Assembly: GCF_921293095.1 (NCBI RefSeq)
Contig: NC_060246.1
Span: forward strand, 135,408,198 to 135,472,197
Direction: 5' to 3'
Origin: Ischnura elegans
Taxonomy: Eukaryota > Arthropoda > Insecta > Odonata > Coenagrionidae
Length of the DNA stretch: 64,000 bases
This document shows positions 1-64,000 of the stretch, piece by piece (position 1 is the stretch's first letter; the number at the start of each line of letters is the position of its first letter). The translations under genes were made by a program, and so were the position numbers. The notes under the pieces were generated by a model, which was given only the letters and a program-made list of their open reading frames with translations, was not told the origin of the DNA and made no database searches.

Positions 1-240
1 GATAAATAACTTGTAAGGAAAACGCTAACTACGGCTAACACTAATTGGAAACAAGCCAACCAGACTCATCATAGATCATGTGGTTTTGAAGCATAAAAAG
101 AAAATTTAAGCAAAATTTAAAGCAAATTTAAGCATAAAAGTAAGGAAAATTTTTATCAGAACTTACATTTTGAGTATTGTGTTATAACTTGAACGACCAC
201 GGCTCGCCCCCCTCTAGTTTTGATCCTGGGTACGCCCTTG
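1..240. mobile_element. Right end of a hAT-type MITE (family A)
   Basis: The segment ends with TGATCCTGGGTACGCCCTTG at 221-240, the same terminus seen in the copies ending near 2709 and 18785. The C-rich stretch before it (about 203-213) and the AT-rich body also fit that family. The left end is not visible, so the element either starts before the window or is truncated. No coding capacity is seen. The placement in hAT rests on the 8-bp target duplications of the sister copies. Confidence 0.55.
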
Positions 241-481
241 CACAAGGATTTGAAAGGGAAGAAATACGTAGACGTGAAGAGATTACACTGTAGGAGATTT
301 GAGTGGAGATCTGCGTCAAATCGATCTTTGGATTCGTGACTAGTGATGCTGATAATAATATTATCCGTTAGCGCAATATAGCGTGCTTCTCTATTCGAAG
401 CCTAAATTCCTCGTCTTGAGATGCAGCGTCGTTCCGGACGGACATCTTGAAATTAATCTGGAGATGCACGCGAGTTGCACG

Positions 482-741
482 CAGTGGCGGATACAGAAAA
501 AACTCAAGGGGGGGGCGCAACATATCTTGAGTTGTCTTTACTTTTATCGTAATAAAAGATGATCAAGTCACAGGCAAAGTATATGAAAATTTTATTTAAA
601 GTGATTATAAACATGTAAAAGACAATGCCATCTTATGATATACAAAAGTTACAATTGTGGTTCTACAATGTTCGGCAATACAAGCGGACCCGCAAGGGGG
701 GGGCGCGCGCCCCCTGCGCCCCCCATCTGTATCCGCCACTG
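482..741. mobile_element. hAT-type MITE (family E), complete, with 8-bp target duplication
   Basis: The 260-bp element starts CAGTGGCGGATACAGA and ends with its inverted complement TCTGTATCCGCCACTG. It is flanked by exact 8-bp direct repeats GTTGCACG at 474-481 and 742-749. Inside each terminus is a G- or C-run, and the middle is AT-rich with no transposase. An 8-bp duplication with a CAGTGG-type terminus is the hallmark of non-autonomous hAT elements. Several short ORFs overlap the element but look like by-products of it. Confidence 0.9.
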
Positions 742-749
742 GTTGCACG

Positions 750-1160
750 GGCCGAACTACTTTGCTTGGGATATACATACATATCGCCCCGTCTTGGTGA
801 TCGACGCACGGTGTAGCACGCATGCAGCGCGTCCATTCCCGCTCATCCAGCCTTGAACCGAGCCGTCTCTCTCTCTCTCTCTCTCTCGCGGCGCTTCCCT
901 CCTGCGTTCGCCTCCGTCTCGAGCGAGATGGACCCCCAGCGGCGTTTGCGGACGACAACGGGGAGGCCGAGAACTCACAGCCGGGAGACCCTCTCTACCC
1001 CCCTCCATCCCGCCTCCTGACCTTTCTTCTCTTTCGTCTGTAGCATTTTTTGCTTCTTTCCGCTTCCCTCATCTCCTCCCACCCTATCTCTCCAAGAACT
1101 CTGGAAGTCTCAAGGGGGTGGGGAGACAGAGGGTACCCCGCGAGAGAGAGAGAAAAAAAT
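750..1160. other. GC- and pyrimidine-rich island with (TC)n and (GA)n tracts
   Basis: This stretch is much richer in G+C than its surroundings. It contains an 11-unit TC microsatellite at about 866-887 and a GA tract at about 1141-1152. Several frames are open by composition, but none looks like a conserved protein. It could be a promoter or a GAGA-factor-type site, although nothing downstream supports a gene. The microsatellite is certain; any regulatory role is a guess. Confidence 0.4.
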
Positions 1161-1302
1161 GAATGGAAGAAGTGTTATATACGTCGTGTTTGAAGAGGAA
1201 GGCTCGTCAATTTTCATTCGGCTCTCTACGTGGTAGTGTGGCGACAATGTTGCCTTCATATTTTCAGTCTCAAATTGATGCATATGAACAATCTTACAAT
1301 AG

Positions 1303-1963
1303 GGTAGTTCCTTCATCAAAGAAAACGAAAGGCATTGATTGCGATTCGTTACCCACCATTAGTGTATTCATAATACACAAATTATTTGGTTTATGAAATA
1401 CCGGTTTAGACGAATGGCAAGGGTCAATTTTATCCTCATTTGAAAAAGGCCAGATTGGCGCCCATGCGATGCCACTCCACGTGACGTCACAGGGACCTAG
1501 TTTCTACACGAGAGGATAGGAGTTATACATCGTCTGAGGTTACCAATGCATGCATGAGGCACAGAGCTCAGGGAAACATGTCTTATTAATCACTTATTAA
1601 AACTGGCTAAGGTCGGAAAGTTTTCTTCGTTTGATAAGGTATTAATAAACCTTTTTTAAGCCAAGCGCTACCGTTCAGGAAGGTACTCAGCTATCCGCTA
1701 GCATCCTGCGACGTATCAGAGCTAAGCCTCGATCAAGGTCACCTCACATGGCGGGAGGGGGAACCAGAAATGCGTCGCACGGACTTTTTCCCGTCATTCC
1801 TACTTACGCGTCGCGTTTTCGCGCGCATGAAAATTTTCACTTTTCATTTAATCGCGAAAAATAGATATCGTCATTTAAAAATCTAAAGGCGTGAAATACG
1901 TACTCCAGGAGTAATAATCTTTCGATTTAGGCAATAAAAAAATAATAGGAAACCACCCTATGA
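1303..1963. repeat. Dispersed repeat, copy 1 (about 650 bp)
   Basis: This segment is repeated in the same orientation at 11588-12223. The match runs from the shared motif TTCCTTCATCAAAGAA to a shared end near GGAAACCACCCTAT. Identity is patchy, but a central block at about 1450-1490 around GCCCATGCGATGCCACTCC and CACGTGACGTCAC is almost unchanged. That block joins an E-box CACGTG to a CRE-like TGACGTCA. No open frame is shared by the two copies. The class is unknown: it could be a SINE-like or LTR-derived element, or an old segmental duplication. Confidence 0.8.
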
Positions 1964-2337
1964 GCTATATTATCGGCAGATTGGAGATGGACAACACACT
2001 TATTTTACCACAGTGGTGTGAAGGCGTGAAAATGTCAAGGGCAAATCTTCCACTGCTCACCACAGAAAACATCCCAGGCACCTGCGTCCACAGCAACCGA
2101 AGTGTTGAGCCTTTTTGGCAACCACATAACTTGACGTAACTCGGTGCTAATCAAAACAACTTCAAGTGGCATAAGCGTGACTATTTATTGAACAATTATC
2201 AACTTTTTCTAATTGTAGCCAATACGAAGGTGGACAGCATCGCCAGTCAGTAGTCAGGGAAACAATGGAAATTCCTCAAAAATGAACGTGATAACAATAA
2301 AATTAAATTTCGTTTTCATCAAGTCTGAAGGATTTTA

Positions 2338-2730
2338 TAGGTGGTGAGTCTTACCTGGGCGGGACTCGAGGCCATGATCTCCAGCATAACAAGCGCGGAC
2401 GTTAACCCGCCGCCACGGCGTATCCAGCGGGGGACAGCAGGGGGCAGCTGCCCCCCCCCCTAAAATCAGAAGTAAATGTACTTCAAAACGAAAATGTTGA
2501 TCTTTCTTTAAATCCAAGAAAAGCGATTTTAGTATAAAACGTGTACAAGAATCATGTAAAAATATTTTATTTTTGAGCAAACAATTTTAAAAACTAATAA
2601 AGCGCTCTTGTTATTTTCTTGAAATTTTAGTATCCTTAACCTTACCTGTGTTACAACTTGAGCGACCATGGCTTGCCCCCCTCTACTTTTGATCCTGGGT
2701 ACGCCTTTGCCCGCCGTCACTAAGGCTAGC
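2338..2730 (-). repeat. tRNA-derived SINE head split by a MITE
   Basis: Read on the minus strand, the sequence outside the inserted MITE (2710-2730, then 2338-2413) looks like a tRNA-derived promoter. An A-box-like AGTGACGGCGGGTTAACG is followed about 40 bp later by a B-box-like CCTCGAGTCCCGCCC. The MITE at 2414-2709 sits within the A-box region, and its target duplication copies part of it. A strong splice-donor-like CAGGTAAGA follows the B box. This is a SINE or tRNA-pseudogene relic, and an intact tRNA fold was not found. Confidence 0.55.
2414..2709. mobile_element. hAT-type MITE (family A), complete
   Basis: The element begins CACGGCGTATCCAG and ends with TGATCCTGGGTACGCCTTTG, the family A terminus. 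Flanks CCCGCCGC (2406-2413) and CCCGCCGT (2710-2717) form an 8-bp duplication with one mismatch. Internal structure matches the other copies: a G/C-rich run next to each end and an AT-rich centre. It inserted into a tRNA-derived SINE, so it is younger than that SINE copy. Confidence 0.85.
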
Positions 2731-2859
2731 ATCATATAGCCCGTTATTCATTGATACGGGTAATTGATGCGCTCCCTAAGCTTCGATTAGTGGAATATTA
2801 TCATTTATGTATTGGTCTGAGTGTCATGACGAGCCGAGTTACGCCAAGTTTAGCTGATG

Positions 2860-3170
2860 CGATCAAATCATTCCTCCTCTGCGTATTCTTCGTCCATTCC
2901 CCCCGCCAAGAGTCCCCAGCTCTCTCTCTCAATGGCACACTCACTGCCAGTGAGCTCCCCTTTGTCCCTTCATCCCATACCCTCTTCTCACCCTTTCGTC
3001 GGTGAGCACTGCCGGTTGACAACAGGTGGCCCTTCTCGATGCCGCCGTCGTCGGCTCGTCTTCGTTTTACGTGAGTGCGCATTATACGCAAGCCGCGCCC
3101 TCCAATTCCGTCACTCTGTTTATTTTTTATTTTAATCCTCTCTGTCGGCTCTTCTGTGAGTGAGTTTTCA
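2860..3170. other. GC-rich island with donor-like GTGAG sites
   Basis: The segment is C- and CpG-rich compared with its AT-rich neighbours. Plus-strand splice-donor-like sites occur at about 3000 (TCGGTGAGC) and 3088 (TTACGTGAGT). Frames on both strands are open by composition, and none resembles a known protein. It might be a promoter with a non-coding first exon, but no downstream exon was found to pair with it. Confidence 0.25.
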
Positions 3171-4335
3171 AAGGTCGCCTTCTGTTTTTTTTAAATTCAA
3201 ATCAACTCTCAGACGTGCATTAGCAATAGTTACAGTCTTAGCTTCTAGACCTGTTCAGCACCCGACCCGACGTCTACACTGTAGGTGTTTCTTGTTCTTT
3301 CACTGATCTTTTCGTAGAGCCATTCATGCCTTCTGTAATACCTTAATATTACTGATTGCAGGATTCTAAATTGATAGTCCTCAGATTATTTCACGTTTTG
3401 AAGCAGATGAAGCTCCTCGATATTAATTTATAAACACCTACCGACATTTATATTTTGCATTATTTGGTTATTTTTGGTGAGTACAAATGAATTCGGGTGA
3501 TTGAGCAATGTGAAAGTCCTTATGAGGGGGAGGAAAGAGCGGTCTAAGAAAACGCCAAGAAATAGGCACGATTACGGAATTGGTCACACCGAGGGACATG
3601 GTGATGGTTTGAAGAAAAAAATCGCCCAAGAACAATTAGACGCAAAAAATGGCTAACGTAAGCCTCTTGTGTGATAGGATAATATTAAATGCGTACAAAT
3701 GATGAAAGATGTTTGTGAGAAGGTATAATATTCATAACAGCGGAAAACTTTGCGAGTGGGGGAATTGATCCTCCTGTAAATCTGCTTAAACCAATTTCAG
3801 ATTATTGATTATACATGCGTGATTCTTTTTTTTTCTTTCTCAAGTATTAGGCTTAATAATGTGCTATGTGACCTAAGGGTGACGAACCCCTTCTGGCTGT
3901 AAGAAGTTAGAGACGTAGGTGTGAGTTCCAGATTTGTAATGGATTTCACATGTAAAAATGCTAACTATGACTTCAGAAGTAAACTACACCATTGAGTTAT
4001 GCCTTTATTTGTGAATGTACGTACGACACCGATCGTATCCTGAATTCCATGGAATATGACCCCACGTTGCAATGCAAAATTAATCTCATCCATGAATATG
4101 CATAATAATTTCGAAATTTTGATAAATGGCATTTATTGAAGTTAACGCCTTAGGTGATAACTTTGGGGAATCGAGAATCAATCGATATCATGATAAAGAT
4201 AATAAATAAAATACAAAACAATAAGGAAATCAAGCACCTTTTTTTCCTTTTTTGTTTCACCTTTATCTTGAAATGACATTCATTTTTCCTCGGCAGAATT
4301 GCTTTAACCGAGACACCGACCAAGTCAATTAGGGT
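3171..4335. other. AT-rich stretch without recognisable features
   Basis: No ORF with coding character, no terminal inverted repeats and no tRNA-like boxes were seen here. It is probably intergenic or intronic. Confidence 0.5.
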
Positions 4336-4915
4336 AGGTATGACAACCTCTATACCTATGAAGTCAGCGCATGAGCGGCGCCACCTATTTCTTGGGAGGC
4401 GGGTTTGGGGGAGGAGGAGAGACAAGAGTGAGCAGTCAGCTTGGAAGACGTCTCGATGGTGGTGGAGCCGGTCGGAGGCCGAGCCAATGCTATGTGGGTC
4501 TGCTGGGCCATGGGTCGCAACCACCGCCGCCAACGCTTCGGTGAAGGAGGCGGGGGATCAACTATGGCCTCTTCGATTGAAGCACTCGGGGCAATACGGA
4601 GTCGGTCGGTGGTTTCTCACCCCCATCCCTCCCGAGCCCTGTTTCCCAAGCCCAGAGGCGTGCGGTACAAGCCAGCGGCTGCCATGGGCCGCTCAAGCTC
4701 CCACCAACTTTTATACCATCACTACCACCGAAGGGCTCCTCCCACCTGCATCATAGCTGCCCTCAAGAATCCTCTTTTTTTCGTCCTCTCGTCCTCTCCC
4801 TTTTCCGGGCATGCACAGGGGTTGTGATGTGAACCCAAAGCTCCCCAATAAACCCGCCCTCCCTGGGGACCTTCACTCGCCTTCTCGCCCTCCTAAAACT
4901 TTCCTCCCCAGGTAG
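4336..4915. other. GC-rich island, open in several frames
   Basis: Two plus-strand frames (138 and 128 codons) and one minus-strand frame (127 codons) are open together here. That is what high GC gives by chance, and no conserved motif was found in any of them. The island has CpGs and G-rich purine runs and could be a promoter or CpG island. I do not call a gene. Confidence 0.3.
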
Positions 4916-6425
4916 AACTCGATACAATAGGAGGTGTTATATGTACCGACATGATGGCAGGTCTGTTCATTTAATGCCTGAATTTATTTCTCCGTAATAT
5001 CTGGATTGGCAGATCTCCAAAACCGGCGCAATCCTCCTTCTTACGTGTCTTTATTAGGATGCGTGATGGGACGAGGAACCATATTTTTATTTTTGCGTTA
5101 ATTTTGCATACGATCCATAGCTCTGGGATTAAGAAAATTATCACGTTCTTAAAGTTTTAAGGGTCTCCCGCTTAGTTTGCAAAACGTTTGGCAAAAAAAC
5201 TTGAGATCCAAGAATTTGTAAACCAATCGTTGAAGAGGTGAAGAGCAAACGAGAAGTTAGCTCTTATTCACTCCCAGCGCTGCAAATGGCCAATAAAGGG
5301 CCATTATTACTTTTTTTGGCCTATATAGAGGGAAGAATAAAAACTGATCCAAAATCGAGTGAATGTAATTTATTCCGACAAGATAACAAGCAAGTAGGGC
5401 TCTCGTTACCATTCGATATATCTATAATTAAATGCAATATAATTCAAAGCTGATTTTCCCTTACACGTGGCCTACTTTTTTCAGCAAATCCATCGAATGA
5501 CGAAGTTACTTCATAAACTATCACACAATGGATCGAACTATTTACACGTTGGTTAATCAGGTTGCATAATAAAAATTTAATATCCGTTCGGCTAAATATC
5601 AATTTAAAAATGAAGCATTTCATAGGCATTTCTGCGGTACTATAATTTTGTGTTTTTAGTACGCAAAAATGTATCGAAAAACTCTCACGTGTCGTTTTTC
5701 TTTCGGTAACCTTACGTGCGTATTATAGAAAAATATTGCAATAAAATGACCGTTCGGAGTATTTACTCATAAGACTCCAGTGTCCATAGGTCAATTCGTT
5801 CATTTATAAAATCGGCGCAGGACCTGGTTAAATTTATTCGAAAATTAGCGTGGTAGTTGTACAATTTTGCATGAGCGCGAATTTTTTGCAACACGCGATG
5901 CCGTAATCATAAGTTTCGTGCGATTTCCTTGATTTTTTATGTCGTGATATATTTAGGCTATCTTGAATGAAGGTAGGTATCTCGGGGTGAAAAATTACAT
6001 GTATATAAAAATTGAGTGAAGGAGAAATCTCTAGAAAAGACGTAGATACAGCCATGGAGTACTGAACTCATATATTATCCACTGTTTGCGGCAGTTAGCT
6101 GTTAATTGCTCTGAAGAATAATAGTCGGTAAGTAGTACGCTTCGATTTTTTCTTCGAAGCTCTCAGAGCCATGAAACTTATTGACAAAATCTTCTCGAGT
6201 TTGGTCCCGTGTAAGGCTGTTTAATGCCAACGCTTCGATGAGAAACTCCCTCATCATCATCAGGGCTAAGACTGACTAAATTTTAAAAGAATTTCAGATT
6301 ATAACATCAGGCCATTATAGCATTAGGCCTAAGACTTATCGATGACGATCCGACCTCGCCGGGAAAGCCTACAATCTTTTATCTTGGAACTTATTTTTCT
6401 TAAAATGCTTACTTTTAATTCTTCA
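4916..6425. other. AT-rich stretch without recognisable features
   Basis: Only short chance ORFs occur. There is a CATCATCATCAT run near 6251. No mobile-element ends were recognised. Confidence 0.45.
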
Positions 6426-7130
6426 TTAATGTATTCTATAGACGGGCCTTCGCCCTACTCTGCTGCTTCTCCGTAAATCTCTTGGCCGATGCTGGGCGCC
6501 TAGACACTCCACCACCTCGAGGCGCCCCGTCGAAACCACCTCGATCTCTCTCCAACACACGCACACACAAGCAACGGAGGAGGATCCCCGCGGAGGCCTT
6601 TGAGGGGGGTCTAACATGTCCGCCTGCCCCTCCTCTTCTCTGCTTCCACTCGTCCTATCCAACCCACCCTCCCCCCCCCCCCAACAAGGCACACACACAA
6701 CAGACGTCATTCCCCTCCCACGACCCGTCTTCTCGACCGACCTCACCTCCATACCAGCACAAAACCACCCGCCCCGACTATTATCCCCCCCTTCCCACTC
6801 CCCTAACAACATGGCCATCCCTTCCCCTCGCTACGCGATGAGCTTCCACCAGGGCCGCTCCCTCTTCTCTCCTCCGACCGTGCATCGTTCCCCTCTCGGC
6901 TGGGGGTCAGTCTCCGTCTATTCCTTCTTCTCCCGGGAGCCCCCCATGGCTTCTTCTTCCTCCTCCAGCCGCGTCTCTATCTCACGTGGTCTTGTTAGAT
7001 CCCCGGCGGAGACCCCGATTCACAGGAGGCCACCCGTCCGTCGCGAGGGCGACGCAACGGGGGTGTCTCGTGTGATGAGTGAGACGAGGTCCAGTGTTGG
7101 AGAGGTTTTTCAAAGGGAGGCAAAATGATG
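6426..7130. other. Pyrimidine-rich GC island with a low-complexity 170-codon ORF
   Basis: The plus strand is strongly C/T-biased, including a C run at about 6671-6683. A frame at 6616-7128 is open for 170 codons, but it reads as a Pro/Ser-rich low-complexity string with a run of serines. Other frames on both strands are open too, so the ORF is explained by base composition. It could be a promoter region or a polypyrimidine tract able to form a triplex. A real short gene is possible but unsupported. Confidence 0.3.
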
Positions 7131-7661
7131 GAACGGATAGGCAAGGTTAAGGAAGAGTAGCGCTCTGGAAATGGTGGGAGGGGGTGGTTAATTAGCTTGG
7201 TCTGATTTGTCGATCATGCGTAATTAACGTTCGGTTGCTAAGAAAACTTCCCTGGTGAGTGGATCGGCAGATAGCATAGCTCATTACTCGCAAACCGTCC
7301 GGGAGGGAGGATAATGGGGGCAACTGCCCCCCTATGGAATTCCAGTCGAAAAGTATAAAATGGCTTATGCATAAATTATACGAAAAATTATAAAGTTAGA
7401 TAGAGTACTCCATTAAAAAACTGGCAACAACGGAGCCCATAGCTAGTGCGAAGGCTAGTAAAATTTTATTATTCTCTCATAGTTAAACTTAAACTAAAGG
7501 CAAACATCGGAAGAAGAGTATATTTGGTAGAGAGTAAGGAGTAATTTAAGTCGTAAGATCTCCATGAATGCCAATACGGATCGGAGGAAACTATTTCTGC
7601 AAATGGTCGTTCTTGTTTTCTTTTTAAAATGAAATATGATTGTACTGCCCTCTCTTCATAA

Positions 7662-7749
7662 CCTTCGATAGCTCAGTTGGTAGAGCGGTGGACTGTAGAG
7701 GCACATATCAGAAATCCATAGGTCGCTGGTTCAAATCCGGCTCGAAGGA
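7662..7749 (+). tRNA. tRNA-Tyr: tRNA-Tyr (anticodon GTA) with a 15-bp intron
   Basis: The 7-bp acceptor stem CCTTCGA pairs perfectly with TCGAAGG, followed by discriminator A at 7749. The internal A box (TAGCTCAGTTGG) and B box (GGTTCAAATCC) are intact. The anticodon GTA is at 7695-7697. A 15-bp intron at 7699-7713 lies one base 3' of the anticodon, the standard place for tRNA introns. The exons match insect tRNA-Tyr as I remember it. Eight Ts at 7753-7760 form the Pol III terminator. All features needed for a working gene are present, and a second copy lies 1.4 kb downstream. Confidence 0.97.
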
Positions 7750-7752
7750 AAC

Positions 7753-7760
7753 TTTTTTTT
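7753..7760 (+). terminator. Pol III T-run terminator of the first tRNA-Tyr gene
   Basis: Eight consecutive Ts start three bases after the discriminator base. Confidence 0.9.
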
Positions 7761-7869
7761 GCCGAGATGAAGCTACTACTAGGCGGCAATATAAAAATAT
7801 TTATAAGCTTCTCACATTCCGCTCCTTAATTTTTCTCCGTTCTCAAATTGTGAGTCCTCATTTATAACG

Positions 7870-8870
7870 TCTCCCTACCCAAATTTAATTATGATTCCAT
7901 CCTGTTGTGGTTTATATTTTGCTTATGTGGGGTATTTTAATTATGATGGGGCTTTGTAAAGGCTATGTAATATCGACTGAATTTATATATTAGGTGTTCT
8001 GACTCCCAACTACACGGCCCGTCTAATCACCTGGTCCACCCGTGTTTTCATAGGTACCGATCATATCTCCTCAATGAATCATAGATCCGCTCCTTATTAT
8101 ACTATCAGTATGAGACAGTTTGTCATATTCAGGCCGTGACCGTTTCCATTCGCTTTGTGCACATGCCCACTTAGAGATGAGAATTCTCCCTAATCCCATA
8201 TCAGTGGTTTTGTATTACTATCGTTCACTCAAACTCAAAATCGCAAGTCATTAAAACAGTTCGATAGATGGAAGGGAGAGATAAGTTACTAGGAAAAAAA
8301 TATCTTCCCCAATCAGGGAATCTCTCCTAATTTTAAAATGAGAAAGTACGCAAGTTACCACCCACTTTTCGTGAGTTGGTGACGTCATTGGAGGTCTGGT
8401 CCAATTACACGTTCGGGAAGAACCTGTCATAGATGGAAGTTACCGCTTGCAAGAGTAAATAACAACGAATCGCACGGGGCTCATGCACAAAGCTGAGGAG
8501 CAGCGGAGAACCGATAAGATATCCGGCATGAGTTCACCACGGCATCAACTTACTTGCGATAGGGCTAAGGCTGTCGATTTTTCATCGCGAAAAGCTCGAG
8601 GGGTTGATAAGTGGAAAAATGCGGCTCTATACATTTATCTATCGCTATCGCAATCGATTATAAAATACAATTGGTGAACGATATAATTTCCCAGAGGTAA
8701 TTTTTTATCATCACTTTCCACGGGAGTGTTTCCTTTTTGATACATTGAGATATAAATAAAGACAAACTGTTGGAAAAAAATAATAGCATTGTTAAAGCCA
8801 TTTATGAAAACAATTTCCTTCCATTTTCGTGCACTTTTTGCTACATGTGTTAATTTTTAAAAAATCCTCA
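7870..8870. other. Spacer between the two tRNA-Tyr units
   Basis: This AT-rich spacer has no recognisable gene or mobile element. A minor 64-codon ORF at 8483-8677 shows no coding features. Confidence 0.45.
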
Positions 8871-9049
8871 GGCAAACATAGGAAGAACAATGCATTTTGG
8901 AGAGCCTACGAAGTATAAATTAAAGGCGTAAGATATCCATGAATCCAATGGCGTAACATATCCATTGTCGTAGAAAACTTATCTCTGTAATTGGCCGTTC
9001 TGGTTTTCTCTTTAAAATGAAATATGATCGTATTACGCCCTCATCTCAC

Positions 9050-9137
9050 CCTTCGATAGCTCAGTTGGTAGAGCGGTGGACTGTAGAGGCAAATATCGGA
9101 TATCCATAGGTCGCTGGTTCAAATCCGGCTCGAAGGA
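9050..9137 (+). tRNA. tRNA-Tyr: tRNA-Tyr (anticodon GTA) with a 15-bp intron, second copy
   Basis: The exon sequence is the same as in the copy at 7662-7749. The anticodon GTA is at 9083-9085 and the intron at 9087-9101. The two introns have equal length and differ at only a few positions. The acceptor stem, A box and B box are intact. A T-run at 9140-9146 terminates Pol III. Confidence 0.97.
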
Positions 9138-9139
9138 CA

Positions 9140-9146
9140 TTTTTTT
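9140..9146 (+). terminator. Pol III T-run terminator of the second tRNA-Tyr gene
   Basis: Seven Ts follow the tRNA 3' end by two bases. Confidence 0.88.
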
Positions 9147-9282
9147 CTTCGAGCGACTATATCTAATTTTAAAATATTTCTCAGCATAAAATCTGTTCTT
9201 CATTAAGTTAATCGGCAATTAACTGGCAGAAAGATTTTATCCAAAACCAACATCATCAACGCTTTACCATTAGTAAGAGTGA

Positions 9283-10312
9283 ATGTTCTCTTTATGTTTC
9301 CGAGTTCTCCTCTAGTGTGCGGAGTTAAGTTGACGACGGTTTCGCTAGTTACTGTTCCATCTAGCGAAAATATTGTCCTGTAAGGCAACGCACGTGGTAA
9401 AGAAAACAAGAAAGCATGAATAGAACCACAAACATCACCTCTCCTGTAGAGGCAGAAATTATGTAAAAGAGCGAAGTAAAATCCATTCAACGATCAAACT
9501 CACCCTGAATTTTTTTTGAAAAGTACAAAAATCTAGGGCAATGGTGATTGGGTGAAGCCGTGGGAAGATTGAATCCACAAAATAATATCATAAATGTTTT
9601 AATGAAATTGGTTCATATATGTTTATGTTTTATGTTTATGCTCCCTTAACATTTTCGAGTTCTCCTTCAGTGCGTGGAGTTAAGTTTACAACGGTTTTGC
9701 TAGATACTATTCCAACTAGCAAAAATGTTGTCCCGTAAGAAAACGCACGCGGTGAAGAAAATGCAGAAGGATGGATAGAAGACAAATTATCAGCTCCTAG
9801 GAATCCTACAAAGGCAGAAATTATGTTAATAAACGAAGCAAAATTCATTAAAATAGCCATTCCATAACGGTCTAACCCGTCTTGAATTTGTTTTGAAAAT
9901 TTCAAAAAAATCTAGGGCGATGGTGACTGGGTGGAGCCGGAGGAAGATTACATCCACAAAATAATATCTTTGACGTTTTAAAATAAGTATATGCTTAAGT
10001 GCTCTCTTTATGTTTTCTAGGTCCCCTCCAGTGCTTGGAGTTAAGTTGACAACGATATCGCTACTTATTTTTCCAACTAGCGAACACGTTTTCGCGTGAG
10101 ACAACGATCGTATAGGAGAAAACGCGGAAGCACGGATAGAAAAACAATTATCAGCTCTTCAAAATCCTGAAGAAGCAGTAATTTTGTCAAAGAACAAAGT
10201 AAAAGCCATTCAAACAGCCACTCAACGGTCAAACGCTCTTGAGCATTTGTTTTGAAAAGTTCAAAAAAAATCTAGGGCGATGGTGATTGGGTGAAGCGGT
10301 GGGTGACGGTTA
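9283..10312 (-). repeat. Three-unit tandem array (period about 357 bp) keeping a minus-strand peptide motif
   Basis: Three diverged units begin near 9283, 9640 and 10003. In each, the minus strand encodes a variant of SSxTVVNLTPxTxGELENIK (complement of about 9287-9375, 9645-9735 and 10005-10090). Each unit ends with a block whose minus strand reads HPxTIALDFF (near 9535-9555, 9903-9930 and 10265-10290). The nucleotide sequence has diverged more than the VVNLTP core. The units could be duplicated exons, remnants of a repeated-domain gene, or a satellite from a mobile element. I do not recognise the protein, and frames are broken between units. Confidence 0.6.
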
Positions 10313-10740
10313 CGGACGACTCGCCGTCTGCGCTCGACTGAAAGAGATTTGAATGCCACGGAAAAAGGTGTGCTCGCTCGCCTTCCGTCTGCTGCCTTGG
10401 TCCGACCGTCGGCATTTAGCCGTACGTCGTTATTCCGTGTTCCTTCCCCCTCCCCCGCACACACGATCGCATCGCGCACACCGAGTGCACCTGTCCATCC
10501 GCCGGTGCGCGCGCTCGCCATATTACGCTCCTTCCCCCCCACGCGAGCACTTGTGCGATTCCAGAGGGTAAAGTGAGGGAGAGAGAGAGAGCCCTATCTT
10601 CCCCCTCGTTCATTCTGAATCACTCGCTGCACCCTCCCCATATCGCGATGACCTGTTATTCTCTTCCCTCCCCTCCACTTCCCTCGCCGCGAATGAGAGA
10701 CACCTGCTGGCTCCTGTTAGCCCTCTGATCGGCCGTTGGT
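10313..10740. other. CpG-rich island next to the tandem array
   Basis: A GC-rich segment with many CpGs directly follows the third repeat unit. Several frames are open on both strands for composition reasons. It is a candidate promoter or CpG island for a transcript running left through the array, which is an inference from position only. Confidence 0.3.
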
Positions 10741-11065
10741 AGTTCGTCGAGGGATGTCCTGTGTCGAGAAAACTCTAGGGATATTCAAACTTGGAAATGG
10801 ATTAGCGGCAGGGCCGGTTTAAACAGTAAGCGAAGTACGCGACCGTTTAGTACGCCAAGAAAAAAAGGAGCGCCAAAGCGCTCAATCCAATGTTCAATAG
10901 TAATCAAACGAGGAGATTAAATGTTGAGGTTTGATTTAATCCACAAAATTATTTTAAGTACATTATATACAAGAGAATCCCTAATACCTCTCAGGTTATT
11001 TTTGAGGGTGGGGGTGGTGGGTCAGAATGATGCCCGCTTAGTATAGAAAAATGTGTAGAACCGTC

Positions 11066-11282
11066 CAAGGGCGTACCCAGGATCAAAACTATGCGGGGGA
11101 AGGGCAAACCATGGTTGTTCAAGTTGTAGGTAAGATGGAATAGGTGAATGAAATCGACATTTTAAGGAAACTTTAACAGCTTTCTATTAGTTTTTAAAAT
11201 TATTTGCTTGAAAAATATTATTTTCCTTAAATATATATGCGATATTTGCTTATAGGGGGGGGGGGAGGTGGGTACACCCATG
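11066..11282. mobile_element. hAT-type MITE (family A), complete, perfect target duplication
   Basis: The 217-bp element starts CAAGGGCGTACCCAGG and ends GGGTACACCCATG. It is flanked by exact 8-bp repeats GAACCGTC at 11058-11065 and 11283-11290. It has no coding capacity. The perfect duplication suggests a fairly recent insertion. Confidence 0.92.
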
Positions 11283-11587
11283 GAACCGTCTCTAATTAGC
11301 GGTAAGGTATTTTTTTTTGTGGGAGGCGGTTTTATCTGAAGTAGCGCTAACTGTTTTGTTTAAATTTCATTGAGTCACGGCCCAATTTGGGAATGAACAA
11401 AATATATTAACACAAAGGCAAATTTATGTGATAATTATGAGGATTACTATTATGATAATTATGATGATAAAACTATGATATTAAATTCGAAATTCTCCAG
11501 AGGTAAATCATTTGCCTTGACAAAATAAGTACGCCGAATTTTGGGATTTGAGTGCTGGTCCTGGCAAAGGATATTTCCGTTAGGAAT

Positions 11588-12223
11588 TAGGTAGTTTCCT
11601 TCATCAAAGAAGACGAAAGGCATTGATTGCGATTCGTTACCCACCATTAGTGTATTTATAATATACAGATTATTTGGTTTTAAATATCCCAGGTTAGACG
11701 AATCTTAATGGCCAATTTTAACCTCATTTGAATAAGGCCCGATTGGCGCCCATGCGATGCCACTCCACGTGACGTCACATGGGCCTGGATGCTATACGAG
11801 CAGTTGGGAGTTTTACATCGCCTGAGATTATCAATGCATGCATGAGGCACAGAGCTCAGGGAAACATTTCTTAATAATCACCTATTAAAATTGCCTATGG
11901 TCGGAAAGTTTCCTTCGTTTGATAGGATATTAATAATCCTTATTTAATCCAAGCGCTACCTGCTACCAGCCTGCATCGTAGCGGCGCTCATAGCCTCGCA
12001 CCAATGTGGTCTCACAAGGCGGCAGCCGGAACTGGAATGACGTCACACGGGCTTTTTCCAGCATTCATACTTAGCCGTCGCGTTTTCGTTTGAAAATTTT
12101 CACTTTTCATTTAATCGCGAAAAATAGATACCGTCATTTAAAAATCTAAAAGCTATATATACTCCAGGAGTAATAATCTTTCGAATTAGGCAATTAAAAA
12201 ATAATGGGAAACCACCCTATTCT
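11588..12223. repeat. Dispersed repeat, copy 2 (about 640 bp)
   Basis: This is a direct-orientation copy of 1303-1963. The block around GCCCATGCGATGCCACTCC and CACGTGACGTCAC is preserved almost exactly (about 11747-11777), whereas flanking parts show many substitutions and small gaps. The common 3' limit is near GGAAACCACCCTAT. Confidence 0.8.
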
Positions 12224-12379
12224 CGGTCAAAAATTGAACTTCTTGATGGCATCGTAAATTTCACCGCTTGCTGGTCCGATATTATTTCCTGAAAACAACT
12301 AATTTACTCACTTTTAAATTAAGCTTTTTAATATTTTTCCCTCCTCTTGGTCCATGAGATGAATAAAAGACGATGACTT

Positions 12380-12500
12380 CTCTGCCGATTTATCAGGGGC
12401 TGAAATCACCGAAAGGATACAAACACCCACGCCTTGAGTAGAGAACGGCTTGAGCGGGACTCGACCCCGCGATCGAAAAATGGGAAGCGAAAATTCAAAA
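12380..12500 (-). repeat. tRNA-like SINE fragment
   Basis: The minus strand has a B-box-like GCGGGGTCGAGTCCCGC (12454-12470) that can form a T-stem-loop, similar to the B box of the SINE at 2338-2413. No convincing A box or acceptor stem was found, so this is a relic at most. Confidence 0.35.
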
Positions 12501-12692
12501 GCCTGCTGCAACCGAGGCCGGCTGAAATGTCCACCCATTTCATTAGTGTGTACATAAATCAATAGCGTTGCGTTAATTAGGAATGGGAACTATGGAAAAA
12601 CAACGTTCTCCTGCGTTCCACTGAAAAAAGTATTTGAGTCTCCCTCTCCGAAGTGAAAACGAATTACGGGCTGTGCGGAATAGTGGTGAACG

Positions 12693-12978
12693 CAGTGGCG
12701 TAACTAGGAAAATGCTTTTGGGGGGATGAGGTGGCTTTGGGGGGAGATGAGGGAGGTTAGTGGGGCTACCCCTCCCCCAGGAATCGGGGAGTTCAGGAAA
12801 AATGTTGAAAAATATACCTAAAAATAAATTTTACATCAATTTGGCACTTTAACTTTAATCAGATGCAGTTATTGTGTATCAAATCCAGACAAGATTTTTA
12901 AATAATTTTTTGATTTCTCTAAGGTTTTTGGGGGGGAGGGATACATCCCCTCATCCCCCCCTCATGGTTACGCCACTG
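12693..12978. mobile_element. hAT-type MITE (family B), complete
   Basis: Termini are CAGTGGCGTAACTAGG and GGTTACGCCACTG. The flanks GGTGAACG (12685-12692) and GATGAACG (12979-12986) match at 7 of 8 positions. The body has G- and C-runs inside each end and an AT-rich middle. A second family B copy lies at 47951-48224. Confidence 0.88.
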
Positions 12979-12989
12979 GATGAACGTAA

Positions 12990-15900
12990 TGTGTACGATA
13001 GTTCCAAGGTTATCGTAGCGAGGATGACCATATTTCCTGCTGAGTCCATATTATGATACATCTATTTTCCTTTCAATGACGAATTTAATAATTAATTAAT
13101 CATTTAATAACCAAAATTACCGAATCAGTCACTGCGAAAATTGACATAGTTTACAAGATATCGCGGTGATCGATAATATCCTCTCGGAACTCGACGTTAC
13201 CACTACAAAAGGGAGAGCTGAATTGAGGAATGCCTAAATTTGTCTAATATCATTCATGCAGACCAGTTCAGACAAAGCCATTTAATGCAAATAACTAATT
13301 TTACAATACTATTGTGGGCCTATTTAATCCGGCAACGTCAGGGAACAATTCTTGTACACGCGGACTAGGCATATTTATTTTTATTATCAAAGAATATAAT
13401 TTACTGTCTTTTCTGGGTGAATGAGGAAGCAGTTTTGAAATCTAAAGCCAATTTTTCATAATATTCCGCTATAGGTAGTCATAGCAGTAAGGAAAAAGGA
13501 TCTGTTTTAAGAGACGAAGAGTGCATGCATTTCGTCCTAAAATGATTATTTTCTTTTTCCTTTCGCCTCGTCTCTCTGTTATTTGATTAAAACATGAAAA
13601 AAGTGTGTCGGTACTTATATAAGCGTGGAACACGAACCAGGAGAAAGAGACCAATGGTAAAAGTTGAAAATTTCCTCGTGAAAAAGTATGCCGGTCATGG
13701 TTTATCAGGATGAGAAAAATTTCTCAAGTGAAACCTTATCAATGGGTGATCAGCCCTCAAGGTGGGAACCGATGCGGTTCCTGAAGGGTCGGAAGAAGCA
13801 ACTTCAACAATCAGGCTGCAAAAAACCCGAACAGCCTTTCGAGACGAAAAATACAAGAGAATACTTCAACACAATTAAAAAAATATCATTTCATTCATTA
13901 AAAATCCATCCATCAAAAACAATCAAATACATCAAGCCTATCAAAAACAAAAGTTTTGCCAGTCAAGAAAAAACCATTATTTGCGCCAAATTTAAATTGC
14001 CCATGCTTGAATGAAATCTCTTCCGATATGTCACTTGAATGGAGAGGTAAAACTCATTAATGTGGCTAGAAATACTCAATGACTAGGTAAATGTTATCCA
14101 TTTTTATCCATTGGAGACGGTGAAAACTTCGGTCACATGAAAAAAATACGAGCATCGCTTTCCTCGAACAATCTTAGTTCCTATTTATTTTGGTAAATTG
14201 GTGCATGCCACCCATATCTCCAGCCCCCTGGTCACGAAGATTGCTTCAAACCTTCTGGTAGGCTTCACTAAATGGATGGAATATTCCGGTAAACATTTAT
14301 ACCAAATTCAGTTTCGAAGGGTGTCTGAGTATCGCGTTCACCGCGGAACAGATGTTACTCAGGTGTGGGGAGGATAAAAGGGGGAAGCGCAGTCTTTAGG
14401 GTACAGATGGGTGGACTGCGGAAGAACCGTGTCCATATGACAAACCCCCAGCATAAAATTCATACCAACTTTTATCTTTATTATTTCCAGGCCCCGCACC
14501 AAAAACTGTCATAATATTTGTGCGAACTCAAAGAAGCTACTCAACTTCATTTCGGATTTATTTATAAAATGTATATCAGTCAGCATTTTAAATACATTTC
14601 AAATTATTTTAAAATTTTCGTTCGCGTAAAATGAAATTAAAATTCACTAGAATTTATTTTGTTTTTCTAATTCACAATGAATTTTTGATGAATTGAATAA
14701 AATTATGTTTTCTCGATTTATTTTTAATTGATAGTAAAAATCCGGTATGGTCTTATTAACACAAACATTTTTAGTCAAACATCTGATTTTTTGGGAAATA
14801 CATATTCCTGAATAACGATAACACGAATCGCTACAAGCATGGGATGGACGGCGAAGCAAATCAGGAAGTGTGTGCATGTTTGAGAAGAAAATACCTTTAT
14901 TTATGCTATGGAAAAATTCATGATACAGCCTTCAATAGAAAAAGATAGAATTTATTAGTTCATAAAATTGGGCCTTTAGTAAAATCTGTAAAATCCGAGG
15001 TTGAAACTGAAGCACGCGTATAGGACCCAAAAGATTAAAAAGTTTACTGCACAACACCAGACATAAGTAGACCTAACAAGAAATGGGGAAATGGTGTCAT
15101 AAAAATTTTTAAAAGGATGGATGCAGTTAACTGAATATAACTTGAAAGGTATGAAATAAAATATCTCCCACTGTTAAAAGAGTTCAAAATCCAAACAGGG
15201 TTGTAGCGACAGAAAAGTGAAGGTGAATTCCTTCGGCAGAAGTCACAAACTCGGCAGAAGGAATTCTCCAGACCCTCGGTTTGGACCAAAGGCGTATCAC
15301 TGCAGGTTTTGCAATAGTAGATCGTTTCTTTTCTGTGTTTGCGTTAGGCACAATATATATTGAAAATAACTAAACGAACAAAAAATCAAAATATATGAAC
15401 AAAACAAAAAAACGTGATTATAGAGATAAGAAAGAACCGCACGGCAAGTTGACCCGAAGCGCGTCACAAGGCGGTATTTTTTAAACAATTAAAATGAAAA
15501 TACGAATATATGAACGTACCTGAATATGTATCTAAACTCTCATCGTGCAGTGAATCGGTAAAGGAACCTCTGTTCTCGTTCAGTCAGGAACTCAAGTTAT
15601 TTGAGAAGTTATTAGCATGAAAGTTTTTTCTTCTTTTCATTTCTTTCCTGTGCGCAACATTTGCGATCACGTTTCATATTAACAATTCAAAGATGATGAT
15701 GCTCTCTCACCAACCAAACCTGCATTTAATGAACGACTTAGGATTTCGTAATCTGTGCGAGGAAGCTGCCCCACAGCAGAAATATGGTATCACTGTGGTT
15801 TGCCAGGATGTTATCACTTTCTCTAGGGAATGAAAATCGGGACTGAGTCTCAAGGTAAAGTGAGATGTGAAACTATACTCATACTTTGTAATCTGATATT

Positions 15901-16038
15901 CTTTCTCGGATTGTGGTGTCAACTACCCAGAAACACGTGCGAGGATATTAGGTTTCGCTAGGGAATCGGAGATTTTGGGAAGAGTGGACGAGAGAAAAAA
16001 TGGCATGTCACATTATCCGTAGTAGTCCCCAATATTAA
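12990..16038. other. AT-rich stretch without recognisable features
   Basis: No conserved ORF, tRNA-like boxes or element ends were seen. A 108-codon plus-strand ORF at 13688-14014 is lysine-rich and has no splice or motif support. An imperfect GC-rich inverted repeat occurs at about 13760-13795. Confidence 0.4.
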
Positions 16039-16041
16039 TAC

Positions 16042-16079
16042 CATAGAGTAAGTATATATAAGAATATACTTACTCTATG
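16042..16079. repeat. Perfect 16-bp inverted repeat with a 6-base loop
   Basis: The arm CATAGAGTAAGTATAT (16042-16057) is the exact complement of 16064-16079. Both strands contain GTAAGTAT, a splice-donor consensus, inside the arm. It could be a very short MITE, a hairpin, or a chance product of AT-rich sequence, though 16 perfect pairs is more than expected by chance. Confidence 0.75.
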
Positions 16080-16084
16080 TTAAT

Positions 16085-18526
16085 ACTGACTCAAATGTAT
16101 GCAGAGATATTACACGGCCACACTTGCAGTTGCCACCGTGGTCTCACCTCACGAAAGAGATTCACACAAACTCGTCGTCGTATTTTGCCTAAGCGCGGGA
16201 TAGGAGAGGGGAAAGAGGGAAGAGACGTGACCAGGGCCCCAGCGCATGCCGGCCGCTTCATGATACAAGCGAGCTTTATGGGGCCCCCGAAGCTCGGCCC
16301 CCCCTAATCTCGGGGACCTCGGCGATCGCCGACCAGCCGACCTGGCCAGACCGCCCCAGTGCACAGTCCATTGGCTGGAAATTTATTACTGGCAATTTCA
16401 CTTATCCAATGAAAATCATTCCACTGCGGTCCACTGAATTGTCTTGTACCATTTGATTTTCCATCCACATGCTGGAAAATTCGGCGGAAAGGTAACTCAA
16501 TAAAATACAGTAAGCACACAACACACTGGCCAGGTCGAGTTGCCGAATCAAGACATTTTTACCAACCAACATTAACATGCGTGCCTTTCGATAGGTCTTA
16601 TCATATTTGAGATTAAAAACAAAATAAAATTATTACTTTATAAAATATTCTCTTTATTTTGATGTGAAAGTTATTAATATTAAATTAAATGATTGATACT
16701 CCGTAATAAACAAAATAAAACGAACTTAGTGATAACCGTATTCAAATCTTGTCTATTTTTTAAGCGTCTGAGGGGGCACGTCCCCCCCATGATAAGAATA
16801 AATGCCGCGTAACGGACCTATTTGACTATTTTTGTAAGCTAATCATATTACGGTTCTTTACTTAACATTTTTATGTCGATCATAGACTTATGATCTATCC
16901 CTTTCAGTTAATGTCTTTTAGGACCGGTCGGTATGGAGTCGGTCGGTATGGAGTGCGGAACTACTAAGCTCAATCTGCCTCCGTCATTAAGTTAGTTGAC
17001 TTTCCTTCTAATCAATGTCTTCAGAGCTACTTGGATTACTTAGTTCGGAAGTTTCGGGCTCATCCTGTGATGCAATTATAAGGGTTAATGAGCTCCTCTT
17101 AAAGGAGGAGTTTTTTTATTATAAGTCTTTCTTTTATCTTTGACGTCTCTTTCGAAACACGGTGCATTGGTTTCCATGCATCCTCTGTGAATAGATGAAT
17201 ATTTGCTCCATGGATAGAATCTTCTCACGTTCCTCACACGTGCACTCACAATCAGTTTTTATTGGACATTCAATGGTCTGGGGTATTTTTACAGGCACAT
17301 GCCACGTCCATCATACATTGACAGGGCGAAATACCAAAAAATTTGTTGCTTTCCTCTGAAACTCACTAAATTTCTTTTTATTATCTGGTATCTTGCTGTC
17401 ACTAATGTAGGATTTCCTGAGATTACAATGATTATTATAAAATGCATTAATAGTTTGAACGATTCTGTCGAAAGGCAATGTTGGGATAGACTTTTTTCGA
17501 AATTATTTTGGCATTTTGTACCATAAATTTATTTACTGTAGAAAAATAAATTATTTGATTGCTGATGATTTTCCTTTCTAACTCAATGCTCGATTTCCTT
17601 TCTAACTCAATGCTCTCTTAAAATCGTTATAGCAATTCATTCTCATTGTTAGGGAGTTTCAAAAACTTCATACTATAATTACGCACGATAATACTGAGCT
17701 ATAGGCCGATAGATTCGAAGCTAAAGACTCATTACAGATGTCCGTTAACTCCGTATCCATCATGGGCTCTATGGAAGTGATAAGGAGTCGTTTTGTGGTG
17801 GGAAAATATTGTTTATTCAAAAATCCATCTATTTTCATATTATGCAGCTAAATTCGTATCTTTTTATGCTACAGCATGAAATTAAATAGGAGCCAGACCT
17901 AAAAAAAATACGAAATAAGTTAATAGTAATAAATTAAGAAATAAAATGAACAAACTTTCGAATATTCAAAAGCTTTTTGAAATCGGAAGATATCATCGTA
18001 TTTGATTTTTTTATCTTTCTTTGCATGTGCAAGTATCACAGATTTTCTGCCCTAGAGCACAATGAATTAAAACTTTGGATTTGTTCTTACCACCCTGACG
18101 TATTTCCTTACGTACGTCTTTTAATATATGCATTTGAAAAAATTAATAGCTAATAATTTTTCGGCCCACATGAAATTTTGGAAGGTTCAGCATTCATTTT
18201 ACTCTCCTTCTTACTGTTTTTGGCAGCATTAACATTTTTAACGTATACTCGCAATTAATGAATTTTCTTGATAAGAGATAATAAAGGAAAAATATTTAGT
18301 ATAAATTTGCATATTTTTCTTCGAATTTTTAGCTTAAGCATTTTTAATTCCGAATTCCATGAGACAAATTTTGCGATTATGTGCACTTCACTGTGAGACT
18401 AAATCGTACATGCAAAACTTCCGAAAAAGTTGCCCTTCGTCCCTATTCTTTCCCCTTCAATACTTGGTGACCTCGGAAATCAGCGATTCTTCCTCTACTC
18501 AAAAGATCTTTTTGAACAACATTTAG
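16085..18526. other. AT-rich stretch with two small direct duplications
   Basis: GTCGGTATGGAGT is tandemly doubled at about 16926-16953. TTTCCTTTCTAACTCAATGC is repeated with a 4-base gap at about 17570-17617. A GC-rich patch at 16190-16370 has open frames only by composition. No gene was found. Confidence 0.45.
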
Positions 18527-18534
18527 TGTATCTT

Positions 18535-18785
18535 CATGGGAGTACCCAGCGAGGGGCAGAGGGGCCCCCCCCCCTAGAAGCAAAAATCGCAAAAGTCTTT
18601 AAGCAAAATCAGTATTGAATTAAAACGAAAGTATTAAACAAATTTTCTTTGAACCCACGAAAAATGATACGCATATTAGAATAAGATATGTAACTAAAAT
18701 AAAACTATTTTTTCAGGGAGATAATCTTATAAATCCCATGGCTTGCCCACCCCCCCCCCTAGTTATGATCCTGGGTACGCCCTTG
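18535..18785. mobile_element. hAT-type MITE (family A), complete
   Basis: It starts CATGGGAGTACCCAGCG and ends ATGATCCTGGGTACGCCCTTG, with G/C runs inside each end. The flanks TGTATCTT (18527-18534) and CGTATCTT (18786-18793) match at 7 of 8 positions. Confidence 0.85.
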
Positions 18786-18895
18786 CGTATCTTATCTTCT
18801 CAATTATAATATTTCCATGACCCTTTGCCTTCGGTAACTCCACATTTACCGGCTGGTGGAATTTTTTCTTCTCTTATGTGCATATCTGGAAATAG
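18786..18895. repeat. Direct repeat, copy 1 (about 105 bp)
   Basis: This segment reappears at about 19672-19770 with many substitutions. Shared blocks include GTATCTT, CCTTTGCCTT, AACTCCA, ATTTAC and GCTGGTGGAATTTTT. The class is unknown; it may be a local duplication. Confidence 0.65.
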
Positions 18896-19224
18896 ATTTT
18901 GCATTTTTAGTTGGAGCCATATTATATTCATTCAAATCAAGTCCTCAATTTTTCAAGTAAGACTTGTAGAACAAAAATTTCTTTGCTCGATAATTTTAAG
19001 TAAAAATGGAATTTGAAAGGAAACTCAATATAATTTGAATTAAAAATATATCCCTGTTTGAGACTCAGCATTCTCCTGGAATGAACATATCACGACATGA
19101 CCACACCATGAAAATTAGTAAAAGAATCTGTCGTTAGTGTTTTTGTTGAGGAAAAAATGACGATTAATATTTAAGTAGCGCAAATCAGAGTCGTCTTCAA
19201 AAGCGGTGTATATAAATGTGGGTA

Positions 19225-19495
19225 CAGTGGCCTAGCGAGGGGGAAGGTTCGCACCTCCCTTCCCCCCGAAATATAAAAGCACTTTATATTTCGGGGAGAA
19301 TATATTCCTTCATAAAAGAAAACAAAATATTGAAAAATCATGAATTTACAAAAGATGTATTTGACAAATGAAGCTTTTTAGATTATTAAAAGTGTTAAAA
19401 TTAGATTAAATTCCTCTTCTAAATAATCTGTTTTTTCAAAAATTCCCCCCCCTGGTTTTGGACCCCCCCGAACGTAATTACTGGCTACCCCACTG
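19225..19495. mobile_element. hAT-type MITE (family C), complete
   Basis: Ends are CAGTGGCCTAGCGAGGGGG and CTGGCTACCCCACTG. The flanks TGTGGGTA (19217-19224) and TGTGGTTA (19496-19503) match at 7 of 8 positions. The C-rich 3' part reads toward GGTTTTGGACCCC, as in the copy at 23180-23423 in the opposite sense. Confidence 0.85.
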
Positions 19496-19671
19496 TGTGG
19501 TTAATTAAATTTTCCAAAAAAATCTCTAGTACATTGCGTATTTATCTTCTCCGAATTCCACAATTGATCTTTTGTGACGAAAAGTTAAAAAAATAAATGG
19601 AGTTTTTATTTCATTTTGTTAATGCAATGGGAAGCTACAATTTAGCATAACTAGATATTTCGGACAACAAT

Positions 19672-19770
19672 TGATGTATCTTGTCTTCTTGATTATTTCC
19701 ACCTTTTGCCTTTGTTAACTCCATATTTACATGCTGGTGGAATTTTTCCTTCTCTTCCATGCTTATCTGT
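19672..19770. repeat. Direct repeat, copy 2
   Basis: This is the diverged partner of 18786-18895. The two copies flank the family C MITE at 19225-19495. Confidence 0.65.
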
Positions 19771-21010
19771 AATATAGATAGGTACCCTAGCTGATTATGC
19801 GTTCCGAAGCAAAAATAATTAGTGATTCTAACTTGATTGCGATAATAATAATATTTTTTCGCTTGAAATAAAAGCTACATTGAAATGAAATCGGGCACAC
19901 CCTTCTGGTATCCACTATGTGACTACTTTAATTACCGTGAAAATAAGAAATACCACTTTCTTAGTTTCATATATTCCCGCAGGTGGTATTACTCATGGAT
20001 ATCGAGATAATTCTAAAATGATTCTAGAGATGTCGCAGAAGACGTTGGAAAAGGACGCCATTGGCTGAAATTTCCGAGTGGGCATATTTGGAACTTCTTC
20101 CTCGCTCAGCGCGGAAGTCTAAATGCGTATTTTTAAAATGCTTGGAATGAGAGCGACAGTATCTTTCCGTTGTAGCATATTTATGGCTAAGTTTCAAGGA
20201 TTAGGTTTCTTAATTTATTTTTGGATTTATGCTTTCACGATCTTCTACCAGTCTAAGAGTCTATGAAATAAACCTTTCTATGCATACATAATATGATAAT
20301 ATTTATCATCTGAGGCAATTGGAATTACGAGCTAATCTATTCCATCCTTGTTCTTTAGGTTATGAATGTTTCTACATTGAATTATATAAAATTAGAAAGG
20401 CACTAAAGGCGCAGTTTTCCTTAAATAAAAGTCAACCTCTTAAAAGTCTTCTTTGTAGATTGCATCAATGAAAATCAAGGAATCATGCACATCAGCAAAA
20501 AATACTACCTAGTTATGAACTGGTCCATATATGAATGGCTGAAGTATTTTGGTTCTCAGAGAGACAACCAAAGTTCTTGAGTACCAGCCTAGGTTGTTAA
20601 ATATAGCAGTCCTTCTGTATCACAAATACCACTCCAGTTTTCGTTCATTGGCTTTCTTTGTAAATGGATGAAGGTATCATGAATTGCTGCTGGATACATC
20701 AGGAACAATCAATCTTTATGAGTAAGTTAAGTCAATTAGTGGGAATTCTGTGTACATTATGGAATCCAATTTCAACCTAATCATATAACTATTATTAGAT
20801 AATTATAGGTTATATTTTGTATTACAATAAAGTCTGTGAATGCACAGTCCCCAGAGAATGGATATTTTCAAAATGGAATTCAGATGTTTTTTAAAACTTC
20901 ATTCTTGACTTATATTATTAATGGAATACAGAATTCCACTCTCCACTTTCTTCCTCACTCAAGAATTACCTTATATTAAAGATTAGAGGAAATAGCTTGA
21001 GGGGATGGCT
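19771..21010. other. AT-rich stretch without recognisable features
   Basis: Nothing gene-like or element-like was found. Confidence 0.45.
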
Positions 21011-21018
21011 AGCAACAC

Positions 21019-21329
21019 CAAGGGCGGCAATGGTCTAGGGCGGGGCAAGCCAAGTTGTGACATTTTAGCATGGAAAAGGTAATGAAACCAACATTTTAAG
21101 AAAATTATAATAGCGCTTAATTAGTTTATGAGATTACATATTTCCTTGAAAAAGTAGTTTTATTTTAGTTAAGTACATATCTTATACTATCTAAGTTGAT
21201 ATATTAGCTAATACATATCATTTTTCGTGGTTTTAAAGAAAATTTGTTAAATACTTTCGTTTCAATTCAGTACTTTTGCAATTTTTACTTCTAGGGAGGG
21301 TCAGCTGCCCCTCGCTGGGTACACCCATA
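21019..21329. mobile_element. hAT-type MITE (family A), complete, perfect target duplication
   Basis: The element starts CAAGGGCGGCAATGG and ends CGCTGGGTACACCCATA. Exact 8-bp repeats AGCAACAC flank it at 21011-21018 and 21330-21337. The body is AT-rich and non-coding. Confidence 0.9.
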
Positions 21330-21470
21330 AGCAACACCTCACACACAAGCTGAAAGGCGGCTGAAGCCAAACTTGTCAATTTATGCTGCATTATTGATTT
21401 CAAAGCTGATTATTTCATTCAGCCTTGATCCTAAATTTTTTACTGTTTCATCTACATCTAAATACAACTC

Positions 21471-21729
21471 CAGTGGCGCCGACTCCATGGGGCTTGAGGG
21501 AGCCTGAGCCCCCTCAAAAGTTCATTATGGGTGTGAGAAAAAAATGTGTCAAGCTTGTTGATTTTCCCCGGAGTGTCCAGATATCAAGATTCGAGTTATC
21601 AGGGTTCTAATGTTGATCATAAGACTTCCAAAATGATTACAAAACTTAAAACCCAATACTAATAAAATTTCCCGGGGTAAGATCCCCGGTTTGGGCCCCC
21701 CCAATATTTTTTGTAAGTCGGCATCCCTG
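21471..21729. mobile_element. hAT-type MITE (family D), complete
   Basis: Ends are CAGTGGCGCCGACTCC and AGTCGGCATCCCTG. The flanks TACAACTC (21463-21470) and TACCACTC (21730-21737) match at 7 of 8 positions. The interior motif AGTGTCCAGATATC is shared with the second family D copy at 27447-27706. Confidence 0.87.
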
Positions 21730-22560
21730 TACCACTCCACAAGCCACCTCAATATGCAGTTGGCCACATTAGGTATTGAATGTGCAGTTTAGGTATCAGG
21801 ACATCAGATGTTGCTCCATGCGATAGCTTGTGTATTGTATATTAAGGCCTAATTTTTACTTGAATCCATTACTATCCATTAGAGAAATCAATTCCTGCAC
21901 CTCCTCCATCAAAATTTTATCTCTCTAATTTTATCATTTATGTTGGACCTGGAAGCATACTACAGATCTATAATCATGCCTGATGTGTCACCCTAAAAGG
22001 TTCTGTTTCTAATTATTCGTGCAAACCAATCCTTACGAAAAATGTGAAATTCTCTCTATTCACTCTCACCAGTTACTAACCTATTTCTTTGAATTTAATC
22101 TAGTTCACTGATGGCATATTTCTGAACTGTATCTCATTTACTTCCCACACTTTATAGGTGCAGCCTTACAAGATTATATTGGCACCTCTCACTCTCTCTC
22201 AACATTTTTGTCCAAGGACCTTCCCAAAACATTTGATAAATCTTAGCTTCTTCGGGACTCACCGAAAAATATTTCTTAAGTAGGATCCACATGATAGGTT
22301 TCAAGTTATCTTAATTTCTGGACTTCATCAAATGACTTTATGTGATGAACTACTGTGCATACATTAGTTCCATTCAAAAATGCAAATCTATGCAGTGACT
22401 CTTTTCATGTTTCCCACTAGAACTGGCTATTCACTGTTGGTTCTAAGTCATGGCTCCATTCTCTAGGCAAATGCTGAATGCCTATATATAAGTAATTGCC
22501 ACAATTTTTGCATGTATTCATTTATATTAATGGGTCAAAAATCCAACCATTTGGGCTTAA

Positions 22561-23628
22561 CCCTTTCCTGCCGATGCCTACAATTGGAAAACATTTTCCG
22601 TGGTGCGAGCAGCATGAGAATATTTCAAACCTCTCTGTACGGAGCTCTTTTTCGGTGTGGAGTTAACCTGGTATTTTCATCCCTCAGGTTTGGACCCAAC
22701 TCAACCCTTACTGTGGCCCTCTAACCCTTAGCACGAGTTTAGCAAACCTTTAACAAACTCTTAGCACGAATCCACTTTTAACTCATTGCGTTACTAGTGT
22801 TTTTTTTTTTTCAACCAAATATTGCATTTCATTTTCAGGAATTTACTCTTCCTCAAGAATTGCTAACATTTTTTTTAGGCATTGCGGAATTTTAAATGGG
22901 TTTCAAGCATAAATAATAACAAAGTTAGTAAATACAGGTAATAAGGCTATAAATCTGGAAGTATGTTATTATTAACGCTAAAACTTTGTTTTGAAATTGC
23001 TTTCATTCATTTCAAAGTATAAAAAAATTGTATTGCGCAACGAAATATATCATTAAAAAACTATTGAAAATAATACTACTTTGTGATGGATTCCTGCTGT
23101 GAGGATGATCATAAATGAGTAGGAAGATTGGGCTTAATTTCCGAGGAGTGGCTTAGCCAGGACAGCGGCTTAGCAAGGACAGTGGCGTAGCCAGGAATTT
23201 CATTCGGGTGGGGTCCAAAACCAGGGGGAAAATTAAAAAAAAAACTGGGCAGTACATAATGGGTTTTAAACTAATTTTAACACTTTTCATAATTGAAAAA
23301 ACTTAATTTGATTAAGAAACATTGTGTAAATTTAGGATTTTTCAATATTTTGTTTTCTTTTATGAAGGACAATAATTGTGTTTTTATATTTTGGGGGGTC
23401 CGGACCCCCTGGCTACGCCACTGTCTAAGGGCTCTCTAAGCTGGGTCTCAGGCTGGGCCTGAACGAATCTGACAATGGCTACCTCAGTGGTCATTTCCCA
23501 TCCCTCGCCTCAGCTAGAGCCGACGTCTGGTCATTTGTGTTGAAAAATCCGCAACAGCTATACCCGATGTCAGGTATTCTGTGAATGAAAATGCCTGTTG
23601 GCTCCATCCAACACTTGGCACAAAAGGG
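22561..23628. mobile_element. piggyBac-like non-autonomous element with TTAA target sites
   Basis: The element is bounded by TTAA at 22557-22560 and 23629-23632. It starts CCCTTTCCTGCCGATG and ends with the complement of CCCTTTTGTGCCAAG. The CCCTTT end and TTAA duplication are characteristic of the piggyBac superfamily. It is 1,068 bp long and has no transposase ORF, only a 70-codon chance frame at its left end. A family C hAT MITE (23180-23423) is inserted inside it, so the piggyBac-like copy is the older of the two. Confidence 0.75.
23180..23423. mobile_element. hAT-type MITE (family C) nested in the piggyBac-like element
   Basis: It has near-perfect 16-bp termini, CAGTGGCGTAGCCAGG and CCTGGCTACGCCACTG. 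The flanking octamers (AGCAAGGA and TCTAAGGG) agree poorly, so the target duplication has decayed or one flank has been rearranged. A duplicated CTTAGCCAGGACAG-like stretch just left of it suggests local rearrangement. Confidence 0.85.
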
Positions 23629-23859
23629 TTAAATTAGCCAAATGTGTTCATATTGGCCTAAATGAGTCACTAACTGAAATCCAAGGCCTTGCCTAACATT
23701 CTGTTTTTCCACTTGAATTTCAACGACCATCTTATTTACTGTCTGTTACTCATAGTTACCCTTAAGAGTGGAGAATCACCTAGGTCTCATCAGGAGCAGA
23801 TTGAGGAAAAGAAATGGAAAAGGGTGAGGAAAAATCGTAGCCACTCATTAACATCTCAA

Positions 23860-24090
23860 ATTATAAAATACCACCATATGGTCCAGGGTTTAAATCCTGG
23901 AGATGCAGAGAATTGTCAGAGATTACACAATCCATGCTTGAGTATTGTGTGTAGAATGATACATGTGTGATACTCAGTCCGCTGTATGGGATACTAAGCT
24001 GTGGTTCCCTTAGTAATTTTTATGAAGAATAGGCTATTGTTGGTGTGGGGAATCTCCTTAACCTTCCTTCCCTTCCCCTCCCCAATAAAG
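23860..24090 (+). repeat. Candidate tRNA-derived SINE
   Basis: A B-box-like AGGGTTTAAATCCTGG lies at 23886-23900. It is followed by about 180 bp of mixed sequence ending in a C-rich tract and AATAAAGGA. No clear A box or poly-A tail was found, so the call is weak. Confidence 0.3.
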
Positions 24091-25365
24091 GAACTGCTGT
24101 TGTACACAGCTGTTGTTACCTACTCCATATAACATAGGTACCTTTTAATTCCTTATGAAGGCTTTTGCAGAGTGAATGGGGTGACCATCTAAACATTTCA
24201 GTATATACTCCATGTATGATTAGCTTTAGCTGAACAAAAGTTTCTTAAATGTTACCTCTGCATGTCATGCAGGTCCAATTATTCTGGTTTGAATGAGCCC
24301 TTTCAATGCAGGCCATTGTATAGGTTTACAGAATGCCTGATTCTAACAGTTAGAATGATAAAATGGCCAACATAGATACGGCTCATTCATATCTGAAGAT
24401 ATTTACTGCAATGTTGGAGAAAATGTTTTTCACTTAAAGATGAACATATGCAGAGTACATCCCAACACTTTTTGATGGTCGTTTCGAATTAAAAGTTTTC
24501 CTTACCCCAGAAGAGAAACAGAATGTCTCCTTGGTTCTTCACATTTCATAACTTTATTATAGCCCAATGAAAGTTATAAAACCTCTATTAAATCAATCCT
24601 GAAAATGTATTTTGTAGTCATGTTAAGAATGATCAACCATTTTAATTATCCATGAAAATTCATGCCAAAGAATGTGTTAGGGTTTGTAGCAGGTGGGCTA
24701 ATCCTTCGTTCTTCATTTAGGTCTCCTATAGGAATAGGAGTGAATGGTTAATGCCAGAGCTGTGTACAGCATGGTAGACCTATTCCATACAGACCAGATG
24801 TTGATTGCATTAGTGCTCTTTTATCTATGTTTTACTGGTCCAACCCCATTCCCAGTTGAACAATTCACCACATTCTAATACCAATTAGTACATGCCTGGT
24901 ATTTGAGAAGGCACAGTGTCTTCAAGCTTATAGGGCTTATAATTCGATTGATTGATTCTAGCCTATCTATAGCCATCCACTCTGTTAAATTCTATGTAAG
25001 ATTTAACAGGCTCACATGGGACTGTTAAATTTTTCATAGAGTCTACTTTAGAGTAAAAAAGCCGGGAAGAGGAGGAGGGAGTCTGAAAATGAATTTTCAA
25101 CCAAAACATCAAAAACTTCTGCAAGCTGCATTGGTAATTAGTGATAACCAAAGTTCCTGTTATGTTTTAATGTAAAAGCTACAAGGAAAAGCCTGAGCAT
25201 CATGGATAGAGTGTTAGACACCTCACTGTTGAAGGAACGAAGTTGTAAAGCGAGGAGAGAAACTGTAGATATGTTGATAAAGAATATATTAGAAGATGTA
25301 AAAAGCAAACTTGATCATATCATAGTGGAGTATAAGCTGCTTATTGAATCATAAGGAGGAGGGTG
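24091..25365. other. AT-rich stretch without recognisable features
   Basis: No gene or element end was recognised. Confidence 0.45.
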
Positions 25366-25369
25366 GTAG

Positions 25370-25590
25370 CCAGGAATTTCATTGGGCAAGGGTCCAAAAG
25401 TAGGGGGGAAATTTTTGAGAAACTGGGTACTAAGTATTAGGTACTAAGTTTAAACTAATTTTAACACTCTACATAATTGAAAAAACTTCATTTGTTAAAG
25501 AAATATTTCGTAAATTCATGATTTTTCAATATTTTGTTTTCTTTAATGAAGAAAAATTATCAAGTCGTTATATTTTACGGGTTTGTACGG
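25370..25590. mobile_element. Truncated hAT-type MITE (family C)
   Basis: The sequence from GGTAGCCAGGAATTTCATT onward follows the copy at 23180-23423 closely, through AATTTTAACACT and ATTTTTCAATATTTTG. The outermost CAGTGGC and the right terminus are missing or too decayed to see. No target duplication is visible. Confidence 0.75.
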
Positions 25591-25973
25591 GCGAGAGTTA
25601 ATTGGAATTCAATGCCTTCATTTCTGAGAGAAATTAGAGCTAGAAATTAGTAATACATAATAGCCAGAAAATTATACTTAATTCACATTACAACCAAGTA
25701 TGTAGCTGTTGTAAAATCTGACTCCAGCAGTGAAGAAGCAAGATAAAAAAGTAATGAAACAGGTCTGTGCACTGCCTACTACAATTTCTAATGTAAAGGT
25801 ATCATCAGAAAACAATCAATGAAATGAGCATGAAAAATTCTGGGAGTGAATGGGTTAAAAATTAATATCCTGCGCCTTATCCTTGATGCTGCAGTTATTT
25901 TGATAAGAGTTTGCAGCAGATAAGTGGAAGCTAAGCCCAATGTTAAGCAACGAAAAAATTAACTGGAGGGGAT

Positions 25974-26019
25974 GAAGTATTTCTGTTACCGAGGATTTCC
26001 TTGGTGACAGAAATACTTC
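25974..26019. repeat. Hairpin: 21-bp arms, 4-base loop
   Basis: The left arm (25974-25994, starting GAAGTATTTCTGT) pairs with 25999-26019. On a plus-strand transcript the only two non-Watson-Crick positions would be G-U wobbles, so the RNA stem is fully paired, and the GGGG and CCCT beyond it extend the stem with a bulge. The loop ATTT is shorter than in typical microRNA precursors. It may be a small foldback element or a structured RNA. Confidence 0.6.
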
Positions 26020-26549
26020 CCTGAAACGGACTGCCCAGTGATAGATAAGATCACCTTCTCCAATTTTTAGAAGTTATGGAAAAGCTGAAGAATGGGAATC
26101 ACTGGGAATTCAAGAGTAGAAATTAGGAAACATATCATCAGAATGCATATCTGAACTGTTTCTTCTTGGCTGTGACGCATGAATGACTGCAGCTGCAAAT
26201 AGGCATGGAAATTTATACAATGTGAGTCTATAAAAAAAACAATGAAGATAAAATGGATAATCTTAGTGAGTAATGACAAGTAGATTACAATTAAAGAGAT
26301 CTTTTAAATATATATAAGAAGTCAACTTCTTTTAAAAACACGAAAAAGGCATAATAGGCATAGATGTGACAGTCAGATGAAGACGATCGTCAAAGAACAA
26401 GTGGACCAGAACAGAGGCAAAGGAAGGCCTTTGATGAGATTAATGGAACAGTTGATATATGAAATAAAAGAGAAGTAATATAGGTATTAGTGATTAGCTA
26501 ATTGGGGAATGGAGGGGAGAGGTACGTCAAAACAATACCAAAGTTGTTG

Positions 26550-26568
26550 AATGATGATGATGATGATG
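26550..26568. repeat. (GAT)n microsatellite
   Basis: Six tandem ATG/GAT triplets lie within a short plus-strand ORF that reads as an aspartate run and has no other coding support. Confidence 0.9.
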
Positions 26569-26946
26569 TGGTAAGTCCTGCATCAGCCAAACAAGGAAGC
26601 CCATCTCTTGAGATGTTTCTCATATGGATTGCTATGCTGGTCATTTTGCTGGACCTGAGAGAAATTAAATCTAACTGGATTTTTGACACTACTAGTGGCA
26701 GAGATTGATTGTTTAGGCATGAATCATGACTGCATTAGGTCCTTCAAAAAATATTATTATCTTTATTGTTACGCAATGATATTTCCGCATGCAATTAACC
26801 AATAATAATCAACTGATGAAAAAATACCAATGGATCCCTTGGAAATATGTTGTATGCATTAAAATCCATGGTTGCCAATGTGCTAACATGTATAATCTGA
26901 CTCTGCCAAGGAAACATATTTTTTGTAGTTTGGGCTGGTTTGATAG

Positions 26947-27225
26947 TTTTTGGAGGGGTTGATAGACAGCTAAAGTCATTTAAGAAGGGAAGTAAGGGTG
27001 GAGAAAAACCCCACATTGATATTTGTGTGCTCTTAATGAAATGGGGCAATGGTTTAATATTACATCCGGCGGAAGGAGTGTTGTACTTGAAGAACCCTTC
27101 ACAAAACTCCTGAAATAGGGATTGGGAAATTTCTATAATGTCTCTGCCATTGTTGGAATTTGAACCTAGGCCCATGGGATGGGAGGCCAACATTCCAGAC
27201 ACCACATCGAGCTGAAGCCAAAAAG
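26947..27225 (-). repeat. tRNA-derived SINE, minus strand
   Basis: On the minus strand a B box GGTTCAAATTCC (complement of 27155-27166) lies about 30 bp after an A-box-like stretch. About 200 bp of body follows, ending near 26947. Part of the body, including GGTGGAGAGAAACCC, GACAGCT and TGTGCTCTT-like blocks, recurs at about 47845-47942. The two copies share no coding function. A 147-codon minus-strand ORF (26795-27238) is produced by this SINE and is not called as a gene. Confidence 0.65.
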
Positions 27226-27446
27226 TTTGGGTAATCAATATTGGAAATTATGGGTGAAGTACAATCGGATGCTCTTCCACCATGTAACATCATAGAAGGC
27301 TCTTTGGGTTTCTATAAAACATTACCAGCAGTCTTAAAAAAATAAGTATAGAGAAAGGAAGGAAGCATTTTGTTTTTGTTTTTGTCCTATGCTTAAGCTT
27401 TAGCAAAGTGGAATAATTTATGAATTGTCCTATGTTGGCACCCCTT

Positions 27447-27706
27447 CAGTGGCGCCGACTCCATGGGGCCTGAGGGGGCCCGAGCCCCCCCAAAAATTCG
27501 TTATGGGTGTGAGGAAAAAATGTGTCAGGCTTGTCGATTTTCCCAGGAGTGTCCAGATATCGATATTCGAGTGATCAGGGTTCTAAAGTTGATCATATGA
27601 TTCTTCTAAAATGCTTAAAAAACTTAAAATTCACTATTTATAAAACGTAGCGGGGCAAGGTCCCTGGTTTGGGCCCCCCCAATATTTTTGAAAGTCGGCA
27701 CCCCTG
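27447..27706. mobile_element. hAT-type MITE (family D), complete
   Basis: Termini are CAGTGGCGCCGACTCC and AGTCGGCACCCCTG. The length (260 bp) and interior match the copy at 21471-21729. The flanks CACCCCTT and TCCCCTTT agree only partly, so the target duplication is uncertain. Confidence 0.85.
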
Positions 27707-27709
27707 TCC

Positions 27710-30330
27710 CCTTTTCATATTGAACTCCCTTATTTTATTTGGAGCAAGGCCTAATCCCTTTTATTCCACCCATTCATTATATTCTCCTCCTCTCCCATCC
27801 CTGCTCAGCCAACATCCTACACCCTAATATAATTCTAAATGTCCTCTCTCCGCACAGTACTTGCTCCAACTGTATCCTCTCTCTTCTCCAAATCTTCTCT
27901 AGAAGTTTCTTCTCCTCCCACACTCTTATGTAGGGCTCTTAATAATACCTCTTCTGCTCTTCCATCTCACCTTCCCCATCTCCCCCTCATCTCCAATGCC
28001 TTCGATTTTCTCTTACTCTATCTTATCAATGTATAAATTTCTACCTTGCTAAGATCAGAAAAATACACTATCCTTTTCTCCAAACTCATACTCAATTATC
28101 CTCTCATCAACTTTATCCCATTCATTAAACCCTCTTTGGCAATGCCATTATTTTCCTGGTATCCTTACTGCTGAAGTGCTGCATTAAATTTCTACTTGCA
28201 TTTAATCAAAATAGGCAAACTGTTCCACCTGTTTAAGTTTGTGCCCTTTCACTTCCTCTTTAATGCCTTACATTCCTTGCTTGAAATTCTTTACAAAAAT
28301 ATATTTCAGTCTTCTTGTAATTAATCTTCATGCTGCATACACTGTTTTCACCATTTATTTAACGTATTATACATTTTCTGATCACATTTTGTCCAATGGC
28401 AAATGAGCATCTGAGCGTATATGAGTCTCTTTGATTTAAACATCTATCTTTCCACTTTAAATTCTACTTTTAACTCTTCACTCACTTCTCTTCCCATCTC
28501 GTCCAGAGTTATGTTAAATAGCAAGAGTTAATTAAATAGTTATGTTGCATTCCTTGGCCAATGCTTGCTCACTCACAGTCTCCATTGGCCACCCTAACTA
28601 CTCAGATTACAAATGAGCCCTCTGTCAACACAATCAGCACTTATTTTCCACTTGAATGCCCATTAAATTTACCCAGTCCAACTGCACGAAATGTTATTTT
28701 TTTCAATATTCAGTAAGTAAGTTTACATATCCTAGTTACGTTATAGCTTACAATTATCTCCCTACTCGGATCATCCTTATGCTGCTATTTCATTATGAAC
28801 TGTCTTTCTCTTCCAGTGATTTAATTGATCAGCTGTATCATTGGTAGGCCTACCACAGGATTCCAGTCCAATTATTTCTATTCTTGATTTCCTTAATTTT
28901 ACCCTCTACATCTTCATATACTCATCTAATTTTTCCTCCTTCTGACTGCCGGTAGCGAGGACATAACCAGGAAAGATACTCCTAGGGATGGTGTCCACTT
29001 GGATGGAGTACACTTCTCAAACCTACCCATATCTTGCAGATTTTAAGTGGGGGGTTTGAGGCCCTTGACTAGCTTTTTACAGCCTTAGTTAAAAAATAAA
29101 AACAAGATCTATTCTCTACACCAAGCTTAAAATTTCTGAGCCCAGGAAAAATATTTCAGCCATTTTGGTTACATTCAATTTATACAGCTACCATCAATGC
29201 CTTAATTGTTTTCCATTGATGGTTGGGTGGATCCCTGTAGATATCAGGTTTTGGGGACAGTCATGGACCCCTGTGAATATACCCACAAATAAGTAAGTAT
29301 TGGTTATTAGAATAATCTTCAATAGAAATAGTTTAAATAGGCTTATAACTCTTATTCATTTTTTTATTTGAATATGTTTTGAAATTACAGCATAAAACTA
29401 TTAAGTTGTCAAAGGATTTTTGGGGAGTGACTATTCTCTCCCTTCTCCTTGGGTCTGCTCCTTATTAAAGATGCTCAAGTAGCATTTAAGCCCTTAAGGC
29501 TTTATTTAATTAAGGCCCTTTTTTAATGAACATTACTGGATCTAGGGTGAAAGGGTGGTGAGGGAGTTTCAGGCTCAATTAATAGCCCACTATCTAAGCT
29601 TTAACTGAAGTTGGGTAACAGTGGGACCTAATGGACACACTTGTTGGTGTGGAGATTTTCAGACACTAAAGAAGCTTTTTCTCCCCTGCAGCACCTATTT
29701 TTTATTCAGATGTTGAATAGTCGGATTTCACGGGATATAACTCAGGTGACTTGAAATAACATGACTAGAGGCTAGTTTGACAAAACAGTGTTATTTAATA
29801 ATTTTTCTCATCAATTTGATTTATCTGTATGAGTTGAACTTCTGTTGTAAGGGGCTATAACTAATGGCAAGAAATAAGAATGCAATTTTTTAATGCTTCA
29901 TATGGCCTATACACTACAATAGAACGAGTTTTGTTTCACCACTAAGCTACTTTGGCAAGAAGAAAGAAAACTGACCAATTTGCATACAGGCATTTTTAAT
30001 TGCCTTGTACACCAAAATGGGAACTCATGCTTTGTGTGTTAGAATGTTACAATAGGTCTTACCCAGATTTTGGGGAATATTTAGCTATCGTGAATTGCAA
30101 AAAAAGTAATAAGAAGAAATTCCTCAGGAGTTTGCACCTGGAAAATATTGTCAGGTATCCAGTTCAATCATTTGCACACCTCTGGCTTTTTGAACAACTT
30201 GCCCCAGTAGGGTACCTATGTGCCAGAATACTCCAACTTTGTACCAACTGAGCCCCATTCCTCGAAGGTAGTGAGCCATTCTCTCTCCATCCCTGAAGAA
30301 AATCCCTAGGGGAACCACTCAACTATGTGG
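27710..30330. other. AT-rich stretch without recognisable features
   Basis: The plus strand from 27720 to 28900 is C/T-rich, with pyrimidine runs but no microsatellite and no coding frame. The remainder is AT-rich. Nothing was recognised. Confidence 0.4.
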
Positions 30331-30340
30331 AGCTTGAATG

Positions 30341-30540
30341 TACAGTCGGATTCAAAAGTATTGCAGCAAATGGAGCGGCATCACTTTCGCCGCAGTTTTG
30401 AAATCGAGTTTCAGTATTTTCTATTGCACCAGTGGGAGGGAAATTTGAAAAACATTCCCACCTCCCGTAATATTTTTATAACAACATCATTAAAGGGAAA
30501 TGCATGCGGGATATGTGCAGCGTAAATATAAATAACCACA
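30341..30540 (+). mobile_element. Possible single end of a Tc1/mariner-type element
   Basis: ACAGTCGGATTCAAAAGTAT preceded by a TA target dinucleotide resembles Tc1-like terminal inverted repeats. No inverted partner was found within about 2 kb and no transposase was seen. A 66-codon frame starting here is chance. This could be a truncated copy or a coincidence. Confidence 0.35.
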
Positions 30541-30798
30541 TAAATTGTGCAGCTCATGCCACATAATAAATCTACGTCCAGAGCGACACTTTACTTCTTT
30601 AAGTTGGCCGATCCGTTGAAGTATGTTGTCTTACAATTAACGCTGAATCTTTTCGATCAGCGATAGCAAGCAAAACATACACATGAAATATCCGCCGCAA
30701 TATCACAGCAAATAATGCCTCTGAGTGTTAAAATTCAGTTTGATTTAGTGACACCAGAAGACAAAGCTCGTAATGAATCCACGTAAGAGTCAACGAGT

Positions 30799-30872
30799 GA
30801 GATGGACTAGTGGTTAAGGAGAAGACTTACTACGGTAGTAATCCATAGTAGGTGCTTCGAACCTCTCTGCAA
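30799..30872 (+). pseudogene. tRNA-Ser-like relic or SINE head
   Basis: A box-like GACTAGTGGTTAAGG (about 30804) and B box-like GTGCTTCGAACC (about 30851) are spaced as in a type II tRNA such as tRNA-Ser. The acceptor and T-stems do not pair, so it is not a working tRNA. It is followed by AATAATTTTTTT, a possible Pol III stop or A/T-rich tail. Confidence 0.5.
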
Positions 30873-31000
30873 TAATTTTTTTGTTACATGTTATGGCAGT
30901 AACAATTTTTAAAATCCACTTTAACGCATGTTAACTTAATTAAACTCTCCTGTTGTTGTAAAATTTTTAATGAAGAAAATTATCTTTTTGCTTTCCGCAG

Positions 31001-31115
31001 ATATCATTTCCTATCTTTGGATTCATATTTGGACCCACCGTTTACCTCTTACCAATACGTAGCTCCGTAGGCATTTATAATCGTAGCCAAGTGGGTCCAT
31101 ACGGTGCGCTGTAAC
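31001..31115 (+). CDS. Candidate short terminal exon, unknown protein
   Basis: A good plus-strand acceptor (TTTTGCTTTCCGCAG, AG at about 30999-31000) is followed by a frame open for 37 codons to TAA. It begins ISFPIFGFIFGPTVYLL and is hydrophobic at first. No start codon, partner exon or poly-A signal was found, and the family is not recognised. It could be chance: AT-rich DNA often gives a pyrimidine-AG before a short open frame. Confidence 0.15.
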
Positions 31116-31640
31116 TTCATGAGAATCCTGCGAAGGATCAAGTCCGAAGAAATCAATCTTTTTTTTCATTTTTTAAATATAATAGGTATATGAAATGAAT
31201 GTTATTTATTTTATCAACATAATAATGGTGGCGACTAAGAAAAATTCAATACAGAATTTTTTTAAGGAGTAAAATATTCTAAATTTAGACTCTGAGGTGA
31301 TCCACACATGCGTAAATCCTCCCATCACCTGAATTAAATTTAGGAGCAGTAACGCAGGGAAATAACAAATATCCAAAACGCTTACTCCAGGGAAAGCTAC
31401 TATATCTAAATTGATTAGCACTTTCATAGTGATACACTCATCTTATAAACAGCGAAGAAAAGAACCGACCGAAAGGTAATCTAAAAAATATGACATTAAC
31501 TTTGTCACAATTAATTTTCATAGCGTTATAAACAAGAGTGCTAAAATCGGGTGTAAATTTCAGGACGTGGGCATGGTCATAGGAACAGAGAGTTGACTTA
31601 TGAAGGATATAAGCGACAGCGAAGTTTTCCCTCCAGGATT

Positions 31641-31935
31641 CTACAAGTCCCATCCAGTGTTGATGAGATGCTGCAGTTCAGAGGTGGCGTCAGTGATGAA
31701 AAGGCGGCTGGCTGCAGGGCGCTTGCCGCGTATACCAACTGCCCTATATGTTTTCCGCAAAGTTACATGGAGACTCACAGCGATGAGCCTTCTCCACAAA
31801 CCTCGCGTGATAGCAGCATAGCCCATCGCTGATTGGGGGACGGGAGTTCGCACGGGAGCGGCTGCGGGAAATGTCTCGCCCCTCTCGCCGGTGATGTATT
31901 ACACTTGTGACCATGTGAGATTGCTCTTGCTGCAC
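31641..31935 (-). pseudogene. Gypsy-type LTR retrotransposon relic: gag knuckle and protease
   Basis: Two overlapping minus-strand frames together resemble the gag-pol junction of insect Ty3/gypsy elements. The first (31935 to 31744) contains LCCYHARFVEKAHRCESPCNF, the Cys/His segment that ends gag in these elements, after an Arg/Ser-rich stretch. The second (31853 to 31641) reads ASRLFITDATSELQHLINTG, equivalent to the start of the aspartic protease. The catalytic motif, usually DTGA, has become NTGW, so the enzyme would be dead, and a frameshift and stops break the frame. No LTRs, reverse transcriptase or integrase were seen nearby. Confidence 0.75.
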
Positions 31936-32046
31936 TAAAATATATTATACATATAATACTGGATCTTACTGCATCCCGTTTTTTGGGGTAGCTACCTTAC
32001 CCTACCAAGAAGTGACAATATATAAATATAAATAATAACTTACCAT

Positions 32047-32240
32047 CAATAGTGGATCTAGAGGGGGGCACGGGGGCTCGTGCACCCCCAGACTCTAAAA
32101 AAAAAATGCAATATTTTTAATACGGTCCCATTATCAATGCGTTTGCTTTGTATTACGAGGTATCCTTGTCCCCCCTAGAACAAAATCCTGGAACGGTCGC
32201 GCTTCTGCCCCCCAAAAAGAAATTCCTTGATCCACCCTTG
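32047..32240. mobile_element. hAT-type MITE (family F), complete, perfect target duplication
   Basis: The 194-bp element starts CAATAGTGGATCTAGAGG and ends CCTTGATCCACCCTTG. Exact octamers CTTACCAT flank it at 32039-32046 and 32241-32248. It has G/C runs inside each end and no coding sequence. Confidence 0.88.
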
Positions 32241-32295
32241 CTTACCATTATATGTATAAATACTTCAGGAAATTCTTCTATGAGGTGTATAACAC

Positions 32296-32445
32296 AAAAA
32301 TGTCCCAGGTTGGGCGCACACAGTAAAATACACACTTAAAGATGAAAATAAATAAATTTTCAGGGGCACCTACCACCTTCTTCAGATTTAGGAAAGATTT
32401 TTATTAAACTGTGTTGTACTGTGTGTGCTCAACCTGGAATATTTT
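32296..32445. repeat. Inverted repeat with arms of about 40 bp
   Basis: Sequence at 32296-32337, with CCAGGTTGGGCGCACACAGT, is inverted at 32406-32445, with a matching ACTGTGTGTGCTCAACCTGG. Identity is about 80-85 percent, with a 68-bp spacer. A direct repeat TTATATGTATAAATA lies outside each arm (about 32248 and 32450). It could be a foldback element or a hairpin RNA source. Confidence 0.65.
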
Positions 32446-32999
32446 CATCTTATATGTATAAATATTCGAGGCCGATATCCCAAAGCCCCTTCCCCTCCAT
32501 CTTACTGTCTAACAGTGTTATATATTTAAAAAAATACAATGCAAATTAGCTATGCAATTTATGCTCTTATTTTCATGGTTGAACTGATCTGGCAGATAGC
32601 TGCTGAGTTCTCAGCCAGCCACATTGCCAGAAAGGTATGAAGAGTTTGGGTGTTATGTGGCTTGCCTGCACTGATACTCTTTTGTCGTCGCTTTGGAGGT
32701 ATCAGACAATGATACACTCGTTACAAACTTTTCAGCTACTTAGCGATGAAATAATCTTTCAGCATTATAACAATTAATTGATTACTGGAATACATAATGA
32801 AATGTAACAACATAATTTGAAAACTGGAGTGCTGGAGGGCTTGTGGTCTTCTCAGTAGATGCGTTGCAGGTAGTCACCTCCAGGGGAGAAATATTGGGGA
32901 TGTTTATGCCCCCAATGGTTATAAAAAATTAAAACATACATTATTAAAATCAATTCATACTGATCAAGCATTACCAGTACTATTACACTTATTCACAAA

Positions 33000-34700
33000 A
33001 TTATATTCATCCATTGTTAAAGCCCTACCTAACTAAATACCTCAACATGCACGCCTGAATTGATCTCATGCCATAATATGGACTCATTGTCACGATGACC
33101 AAAGGCCTGCCTAGTCTGAGTTATTTATAATCGACAGCATTATATAATTCATATATAACCCTTATTCTCCTGTTCCAAATCTAAACTGTAGCCGAAACTG
33201 TACATGTTCTTAATCTTTTTTGTGTAACAATGTCCTATTATCATTACAAAAAAATGGATTAACAATACCAACAAATCGCCTATTTGCATACAATTGAATG
33301 AAATAAAATATAGTTATATACCCAATATATGCCCAATGTAATTGCACCTTGATGGATGCTTTCTGAAAATGTTCACTTTATTTAGGTTAATTGTCAACTG
33401 ACGAATGTAAAATTTTGTCAATACCTTAACGACATTCCATTTTACTGGATTTGTACCAGCACTTTAATTTTCACAAAAATTACATGTAAAATGTTTTATT
33501 TTATGTCACCAATCACAAAGATACTAAAATATTTTATTTTTACAACATCTTCTTTGTAACATAGTCAAAGGTATATAGAAAATAGTTTTATTGTCTTTAC
33601 CAGTACAAAGTAGTAGGGAGAAATTACATGCACACCATTTAATAGCATTTAAAATTATTAAATTAATAATTTCAACTGCTATTAAAATAATATCATTAAA
33701 AATCGAGAAAAAATATCAACGAGAATAATACAAATCGACCTTAGCAATGGGCACAATTTATTCTGGTCAAGGTGTTACTTAATTATATTTTCATGGTCGC
33801 AAATACGAAGACCTGCCTATTCTGAGTCATTTCTTAACAACTGTCAGATGCAATATTAAATCCCTACTCTCCTCCCCAAGTCTAAACTATAGCTGGCAAA
33901 AATACAAGCAATAGTTACAAAAATAAAAGAAGGCTCTGTACAATATTATCGAAAAACCACTAAAACAGTAATGCAAATAGTACTTAGCACTGGAATAAAG
34001 AACACAGCAACATATAATATATTATATTCAATGATTTCACATATTTAAATTCAAATCACAAATGCACCAACTGTTTTAGCCAGGGATAAGTCATATTTGC
34101 ATGTTATCAAATAACATTAACAATTTGCAACATATGCGGAAAAACCATAAACTTTGAAAGAAAAAATATTCCATCACATTCCCAATAAGGGTGCAATATT
34201 GTAAGCATTTGACGTAAATTAATGACTTATCCCTGTTACACCCCCTCCCCACGATGAGGGAACAGTTTGGATTTGAGGGGGGCATGCACTACACTACGAC
34301 CAAAATTAATAAGAATAAAAAAAACTACACAAAAAAGAATTAGCAATTCATAAAAATCAAGCACTACTACTACTAATATCATTCATTCATTCATAAACCA
34401 CATTCCATTCACTCATTCATCAAATCACATTCCACCCTCTCATTCATAAAATCACATTCCATTCACTCATTCATAAAATCACATTCATCCATTCATACAG
34501 CCCTGCCTACCTAAATACTTCTTTATACGCCTGTATTAATTAAACGCCTAAATACGGAATCGTGGCCACGATATATATATATTCGTATACGAAGACCTGC
34601 CTAATCTGAGTTATTTCTACTCGACGGTAGGACGCAATATAAAATCCCTACTCTCCTGCCGCAAATCCTAACTATAGCTGGAAAAAAATACATGCATAAA
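33000..34700. repeat. Degenerate three-copy tandem repeat, 0.7-0.8 kb units
   Basis: The motif CTGCCTANTCTGAGT followed by a CCCTNCTCTCCTNCC block and a CTAAACTATAGC-like block occurs near 33108, 33813 and 34595. Flanking parts also align loosely, for example CCTACCTAAATAC at about 33025 and 34510. The units lie just downstream (minus strand) of the exon ladder at 34.8-40.8 kb and might be part of its 3' untranslated region. This is not a coding array. Confidence 0.55.
34376..34500. repeat. CATT-based minisatellite
   Basis: CATTCATTCATTCATAAACC is followed by imperfect 20-40-bp units built from CACTCATTCATAAAATCACA. It is a simple-sequence derived array with no coding potential. Confidence 0.85.
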
Positions 34701-34850
34701 TAAAAAATATACAAACACCCTGTACAATAATTGCAACAAAAATGCAAAAAAAACAACTATCTTCAGGCGTGGTGTCTTCTTTCTTCCTATCTTCATTCTT
34801 CCTTTCCTCACGATAAATCCTCAAGTCTCTAGTTGTCGTCGCAGTAACCT

Positions 34851-34921
34851 TCAGATGTCCATTTCATGGACCTCCACAGTTGTCTCCAAAAGCAATCGCT
34901 GTCGTTGTCCACAAGCATGAC
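34851..34921 (-). CDS. Candidate terminal exon of the minus-strand exon ladder
   Basis: On the minus strand an acceptor TATTACCACAG precedes the segment. Joined in the phase left by the exon at 37576-37674, it reads 23 residues (HACGQRQRLLLETTVEVHEM and two more) to a TGA at 34851. In another phase the frame is also open to a TAG at 34823-34825, so the phase is not certain. Downstream sequence shares AAGGAAGAATGAAGAT with the tandem units at 38.7-39.4 kb. No poly-A signal is close. The protein is not recognised. Confidence 0.25.
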
Positions 34922-34929
34922 CTGTGGTA

Positions 34930-36020
34930 ATATAACAAAAAATTCTCAAAATTCAACGAAGGGAAGACCTAAAAAGTTAACTTTCAGCTCAGAAATATAA
35001 TTTCGAGGATGATGTTGAGAAAATATTAACTTTGTAATGGTCAAGAAATTTTTAAAATAAAAAAAATGCAAGAGCGGGTAATTCCAAATTATTTGACGCT
35101 TATCTCATCGGCAATATTTCAATGTATTTTCATTATTCTTTAAACATTTTAAAGATACGATCGGGCAATATTAAAAAATTTCCCGGAAATCATTACGGTG
35201 AGCTGAGTCTGTTATATATATATATGTACCTTTTTTTTACGACTTACTTGGACTTCATGGGTATTACTAAACATTGATTCCACAAAAAATTCTCACATAC
35301 TTAAATACTCACATACAAGGAAAATACATATATGTACTATTATGTGAATTGGAAAACAATAATGAAATTTTAAAAATCAATATGCTGAAATTATTTAAAA
35401 AGACGAAACCAGAAGTTACAAATATGGCATCCATATTAAGGACACCACACCTATCCAGGAGGATGTATTTTAATAATTTCTTGTAGGATGTAATTTTATA
35501 ATTAAGTCTTCTGATACGAAAGATATAATATATGTTAATTCTCAAGATCATGCAAAGAGCAGGTCAAAGTATCACTTCAGAAAAAAAACAGCCGAAAAAA
35601 ATGAAAATTATATACTGATTTTTCCGACACCATTGGATTAATAAATATTTAATAGCAAGGAAAAACGCGTTACCAGAAATTAAGTACCCAAAATTAAACG
35701 CAAAAGAGTATCAATCATTGTGACATTATTGTTGCGACTTTTTTTTTAATATGTCACTTATACTCATTAAATTCACGGAAAAATTCAGAAAGGTAGAAAA
35801 TCCGGAATCTCATGTTTCCCTCAGGTAGGGTCTCCGAGGAAGTAAGTACTTGAGCGCGCATGACCATTGCTGGGTTGTCAAAAGCAAGGCTAATATGGAA
35901 ACCTCGACCTCCACATTACAATGAGAAAATTAAAGAGAAAAGTAAATACTTACGATAGATTCACGAAAATCCCCATAACTGTCATTCGTTCCAATTATTA
36001 AATTTAATGGAAATAAAGTA
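34930..36020. other. AT-rich stretch, probable intron or intergenic
   Basis: No confident feature was seen. A strong minus-strand donor-like ATCGTAAGTATT at about 35950 ends a 14-codon open segment with no acceptor in front of it. Confidence 0.4.
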
Positions 36021-36027
36021 ATGCCCC

Positions 36028-37249
36028 GTTCACACTACGTCCTTTTTACGCCGGTTAGCCCCGACCATGGTTACAAAACGAGGTGTGAACGCAAGTTCCC
36101 GTTAACCGTGGTTGGGATTCTGACCACCGTTTTCCGACCATGGTTGGCGGTAGTTCATGCGTGTGTGAACGCAAGTTGGTTAAAAGCTGGTTAGAAAAAG
36201 AAGAAGGCGAAGCAGCAACGAAGATTCATTCCGTAATGTGTTGTATAGTATGAGATTTTAAACCTGATTTAAGTTATGCGATATACTTTATAGTTCGTAG
36301 TGAATTAGCTATTAGCTCGTATTGTATTGTTACGGACAGATTGAATAATCTATATTAATATTTTGCTAGAATTAAGTAAAATGTGCGAAACTACCATAAT
36401 AAAAATCCGAAGGTCACAATGATTTTAATGTTTTGGTAAGAGTTCTTTGTCCCAGTTTGAAAAAGATCACTTATGTTCATCCTTGAACAAAAGTTCTTCC
36501 CATATCAATATAAAGTTTCAGGCTAACGGCTAGTCAGATGTAACGATAGAAAATAAATTTAGAAACGTCGGGTGATACCACATATCGCAAAAATTACCAC
36601 GTTCTCTCTCTTATTTCATAAGTTAAATTTCAACAATCGTCCCATTTCTGCAAGTTATTCGTCCACATTTGAAGAAGAGGTAAAAGAGTTTTAATTTACG
36701 GTATAGCATCAGATTGGATCATGTCCTTTGCCAAAGTCAGAAAACAATAATAGCTAAGAATGTAATGCAGCGAAAAGTGTATCTCCATCCCAAATCACAA
36801 GTGTCTCAAATTGAGGCTCAAGTCTCAAGATTAGGTCCTCGATTTTCTTCACCTACATCAATGATTTGTCGACACATCCGAATCAAGGGCAAGTAGTAGT
36901 ATATGTTGTTGATATCACCCTAATTATCACTAATATTCGTATTAAATAGAGCAATAGAAGAATGCAAGCCACACTATGGATGAAATGATTAGTTGGACGA
37001 ACACATTTGAATTACCTTCTACGTAGCAAGGTACAATGATTGTCGACGCTGGAATGCAATTTTTAATTCATAAGCAGCTCATAATATGCACATATGTTTA
37101 AATCATTGCAATTAACACAAGAACTTTTCCCTGCACATTCTATATTTCCTTCCAACAAGTTATTCGCTCTTGTCAATTCATTTTTCATTTGGAATTAATT
37201 TACCACTCATCAGATGTCGCCAGGGTCTAACCATGGTAAGTGTGAACGC
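36028..37249. mobile_element. Candidate non-autonomous DNA transposon with repeated subterminal motifs
   Basis: The block starts CGTTCACAC (36028-36036) and ends with its complement GTGTGAACGCG (from 37240). Between these, GTGTGAACGC recurs at 36083 and 36163 and ACCATGGTTA-like motifs at about 36064, 36136 and 37229. Such clusters of subterminal repeats are typical of transposase-binding regions. No transposase ORF and no clear target duplication were found. The superfamily is not assigned. Confidence 0.45.
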
Positions 37250-37575
37250 GCGTTGGTTCTGACGTCATCTTACGCTGGTTAAGATATATGAAAACAAACG
37301 CTATCGTCATCGTCAACCAATCAATGCCTTGATATTCAGCGCGGGATTTAAGTATTGTGAGTGTTGCAAAAAAAGCACGAGATCATAATTTTTGGTGCGG
37401 TTTAATTAAAAATTTTCGTGTTGCAAAAGTGAAAATATTTATTTATTTTATCACACATTCATTACTTTTATCATCGAGGATCCTGAATATAAAAATTATA
37501 GTGTACCTATGTGATCACTAAATAATGGTTCTGAACTGAACTCAAAACTTGGAAGAGGAATGAATGAAATCTTAC

Positions 37576-37674
37576 CGTCTGCCTGCGTCAACGAGCTGGA
37601 TTCTTTCAATCTTTTTGCACGTGCTTTCATCGAGGCCTCGAGTAGGCAACTCACACAAGACGTTCCAACGAACT
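37576..37674 (-). CDS. Candidate internal exon of the minus-strand exon ladder
   Basis: The 99-bp segment has a strong acceptor (TTTTCCATTGCAG) and donor (ACGGTAAGA) on the minus strand and is open in the phase set by the exon at 38540-38660. It encodes FVGTSCVSCLLEASMKARAK, then a Lys/Ser-rich part ending TQAD. Both its ends are phase 1, so skipping it would keep the frame. Family unknown. Both splice sites and the open frame support a real exon, but there is no evidence of expression. Confidence 0.45.
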
Positions 37675-37679
37675 CTGCA

Positions 37680-38535
37680 ATGGAAAAAAACGAACACTCA
37701 TGAAGAGACAAATCAATGTCGTAGAAAACCGGCTTCATGGCCGAATCAATCAATAAATTTTCTTATGGCACATAGACGTTGGAGAGTGGATAGGCTCACC
37801 TTTTAATTAGATTAAAAGAACTTCGAGTGAAAAATAACATTTCCCGTATTGCAGGGGAAATTAAAATAATATTCAATTAACTAATAACACTTATTAAAAT
37901 AAAAAATTAATTCCAATTAAATGGAACTATATATTTGTTTAAATAGGAAAAATTAAGGATTGATTTTGAAGTGGGTAACCTTTCACAGGATAAAAATAGT
38001 TAAATAATTCTGATTCAGAATGAAAAATCAAAATAAAATCTGTAATGAATTAACAAATAATTAGAAACTAATTACAAATAAAAGTTATTTGCACTGATTT
38101 ATAATGCAAAAATATTTTGCGGAAACTGTTAAGGGAGGTGATATTTTGACTTGAAAACACTTGTAAAGAAAATACGTTAATAGGTGATTATGAGTCATCC
38201 AGAAAAATGTTGGCACAAAAAAAATATTTTGCCCATTGCAATATATTACATAAGTTTTCAATTCAATTCGAAGTTAATAGGTCAATGAAATATCACTTCC
38301 AGTTACTAAGTACCAAGTACAATTATCAAACTAAGTAGTCAATGACTAAATTGAGGAGTATATAAAGTTAATTTGTTTATTTTGATTGCATTATGGGCAA
38401 ATTAGAAGTTCAGAATAAGCATGAGCACAATTGAGTTCCGTTAAGGAATGCAAAATTGAACATTCTCAAGCAAATCCTTAATTTAAAAATTTGTATTGGA
38501 AAAATGAACCAAATTTGAATGAATATTATGAAATC
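37680..38535. other. AT-rich probable intron
   Basis: No ORF or element was recognised. It separates the candidate exons at 37576-37674 and 38540-38660. Confidence 0.4.
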
Positions 38536-38539
38536 ATAC

Positions 38540-38660
38540 CGCTCCTTATCTGCTGCAACTCATGTAGAGCCGCAAGAAGCCGGCTCGGTAATGTGCACCA
38601 TCCAATCTTCTTCCAAGTGTCTTCTTTCTCCTTATCATCATGTCCAGCGATGAATCGCGC
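38540..38660 (-). CDS. Candidate exon of the minus-strand ladder (most 3' tandem unit)
   Basis: The acceptor CGCTCTCTCCTTAG and donor AGCGGTATGA bound a 121-bp segment open in phase 0. It reads RFIAGHDDKEKEDTWKKIGW and continues with LLAALHELQQIRS, so it is charged and then leucine-rich. It is the diverged first member of a tandem series whose other members start at 39020, 39379, 39768 and 40798; its IAG matches the IAG of those copies. Its end phase fits the exon at 37576-37674. Family unknown. Confidence 0.45.
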
Positions 38661-38899
38661 CTAAGGAGAGAGCGGGTTAGTGCATACATAAATAAGTAAC
38701 CCTTCCGAGGATTTGCACCACTCCAAAGCAGCACACAAGAACGTAACCATGGCATCGATAGGAAACCACACATTTCCTACCTAGCCACAGCCACATTCCT
38801 GCATGACGCGTTGGAATCCGTAATGCAAAACCACGGCACAAAAAACTAAAATAACGCACGGAAAAAACGCCTAGCCTTACGCAAATTTTTATTCATTGG

Positions 38900-39020
38900 C
38901 CAGAAGGGCCCAAAGCTAAGATGTCGTCTTCTTCTGGTCCCGCGATGCCATCCTCTTCTGTCTTCTCTTCTTCCGATGAATCTTCATTCTTCCTTTCACA
39001 TCCAGCGATGGCTTGCGGAC
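38900..39020 (-). CDS. Candidate alternative last exon, acidic (tandem copy 2)
   Basis: The minus-strand acceptor CGCTCTCTCCCTAG lies at 39021-39022. In the frame containing QAIAG the segment reads AIAGCERKNEDSSEEEKTEE and continues about 20 residues, ending GPSGQ then TGA near 38900. An AATAAA-like sequence (TGAATAAAAA) overlaps the stop. Another frame is also open (basic, starting VRKPSLD) to a TAG. The same structure recurs at 39379, so these may be alternative terminal exons or relics of duplication. Confidence 0.35.
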
Positions 39021-39254
39021 CTAGGGAGAGAGCGGGTTAGTGCATACACAAATAAATAACCCTTCCGAGGATTTGCACCACTCCAAAGCAGCACACAAGA
39101 ACGTGACAATGGCATCGATAGGAAATCATAAATTTCCTACCTAGCCACAGCCACATTCCCGCATGATGCGATGGAATCCGTAATGCAAAACCACGGCACA
39201 AAAAACTACAACTAACGCGCGCAAAAAAACGCCTAGCTTTACGCAAATTTATGT

Positions 39255-39379
39255 TCACTGGCCAGAAGGGCCCAAAGCTAAGATGTCGTCTTCTGGTCCC
39301 GCGATGCCATCCTCTTCTGTCTTCTCTTCTTCCGATGAATCTTCATTCTTCCTTTCACACCCAGCGATGGCTTGCGGAC
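39255..39379 (-). CDS. Candidate alternative last exon, acidic (tandem copy 3)
   Basis: Same layout as the copy at 38900-39020: acceptor CTCTCTCCCTAG at 39380-39381, then QAIAGCERKNEDSSEEEKTE in the acidic frame and a TGA after GPSGQ. It differs by a 3-base length change that keeps the frame. It lacks AATAAA at its 3' end, having AACATAAA there. Confidence 0.35.
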
Positions 39380-39662
39380 CTAGGGAGAGAGCGGGTTAGT
39401 GCATACACAAATAAATAACCCTTCCGAGGATTTGCACCACTCCAAAGTAGCACACAAGAACGTGACAATGGCATCGATAGGAAATCATAAATTTCCTACC
39501 TAGCCACAGCCTCATTCCTGCCTGACGCAATGGAATCCGTAATGCAAAACCACGGCACAAAAAACTAAAACTAACGCACGGAAAAAACGCCTAGCCTTAC
39601 GCAAATTTATGTTCATTGGCCAGAAGGGCCCAAAACTAAGCCGCTAATATCGCACACGTCTT

Positions 39663-39768
39663 CTTACGATGCTCCTCTTCTTTCTTCTGTGAATACTTGC
39701 GTCTTCAATCTTCTCTTCTTCGTGCAGTCTTCACTCTTACTTCCTTGAAGTCCAGCGATGGCTTGAAT
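39663..39768 (-). CDS. Candidate exon of the ladder (tandem copy 4, basic)
   Basis: The minus-strand acceptor TTACCTCTTCACAG is followed by IQAIAGLQGSKSEDCTKKRR in phase 0, then a basic tail to a TAA near 39664. It is clearly related to the other copies by QAIAG and the GAAGA-rich body, but more diverged. Confidence 0.3.
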
Positions 39769-40059
39769 CTGTGAAGAGGTAAGATTAGTGCATGCACAAA
39801 CAAATAAATAAATAACAATAACATGCAAGCCCTAACGCAACGCAACGGAAAAATACTCGCAGCACACGAAAATATAAATAACCACACGCAGAAAAATATC
39901 ACACGAAGTCACACGATAGATTAAAAAACACACCCAATCGGATTCTTGCCGTTCTTCGAGCTCAATTTGATGTCTTCAGTCTTCATGGCTGGAAGGGAAA
40001 GGATTACAGACATGTTACAATTAAGTACAAAAAAAACACTCAGTTCAGGCGAGGGATTT

Positions 40060-40215
40060 CCAATGTCCACTCATTCCCCAAACACACATGCATTATCTTC
40101 ACTCTTCATTCTTCGAGGCCCCCAGCGATGTCTTCAATCTTCGGGGCCTCAGCTTCGTCTTGTTTCTTCATTCTTCACTCCTACAATAAATGGTGTTAGT
40201 ACAAAACCCACCCAA
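40060..40215 (-). pseudogene. Degenerate ladder unit
   Basis: The minus-strand acceptor-like TTTATTGTAG at about 40180 is followed after a stop by MKKQDEAEAPKIEDIAGGLE and a TGA. The IEDIAGG part aligns with the QAIAG motif of the neighbouring copies. The frame is interrupted right after the acceptor, so this unit is probably not used as coding sequence. Confidence 0.25.
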
Positions 40216-40674
40216 ATACCTTAAAAAACTACACACACAAAAATACCCACATTTATTTCCTGCCTAAGAATGCATTCTTTGTCTACCAGGACCGGTCTCA
40301 TTCGTAGTAAATAACTTTTAAGTGCACTTTCTGGTACCTTAGTTTCAGCGGTGTTTCGAAACCTTTTTGAACTTGCTCCTTCGAGCCGTTACCTTTCGTG
40401 TATTGTATTTACCTAGAGGTCGTGCTTCGATAATAGAGTGTGAATTCACTTTCCACCAGGAGTCTCTCATGACTCCAGGTGTGTGGTTCAGGTCGGCCCT
40501 AATTTACCATTTCATGTTCAAGATAACCTGATGAAAAGCTGATACGGCAATGACCAGCGTCCGAGGAAAACTGCACTCTTCCCAGCCTTCAACGTAAGTC
40601 GATGAATGGTGTTCTAATTCTTCAATATTCATTCTGAAATTGAAAAATCAAAAATGTGGATTAAAATTCGAGTC

Positions 40675-40798
40675 AAATCTCTCCGAATAACATAAAAGGA
40701 ATTAGCATTGGATCCCGAGTGGCCATCGTCTTCTTCTTTTCTTCATTCTTCCTGCTCCACCCTTCATTCTTCCCATCACGTCCGGGGATGGCTTGCAC
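40675..40798 (-). CDS. Candidate exon of the ladder (most 5' tandem copy)
   Basis: The minus-strand acceptor TTGGTCTCTCCTTAG is followed in phase 0 by VQAIPGRDGKNEGWSRKNEE, then KKKTMATRDPMLIPF and a TGA near 40670. Its MATRD corresponds to MASRD in an alternative frame of the copies at 39020 and 39379. This is the copy farthest from the 3' end on the minus strand that I could detect. Family unknown. Confidence 0.3.
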
Positions 40799-40804
40799 CT
40801 AAGG

Positions 40805-42575
40805 AGAGACCAAAAAATTTAATTAAATTCGGGGGTTAGATTATTAAATACGGGTCACTCCACCTAAATTCAACAAGCGTTTGTCCCTAAGAGTCTCAGA
40901 TTTTGATATATGTATGAGTCTACATCAACCTCAAACTAAATACCCTGAGATCTTTTTTAAATTTGGTTTTGATACGTTATCGATTAAAAAAAATGCCTTA
41001 AATCATATCAATCCCACAATTTAACTATCAAATTGTCGTATAGCCATTATTTATTGCTTTTTTTACAGCTAAGTCCTTTCGGAAGTCACTCTGAGTAAAA
41101 TATTTATAAAGTGCACTTCCCTATTATTGTTATATTTAAATGTTTAAAACATTGTTAATCAACTTTTCCCAAAAAACACATCTCAGAATTGGAATTGGAA
41201 AGAATTTATTGTAGGTATATTTATGACTGCAAGAACAATCGTTTCCTCTAATGACCCAATCGCTCTATGTTATATGTAGAGGAAATGCTATTTAGAACTA
41301 TTACTTTTTGCCTTATGTTTTCTGCTCCGAATTCTTAGATACCCAATGGATCGATATGATCGAATTCTTCTTTGAATTAAATTAAAGCATTTATTATTTA
41401 GAATGTAGGCTCATTCTTTACCTTAGAATTACAAAAATTAAATTTAAATCACCTCCTGAATGATATTTTAAAATATTTAAACGTTTACTTTTTCTCCCGT
41501 GCGGCTTTCCGATTACTTTTAATAGCATTCTATGGACGTGTACTCGTAGACTGGTAATCTATATCATAGTCGTATGACCTACAGCGTCAACTATAAAATA
41601 TCAACCAATGAATTCATCAAAATCTGAGACCCAACGGGACAAGCTTTTTTTGGAATTGAGGTGGAATGACTCCAACTATTATACCCGTCCGTCTTTAAAA
41701 ATCGTGGAAATGGATGCTAAAACAAAGGCTGTTTATTTAAAAAGAAGGACACCCAAAAAATTCTCTAGAAATTCACATATTTGTTCAATTACTTTTAAAC
41801 AACAGGCTATTTTTTAGAGAGCTTGCTACAGTGATATTGAATAGGGCAGGCATATTAAAATCTCTCGTAAACAGATTAAATTATTGTACTTTAATGTGGA
41901 ATTCTTTTATCCACTTGATTTTAGCAGTGAAAGATTTGTATAAATATGTAAAATGACTTAGAAATATATAACTTTAATTATTCAAATAGCAACACTAGAG
42001 AATGCGTAGAAAAAGCAGTACCAAAGAAATACATAGCAAACAAACATTTTGGGAGATATTACATCGTATTAATTATTTTGTTTTTAAAAATAGGCAGACA
42101 GCAAAAGTTAAATATATAACTAAAAAATTGAAGTTATTGACCGCACGATGTTAGTATATTACAAGTTGAGCAAGATTCTTTATCTATATTGGATTTGTAC
42201 AAATCGGAATTCAAAATTGCTTTGTTCCACCGAGATCACCGATTTAACTATCTAGTTTATTTTGGATAAATGAGTACGGAAGCTCATTTTTAATCAATGA
42301 TCAGAGTCAATATTTATATAAAAATTTCCTTCTCTCTTCACATAAATCGTTGGAATTGATACTGGAGACAAAGGAGGCAGTCAAGTGAACCTTATTTCTA
42401 TATTTCACGGATTATCTTAGCGGTGGAATGAAAAATCAATACCTTAAAACTATGGCCCATAACCATGCGTTATTATCGCGACAGAATTGAATGTGTATTT
42501 TCAGTGTAAACGCGTTAATCTAACCTTCATTCGTTAGATTTATTAAAAACAATGTTTTATCATTTTTTATGAAAA
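40805..42575. other. AT-rich stretch without recognisable features
   Basis: No exon of the minus-strand ladder could be traced here. A 69-codon plus-strand ORF at 41608-41817 lacks any support. Confidence 0.4.
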
Positions 42576-42579
42576 AAAT

Positions 42580-42960
42580 TACGTGACACTTGCAAAGACC
42601 ACCTGGTCCCCCACGTGAGATTGGGTGAGAATCGGCTTGACCCCTCGCCCCTCCTAAACACCCTAAACCATCTAACTAACCTTTTCGCTACTAACAATGT
42701 AAATATTTGCTCGGACGGTTTATGACACGGGAGACGAAAGCAGCAAATTTTCGTCTCATGTTTTCCTGCGCAGGCGAACGAATATCCGTTTCGTTGCCCT
42801 TTTATGCCGGTCGCAGCTACGCGAAGTCCTATCGGGACCCAACAAAGCGGGGACATAGGCCGTACCCTCGAAATCCGGGAGCAGGTACCCGGAAACCTCG
42901 TCTTCTACTACCCCTTTTTGTGGTAAGGCATAGCGATCATTCAGTCAGTTTTTGAAATAA
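42580..42960. other. GC-rich island upstream of the minus-strand exon ladder
   Basis: Both strands are open by composition. The minus strand has a TATA-like CATAAAAGGG at about 42800-42810 and a CTGCGCAGGCG motif close to the NRF1 site. By position it could be the promoter of the minus-strand ladder, but no first exon links the two. Confidence 0.25.
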
Positions 42961-42964
42961 GCAT

Positions 42965-44230
42965 TTGTTCCTTTCTCAAAAAAATATAAAATAAAAATTG
43001 AATTATTTGCCTTTTAAGGAGCGTTTAAAAATTTTAAATGAAATTTTACCATAAATATTAACTTATATTTCGATTTCGATATAAAAATCAACATAGAAAT
43101 TGTTGATGCATTAAATTCGTTAATTAGGACGGTGTAGCTCCGTTCAAAAGTTGACAATGCACAGAAATAAAACCGAGGAATTGAATTCGAAATCTGCAAC
43201 ACACGGGCAAACAACAATTATCCATGTAGCTAATTCACAAAAACTAACCATGAGTTGACCCGGAACCAATTCCGCTGCAAGAGCTATCAACCCGGAAAGG
43301 AGGAAGACCAACTATACTTTGAGTCCGAGATAATGCGGAGTCCCCGCTAGGAAAAGTCGAATAATGTTGGCGCTGAGAGAGTGTGATTATCCGTGAGACC
43401 CTTCTTAACCAATGTCCTGCAAAAATGGTCCGTACAGAGGGGACGGAAGAGACCCTTGGGGCTCAGTCATGCTAAGGAAACAACACCACTGTGTCGAAAG
43501 GGTTAATGGATACCCCCAAAGATGTAATATTCGTAAGAATTGGCTTGTATGATATAAAGTAAATATATAGTTGACAGACGAAAGTGGTATATTTTGCGTG
43601 GATGTTCAAAAAAATAAGAAAATAAAATCCTTTCAGGAAATAAGGAAGGTGGAATAGTAAACCAACGTAGCATTATTTGACATTAACGTCCGAAAAATAT
43701 GGCTCTGTTGTGCCTACAAGTCAAGGGGAAAGTGGAGGGTCTATAAATTTATATTGAGAGGAACTTTGAGAATAATATGATAATAATACTCGGTTCTCTT
43801 ATTTTTCACCTGTATAAAGGCTTTAGTATCGAGTACGGACACGTAAAAGATAAGCGTGAAAACTCCATCTGCGAAAAAATTATGAAATTAAAAGTATGAA
43901 ACACTAAATATTGAATAAATATATAATAATTTTTCAAACGTTTCAACTTCAGTGGTGAAGGATATGATTAAAAAATAATAAAAGCACGGTCTTATCCTAT
44001 AACTCATGTCATAAATGATTAGCCTCATTCACTGAATCGAATCACGTACTAGCTTTCTGTACGCGAGAGACTATTTCTACACTTAATCAGCTACTTTGCT
44101 CATTTATGCTTCATGTGACATTTTTTCCGATGCCCTTTGAAGGTTTAGTAAAATTAGTGCCAACGAGAGTGAGACATGTATCCCGATTTCAAATGTTAAC
44201 TCAGCATAATATCCAGCCAGCATTGTGCGA
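42965..44230. other. Mostly AT-rich; one piggyBac-like end near 43500
   Basis: At 43490-43503 the sequence CGAAAGGGTTAA resembles a right terminus of a piggyBac-like element (TTAA with AAAGGG). No matching left end was found. Otherwise nothing was recognised. Confidence 0.3.
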
Positions 44231-44232
44231 AA

Positions 44233-44308
44233 AATCCACGATGAAAAAAATCATTCGCCAGGATTCGAATCCGGATCCCCCCGAATGATTTTTTTTCCTC
44301 AGTGGATT
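44233..44308. repeat. Inverted repeat around a B-box-like core
   Basis: The left arm (44233-44257, AATCCACGATGAAAAAAATC onward) is inverted at 44282-44308. The core between them is GGATTCGAATCCGGATCC, itself palindromic and identical to a tRNA B box (GGATTCGAATCC). It could be a foldback or SINE-derived element. The short ORFs across it are artefacts of the repeat. Confidence 0.6.
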
Positions 44309-44309
44309 T

Positions 44310-45339
44310 TAGTACAATTTGTGCATTGTGGGTGACCCTCGCAAATTTACCGCCGTGGCTAGTCCCGGTATACTTATTAAAAAAGAAACACTTATCCAGC
44401 CAGCAAACTGAAAAAGTGTTTGGCAGAGTTGGCTTATCACAAGCATGTAAGCTACCTTCCATAAATGTTTACGAAACATGATGTTAATGAGGAGTTTGGT
44501 CCGTGATTTCAAATGAAACTATCGTTGAAAATGTAATTTACTGCGTTCTTTGGGTCCTAACTTCCTTTCTTCGCATGATTTATCGCTCACGGACACTATA
44601 AAATTAATCTGAATGTATTCATTGGCGGCATACAAAGAACTCGAATCAATGTTGTCATATGGCAATTTTCCAACAAATATTCCAGTAATTTTCCTGGGCA
44701 ATGGTTAGTACTTCCCGAATCCCAATGAAATTATTCGAATGATAGAGATTTATATTATTGTATCAGCTTTAAACTAAGGAGCCCCTTTTCATTTTTTCCG
44801 TAAAAACCAGCACTAACTGATATTTCAGTTTTCTACGGACAAATAATGATAGAAAAGCGAAAATCACACAGGATCACTACTACTATGTAGTTTTCCTATT
44901 ACTGCTCTCAGTGCATAACATATGGCGTTCTTTTACTCAAATTTCTTCTCTTCGGCAACCATTATTATCCTCTGTATCGTGAAATTCTTTAGAACTAATA
45001 TCATCTACTTCGGACACCGCAAAGTAAAAGTTTCAATATTTCTGACTCTCGACAAGAGGGCAGGTGAAAAATTCTAACGGAATGAAAAAGGAAGATTACA
45101 TGCGTTCTTGTCAGCGTAAAGAAAAGTATTAACTCGAAAGCACACAATATATTTATGAGCGCATTTGTAAAAATTTATACACTAACGAAATTTATCATTA
45201 ATTAATCGTTACTCGTCATCTGGGCGTTACGTTACGCCCGTTCGTTCGTTGTAAATCGTTACGTCTGGACGGTGCGTTAACCTTTTACAGAACTAATGCA
45301 CAACATAATTTAAATTATTTAAAAATTGTTTTGATCACC
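44310..45339. other. AT-rich stretch without recognisable features
   Basis: No gene-like or element-like signal was recognised. Confidence 0.4.
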
Positions 45340-45943
45340 TAAATCTACATCTACAGACTAACCAGCAAGCCGCCTCAATAGGCGTGTGGCAGGGAGTGTT
45401 AGGTCACCTGCCGTTGACAAATAAAAAGGATATGCTCTAACAAAATTACGCCCAGCATTAAGTAAAGTCCTTTATTGCCGACGGGGGAAAAACTAATTCC
45501 CATACCTATCCGTTAGGCAAAATATCTCTCTCAATTTATCGTTTCTGTAAGACCTGGAAATGTGGCGGGGCTCTGATATGATGTTCTCCGTTTTCGCTTC
45601 GAAAGATTTCCATTGTCAAATGCTCAAGCATTCCAAGTCTAACGCGCAGCCTCCGAATCTACAGCGGTTCCCAACCTAATTCGTTTAACATCTGTGTAAC
45701 ACTTTCTGTACGCCCGAAGCGGTTTTATTACGAATCGTGCAGCTTTCCTTTGTATTTTATTAATTTCACGAATCAAATCTTTCTGCACCGAATCCCATAC
45801 GCTCGCTGCATATTCAAGGTGGGGCCTGGCAAGCGCGAAATAAGACCTTTTCTTTCATAGGATACTTTCTCATCCGAAAATCCACCCACTAAACGCTTGA
45901 CGAATCCCAGCTTCTTCAGGGCTCTTACAAAAATATTTCTTAA

Positions 45944-46218
45944 GGCCTGTTTACACGGTACATTAACACGTACGGGTCTAAATGTATGAACGCGAGAATA
46001 AACGCCAAAACGCATCGTGTAACCAACCAACTTAGGCGAATGCATGCACAGAAAATAGAACCTGTTCTAATTTGGTTCATCTACATCTACATAATACCCT
46101 GCGAGCCACCTCTAGGGTGTTTGGCATGCATTCATACGTGTTCCGTTCCGATCCACAAAAATCATTCATGGAAACAGACATTAACTCGCACGTGTTAATG
46201 TATCGTGTAAACAGGCCA
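45944..46218. mobile_element. MITE inserted inside the LINE reverse transcriptase
   Basis: The ends are GGCCTGTTTACACGGTACAT and its inverted partner (ATGTATCGTGTAAACAGGCC); the inverted repeat extends with CATTAACACGT. It interrupts the LINE between THM and the KKLGF block, where related reverse transcriptases are continuous. Inside it, 46078-46140 carries a second LINE 3' tail (CTACATCTACATAATACCC), so another retro-insertion came later. No target duplication could be read with confidence. Confidence 0.75.
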
Positions 46219-46372
46219 TCATATGCGTTCCCCAAGATAGGGTCGAGGTTATGGTAACTCCCAGATACCTTACTTCATCTGTCACCATAATGTTAAAAAC
46301 ATCCACAGAAAATACATGGAGATAGTAGGGCGACCCGAGCAAAAAAATCACCGTCAGATTGCATTTGATCAG

Positions 46373-46683
46373 ATTAAGTTCGAGTCCCCACTCTTGGCTC
46401 CACACATGGACGTTGTTTAAGTTCGTAGATGGAATTTGAAAGCCTGAGTGATCACTAATTTGGCGGGATGGATGGCAACGTCGCCATCTTCACTTCCTCT
46501 GTAGCCTTTATGTTAATACCATCCACAGAATTAGCATGGTTATGGTTGGACGAACTCTGCAAAAATTGCACCGACATGAATTTGCTCAAATTAAGTTCAA
46601 GTCCCCACTCTTGGCTTCACAAATGAAGGTTGTTTAAATTCGATTATAGAATTTCATTGTCAGAGTGGCCACTAATTTCGCGA
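46373..46683 (-). repeat. Tandem duplication of about 218 bp inside the LINE
   Basis: The segment with AGTCCCCACTCTTGGCT occurs at about 46382 and 46600, and the flanking 90 bp align in both copies. The duplicated part encodes the EWGLELNL region of the reverse transcriptase. It explains why that motif appears twice. Confidence 0.8.
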
Positions 46684-47206
46684 TAGATGACGGCGTCGTT
46701 AGCAAATAAGCGTATTTTACTGTTAATGCTAAGGCAATTTGTCTCTCCAATGAAATCTTGTACCAATCATATATCAATATAGATAACATGAAAAAATTTG
46801 GCGTCATAAACATCCTGCGGTGATCCGGTGTGTAATGGTGGGCCTCTATATTAAAGAATCTACTTCGTAGTCATGAAATTGATTTGGACACTGTGTTTTT
46901 GTTTCCATGCCTTTAAAACTCCAAATCCCCACCCTTCCTCCAATCCATTCCTCTAACCAGGATTAGGGAGGAGCTTAGGGATATTGTGTCGCCCATTTCA
47001 CTGAAATCTGAATCACTGAAACATCAATGAAACTTGTCTGAGAAGCCAACTTTCATCAACTTACATCTACCGAAATGACCAACTTTAAGGCTATGCTTCT
47101 CGGACGAGGTCGAATTCTGACATATTTGTTTGCCTTTGGATGGCTGGTGGTGTGTTAAAAAATTGACGGGCTACCTGATAAAGGAAACCGGCATTCACCT
47201 TTACAG

Positions 47207-47388
47207 GTAATGACTTCCAGGAAAACGTTCGCAAGGCCAATCCTTACGACCCTATTAAACGACTATTCCTAAAAGCGGCTCTGAAGACGTCAAGTGCCCC
47301 GTCGCCACCCCAGAATTACAACCATTTAAATCAGCTCGTGCTGATAAACCATAGCAAAAATCTGCCATCTATTTTTTGGTACCCATAA
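47207..47388 (+). CDS. Candidate 3'-terminal exon, unknown protein
   Basis: A strong plus-strand acceptor (GGCATTCACCTTTACAG) precedes a segment open for 59 codons to TAA at 47386-47388. It encodes DFQENVRKANPYDPIKRLFL, then a Pro/Ser-rich part and NHLNQLVLINHSKN, ending IFWYP. AATAAA lies at 47415-47420, 27 bases after the stop. Acceptor, frame and poly-A signal in the right order support a real last exon. No upstream exon was identified and I do not recognise the family. Confidence 0.35.
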
Positions 47389-47414
47389 GAGATAAAATCG
47401 AGCGGTTACCAAGA

Positions 47415-47420
47415 AATAAA
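47415..47420 (+). promoter_or_regulatory. AATAAA poly-A signal candidate
   Basis: Canonical hexamer 27 bases downstream of the stop codon of the candidate exon at 47207-47388. AT-rich DNA contains many such hexamers by chance. Confidence 0.35.
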
Positions 47421-47844
47421 AAAAAACTCGTTCACTGAGAAATATGGGTGAACACAAAAAATAGTAATTTGCCACTTCGATTTTTGCTGAATTTTAAATT
47501 ATAATTCTGGCTTTTAGTAGAAAATGCACTTGAAGCAGTCGATCACTCCATAATTCGAATTGAATTATTGGCGAGTATATATTTTTCCTGACTTAAAAAT
47601 CCTCCTACCTCCTCAATTGATGTTACCTACGAATCTGTTACTTCTCTCGAATGCATTTTCACAAATTAAGCTCGACATTTTGAAGAAAGCGAGAAGGAAT
47701 AAAATTCGAGACCAATTATAATTTAAATGTTCTATCCGAGAGCCATTAAGGTTAGGCTCGCAAAGAGCACGCGCTCCTCCACGCATTCGCTTAGACTCAT
47801 ACAGTAATTTAGAAACCTTTGAAAGTGTTATTTTTTTAAATGGT

Positions 47845-47942
47845 ATTCTATTTGGAGGAGGCAACAGACAGCTGGGTCATTTGTGCCATGAGGGAAGGGT
47901 GGAGAGAAACCCGGTGTCGGCATTAGCCTGCTCTTTACGATA
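47845..47942 (-). repeat. SINE fragment (same family as 26947-27225)
   Basis: Shares TTTGGAGG, GACAGCT, AAGGGTGGAGA and AAACCC blocks in the same order as the copy at 26947-27225. It ends at the target duplication of the MITE at 47951-48224. Confidence 0.6.
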
Positions 47943-47950
47943 GGGGCCAA

Positions 47951-48224
47951 CAGTGGCGTAACTAGGTATATGCTTTGGGGGGGGGGGTAATAGATGGCCT
48001 GGGGTGGCGACTCCCCCCTCCCCCCTTGGGGGATTCGGGGAAAAAAATGACATGCCAGGAAATACATTTTACATCATTTTGGCCCTAAAAAAATTAACTT
48101 TAAGCAGATGCAGTTACTATAAGTGAAAACTAGACAATGGTTTTGAATATTTTTCTATTTCTTTGAGGCTTTAGGGGGGGGGGCTTTCTATATACCCCTC
48201 ATACCCCCCATAGTTACGCCACTG
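47951..48224. mobile_element. hAT-type MITE (family B), complete, perfect target duplication
   Basis: Ends CAGTGGCGTAACTAGG and TAGTTACGCCACTG; exact octamers GGGGCCAA at 47943-47950 and 48225-48232. Length 274 bp. It inserted next to or into the SINE fragment at 47845-47942. Confidence 0.92.
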
Positions 48225-48239
48225 GGGGCCAAGGGAATA

Positions 48240-48850
48240 GGCAAGGTAAAAATTAGAAATTTATTGAACCTTAAAGAAAATGTAGTTACTGTCTCACTAA
48301 AAACTTATTTTTTCACCGTTAAGTCACCCTATAAAATTTAAATTTACAGCACAAGTTCTCGTGAGGAGGCTGGTGAAGTTAAGCTTAATGAGAACTCCCC
48401 GTTTAATATTCTCAGAATAACTCTTTACCAGCTATACTATTCATAACGTGCGCGTATTATTACTGATGGAGCTGCAGCATATCAAAGCTAATTATGTAAA
48501 GTAACGTATACGTATATCAACATACCTTTAACATCCAAAGAACAGCTCAGGTTTTTCTCTCGAGGCTCCTTCAGCGTCTGCAGTCTGGATGGGGATCGGC
48601 AGAATATTGACCACGCAATGGATTGAGTCATGAAGTTTCGGTCTGCCGGCGAGTGCTGATTCGCATTCAGAAATGACGCATTCGCCAAAGAGAAAAGGTA
48701 GGAGGAGCTTTTCCGTAAATATTCGGTCAGAAAAGACTGGGGGACTGCGAGATTCGACGAAAAAGAGCCATGAAGGGGGCAGGGTGATAAGTAAAGGAAA
48801 TAGACCTCGCGGCATACGAAAAGGAATAGTGAAAGTTTAAGGGAGCAGCG
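48240..48850. other. Mixed-composition stretch, no gene called
   Basis: Minus-strand frames at 48528-48815 are open, and a donor-like AAAGGTATGTTG (complement near 48526-48537) ends one of them. The first ATG lies in a different frame from the one that would fit the donor, so I do not call an exon. The region lies directly 5' of the plus-strand candidate gene at 49002 and may hold its promoter. Confidence 0.3.
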
Positions 48851-49001
48851 CTGAGCGGAGAGTCAAGAGGAACTTAACCATGCGATCCCGGTTTCTAAAC
48901 AAGTTGGGCAGAACTCTGGCAAAGTTTTCCACGAGGGAAATAAAATTGGCGCAAGTACCTACGGCTTTGGCCTTGAACTTCCTTCCTATGGCAGAGAGAA
49001 T

Positions 49002-49674
49002 ATGGCATCCAATTCAACTTCCAGAGGCGGCGCCCGAGATTTATCACATGGCAATTTTCCCTCTCTTCAAGGAGTTCGAATTTCTTCTATGGATAACGAA
49101 GGCGAAGATTTACTGCGCCCTAAATCATCAGCTCCCCCTTGTTGCTTCTCTTCTCGGGCAAATAAATTGAATGCATTGCCTATTCACGAAAAAAGACGAA
49201 ATTTTTATACCAGAGTAAGGAATTATTTAATGATGCTTTAACTTCTTTTGCTTCCATTTCAGATACGACCTGACCTTAATCCCAAGTACATATCTCCAAT
49301 CGCTGTGTTTCACCGTCAGTTTCCCGGTCCACTCATGTGCTGCGCCATCAATGAGCGCTCACGGAAGCTGCGAACGTCTCAAGTAAGTACTTGTGCTATC
49401 TTTCCTATTGGAAATTCGCAATCACTCTTTTTCTTTGGGTAGGTTGGGGGGGGGGGGACCATGCCTGGATTTGAACCCGGCACCCATCAGTCCCTGGATT
49501 TGCACCCGGAACCTTTTGCTAGACCCTTGAGAAACGTTTGAACATGTCTGTTTTTTTTGCTTGAAGACCGATATGTTCTTACTTCCAAACATTGGACTAC
49601 CGATGAAGGTGATGAATCTTGAGGTGAGGAACCTTGATGTATTCACAAGTGCTCTGAATCTGGCGCCAACTTAG
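49002..49674 (+). CDS. Candidate three-exon gene, unknown 146-residue protein
   Basis: The model joins 49002-49214, 49263-49382 and 49567-49674, all in phase 0. The start ATG has A at -3 and G at +4. Exon 1 begins MASNSTSRGGARDLSHGNF and ends RRNFYTR at AGAGTAAGG. Intron 1 is only 48 bp but has a branch-like CTTTAAC and TTCCATTTCAG. Exon 2 (40 codons, IRPDLNPKYISPIAVFHRQF onward) ends with the ideal donor CAAGTAAGT. Exon 3 uses a weaker AAG acceptor, reads TDMFLLPNIGLPMKV onward and stops at TAG; AATAAA follows at 49762. Exon 2 is also open in a second frame. The exon 1 frame stays open upstream to a TGA at about 48854. No family recognised. Confidence 0.4.
49443..49535 (-). repeat. SINE-like fragment inside intron 2 of the candidate gene
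   Basis: The minus strand has GGGTTCAAATCCAGG (complement of about 49468-49482), a B-box match, and a related GGGTGCAAATCCAGG about 30 bp away. It is next to a 12-base G run. It is a doubled B-box relic with no tRNA fold. Confidence 0.4.
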
Positions 49675-50137
49675 TGTACCTACTTTTTTTTAAATCCTCT
49701 TATTTTATCCCCACCCTATTCGACGTAGTATCTAGTAAGGGTTGACGGAGGATGATTTTAAAATAAAATTTGGATTATTCTGCTGAAAAGAGGAGAAATA
49801 AAAACCATAAGACACTATCTGAGTGGTACGTATTTGCATTGTTTTAAATCATCTTCCCAAGAGGACAATTGAAGAAAATAAACAGTTGCAAGTTGGGGAT
49901 AAAATAGTTGTATTCGTTTTATTTCAAACGGATTGCTAATGATTAAAGACGATAAGAGGGAAAAATAATCATAGACCGAATTATGAAAGAGTTAAAGGGA
50001 AGGCAGAGCAGACCAGTCTATGAGTCTCGACTCCTAAAATGGAAAGGAGGATAAATTATGTTGCGGAAAGTAAAATGCGAAAAAATGTAAATGGAAGTGG
50101 CAAAATGTTTGATGTATTTTACGCCGAAGAGAAAAAT

Positions 50138-50324
50138 ATGATGTCTCCATGCTTCTGGGTTTCACCGCGTGGATTTTCTTTGCGACGACAGTTTCTCCGG
50201 TATTCCAACCGGCGTCTTCAGGTCGAAAGACCTGATCGACCTGAAGACGCCGGTGGGAATACCGGAGAAACTGTCGTCGCAAAGAAAATCCACGCGGTGA
50301 AACCCAGAAGCATGGAGACGTCAT
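50138..50324. repeat. Near-perfect inverted repeat: 88-bp arms, 11-base centre
   Basis: The left arm 50138-50225 is the reverse complement of 50237-50324 with about two mismatches. The arms contain TTTCACCGCGTGGATTTTCT and CAGTTTCTCCGGTATTCC. The same peptide-like string (GETVVAKKIHAVKPRSMET) therefore appears in frames on both strands. The GC content is higher than the surroundings. It could be a foldback mobile element or a locus giving a long hairpin RNA. No host gene is evident around it. Confidence 0.92.
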
Positions 50325-50329
50325 CTAGA

Positions 50330-50740
50330 CAACGCCGCGGAGCCAACGGGCATCATTTTTTGGAGAAATAAATCAGAGGTACTCCATGTTTTACTTGTTA
50401 ATCATAGAAAATCATTATAATTATCTAGAAAACAAGTTCATACCCTGGAAAAAGTAGATAATTGAGGTAATTATTTGTATGGAGGACATAAACGGAGCTC
50501 ACATAAATTTTGAGCAGGGATTCCTTAGACAGGTAATCATAAAATAAATTTTCAGGTAAAAAATAAAACACCATTAATTTCTTTCATTGTTACCGATTTA
50601 TTTTTAAAATTCAACTCATCTCCATTAAGAAAAGACAATCTGTAAAAATACATCGAAATTATTCAACTTAAGCCCATTGCGACAGTCAAAATTTACCCGC
50701 ACGTCACACTCTTAAAATATGCGGACTTAATCTTCCACCT
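50330..50740. other. AT-rich stretch without recognisable features
   Basis: No gene-like or element-like signal was recognised. Confidence 0.4.
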
Positions 50741-50746
50741 ATCATC

Positions 50747-50995
50747 ATGGATCCTCGAGTCATGCGCCAGGTCGTACTCAATGGTACGGAACAAAAATCA
50801 ACGACTGAACTAAACAGTAATGGCGTATACACCTCACCCTCACGCGTTAAAGATGGAGACCAGTGGCGGCGACTTGTAACTAGTCGCCTTTTGAAGTGCA
50901 TTCGTCATTTTAATGGCATTAACCCTGCTAGTTCTGACAGCGCTTTCAAGGAAGGAATCGGCAGCCTTATTTTTCATCGTGACACGGTCAGTTAA
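50747..50995 (+). CDS. Hypothetical 82-codon ORF
   Basis: The ATG is at 50747 and the stop TAA at 50993-50995. The protein begins MDPRVMRQVVLNGTEQKST and has mixed, protein-like composition with WRRLVTSRLLKCIRHF in the middle. A donor-like ACGGTCAGT is present near 50985. No acceptor precedes it and no family is recognised. Third positions are not obviously biased, so chance is a real possibility. Confidence 0.2.
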   Translation: MDPRVMRQVVLNGTEQKSTTELNSNGVYTSPSRVKDGDQWRRLVTSRLLKCIRHFNGINPASSDSAFKEGIGSLIFHRDTVS

Positions 50996-50999
50996 AGGA

Positions 51000-53455
51000 G
51001 CGGGATCTAATTAATTTCCCACTCAATTGACTTTAATTGAACGCAAGCTTATCATGCGACATCTGATCATCAGGCATTCTGAAATACGGAAAAGAGGTAA
51101 ATCGTAGTACTTAAACATGGGTGGATATTCCAAACTATCGATGAAGACTGTTTATCAATTTGCCTTGTAGTTTCCCTCATCGAGAAACTCAATTTGACGA
51201 TAATTTCTTGCATTAATATACATAGAATTTAAAAAAAAAGTTCTTTCACTAATATTTTTAAAAAGCTGTGTTTCTGTAATGATGAATATGCCCTTTCAGA
51301 TTTCATGTTAGATTAGCTTTTTGCAAGTATTCAATGGATAAAATGAAGGCAAAATTTCCACAGCAACTGGAATTGTTGGGGATTGTCCCCCCCCACCTCA
51401 TTTAATTATTCTATGAGGCCTATATTCTGGTAACACTTTGACTCGTACTGATTAGTTTGCCTATCTCCGCGCCGCTGTCAGAATAAAAAAAAGGCGAGCC
51501 AATTCAATGAAAGCCTAAATAATTTAGAAAAACCCTCAGAGTAAGAATGTACGGATCGCTCAAGATGGATGAATTGTAGTCGAAATATGAGGCCAAAATT
51601 GAACCAAGTGGGATCTAGTAATCCCCATATTATTTGCTAAATAAAAAAGTTAGCCAATACCACTCCCATTTAGATTACATTCAAAGTCAAATAACTTTCT
51701 TTCTTTGAAACCGCGAATGAAAATAAATTTTCACTCGAAATAAACTCATAGTTCCGATTCAAACGATGAAATCGACTGATGGATGAAATCAGCATTTTTC
51801 CGTGAAATGTAAAGACCGGGGGGAATGAGTGTTTGTGGAATCATGCGAGCTTCACTATTTTTTTCCAATCTTGGCCGTATGCGGAGGAGTCCAAAATTTT
51901 CTACTTTTTTTCCCATCCTTACTCTGGAGTTCAACCCACTGGTTGATAACGCGTCCTTGACCGAGATCCAACGTATGTCCGGGCTTGACTTGCCTTTCGT
52001 CCATAAGCTACATTAGCCACTAGACACGACCGATCGCCATTCCCAGGTTAGATTGATTTCACGAGTCTATTCCGCGCATGGAGGCGAGAACACGTCCGTC
52101 CTTCCTCCACGGAAGTCGCTACGAGAATCTCGCCGATCGAATATCGAATCAGCGGATGACTAGATGATTTTTTTAAGTTAAACCTGCTCATCGTGTTTTT
52201 TTGTCAACTTTATCAAAGTGTAAAAAAATACTGTCACTCTTTGTAAAAACTCTTTTTTGAAACAATCGTTTTATACAAACATATGTACAATAAACTTGCG
52301 AAAAAAAAACACAAATAACTTACGAAATATAAAAAAATGTAACACCACAGCCCAAGTTTGGTGTACAAAGCTGCAAAATGACGTTCCTGACGCCAGGGGT
52401 TAGAGAAAACATGTGTAATGTACTATCTGTAAAGCAAACGTTGCACACCCTACCAGAACAGCACCGTGAGAAACGCTCATAAGTTGAGATTATTTTTACC
52501 TGTGAAATCCGGCAATTAAGCTCGGAAGAGATCCTAATTTTTAGGCCAGAAATAATAATTATTTACCTTGAGTCGCCTGGAAACATGATTTTGTGAAATA
52601 AAACCTGAATATTGAACCTTAAGTTCAGTTTAAATGCCCCTTCGGAGGCAGTCCATGAGTATGAATTATGATGATAACTTTCAAAGTACCATCTTTAAAT
52701 GATATTTATTTCAATACTTGTCATTGTCCTCTTCTATGTTGGATCAAAAGAAAAGCATATTTTACTTGGACTTTGTTCGAAAAATGATCTACCTGAGTAC
52801 CAAAATTGAGATCACTATTAATCCGAAGGGTGTATTAAAAACACTATTATTTAGCGTATTCTCAACCTACGATCATTCAGACTTAGCACTCGAACGTGTA
52901 TTGGTTTTTTGTTTTTATTATCAAGATTGCAGAGAGCGAAATGGAATTGAATTAAATCTTCATCAGATCACAAGTCAATTCAAAGGAGCAAATAATTCCC
53001 AAAATACCAACCAGGGTAATAGATTAATTTCCAAAAAAGAGGGATTAATGATTAAGAAACCAATGTTTTATCAGGGACAATGCGTGATTTCCTTCCCTCC
53101 TTATCATGAATTCCAAACTGACTTATGTCTTAAAATTGGATAATCCTTGTCGCTGAATGCTGCAGCCATAAAAAAATCCGGTGCAGAGTTAGTATCATGG
53201 AATTAATATAAAAAGTACAGCCAATCCGTAAAGTTAACGCTCTAGTGACTACAGCGGTTTGGCTTCGATGGGAAAGAAATCATCGTATCGATCACTCCGA
53301 TCCCAATGTATATAATAATATATAAGTATAATATAACGCACATAATCATGTGCTGACAGTACTTTAGAAAGAACACATTGTACTGGGCAATTGGCTTGGG
53401 TAACTAACACACATTTTGAGACATCTTACATATTAATACACTTATTATCAGTACG
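51000..53455. other. AT-rich stretch; one long chance-like ORF
   Basis: A plus-strand frame at 52718-53143 is open for 141 codons (starts MSLSSSMLDQKKSIFYLDF). It is rich in Ile, Lys, Ser and Leu, as random AT-rich frames are, and has no motif or splice support, so it is not called. No element ends were seen. Confidence 0.35.
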
Positions 53456-53650
53456 CGTAAAAACGCTTTGCGTTTTTGTTTCGCGGGAGAACGAAACTTG
53501 CTCGAGAGGTCGCGGCGGCAAACTGTGTCCGTCACTCACTCACTAAACAGGACATGACATCGGGCCGCACACGTGTCGAATCGCCTCTTGCGATTGAGGT
53601 GCAATCGTGACGACGCGCGGCCCCAGCATAGCCAAAAAAAGTATCTCACT
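53456..53650. other. CpG-rich island with a small AAAAACGC hairpin
   Basis: CpG density is high across about 180 bp, including GGTCGCGGCGGC and GACGACGCGCGGCC. AAAAACGCTTTGCGTTTTT (about 53459-53477) is a perfect short hairpin. It is a candidate promoter, but no transcription unit could be attached. Confidence 0.3.
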
Positions 53651-53944
53651 CATTAGTTCTGCATTGCACACCCCCGTTTTCAACCTTGCACACGTAATTT
53701 TCGATCGGAGCAAAAACACCCCGTCACTTTTTTTTTTAAAGTCCACCACGAAAGCCCATTCTGACCGTCAGACGTTAAAAGGAGAAGAAGATAGTTCGAG
53801 GATTGGTGTAAAAAAATAGCTTGTTTTTTTTAATCCATGGTCGTTTGGTGTGATAAAGGTTTCGTATTAAAATTTGATTCCGTCTGCTGGTAGGTAACTT
53901 CGACGCATGATTGGAAAAAAAATTTCATGAACAAACTTATTTTT

Positions 53945-54240
53945 TCAATTGGCTGAGCACTGCAGGAATACATTGGAACAGAAAATCGACTAGCTTCGCC
54001 ACATACACGAGTCCTGGTCGATCAGCGCCCCAGACTTGATGACATACTGACGGATGACAGGCGTTGACAGTCTCTGGTACTTTCCACCGAATAGACAAGT
54101 CGATCCTCGTGAGAAGAAAAGCTGGAGGCTCCAATCCTCTCTTACTTCGAAAAAAGACTAGTGATCTTCGACCAACACCGGCGTGTTTCCAATGATAATT
54201 TTCAGCGCATATTCATCAAACATAGCACCGCTCTCCGATT
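53945..54240. other. Coding-like segment open on both strands
   Basis: The minus strand is open for about 80 codons to a TAA at 53937 (containing RIDLSIRWKVPETVNACH and QVWGADRPGLVYVAKLVDF). The plus strand is open over part of it (YIGTENRLASPHTRVLVD and LDDILTDD). Neither has a start codon plus splice support, and I recognise neither. It may be a decayed mobile-element ORF. Confidence 0.25.
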
Positions 54241-54865
54241 CTTCCACAGGTGAGCCACCAAGATGTTATAGTGGTTTTAACTTGCTTGAATTTATGGTAA
54301 TTTCAATTAAAATTCGCTGTTCTCCTTCAACTGTTGATCATGCACTTGCAATGCAGCAAGTCCCCCAATGAAGTTCCAGGGAACACTACGAAACCCTGTA
54401 GATCAGGAAGGGGCTCTTTAAAAAATATAAATATGCTCATTAAAGAATCTCTAATGTTTGTTCACGCGCGTGCCCGTTTTTTTTAGTCGGGGCACGAGTA
54501 GTTCTTTTGCTCCAGGTTTCAGCGACGCACGGTAGCGCTAGGAAAAAATGCATCTTCTTCCATAATCTTCCCTGTCTTCTTTTCGTTATTACTTCATCTC
54601 TCTTCTCCAGACGGCCTCAACATTCTGTTCCAACATTAATATTTTCCCTGCAATATCCATGTGTATCCCCACATATTTTTATCATTTCGGCCGCTGGGCG
54701 ACGGCCTGGAAGCTAGAGGGGAATGGTGACGTCATCGGGTCGTGGCGGCGTCTTCCATATCATTTTTTTTTCTCCTCTCTGCTGGCGCGCCGGCAAGCGC
54801 GCCTCCCTCTGTTGCGTGTGTGTAAGTGAAACTACGTGGTGATGTCCATCCCGTGTTTGATCCTG
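54241..54865. other. Region 3' of the LRRC20-like gene
   Basis: This holds the presumptive 3' untranslated region of the minus-strand gene. No canonical poly-A hexamer was found on the minus strand close to the stop. The part at 54720-54870 is GC-rich, continuing the base composition of the last exon. Confidence 0.35.
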
Positions 54866-54870
54866 GGATT

Positions 54871-55043
54871 TTAGACGTCGGAGAGGTCCTCCCACTCCTC
54901 CGGGGGCGGTGGCGGGGGCAACGCCAGTCGGATGCGTGGAGGCAGCGCCGAGAGCTCCGTGTGGACCCGGCGGCTGAGGGGGTTGCGACGGAGGTCCAGG
55001 TCCGTGAGCTCGGGGGCGGAAAGCACCTTGTCCACTTCCACGT
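54871..55043 (-). CDS. LRRC20: LRRC20-like protein, last coding exon
   Basis: On the minus strand an acceptor TCTTATCCGCAG (AG at 55044-55045) opens this exon in phase 1. It continues the exon at 56726-56893 and ends with TAA at 54871-54873. It encodes VEVDKVLSAPELTDLDLRRN, then PLSRRVH, then a proline run and an acidic end EEWEDLSDV. The LDLRRNPLS block is the last leucine-rich repeat, matching the C-terminal INLRFNPLN region of LRRC20 as I recall it. The proline and acidic tail looks lineage-specific. LRRC20 is a small cytosolic LRR protein of poorly known function. The exon is much more GC-rich than its surroundings. Confidence 0.8.
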
Positions 55044-55126
55044 CTGCGGATAAGAGAGAAGGAAGGGGCAATCAATGGGGGTTTCTTTCACACACTTTTT
55101 ACCACATTTTATTTCGATAATAATAT

Positions 55127-55541
55127 CAGGGGCGTAGCCAGAATGTGTGTCGGGGGAGGGGCCACGACCAGGGTAGGAGGAATGTAGAAAATATGTGAAA
55201 ATATTTATCTCTGGAAATCGCATTTTATGCCATTTTGGCCTTTAAATTTGCACAATTAATGGGACATCGGGAAGCTGTTTTACTAATTGATTGTTTTCAC
55301 TTAATGAGAATACAGTCATTTAAACAAAAATGTGTATCACAAGGCTACACTTACACCGTCACCATATTGACGCATCGACTAGATAGATACGCTTCACAAA
55401 AATAATAGTTAATTAGTTTGCTTCCTAGTATTGGTGGAGTAGAGTAAATTTGTTTTATAGGTTAATATTTTTTTCCAGAATTAATTGGTTTTGGGTGGAG
55501 GAAGCACGTGCCCCCTATCCCCTCTCCTGGATACGCCAATG
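55127..55541. mobile_element. hAT-type MITE (family G) in the LRRC20-like intron, perfect target duplication
   Basis: Ends CAGGGGCGTAGCCAG and CTGGATACGCCAATG; exact octamers AATAATAT at 55119-55126 and 55542-55549. At 415 bp it is the longest MITE here. It lies 83 bp upstream of the last exon's acceptor on the minus strand, leaving the acceptor and its pyrimidine tract intact. Confidence 0.9.
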
Positions 55542-55713
55542 AATAATATTGATAACAATATTTGATTTATACAGTTTATTTGTCGAATTAGTACCAATTA
55601 AGGCAATAAATTTGACTTTTGAATACAGGCATTCTATTGATAATGCAAAGCGTCCTCCGCTGCTTGCGATTTCACTTTATGCATCGTTGATCAGGCTCTA
55701 ACATCCATGGAGA

Positions 55714-55935
55714 CAGTGGCGCAGCGAGGGGGGGGGGAGTTTACGGGATAAACCCCCCCCCAAAGAAATTTTTAAGCTTAATCCATTTTATTTAATTGGA
55801 TTGATATTACTAATCGAAAAGTGTAAGGATTGTTAAATATCCTTCAGAAAGCCGTACAACTCACATTTTTGAACCATTTATCTTAAAATTTCGCAATTAT
55901 TATTTCGCAATGAGTATTTCATACCCCCACACACC
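55714..55935. mobile_element. Truncated hAT-type MITE in the LRRC20-like intron
   Basis: The left end CAGTGGCGCAGCGAGG followed by a G run is typical. The right end is not clear: a C-rich stretch near 55925-55940 may be its remnant. No target duplication was found. Confidence 0.6.
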
Positions 55936-56128
55936 CCATGACACACATGGCATTGGTTTTTCTTGGACAGTTGATCATTTAAAAATAGGCTTTCATCTAC
56001 ATACTTACATGATAAAAGCAAAAATATTATCAGCACTTTTCAAATCAATTTCACCTTTATTTTTATTACCTATGGAGTGATAAATGGAATTCATCATATG
56101 CACTAGGGGATCAAGGATATAATATATA

Positions 56129-56377
56129 AAAATATTTGTTAAATATGAAACGGCAAGGCATACCAGTGCATATGCTTATTGTCACCTGATCAATCGCATA
56201 CCGGATGTTTCGACAGAAAATAAGGCCCAAGCTGCCGATAAAAATTATCTGCTTCGTTATGGAATCAAGTATGAGGTTGAAGGCAACCAACCTGTAATCT
56301 TTCGATTTGTCGACGATCTTTTACACCTTGCTTTCAGAAAACCTAGAAAAATTCTTAACAGTAAAGTAGATAAACAG
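56129..56377 (+). CDS. Open coding-like fragment on the plus strand, inside the LRRC20-like intron
   Basis: No ATG opens this frame, but it runs without a stop from 56129 to the donor CAGGTAGGT at 56375-56381, and about six codons beyond to TAA. Its translation looks protein-like: TSAYCHLINRIPDVSTENK, then KNYLLRYGIKYEVEGNQP, then FRFVDDLLHLAFRKPRK. The acceptor is not certain; candidates are the AG at 56156-56157 and 56217-56218, both with poor pyrimidine tracts. It lies opposite in strand to the surrounding gene. It could be an exon of a nested gene, a retrocopy or a decayed mobile-element ORF. Family not recognised. Confidence 0.35.
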
Positions 56378-56725
56378 GTAGGTATCGATTATGAATAAAA
56401 TTTAATTTTTTAAATGGGGTGCCAGTTGAAATTAATACTTAAAGAAAACAATAAATGTTTGCTTTGTAACATTTAATCAATAATTTCTTCATTTGTTAAA
56501 TATTTTTTCACCTCTCTTCTAAAAATAACTATTAAATGCTAAAAATAGAGAATAAATTACGTATTATGCATAAGCATTTAGCGATTCACATCATCTTTTA
56601 GATGTAGATCAATATGTGATCAACATTTCCAGCCTTTTTTCTTTCAAATCAATGTTATATTTTTCATTGACGTCAACCGCTTCCGTTGACGAAGCTGAAG
56701 TAGAAGGCTTAAACGACGTTCTTAC

Positions 56726-56893
56726 CCGTTATGTGGTTGTCCGTGGCAACAAGTGAGAGGAGGTTGGGGATTTTGAACACCACTCTTGGTAGGCTGATGA
56801 AGGCATTGTGTGAGATGTCGAGTTTTGTCAACGCAGACAGATCACAGAATTCCTCTGGGAGGCGACTGAGTCTGTTGCAAGACAAATTCAGAA
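56726..56893 (-). CDS. LRRC20: LRRC20-like protein, internal LRR exon
   Basis: The minus-strand acceptor TTTCTCTTCGCAG (AG at 56894-56895) and donor ACGGGTAAGA bound a 168-bp exon, phase 1 at both ends. It encodes LNLSCNRLSRLPEEFCDL, SALTKLDISHNAFISLP and VFKIPNLLSLVATDNHITG. That makes two full leucine-rich repeats plus the start of a third, with the canonical LxLxxNxLxxLP spacing. The order and the LDISHNAF block fit the central repeats of LRRC20. The intron to the last exon is 55044-56725 (1,682 bp) and holds two MITEs. The start codon and first repeats must lie further right; I found no matching exon before 64000. Confidence 0.85.
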
Positions 56894-56999
56894 CTGCGAA
56901 GAGAAAGAAAAGAGGCCAATGCGTTACACAGGTTCCATTAAAAGAACCCCTTGTGTGCATATTTAAATCTACACAAAATTAATAAATGGTTAGTGTAGG

Positions 57000-57690
57000 G
57001 CTTCTTCTTCTCCAAATAAAGTCTTGAAAAAATTAAATTCCAAAGTAACACTAAATGACTGCTTTCAAAACATGAATGAGAATTAACTCTAAATTAGTTC
57101 CAAATATTTACAGTAGTTATTTTTGTCTCATGGCAGATGTTAGGAAAACCAAACAAGGTTGCCCATTCACTGTAAATAAAAGCGTCTTTCAATGATATCG
57201 CTTCAAGATGGTGATCTTGTCAGTCGACCAGTTTTTACCATCAATTAGGGATTTTCAAGCAAAAAATGGCATAGACCGATTAAAAAGACCTTTGATATGC
57301 TACAAAGAATATGCTGATGTATTCATTAATCAGCATAATATTTCCAATCATTTGCTTGAAAATGACGAGGCATCACATCTTTTTTAATCGAGGATTAAAT
57401 TAATTCATTTATAAACTCTTTGATCTCACTAGTCGATCAGTGCGCTGCAGTAATACGATAATGGGTGAAGCGCCTGTCTCATCATAACTTATGATCTCAT
57501 TTAGCTTAACAAATGAAGCAAGTAGACCGTGGAACATCATCCAGATGATTAACCATCTGAACCAACGGGAAAACCTAATTACCCCATTATTCTCATGGGA
57601 GTTGGGTAAGCTTCCGTTCGCTCGCGAGTTGAAATCAGTCTTGTTTGCACAAGACGCAGGAGTTCGGGCATATGATCGACCGAGTCTCTC
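57000..57690. other. AT-rich probable intron of the LRRC20-like gene
   Basis: A weak foldback occurs here: TTTTCAAGCAAA (about 57253) is inverted at about 57350, with a small inner hairpin around ATGCTGATGTATTCATTAAT. Nothing else was recognised. Confidence 0.35.
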
Positions 57691-57695
57691 CCTAG

Positions 57696-57881
57696 ATGAA
57701 CCCTAGCTCCTGTGGAACACGAGTCCGGCTTTCAATTGACCGCGGTCTGTCGGATCTAGATCCATCTTGTCGCTTCGGACAAGGGTCGGCTCTTGCCCCA
57801 TGGCGGTACCAACACGCTGCACTGCGTAGCGCTCGTGAACTACGTAAACTCGATGCGGTTATTGGGAGGGGCGGGAGGAGG
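57696..57881 (+). CDS. Candidate first exon in a CpG-rich island
   Basis: The ATG at 57696 opens a 62-codon frame (MNPSSCGTRVRLSIDRGLSD onward, then Ala/Arg/Leu-rich) that reaches a strong donor GGAGGTAAGG at 57881. GC content is high, so open frames are expected by chance, and an overlapping frame (57491-57706) is open as well. No second exon was found. It may be only a promoter island. Confidence 0.2.
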
Positions 57882-57889
57882 TAAGGCCG

Positions 57890-60540
57890 CGAACGGGGAG
57901 AGCGTGGTTCTATAATTAGGTCGGGATTTTCCAGCCGGGAAGCGAGCCAACAGTCTATGCTCTCTCAAATCGGAAGGATGCTTTAAGAAACTTTATTTTT
58001 ACTAACGCGAGAAGAGCGAGAAGAGGATGGGGTGAAGGATGGGAGGAAGACGATAGGTTTTTAAGGGTTCGTTGGAGAAATGGAGACAAGGGTCTTTGAA
58101 TGGTGGTGGGGTCAGCGGCCTCAGGGGAAGGGATGAAGGAGACACGATGGAGGATGTAAGACGTGAGTGAATTGGAAGGTTTGAGAATGTTGAGCTAAAA
58201 GGGTACCACGGAATTCTGGGAAGGGTTGCTGCTGCCAAGGGACTTATCGTGGGAGGAGAAGTCAACGCAAAGGAAGGATGAGAATGCGTCAGCGGCAAGT
58301 CCCTTCAAATCACTAATTAGCTGGTTTTATTTTTAAATTTCAACTCTCGAGTCCCTCAGTCAGGACAATCAACTGGAAAAGTTGAGGCCCGACAGACGCA
58401 CCGGTGTACTCATGGCCATTTTCTAATTCCTGGCTATCTACTTTAAATATCAATGAAAATATACTTTCCCAAATATAAGAAGGTGTAAAATAAATTTTTA
58501 TGGGGATAATTAAAAATTTAAAAGCTCCGTATCTTTAAAAAAATGGAAGGGAATATTTATTGGAAAAAATTCCCATTTTTAGCTCGAAATTTTATCCGGT
58601 GAATACATATTCTTTCCGGCCGCGCACCTATGCTCTTAATGAAATACAACACGTATCATATACCAATTAATTCCATATATTTTGAAGTGGAAACTACAGA
58701 GGAAAATGAAAATTTTTCTGCATAACACGTTTTAATTTTTATAATGGATATAATTATAATAATATTATGCATGAATCTCAAGTGGTTTTTAACCATTTTA
58801 CTTCCACAATTTCCTCAGTTTTACTCTAATCTCACTTTTACTTAAGACACTAAACGGAGTTAGCGAGATAGGATGCGTTTTTTGCACAGTAAAGTACAAT
58901 GAAAATAAAGCATATACTGTAAGGAAATGTTTTGAAGTAACGGCCCACATAAAATCGGTATGTTTTTCATATTCTATCGGCAAATCAGTATAATCACAAA
59001 AATATCATATTCCGATATGCATAAAATTAGTAAAATTTTCAGTATATTTTTATAATGACGTTTACTCCTGGAATCAATTCACCATCATACGATGGATAGC
59101 TCACCTCGAAATATCATGCATTGGTTACTGCGGTGACAGAAGTTAACCGATCTTTCCATCGAACGCTTCGAAAAGGAGTTAAGTTACACGCTCGTTATCG
59201 CGATGGCAAACATTTATGATCTGCGCGTTGATTTTTAATTAAGTTTTTTTTATGCAGACAGTGATTAGGCGCTATCAACAATTTCCAATTAAATTAATTA
59301 AGAAACTTGGGGATGGGGTGTGGCCAAAGTTGAGTGCAAGGCGCCGCTCCGGCTTTCTCATGCCATGGCCCCTTCCTCTCACTCTATCCTCGGTACCTTC
59401 AAGGTCCCATAAATTTCACGTTGCGGTGCTTCCCGATTGCAAGAGGAGGAGATGTTGGAGGACGAATCAATTTCAGGCGATGCCTTTTTAAAAAGTCTTG
59501 GGCGTGCGTGAGGGTGAATGGGCACTCCATAAAATCAATCCTCCTAGGAGAGATGAGGCATGAAAGATCTTTTCGCAGGGAGAAGAAAATTCCTCATCAT
59601 CAGGACGATTTCACAACTACCCTGATGTTAATGTGCCGCAGATATCGATGAGCTTATCTTGGATTTATGTATTTTGAAACTGCATGGGAAAAGAACGAGA
59701 ATAGGACGGACACGTATTTGAAATGAATCATTGGTGTAGACTGGGGTAGAGGAAATGAATAAGGAGAGTATTCTTGTAGGCTTTTTCAAGTTGATTGTCT
59801 CAGTGTGGTTAGAAAGGCAGAGCATGTTTATAGAAGAAGAGAAAATTGTGAGACAGGAAAGAGTAGAAAACGAGAAATATACTTATTAATTAGATGTGGC
59901 TCTTAAAACGAGAAATAGTGGGAGCCAGAAGACAATAGGTAGTATAAATAGACGGCACAAAATTATAACATCTGCATAGTTACTGGAATAATTAATTGAT
60001 CATCGAAAAATGTGCGTCGGAATTTGATCGTTAAGTTTAAACCGAATTTGAACATATATGTGCCCCAGTGAAAATATGCTCTGCTAAGGGTGAAAAAATA
60101 TTCAATTTATGAGGAAAAAGTATATTTTCTTGAGTTATAACTAAGAGCTGAAGAATTACCATCTGTAGCCAAATTCTATGGGCAAAAAAGTATTAGTTCC
60201 AGCTAATATCTCAATTTAAACGTTTTTAGTTACCTACTTATTCGGACATGTTTCCTTGCAGTTCCCTTGTGCAAAAAATGCGGCGAAGTGCATATGCTTT
60301 GATTATTAAAATCAAATGTCATAAATTGAACTCCTTGAAACATAACTATTTTCCAAGGGAAATTAATGATAATTTAAATGTTTTGGAGCAGAAAAGTATT
60401 GATTGAATAATGTTGGAATAAAGTGCTCTGGTTCCGAGGGCTATATTTGAAACTTAATAGACATACTACGAGTCCTCGGCGAAGACAAATACGCGTGAAG
60501 ACGCAGATGATGATAAACTAGCGTTTCCGGGGTCACATGA
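57890..60540. other. Mixed stretch without recognisable features
   Basis: 57990-58300 is strongly purine-rich on the plus strand (G/A) and its 98-codon minus-strand frame is low-complexity Pro/Ser. The rest is AT-rich. No LRR exon, tRNA box or element end was found. Confidence 0.4.
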
Positions 60541-60900
60541 GTGTAGTCTTGAGGGGGGAGGAAGGGGAAGTTGGATCCCATGAATACAAAACTACTTCGT
60601 CACACACGCACGGATTTAGAAGTCCGGACGGAGGGCTTCTGCGTCACCGCGTATTTTTTTCAGCCACGAAAGAACATGAGGAGGGTTGACAAAATTGGGA
60701 GGACTTTTTGGCATCGGAGAGGAGGAGCGGGCGACTGGAACGAGGCAGACAGTGTGGTGTTGCTGAGCGCACCCAACGACCACCGAGAGATTTCGGAACG
60801 CTTAAAGAGCTGGAGGGAGGCCCAAGAGGAGATGGCAGGAGATTTGCAGTCATCGAATTCTATGTAGAGTGCAACCCTTTGGCGGAGCACTTCAAAAGTT
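60541..60900. other. GC-rich patch open in several frames
   Basis: Two overlapping plus-strand frames (98 and 125 codons) and two minus-strand frames are open together. None shows a conserved motif. It could be a promoter-type island. The 125-codon frame runs on into the hairpin at 61003 and is not considered a gene. Confidence 0.3.
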
Positions 60901-61002
60901 TGTGTATCTTACAGCTGGACTCAGTCCAAAATAATCAAGTATATCATAAATGCCTTGGCCTTGCCATGGTTGAGATACTTCGCGTTAGAAATCTCTATAA
61001 TT

Positions 61003-61138
61003 TCGATACCTTCACTTCAAATACGCTCAACAATCGCCCACCGAATCAAATCCGCTCATTTAGTAGCCCCAGTAGTACCAAATGAACGGATTTGAATCGG
61101 TGGGCGATTGTTGAGCGTTTTAGCAGTGGAGGCATCGA
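61003..61138. repeat. Inverted repeat: 59-bp arms, 18-base loop
   Basis: The inner 39 bp of each arm (61023-61061 and 61080-61118) pair with only two mismatches, and the outer 20 bp pair imperfectly. The arms contain GCTCAACAATCGCCCACCG and its complement. Loop: TAGTAGCCCCAGTAGTAC-like. As an RNA it would form a long stem with a medium loop, in the size range of microRNA or hairpin-siRNA precursors. It could also be a small foldback element. Confidence 0.85.
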
Positions 61139-61139
61139 T

Positions 61140-61610
61140 TTGTATCATTTATACTTTTGTTTCGGGACAAAACGTTATCCCTTGGAACCCATTAAAATTC
61201 AAACCACTTCAACGAAAATGAACTATGAGAAAAGTTGAAGTCGAAAACCTTCCACTAAACCCAGTTTGTAGATCGTTTCATCGCATTTTTGACATAGAAT
61301 GAGTATCAAAATTGAGAAAAACAAGCGAACAGTAAAAGTCCCACTTAATGGGAAAATTCATAATTTAGACTGATTACACAATTATCTCAATTTTATATTC
61401 ATAAATATTTTTTATGTATATTAGCCCCTCCTTTAAGTCATGCCTTAGTTTAGACGATCCTCTAGGTTTAGCGTCCCCCCAGTATTCACTTATTTGAAGT
61501 CAATGAAATTGATTATTTTCTATAAATGGACTTTGCGACTTAAGAGTCTTTATACTTCGCGTCGGTTAGACATCGATGTCATGCTGCTTCCCCAAAAAAA
61601 TCATAGAAGA
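61140..61610. other. AT-rich spacer between the hairpin and the Tigger element
   Basis: No gene-like or element-like signal was recognised. Confidence 0.4.
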
Positions 61611-62128
61611 CCTTCTACACCCATGTCTCGTATAGCGCAAGGGATGCGTTCCTTGGGGTCTTTGCGCTATACGAATTTGCGTTATACGAGAGCGTTTTAA
61701 CATAGGGAAGATAGGGATGCGTTCCTGGTAGCATAGGTCTTGGGTATTGAATTTCCTCTAAAACATCTATATTCCCATAAAAAGCCTTAGAAAACATTAT
61801 TTCTATAAATATTTATATTTTAAACATCTTTAAAGATAGTATTCACGCATTCAAAGACTTTTATTCACGTTAAAAAAAATTCTTACGTGCTTTCGAAATT
61901 CCATCCTGTCGTGCGGGTGGGCTAACATCTGCTATCTCAGGGGATCGTAATGCGTTGCCGGCAGTTGATGATTTTTCAAACTAGTCTAAAAACAACTATT
62001 GTGTCACCCAGGCCCTTTTGTCGCTCATCGAAATGACAGGAAAATGCTACTTTAAATGCCATTTCATAGCTAGCGGAGTTTATGAATGATAAATCATTTT
62101 AATTTGAAGTCCTCCGAGTCATTAGCAG

Positions 62129-62389
62129 CTACGTGAAACAGTCTTTAAATGCCTTGAAACCTGACCCAGGTTTTCCTTCCCTGAAAATGAATGAACGAGA
62201 ATGCATTCTTTTCCTAAAGAATATCGTCTCATCAACACTAAAAACTAGTTGAGGGGGAAAGGAGCCACTTTCAATAACAGCTTGGAGTTCATCAGAAAAT
62301 GTTGTGGTGGCTGCGCTATCAACACTTGCAGATTCACCTGATATCGCCGCACTGAAAATACCTGCTTGCCGTTTAAATTCTGGAACCAA
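62129..62389 (-). pseudogene. Tigger transposase fragment: start of the DDE domain
   Basis: The minus-strand frame contains LVFSVDETIFFRKRMHSRSF and PGSGFKAFKD. This corresponds to the NVDETGLFWKRMPSRT and APGFKASKDR segments of Tigger and jerky transposases as I know them. The D in VDET is the first catalytic residue and is intact; downstream catalytic residues were not found in frame. It is separated from the N-terminal fragment by a frame break and a deletion of the central part. Confidence 0.85.
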
Positions 62390-62525
62390 CCGGAGCTTTC
62401 ACTTAATGTCTCGGAGCGATTACCACTCTCGTCTTTTTGTACTGATTCACCATGAACTTTCCGTATGTGTAGACCGCTCGGTTGAAGTTGGTGCGGCTGA
62501 GGTCACTGATATTTTAGCTTCGTCT

Positions 62526-62792
62526 TTATTCAGAATAAGGCATCGTGAGTTTAAACTTCCGCGCAATATCGCTTTGACGCTCTCCATTTTCAAAGCAATT
62601 GACCTCTCTCAAGTCCTCTTCTAGGTTAATGGTTTTTCTTGATAAATTCTTGATTTTTCTACACGCATTCCTATTTTTTGCCATATTCTCTTGGTTTTTA
62701 CTCTGTATGGTTCTATCTAAATCACCTTCTTCTGCTGAACTGTATTCCTGAGACGCAGAAGGGCTATGACTGCGGGGAGGGAACGAAGCCAT
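62526..62792 (-). pseudogene. Tigger transposase fragment: N-terminal helix-turn-helix
   Basis: The minus-strand frame starts with ATG at 62790-62792. After an unusual Ser-rich leader of about 30 residues it enters the CENP-B/psq-type DNA-binding domain: INLEEDLREVNCFENGERQS, then DIARKFKL. Tigger proteins normally read LEEKLEVIKRFENGE here. The frame stops shortly after this helix, before the second helix-turn-helix, so the protein is broken. Confidence 0.85.
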
Positions 62793-63359
62793 TGTGTTTA
62801 AGACTCTATAGCGGACCCTTTTATGTGTTGATGCTATTCATGCGCAACTCGGCCACCGCTCCGTTTCTCCCCCGTGAATACCGATGACCTTGAAGGCTTT
62901 AGCGTAGACTCTCTACCTGGAAGTCAATCGCCCGGTAACCTACGACGGCAAAAATACGTCTCAAACCGTATTACTGAAAAAAAAACTCATTTCAACTAGC
63001 CCCACGCTTAATTAACGATCTAAATTATTTATTATCATTCTGTTAAGGAGACGAGATAAATCTTCGGAAGGCCGGCTATCTAGACCCAATGACGAGTAAT
63101 ACTTTTGGCAATTGCGCATCAATGAATTTCGATTAATATATAAACAAAAAAGAAGATTTGAGGCAAGAAATAATATTAATATACGTAAATTGATAGAAAT
63201 TTCGTGTGTACTTAGCGCAAGTTCACGTTTTATCACGAGAGCGTTTAAGATTTTTGATTAGGCTACACTGCGTTGCAATGTTTCCCCGAGGAACGAATTT
63301 GCGCTATATCGAAATTGCGCTAATCGAAATTGCGCTATACGAGACATGGGTGTATAAGC

Positions 63360-64000
63360 TTTTTTTTCTCCCTCAAGATAGTAATTACTGAGTAGTTTCA
63401 ACAATTAACATAATATAACTAAAATTATAGCCTTCAAGGACTTTTGGAGCTTATTTCGAAAGGATTTCTTTAAGGTTGGATTGAAAAGAGGCTCTTATAA
63501 TATGAACACGAAAACATAAAAAAGGTATGTACGAAAAATTTTAACATTAGCTATGTTTTGGTGCATAGCGTTATAAAATGTTTTGCGAATATGCTGGCAC
63601 TGCGCCAACTATGTGACGAGCTCAACGGTGTGTAAACGAATTGCGGTGTATTGTGTTTGTAGAGCAAACACAGCAGTTTTGTTTGCTCAATGCGGGCGGT
63701 AAGGTAGATTACTTAAGGATTGATTGGAATTATGAGTCACGTAAACCAGTTTTTTCAAGGAGCACATATATATAGGTGGAGTAAGTTGAGGGAGGAGTTA
63801 AGACCACTCTTTTAGTTTATTTCCCGTCACACCCCTGAGAATGAGGGTGGAATGGGGACAAATAATAAAATTCGCGCAAGGTCGTGAACACAGCGGAGGA
63901 GAAAACGAAGGGGCGATAAAATGGCTGCGGAGTTTTTTTTACAACCCAGACAGGAAAGACGGGGAAGGAGGTTGTGAAGGAGGAGAGTGGATGCTGGAGG
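63360..64000. other. Unannotated right edge
   Basis: Mixed AT-rich sequence with a G-rich plus strand from 63820 on. No exon of the LRRC20-like gene or other feature was recognised. Confidence 0.4.

Follow-up and report, generated by a model that had tools for sequence, protein, structure and literature searches.

The window analysed here is a stretch of 64 kb from Ischnura elegans, the minus strand of which carries a ladder of related exon-like units. A minus-strand AG directly precedes each of the five main units, which lie exactly at the coordinates given in a preliminary description of the locus (38660, 39020, 39379, 39768 and 40798). The features of the ladder and its surroundings are as follows:

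40508..40798, minus strand: rung E0, with acceptor 40798, a GAAGA-rich body (VQAIPGRDGKNEG...) and a weak best donor at 40507
40393..40633, minus strand: possible extra rung with acceptor 40633 and candidate donors 40412 and 40392, without CTAAY
40088..40180, minus strand: possible extra rung with a weak acceptor, 40180, following TACTAAC
39934..39988, minus strand: possible extra rung with acceptor 39988 and a GAAGACTGAAGACATC body, without CTAAY
39500..39768, minus strand: rung E1 and its 3' tail, with a candidate donor GGCTAG/GTAGGA at 39499
39141..39379, minus strand: rung E2, with the same acceptor and donor as E2'
38781..39020, minus strand: rung E2', with a body near-identical to that of E2 and AATAAA at 38893
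38540..38660, minus strand: rung E3, with a candidate donor at 38539 (top 6%)
38606..39640, minus strand: three-copy tandem duplication of period 359
39499-39380, 39140-39021 and 38780-38661, minus strand: candidate introns in the tandem, 120 nt each
37576..37674, minus strand: candidate internal exon whose two splice sites form the best pair of those examined, without GAAGA
34680..34921, minus strand: candidate downstream exon, its 3' limit of 34680 being arbitrary
34729-34464, 33945-33803 and 33192-32986 (span 32986..34729), minus strand: another module, unlike the ladder units, present as three diverged copies
56893-56726 and 55043-54871, minus strand as the ladder: leucine-rich-repeat (LRR) exons, delimited by eye

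The tandem repeat has a period of about 359 bp and takes in E2, E2' and E3, with an identity of about 89-92% or more. E1 and E0 align with these units at 72-76% over 100-109 nt in nhmmer searches, the E-values of which are circular because the profile was made from the ladder units themselves. The tandem of three is recent, and E1 and E0 are older relatives. For E0 the identity is 75-76% over 100 nt and the alignment extends 11 nt upstream of the acceptor; its exon start matches the other units at 24-28 of 35 positions, clearly over random pairs (largest 22), and the sequence upstream of its acceptor matches at 20-25 of 45, a level that random pairs also reach (largest 29). The bodies of E3 and E2 differ at about a third of positions, yet the sequences upstream of their acceptors are about 93-94% identical. 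Candidate rung lengths of 291 (E0), 269 (E1), 239 (E2), 240 (E2') and 121 nt (E3) hang on uncertain donors.

Splice sites were scored with approximate general matrices rather than ones trained on Ischnura elegans, and ranked among the 6950 AGs and 6222 GTs of the window. The E0 acceptor ranks in the top 0.3% and has CTAAC at -41, and that of E1 in the top 1.9% with CTAAT upstream. Donors along the ladder are mediocre (40507 top 5.3%, 39499 top 3%), the exception being 37575 in the top 1%, which pairs with an acceptor, 37674, in the top 0.3%. The three extra rungs were chosen by eye and scored afterwards: 40633 has an acceptor in the top 2.9%, two GAAGA in 110 nt and a donor, 40392, in the top 2%; 40180 has an acceptor only in the top 11%, CTAAC at -19, seven GAAGA in 110 nt and a donor, 40087, in the top 5.8%; and 39988 has an acceptor in the top 0.7%, three GAAGA in 110 nt and a donor, 39933, in the top 5%. 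Further downstream, acceptor 34921 ranks among the best 1.2%, and GAAGAATGAAGATAGGAAGAAAGAAGA lies at 34801-34775 inside the candidate exon that it would open. In two copies of the second module, at 34677 and 33892, an acceptor-like CAG leads into CTATAGTT; in the third the aligned AG is missing and there is a weak site at 33185.

All five main units have a GAAGA-rich body after the AG, as the preliminary description held, and CTAAY before it. Between 38.5 and 40.9 kb the minus strand has 43 copies of GAAGA and the plus strand a single one. With a limit of 110 nt, 36 of the minus-strand copies follow one of the 12 strong acceptors and 11 precede one, and a circular-shift test of the downstream placement gives a mean of 22.6 (P 0.004). 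At least two GAAGA within 110 nt follow seven of these 12 acceptors, against 7 of 326 elsewhere. CTAAY stands 12-50 nt upstream of six of the eight rungs (the five main ones and 40180); of the 348 strong acceptor-like sites in the whole window, 27 have it. It is missing at rungs 40633 and 39988 and at exons 37674 and 34921, and the three tandem copies share it through recent descent. The motif GAAGAATGAAGA (at most one mismatch) is found 13 times in the 64 kb against 0.75 expected, always on the minus strand between 34.7 and 40.8 kb. For CAAGCCATCGCTGG (at most three mismatches) there are eight matches, three of them exact, against 2.73 expected; the enrichment is weaker than it appears, eight being reached in 1 of 100 shuffles. 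Other dispersed repeats are also present in the 64-kb window.

What the locus presents is thus a set of duplications with common splice-like signals, enrichment of GAAGA after acceptors on one strand and no clear coding signal; transcription, splicing, protein binding and an RNA function of the ladder are all predictions from these. The noncoding RNA that the preliminary description offered as an alternative fits better than its principal proposal, and at slightly short of an even chance the ladder is part of a lineage-specific spliced lncRNA gene with a duplicated acceptor-plus-enhancer cassette. On the minus strand, the proposed gene would reach from near 40.8 kb, or from a point upstream of that, down to 34.7 kb or beyond. 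Its rungs are cassettes in which a branch-site-like CTAAY, a pyrimidine tract and an AG lead into a purine-rich enhancer body. SR/Tra2-type splicing activators would be attracted by the GAAGA in these bodies, and exons would thereby be defined although the donors are mediocre. The cassette may have been multiplied by unequal exchange or local duplication, its latest form being the 359-bp unit, in which a candidate intron takes up 120 nt. Tandem duplication that keeps the acceptors, with the anatomy of a spliced locus, is the part of the preliminary description that these results support.

A rather unlikely, though the next most credible, explanation is repeat DNA that is non-transcribed or unspliced, either the decayed remains of a local tandem array or a piece of a dispersed family, and splice-like by descent or chance; the preliminary description had named a splice-like satellite as its other alternative. 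Near-identity is limited to part of the ladder and the remainder is weak, the similarity of E0 upstream of its acceptor falls inside the random range, and the window holds other dispersed repeats. The opposite strand is equally rich in strong acceptor-like sites (13 on the plus and 12 on the minus strand in the ladder region), and novel human intergenic autonomous exons are reported to be largely unconserved and similarly frequent in random sequence (PMC10760453). Against this, CTAAY, pyrimidine tract, AG and GAAGA keep their order across units with 24-28% divergence, GAAGA is confined nearly to one strand, and within the 64 kb neither GAAGAATGAAGA at up to one mismatch nor any unit-like self-match occurs beyond the locus.

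A protein-coding locus, in which tandemly duplicated alternative last exons swap short charged C-terminal tails, is improbable. The QAIAG-type start ascribed to the units is found in 39768, 39379 and 39020, with the variants QAIPG in 40798 and RFIAG in 38660. The common ATC codon lies 9 nt from the AG in 38660, 39768 and 40798 but 11 nt from it in 39379 and 39020. Acceptor phase is therefore unequal between rungs; the homologous frame has another acceptor phase in E2 and E2', and one upstream donor would therefore read E2 in a different frame, from which the reported shift of coding ends from acidic to basic arises. In E0, E1, E2 and E3 phase 0 runs for 33 codons without a stop, E2' having been omitted as a near copy and the E2 frame not being homologous to the other three. 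This favours coding, with a probability of 0.009 in dinucleotide shuffles and 0.04-0.06 under higher-order chains, and the excess of open frame over shuffles (about 0.01 to 0.06) is marginal. As had been noted, 37576-37674 and 34851-34921 fit in phase, and the chain 38660-37674-34921 has 96 open codons before a stop at 34851 (position by eye); the three spliced models reach at most 109 stop-free codons, and the longest ATG open reading frame has 47. The divergence of E2 and E3, a third apart in their bodies and 6-7% apart upstream of the acceptor, could be a product of diversifying selection on exons. However, in the comparison between units that had been suggested as a check, pS (0.20-0.70) exceeds pN (0.32-0.42) in just three of the six pairs of E0, E1, E2 and E3, rung 40180 is closed within 9 codons in every frame, and there is neither a domain in the ladder nor any upstream coding exon found for it. 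Two copies had been said to end in their own stops, one with AATAAA; in fact four have in-frame stops (40798, 39768, 39379 and 39020), and only in 39020 does an AATAAA, at 38893, overlap the stop. Within 700 nt, AATAAA or ATTAAA is absent for E1, lies at 38381 for E3 and is common to E0 and 40633 at 40257; AATAAA at 37447 and 37443 is relevant to 37674 if donor 37575 goes unused. Tested by phase, open-frame length against shuffles, pS/pN and domains, the switch of C-terminal tails is not supported.

Pfam searches of 29-44 kb on the minus strand and 32-47 kb on the plus strand, in all frames, gave no domain in the ladder. Coverage in three frames extends over 1-64000 on the minus strand, a few bases at the joints aside, and over 1-15000 and 32001-62000 on the plus strand, though short exons can escape such scans; plus-strand 17001-32000, compared with PDB sequences only, had no match at 0.01. 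The sole Pfam match, just under the cut-off, is to a leucine-rich repeat about 14 kb upstream of the ladder. That the ladder forms alternative 3' ends of this LRR gene, spliced beyond its own last exon, is very improbable indeed: the two share a strand and the LRR exon phase would give E2 and E2' an open tail of 40-41 codons, but 14 kb separate them, that phase meets a stop within 6-9 codons in E0, E1 and E3, and the LRR frame has its own stop at 54871. No start of the putative ladder gene was found.

Rfam at gathering scores yields just two tRNA matches in the window and no known family for the ladder. A structured RNA was rejected, as six folded units showed no unusual stability (z -0.04, 0.53, 0.13, 1.75, -0.10 and -1.71); the fold of 40080-40180 stands slightly apart (z -1.71, 11 of 200 shuffles equally good). 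The lncRNA hsr-omega bears repeats and gathers RNA-binding proteins. GGCTAGGTAGG, which resembles its repeat motif, occurs about once per tandem unit (by eye), and an hsr-omega-like repeat RNA was therefore set aside. A DNA pattern searched for in viral contigs, and another in bacterial and archaeal genome contigs, had no exact matches, which carries little weight in non-animal collections, and a literature search by topic rather than species name found no listed title or abstract opening that describes the Ischnura locus.

The lncRNA reading rests on a locus without a long or conserved coding frame by open reading frame length, pS/pN and Pfam. With spliced lineage-specific lncRNAs and autonomous intergenic exons bearing GAAGAA enhancers (PMC10760453), the ladder has in common short enhancer-rich units outside known genes, weak donors and no lasting frame; unlike them, its cassette is tandemly duplicated in one locus and its splicing is only predicted. 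It likewise resembles the tandem homologous exons, mutually exclusive exons or multiple poly(A) exons, that PMC3228551 exemplifies by Dscam and muscle myosin heavy chain, in being a row of homologous exon-like units with an acceptor each. Homology is present (about 89-92% or more within the tandem, 72-76% for E1 and E0), as are acceptors in five of five, but phase differs, in-frame stops occur, the frame is not conserved, candidate lengths differ, donors are mediocre and a host protein was not found. PNCTR, a repeat-bearing lncRNA that gathers RNA-binding proteins (PMC6224606), shares with the ladder repeated short one-strand motifs, GAAGA in the latter, of a type bound by such proteins; the ladder has dozens of motifs rather than hundreds.

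The ladder is ordinary in kind. A bolder version, decidedly doubtful, is that of a young gene in which the acceptor-plus-enhancer cassette multiplies in place, bodies diverge faster than acceptor-upstream sequence, and Tra2/SR-type factors choose among short charged tails, or among RNA modules, that can stand in for one another. If the ladder is spliced, it would offer a clean case of noncoding exon multiplication, in which acceptor and enhancer are copied and kept and frame and donor drift, and its recent and older copies would form a small time series for asking which parts of an exon are constrained.

The minus-strand ladder, a row of related exon-like units which each combine an AG acceptor with a GAAGA-rich body, is real and local. 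An AG lies exactly at each of the five acceptor positions claimed in the preliminary description (E0, 40798; E1, 39768; E2, 39379; E2', 39020; E3, 38660). Tandem Repeats Finder reports a tandem repeat at 38660-39640 (period 359, 2.7 copies, 93% matches) which grows to 38606-39640 by self-comparison, and E1 and E0 are older relatives of these tandem units, with 72-76% identity across 100-109 nt and a match that reaches 39 nt (E1) and 11 nt (E0) upstream past the acceptor. In comparisons of fixed segments, the first 35 exon nucleotides of E0 give 24-28 matches, clearly above random pairs (largest 22), and the 45 nt before its acceptor give 20-25, not above random pairs (largest 29); over the latter segment E1 gives 30 matches with both E2 and E2'. 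GAAGAATGAAGA occurs 13 times in the window with at most one mismatch versus 0.75 expected, always on the minus strand and within 34.7-40.8 kb. CAAGCCATCGCTGG stands out less: allowing three mismatches, it has 8 matches versus 2.73 expected, and 8 is reached in 1 of 100 shuffles.

The window holds further repeats. Another module, different from the ladder unit, follows the ladder on the minus strand in three diverged copies (32986-34729); two of these have an acceptor-like start. By eye, the sequence at 36000-36250 and 37230-37330 (minus), with its repeated GCGTTCACAC / ACCATGGTTA-like stretches, resembles a small mobile element, and self-inverted repeats at 50138-50324 (95%) and 61003-61138 (82%) are perhaps hairpin-type mobile elements. 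A dispersed pair at 21468-21733 and 27444-27710 (86% identity) carries a G run and a GGGCCCCCTCAGGCCCC-like stretch. Two tRNA matches at 7.7 and 9.1 kb lie one each in the related segments 7498-7758 and 8870-9146 (80% identical); one is a tRNA-Tyr, and the anticodon call of the other is unclear.

Ranked among 6950 AG sites with an approximate matrix, the five main acceptors fall in the top 0.3 to 2.5%; of the candidate downstream exons, 37674 ranks in the top 0.3% and 34921 in the top 1.2%. The five main units and the possible extra unit at 40180 have CTAAY 12-50 nt before the acceptor, three of these six being recent copies of each other, versus 27 of 348 strong acceptor-like sites; it is absent from two further added units, 40633 and 39988, and from 37674 and 34921. 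Donors are poorer than acceptors, the best being:

37575, minus strand: donor, top 1%
40392, minus strand: donor, top 2%
39499, 39140 and 38780, minus strand: GGCTAG/GTAGGA donors, top 3%

Other donors are weaker. The three candidate introns with GGCTAG donors measure exactly 120 nt each.

Between 38.5 and 40.9 kb, GAAGA occurs 43 times on the minus strand and once on the plus strand. Thirty-six of the 43 lie within 110 nt downstream of one of 12 strong acceptors (22.6 by circular shifts, P 0.004) and 11 within 110 nt upstream of one; at least two GAAGA follow 7 of the 12 ladder acceptors versus 7 of 326 elsewhere. The strong acceptor-like sites themselves show no strand bias (minus 12, plus 13), which counts against a splice-like reading of this pattern. 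That the ladder is repeat DNA without splicing is one of the two main rivals of the lncRNA reading reached below, and we consider it rather unlikely.

Divergence among the tandem copies breaks at the acceptor. Between E2' and E3, 15 of 219 aligned sites differ from exon tail to acceptor versus 17 of 53 in the exon start (Fisher P 5e-6). The E2-E3 comparison, with copies A and C supplying the first count, gives 13 of 219 versus 18 of 53 (P 4e-7). The 120-nt introns differ at 1 (A-B), 9 (A-C) and 8 (B-C) sites. The E2 and E2' bodies differ at 1 of 102 sites plus a 3-nt indel by manual recount (4 of 98 in a scripted count with a misplaced gap), which against two intron comparisons gives P 0.18 and 0.026. 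Repeated exchange or conversion can produce this mosaic; diversifying selection is a bolder reading which the data do not prove.

The other main rival, a coding locus with alternative tails, was favoured by the preliminary description, which proposed that duplicated exons switch C-terminal tails. E0, E1, E2 and E3 all stay stop-free in phase 0 for 33 codons, the frame of E2 then not being homologous to the others; the probability by chance is 0.009 with dinucleotide shuffles and 0.04-0.06 with higher-order chains. The distance from AG to a shared ATC codon is 9 nt in E3, E1 and E0 and 11 nt in E2 and E2'. Judging from the listed frames, the acidic-to-basic tail change appears to amount to a change of frame in E2. 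In the homologous frame (six pairs of E0, E1, E2 and E3, 17-18 codons), pS is 0.20-0.70 and pN 0.32-0.42; pS is the larger value in three of the pairs, and there is no clear constraint. Every frame of 40180 stops within 9 codons, and in three joined models the longest frame without a stop spans 109, 100 and 96 codons, the longest ATG ORF 47, 46 and 41. A coding locus seems improbable. Scans of most window frames gave no Pfam domain other than a minus-strand LRR_8 match (E 5.6e-6; 26.5 bits, under the cut-off of 27), which lies upstream of the ladder in two apparent exons:

56893-56726, minus strand: apparent spliced exon of a leucine-rich-repeat gene, boundaries by eye
55043-54871, minus strand: second such exon, ending ...EEWEDLSDV-stop

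These apparent exons (54871-56893) resemble LRRC20. They give the window a eukaryotic look, and the impression is of an arthropod.

Tentatively, the likeliest reading is that the ladder belongs to a lineage-specific, spliced lncRNA. GAAGA-type enhancers are linked to Tra2. Exons of such an lncRNA may be defined by an enhancer bound by SR/Tra2-type factors. We propose this mechanism because GAAGAA is reported to act in human exons as an enhancer that SR proteins bind (PMC10760453).
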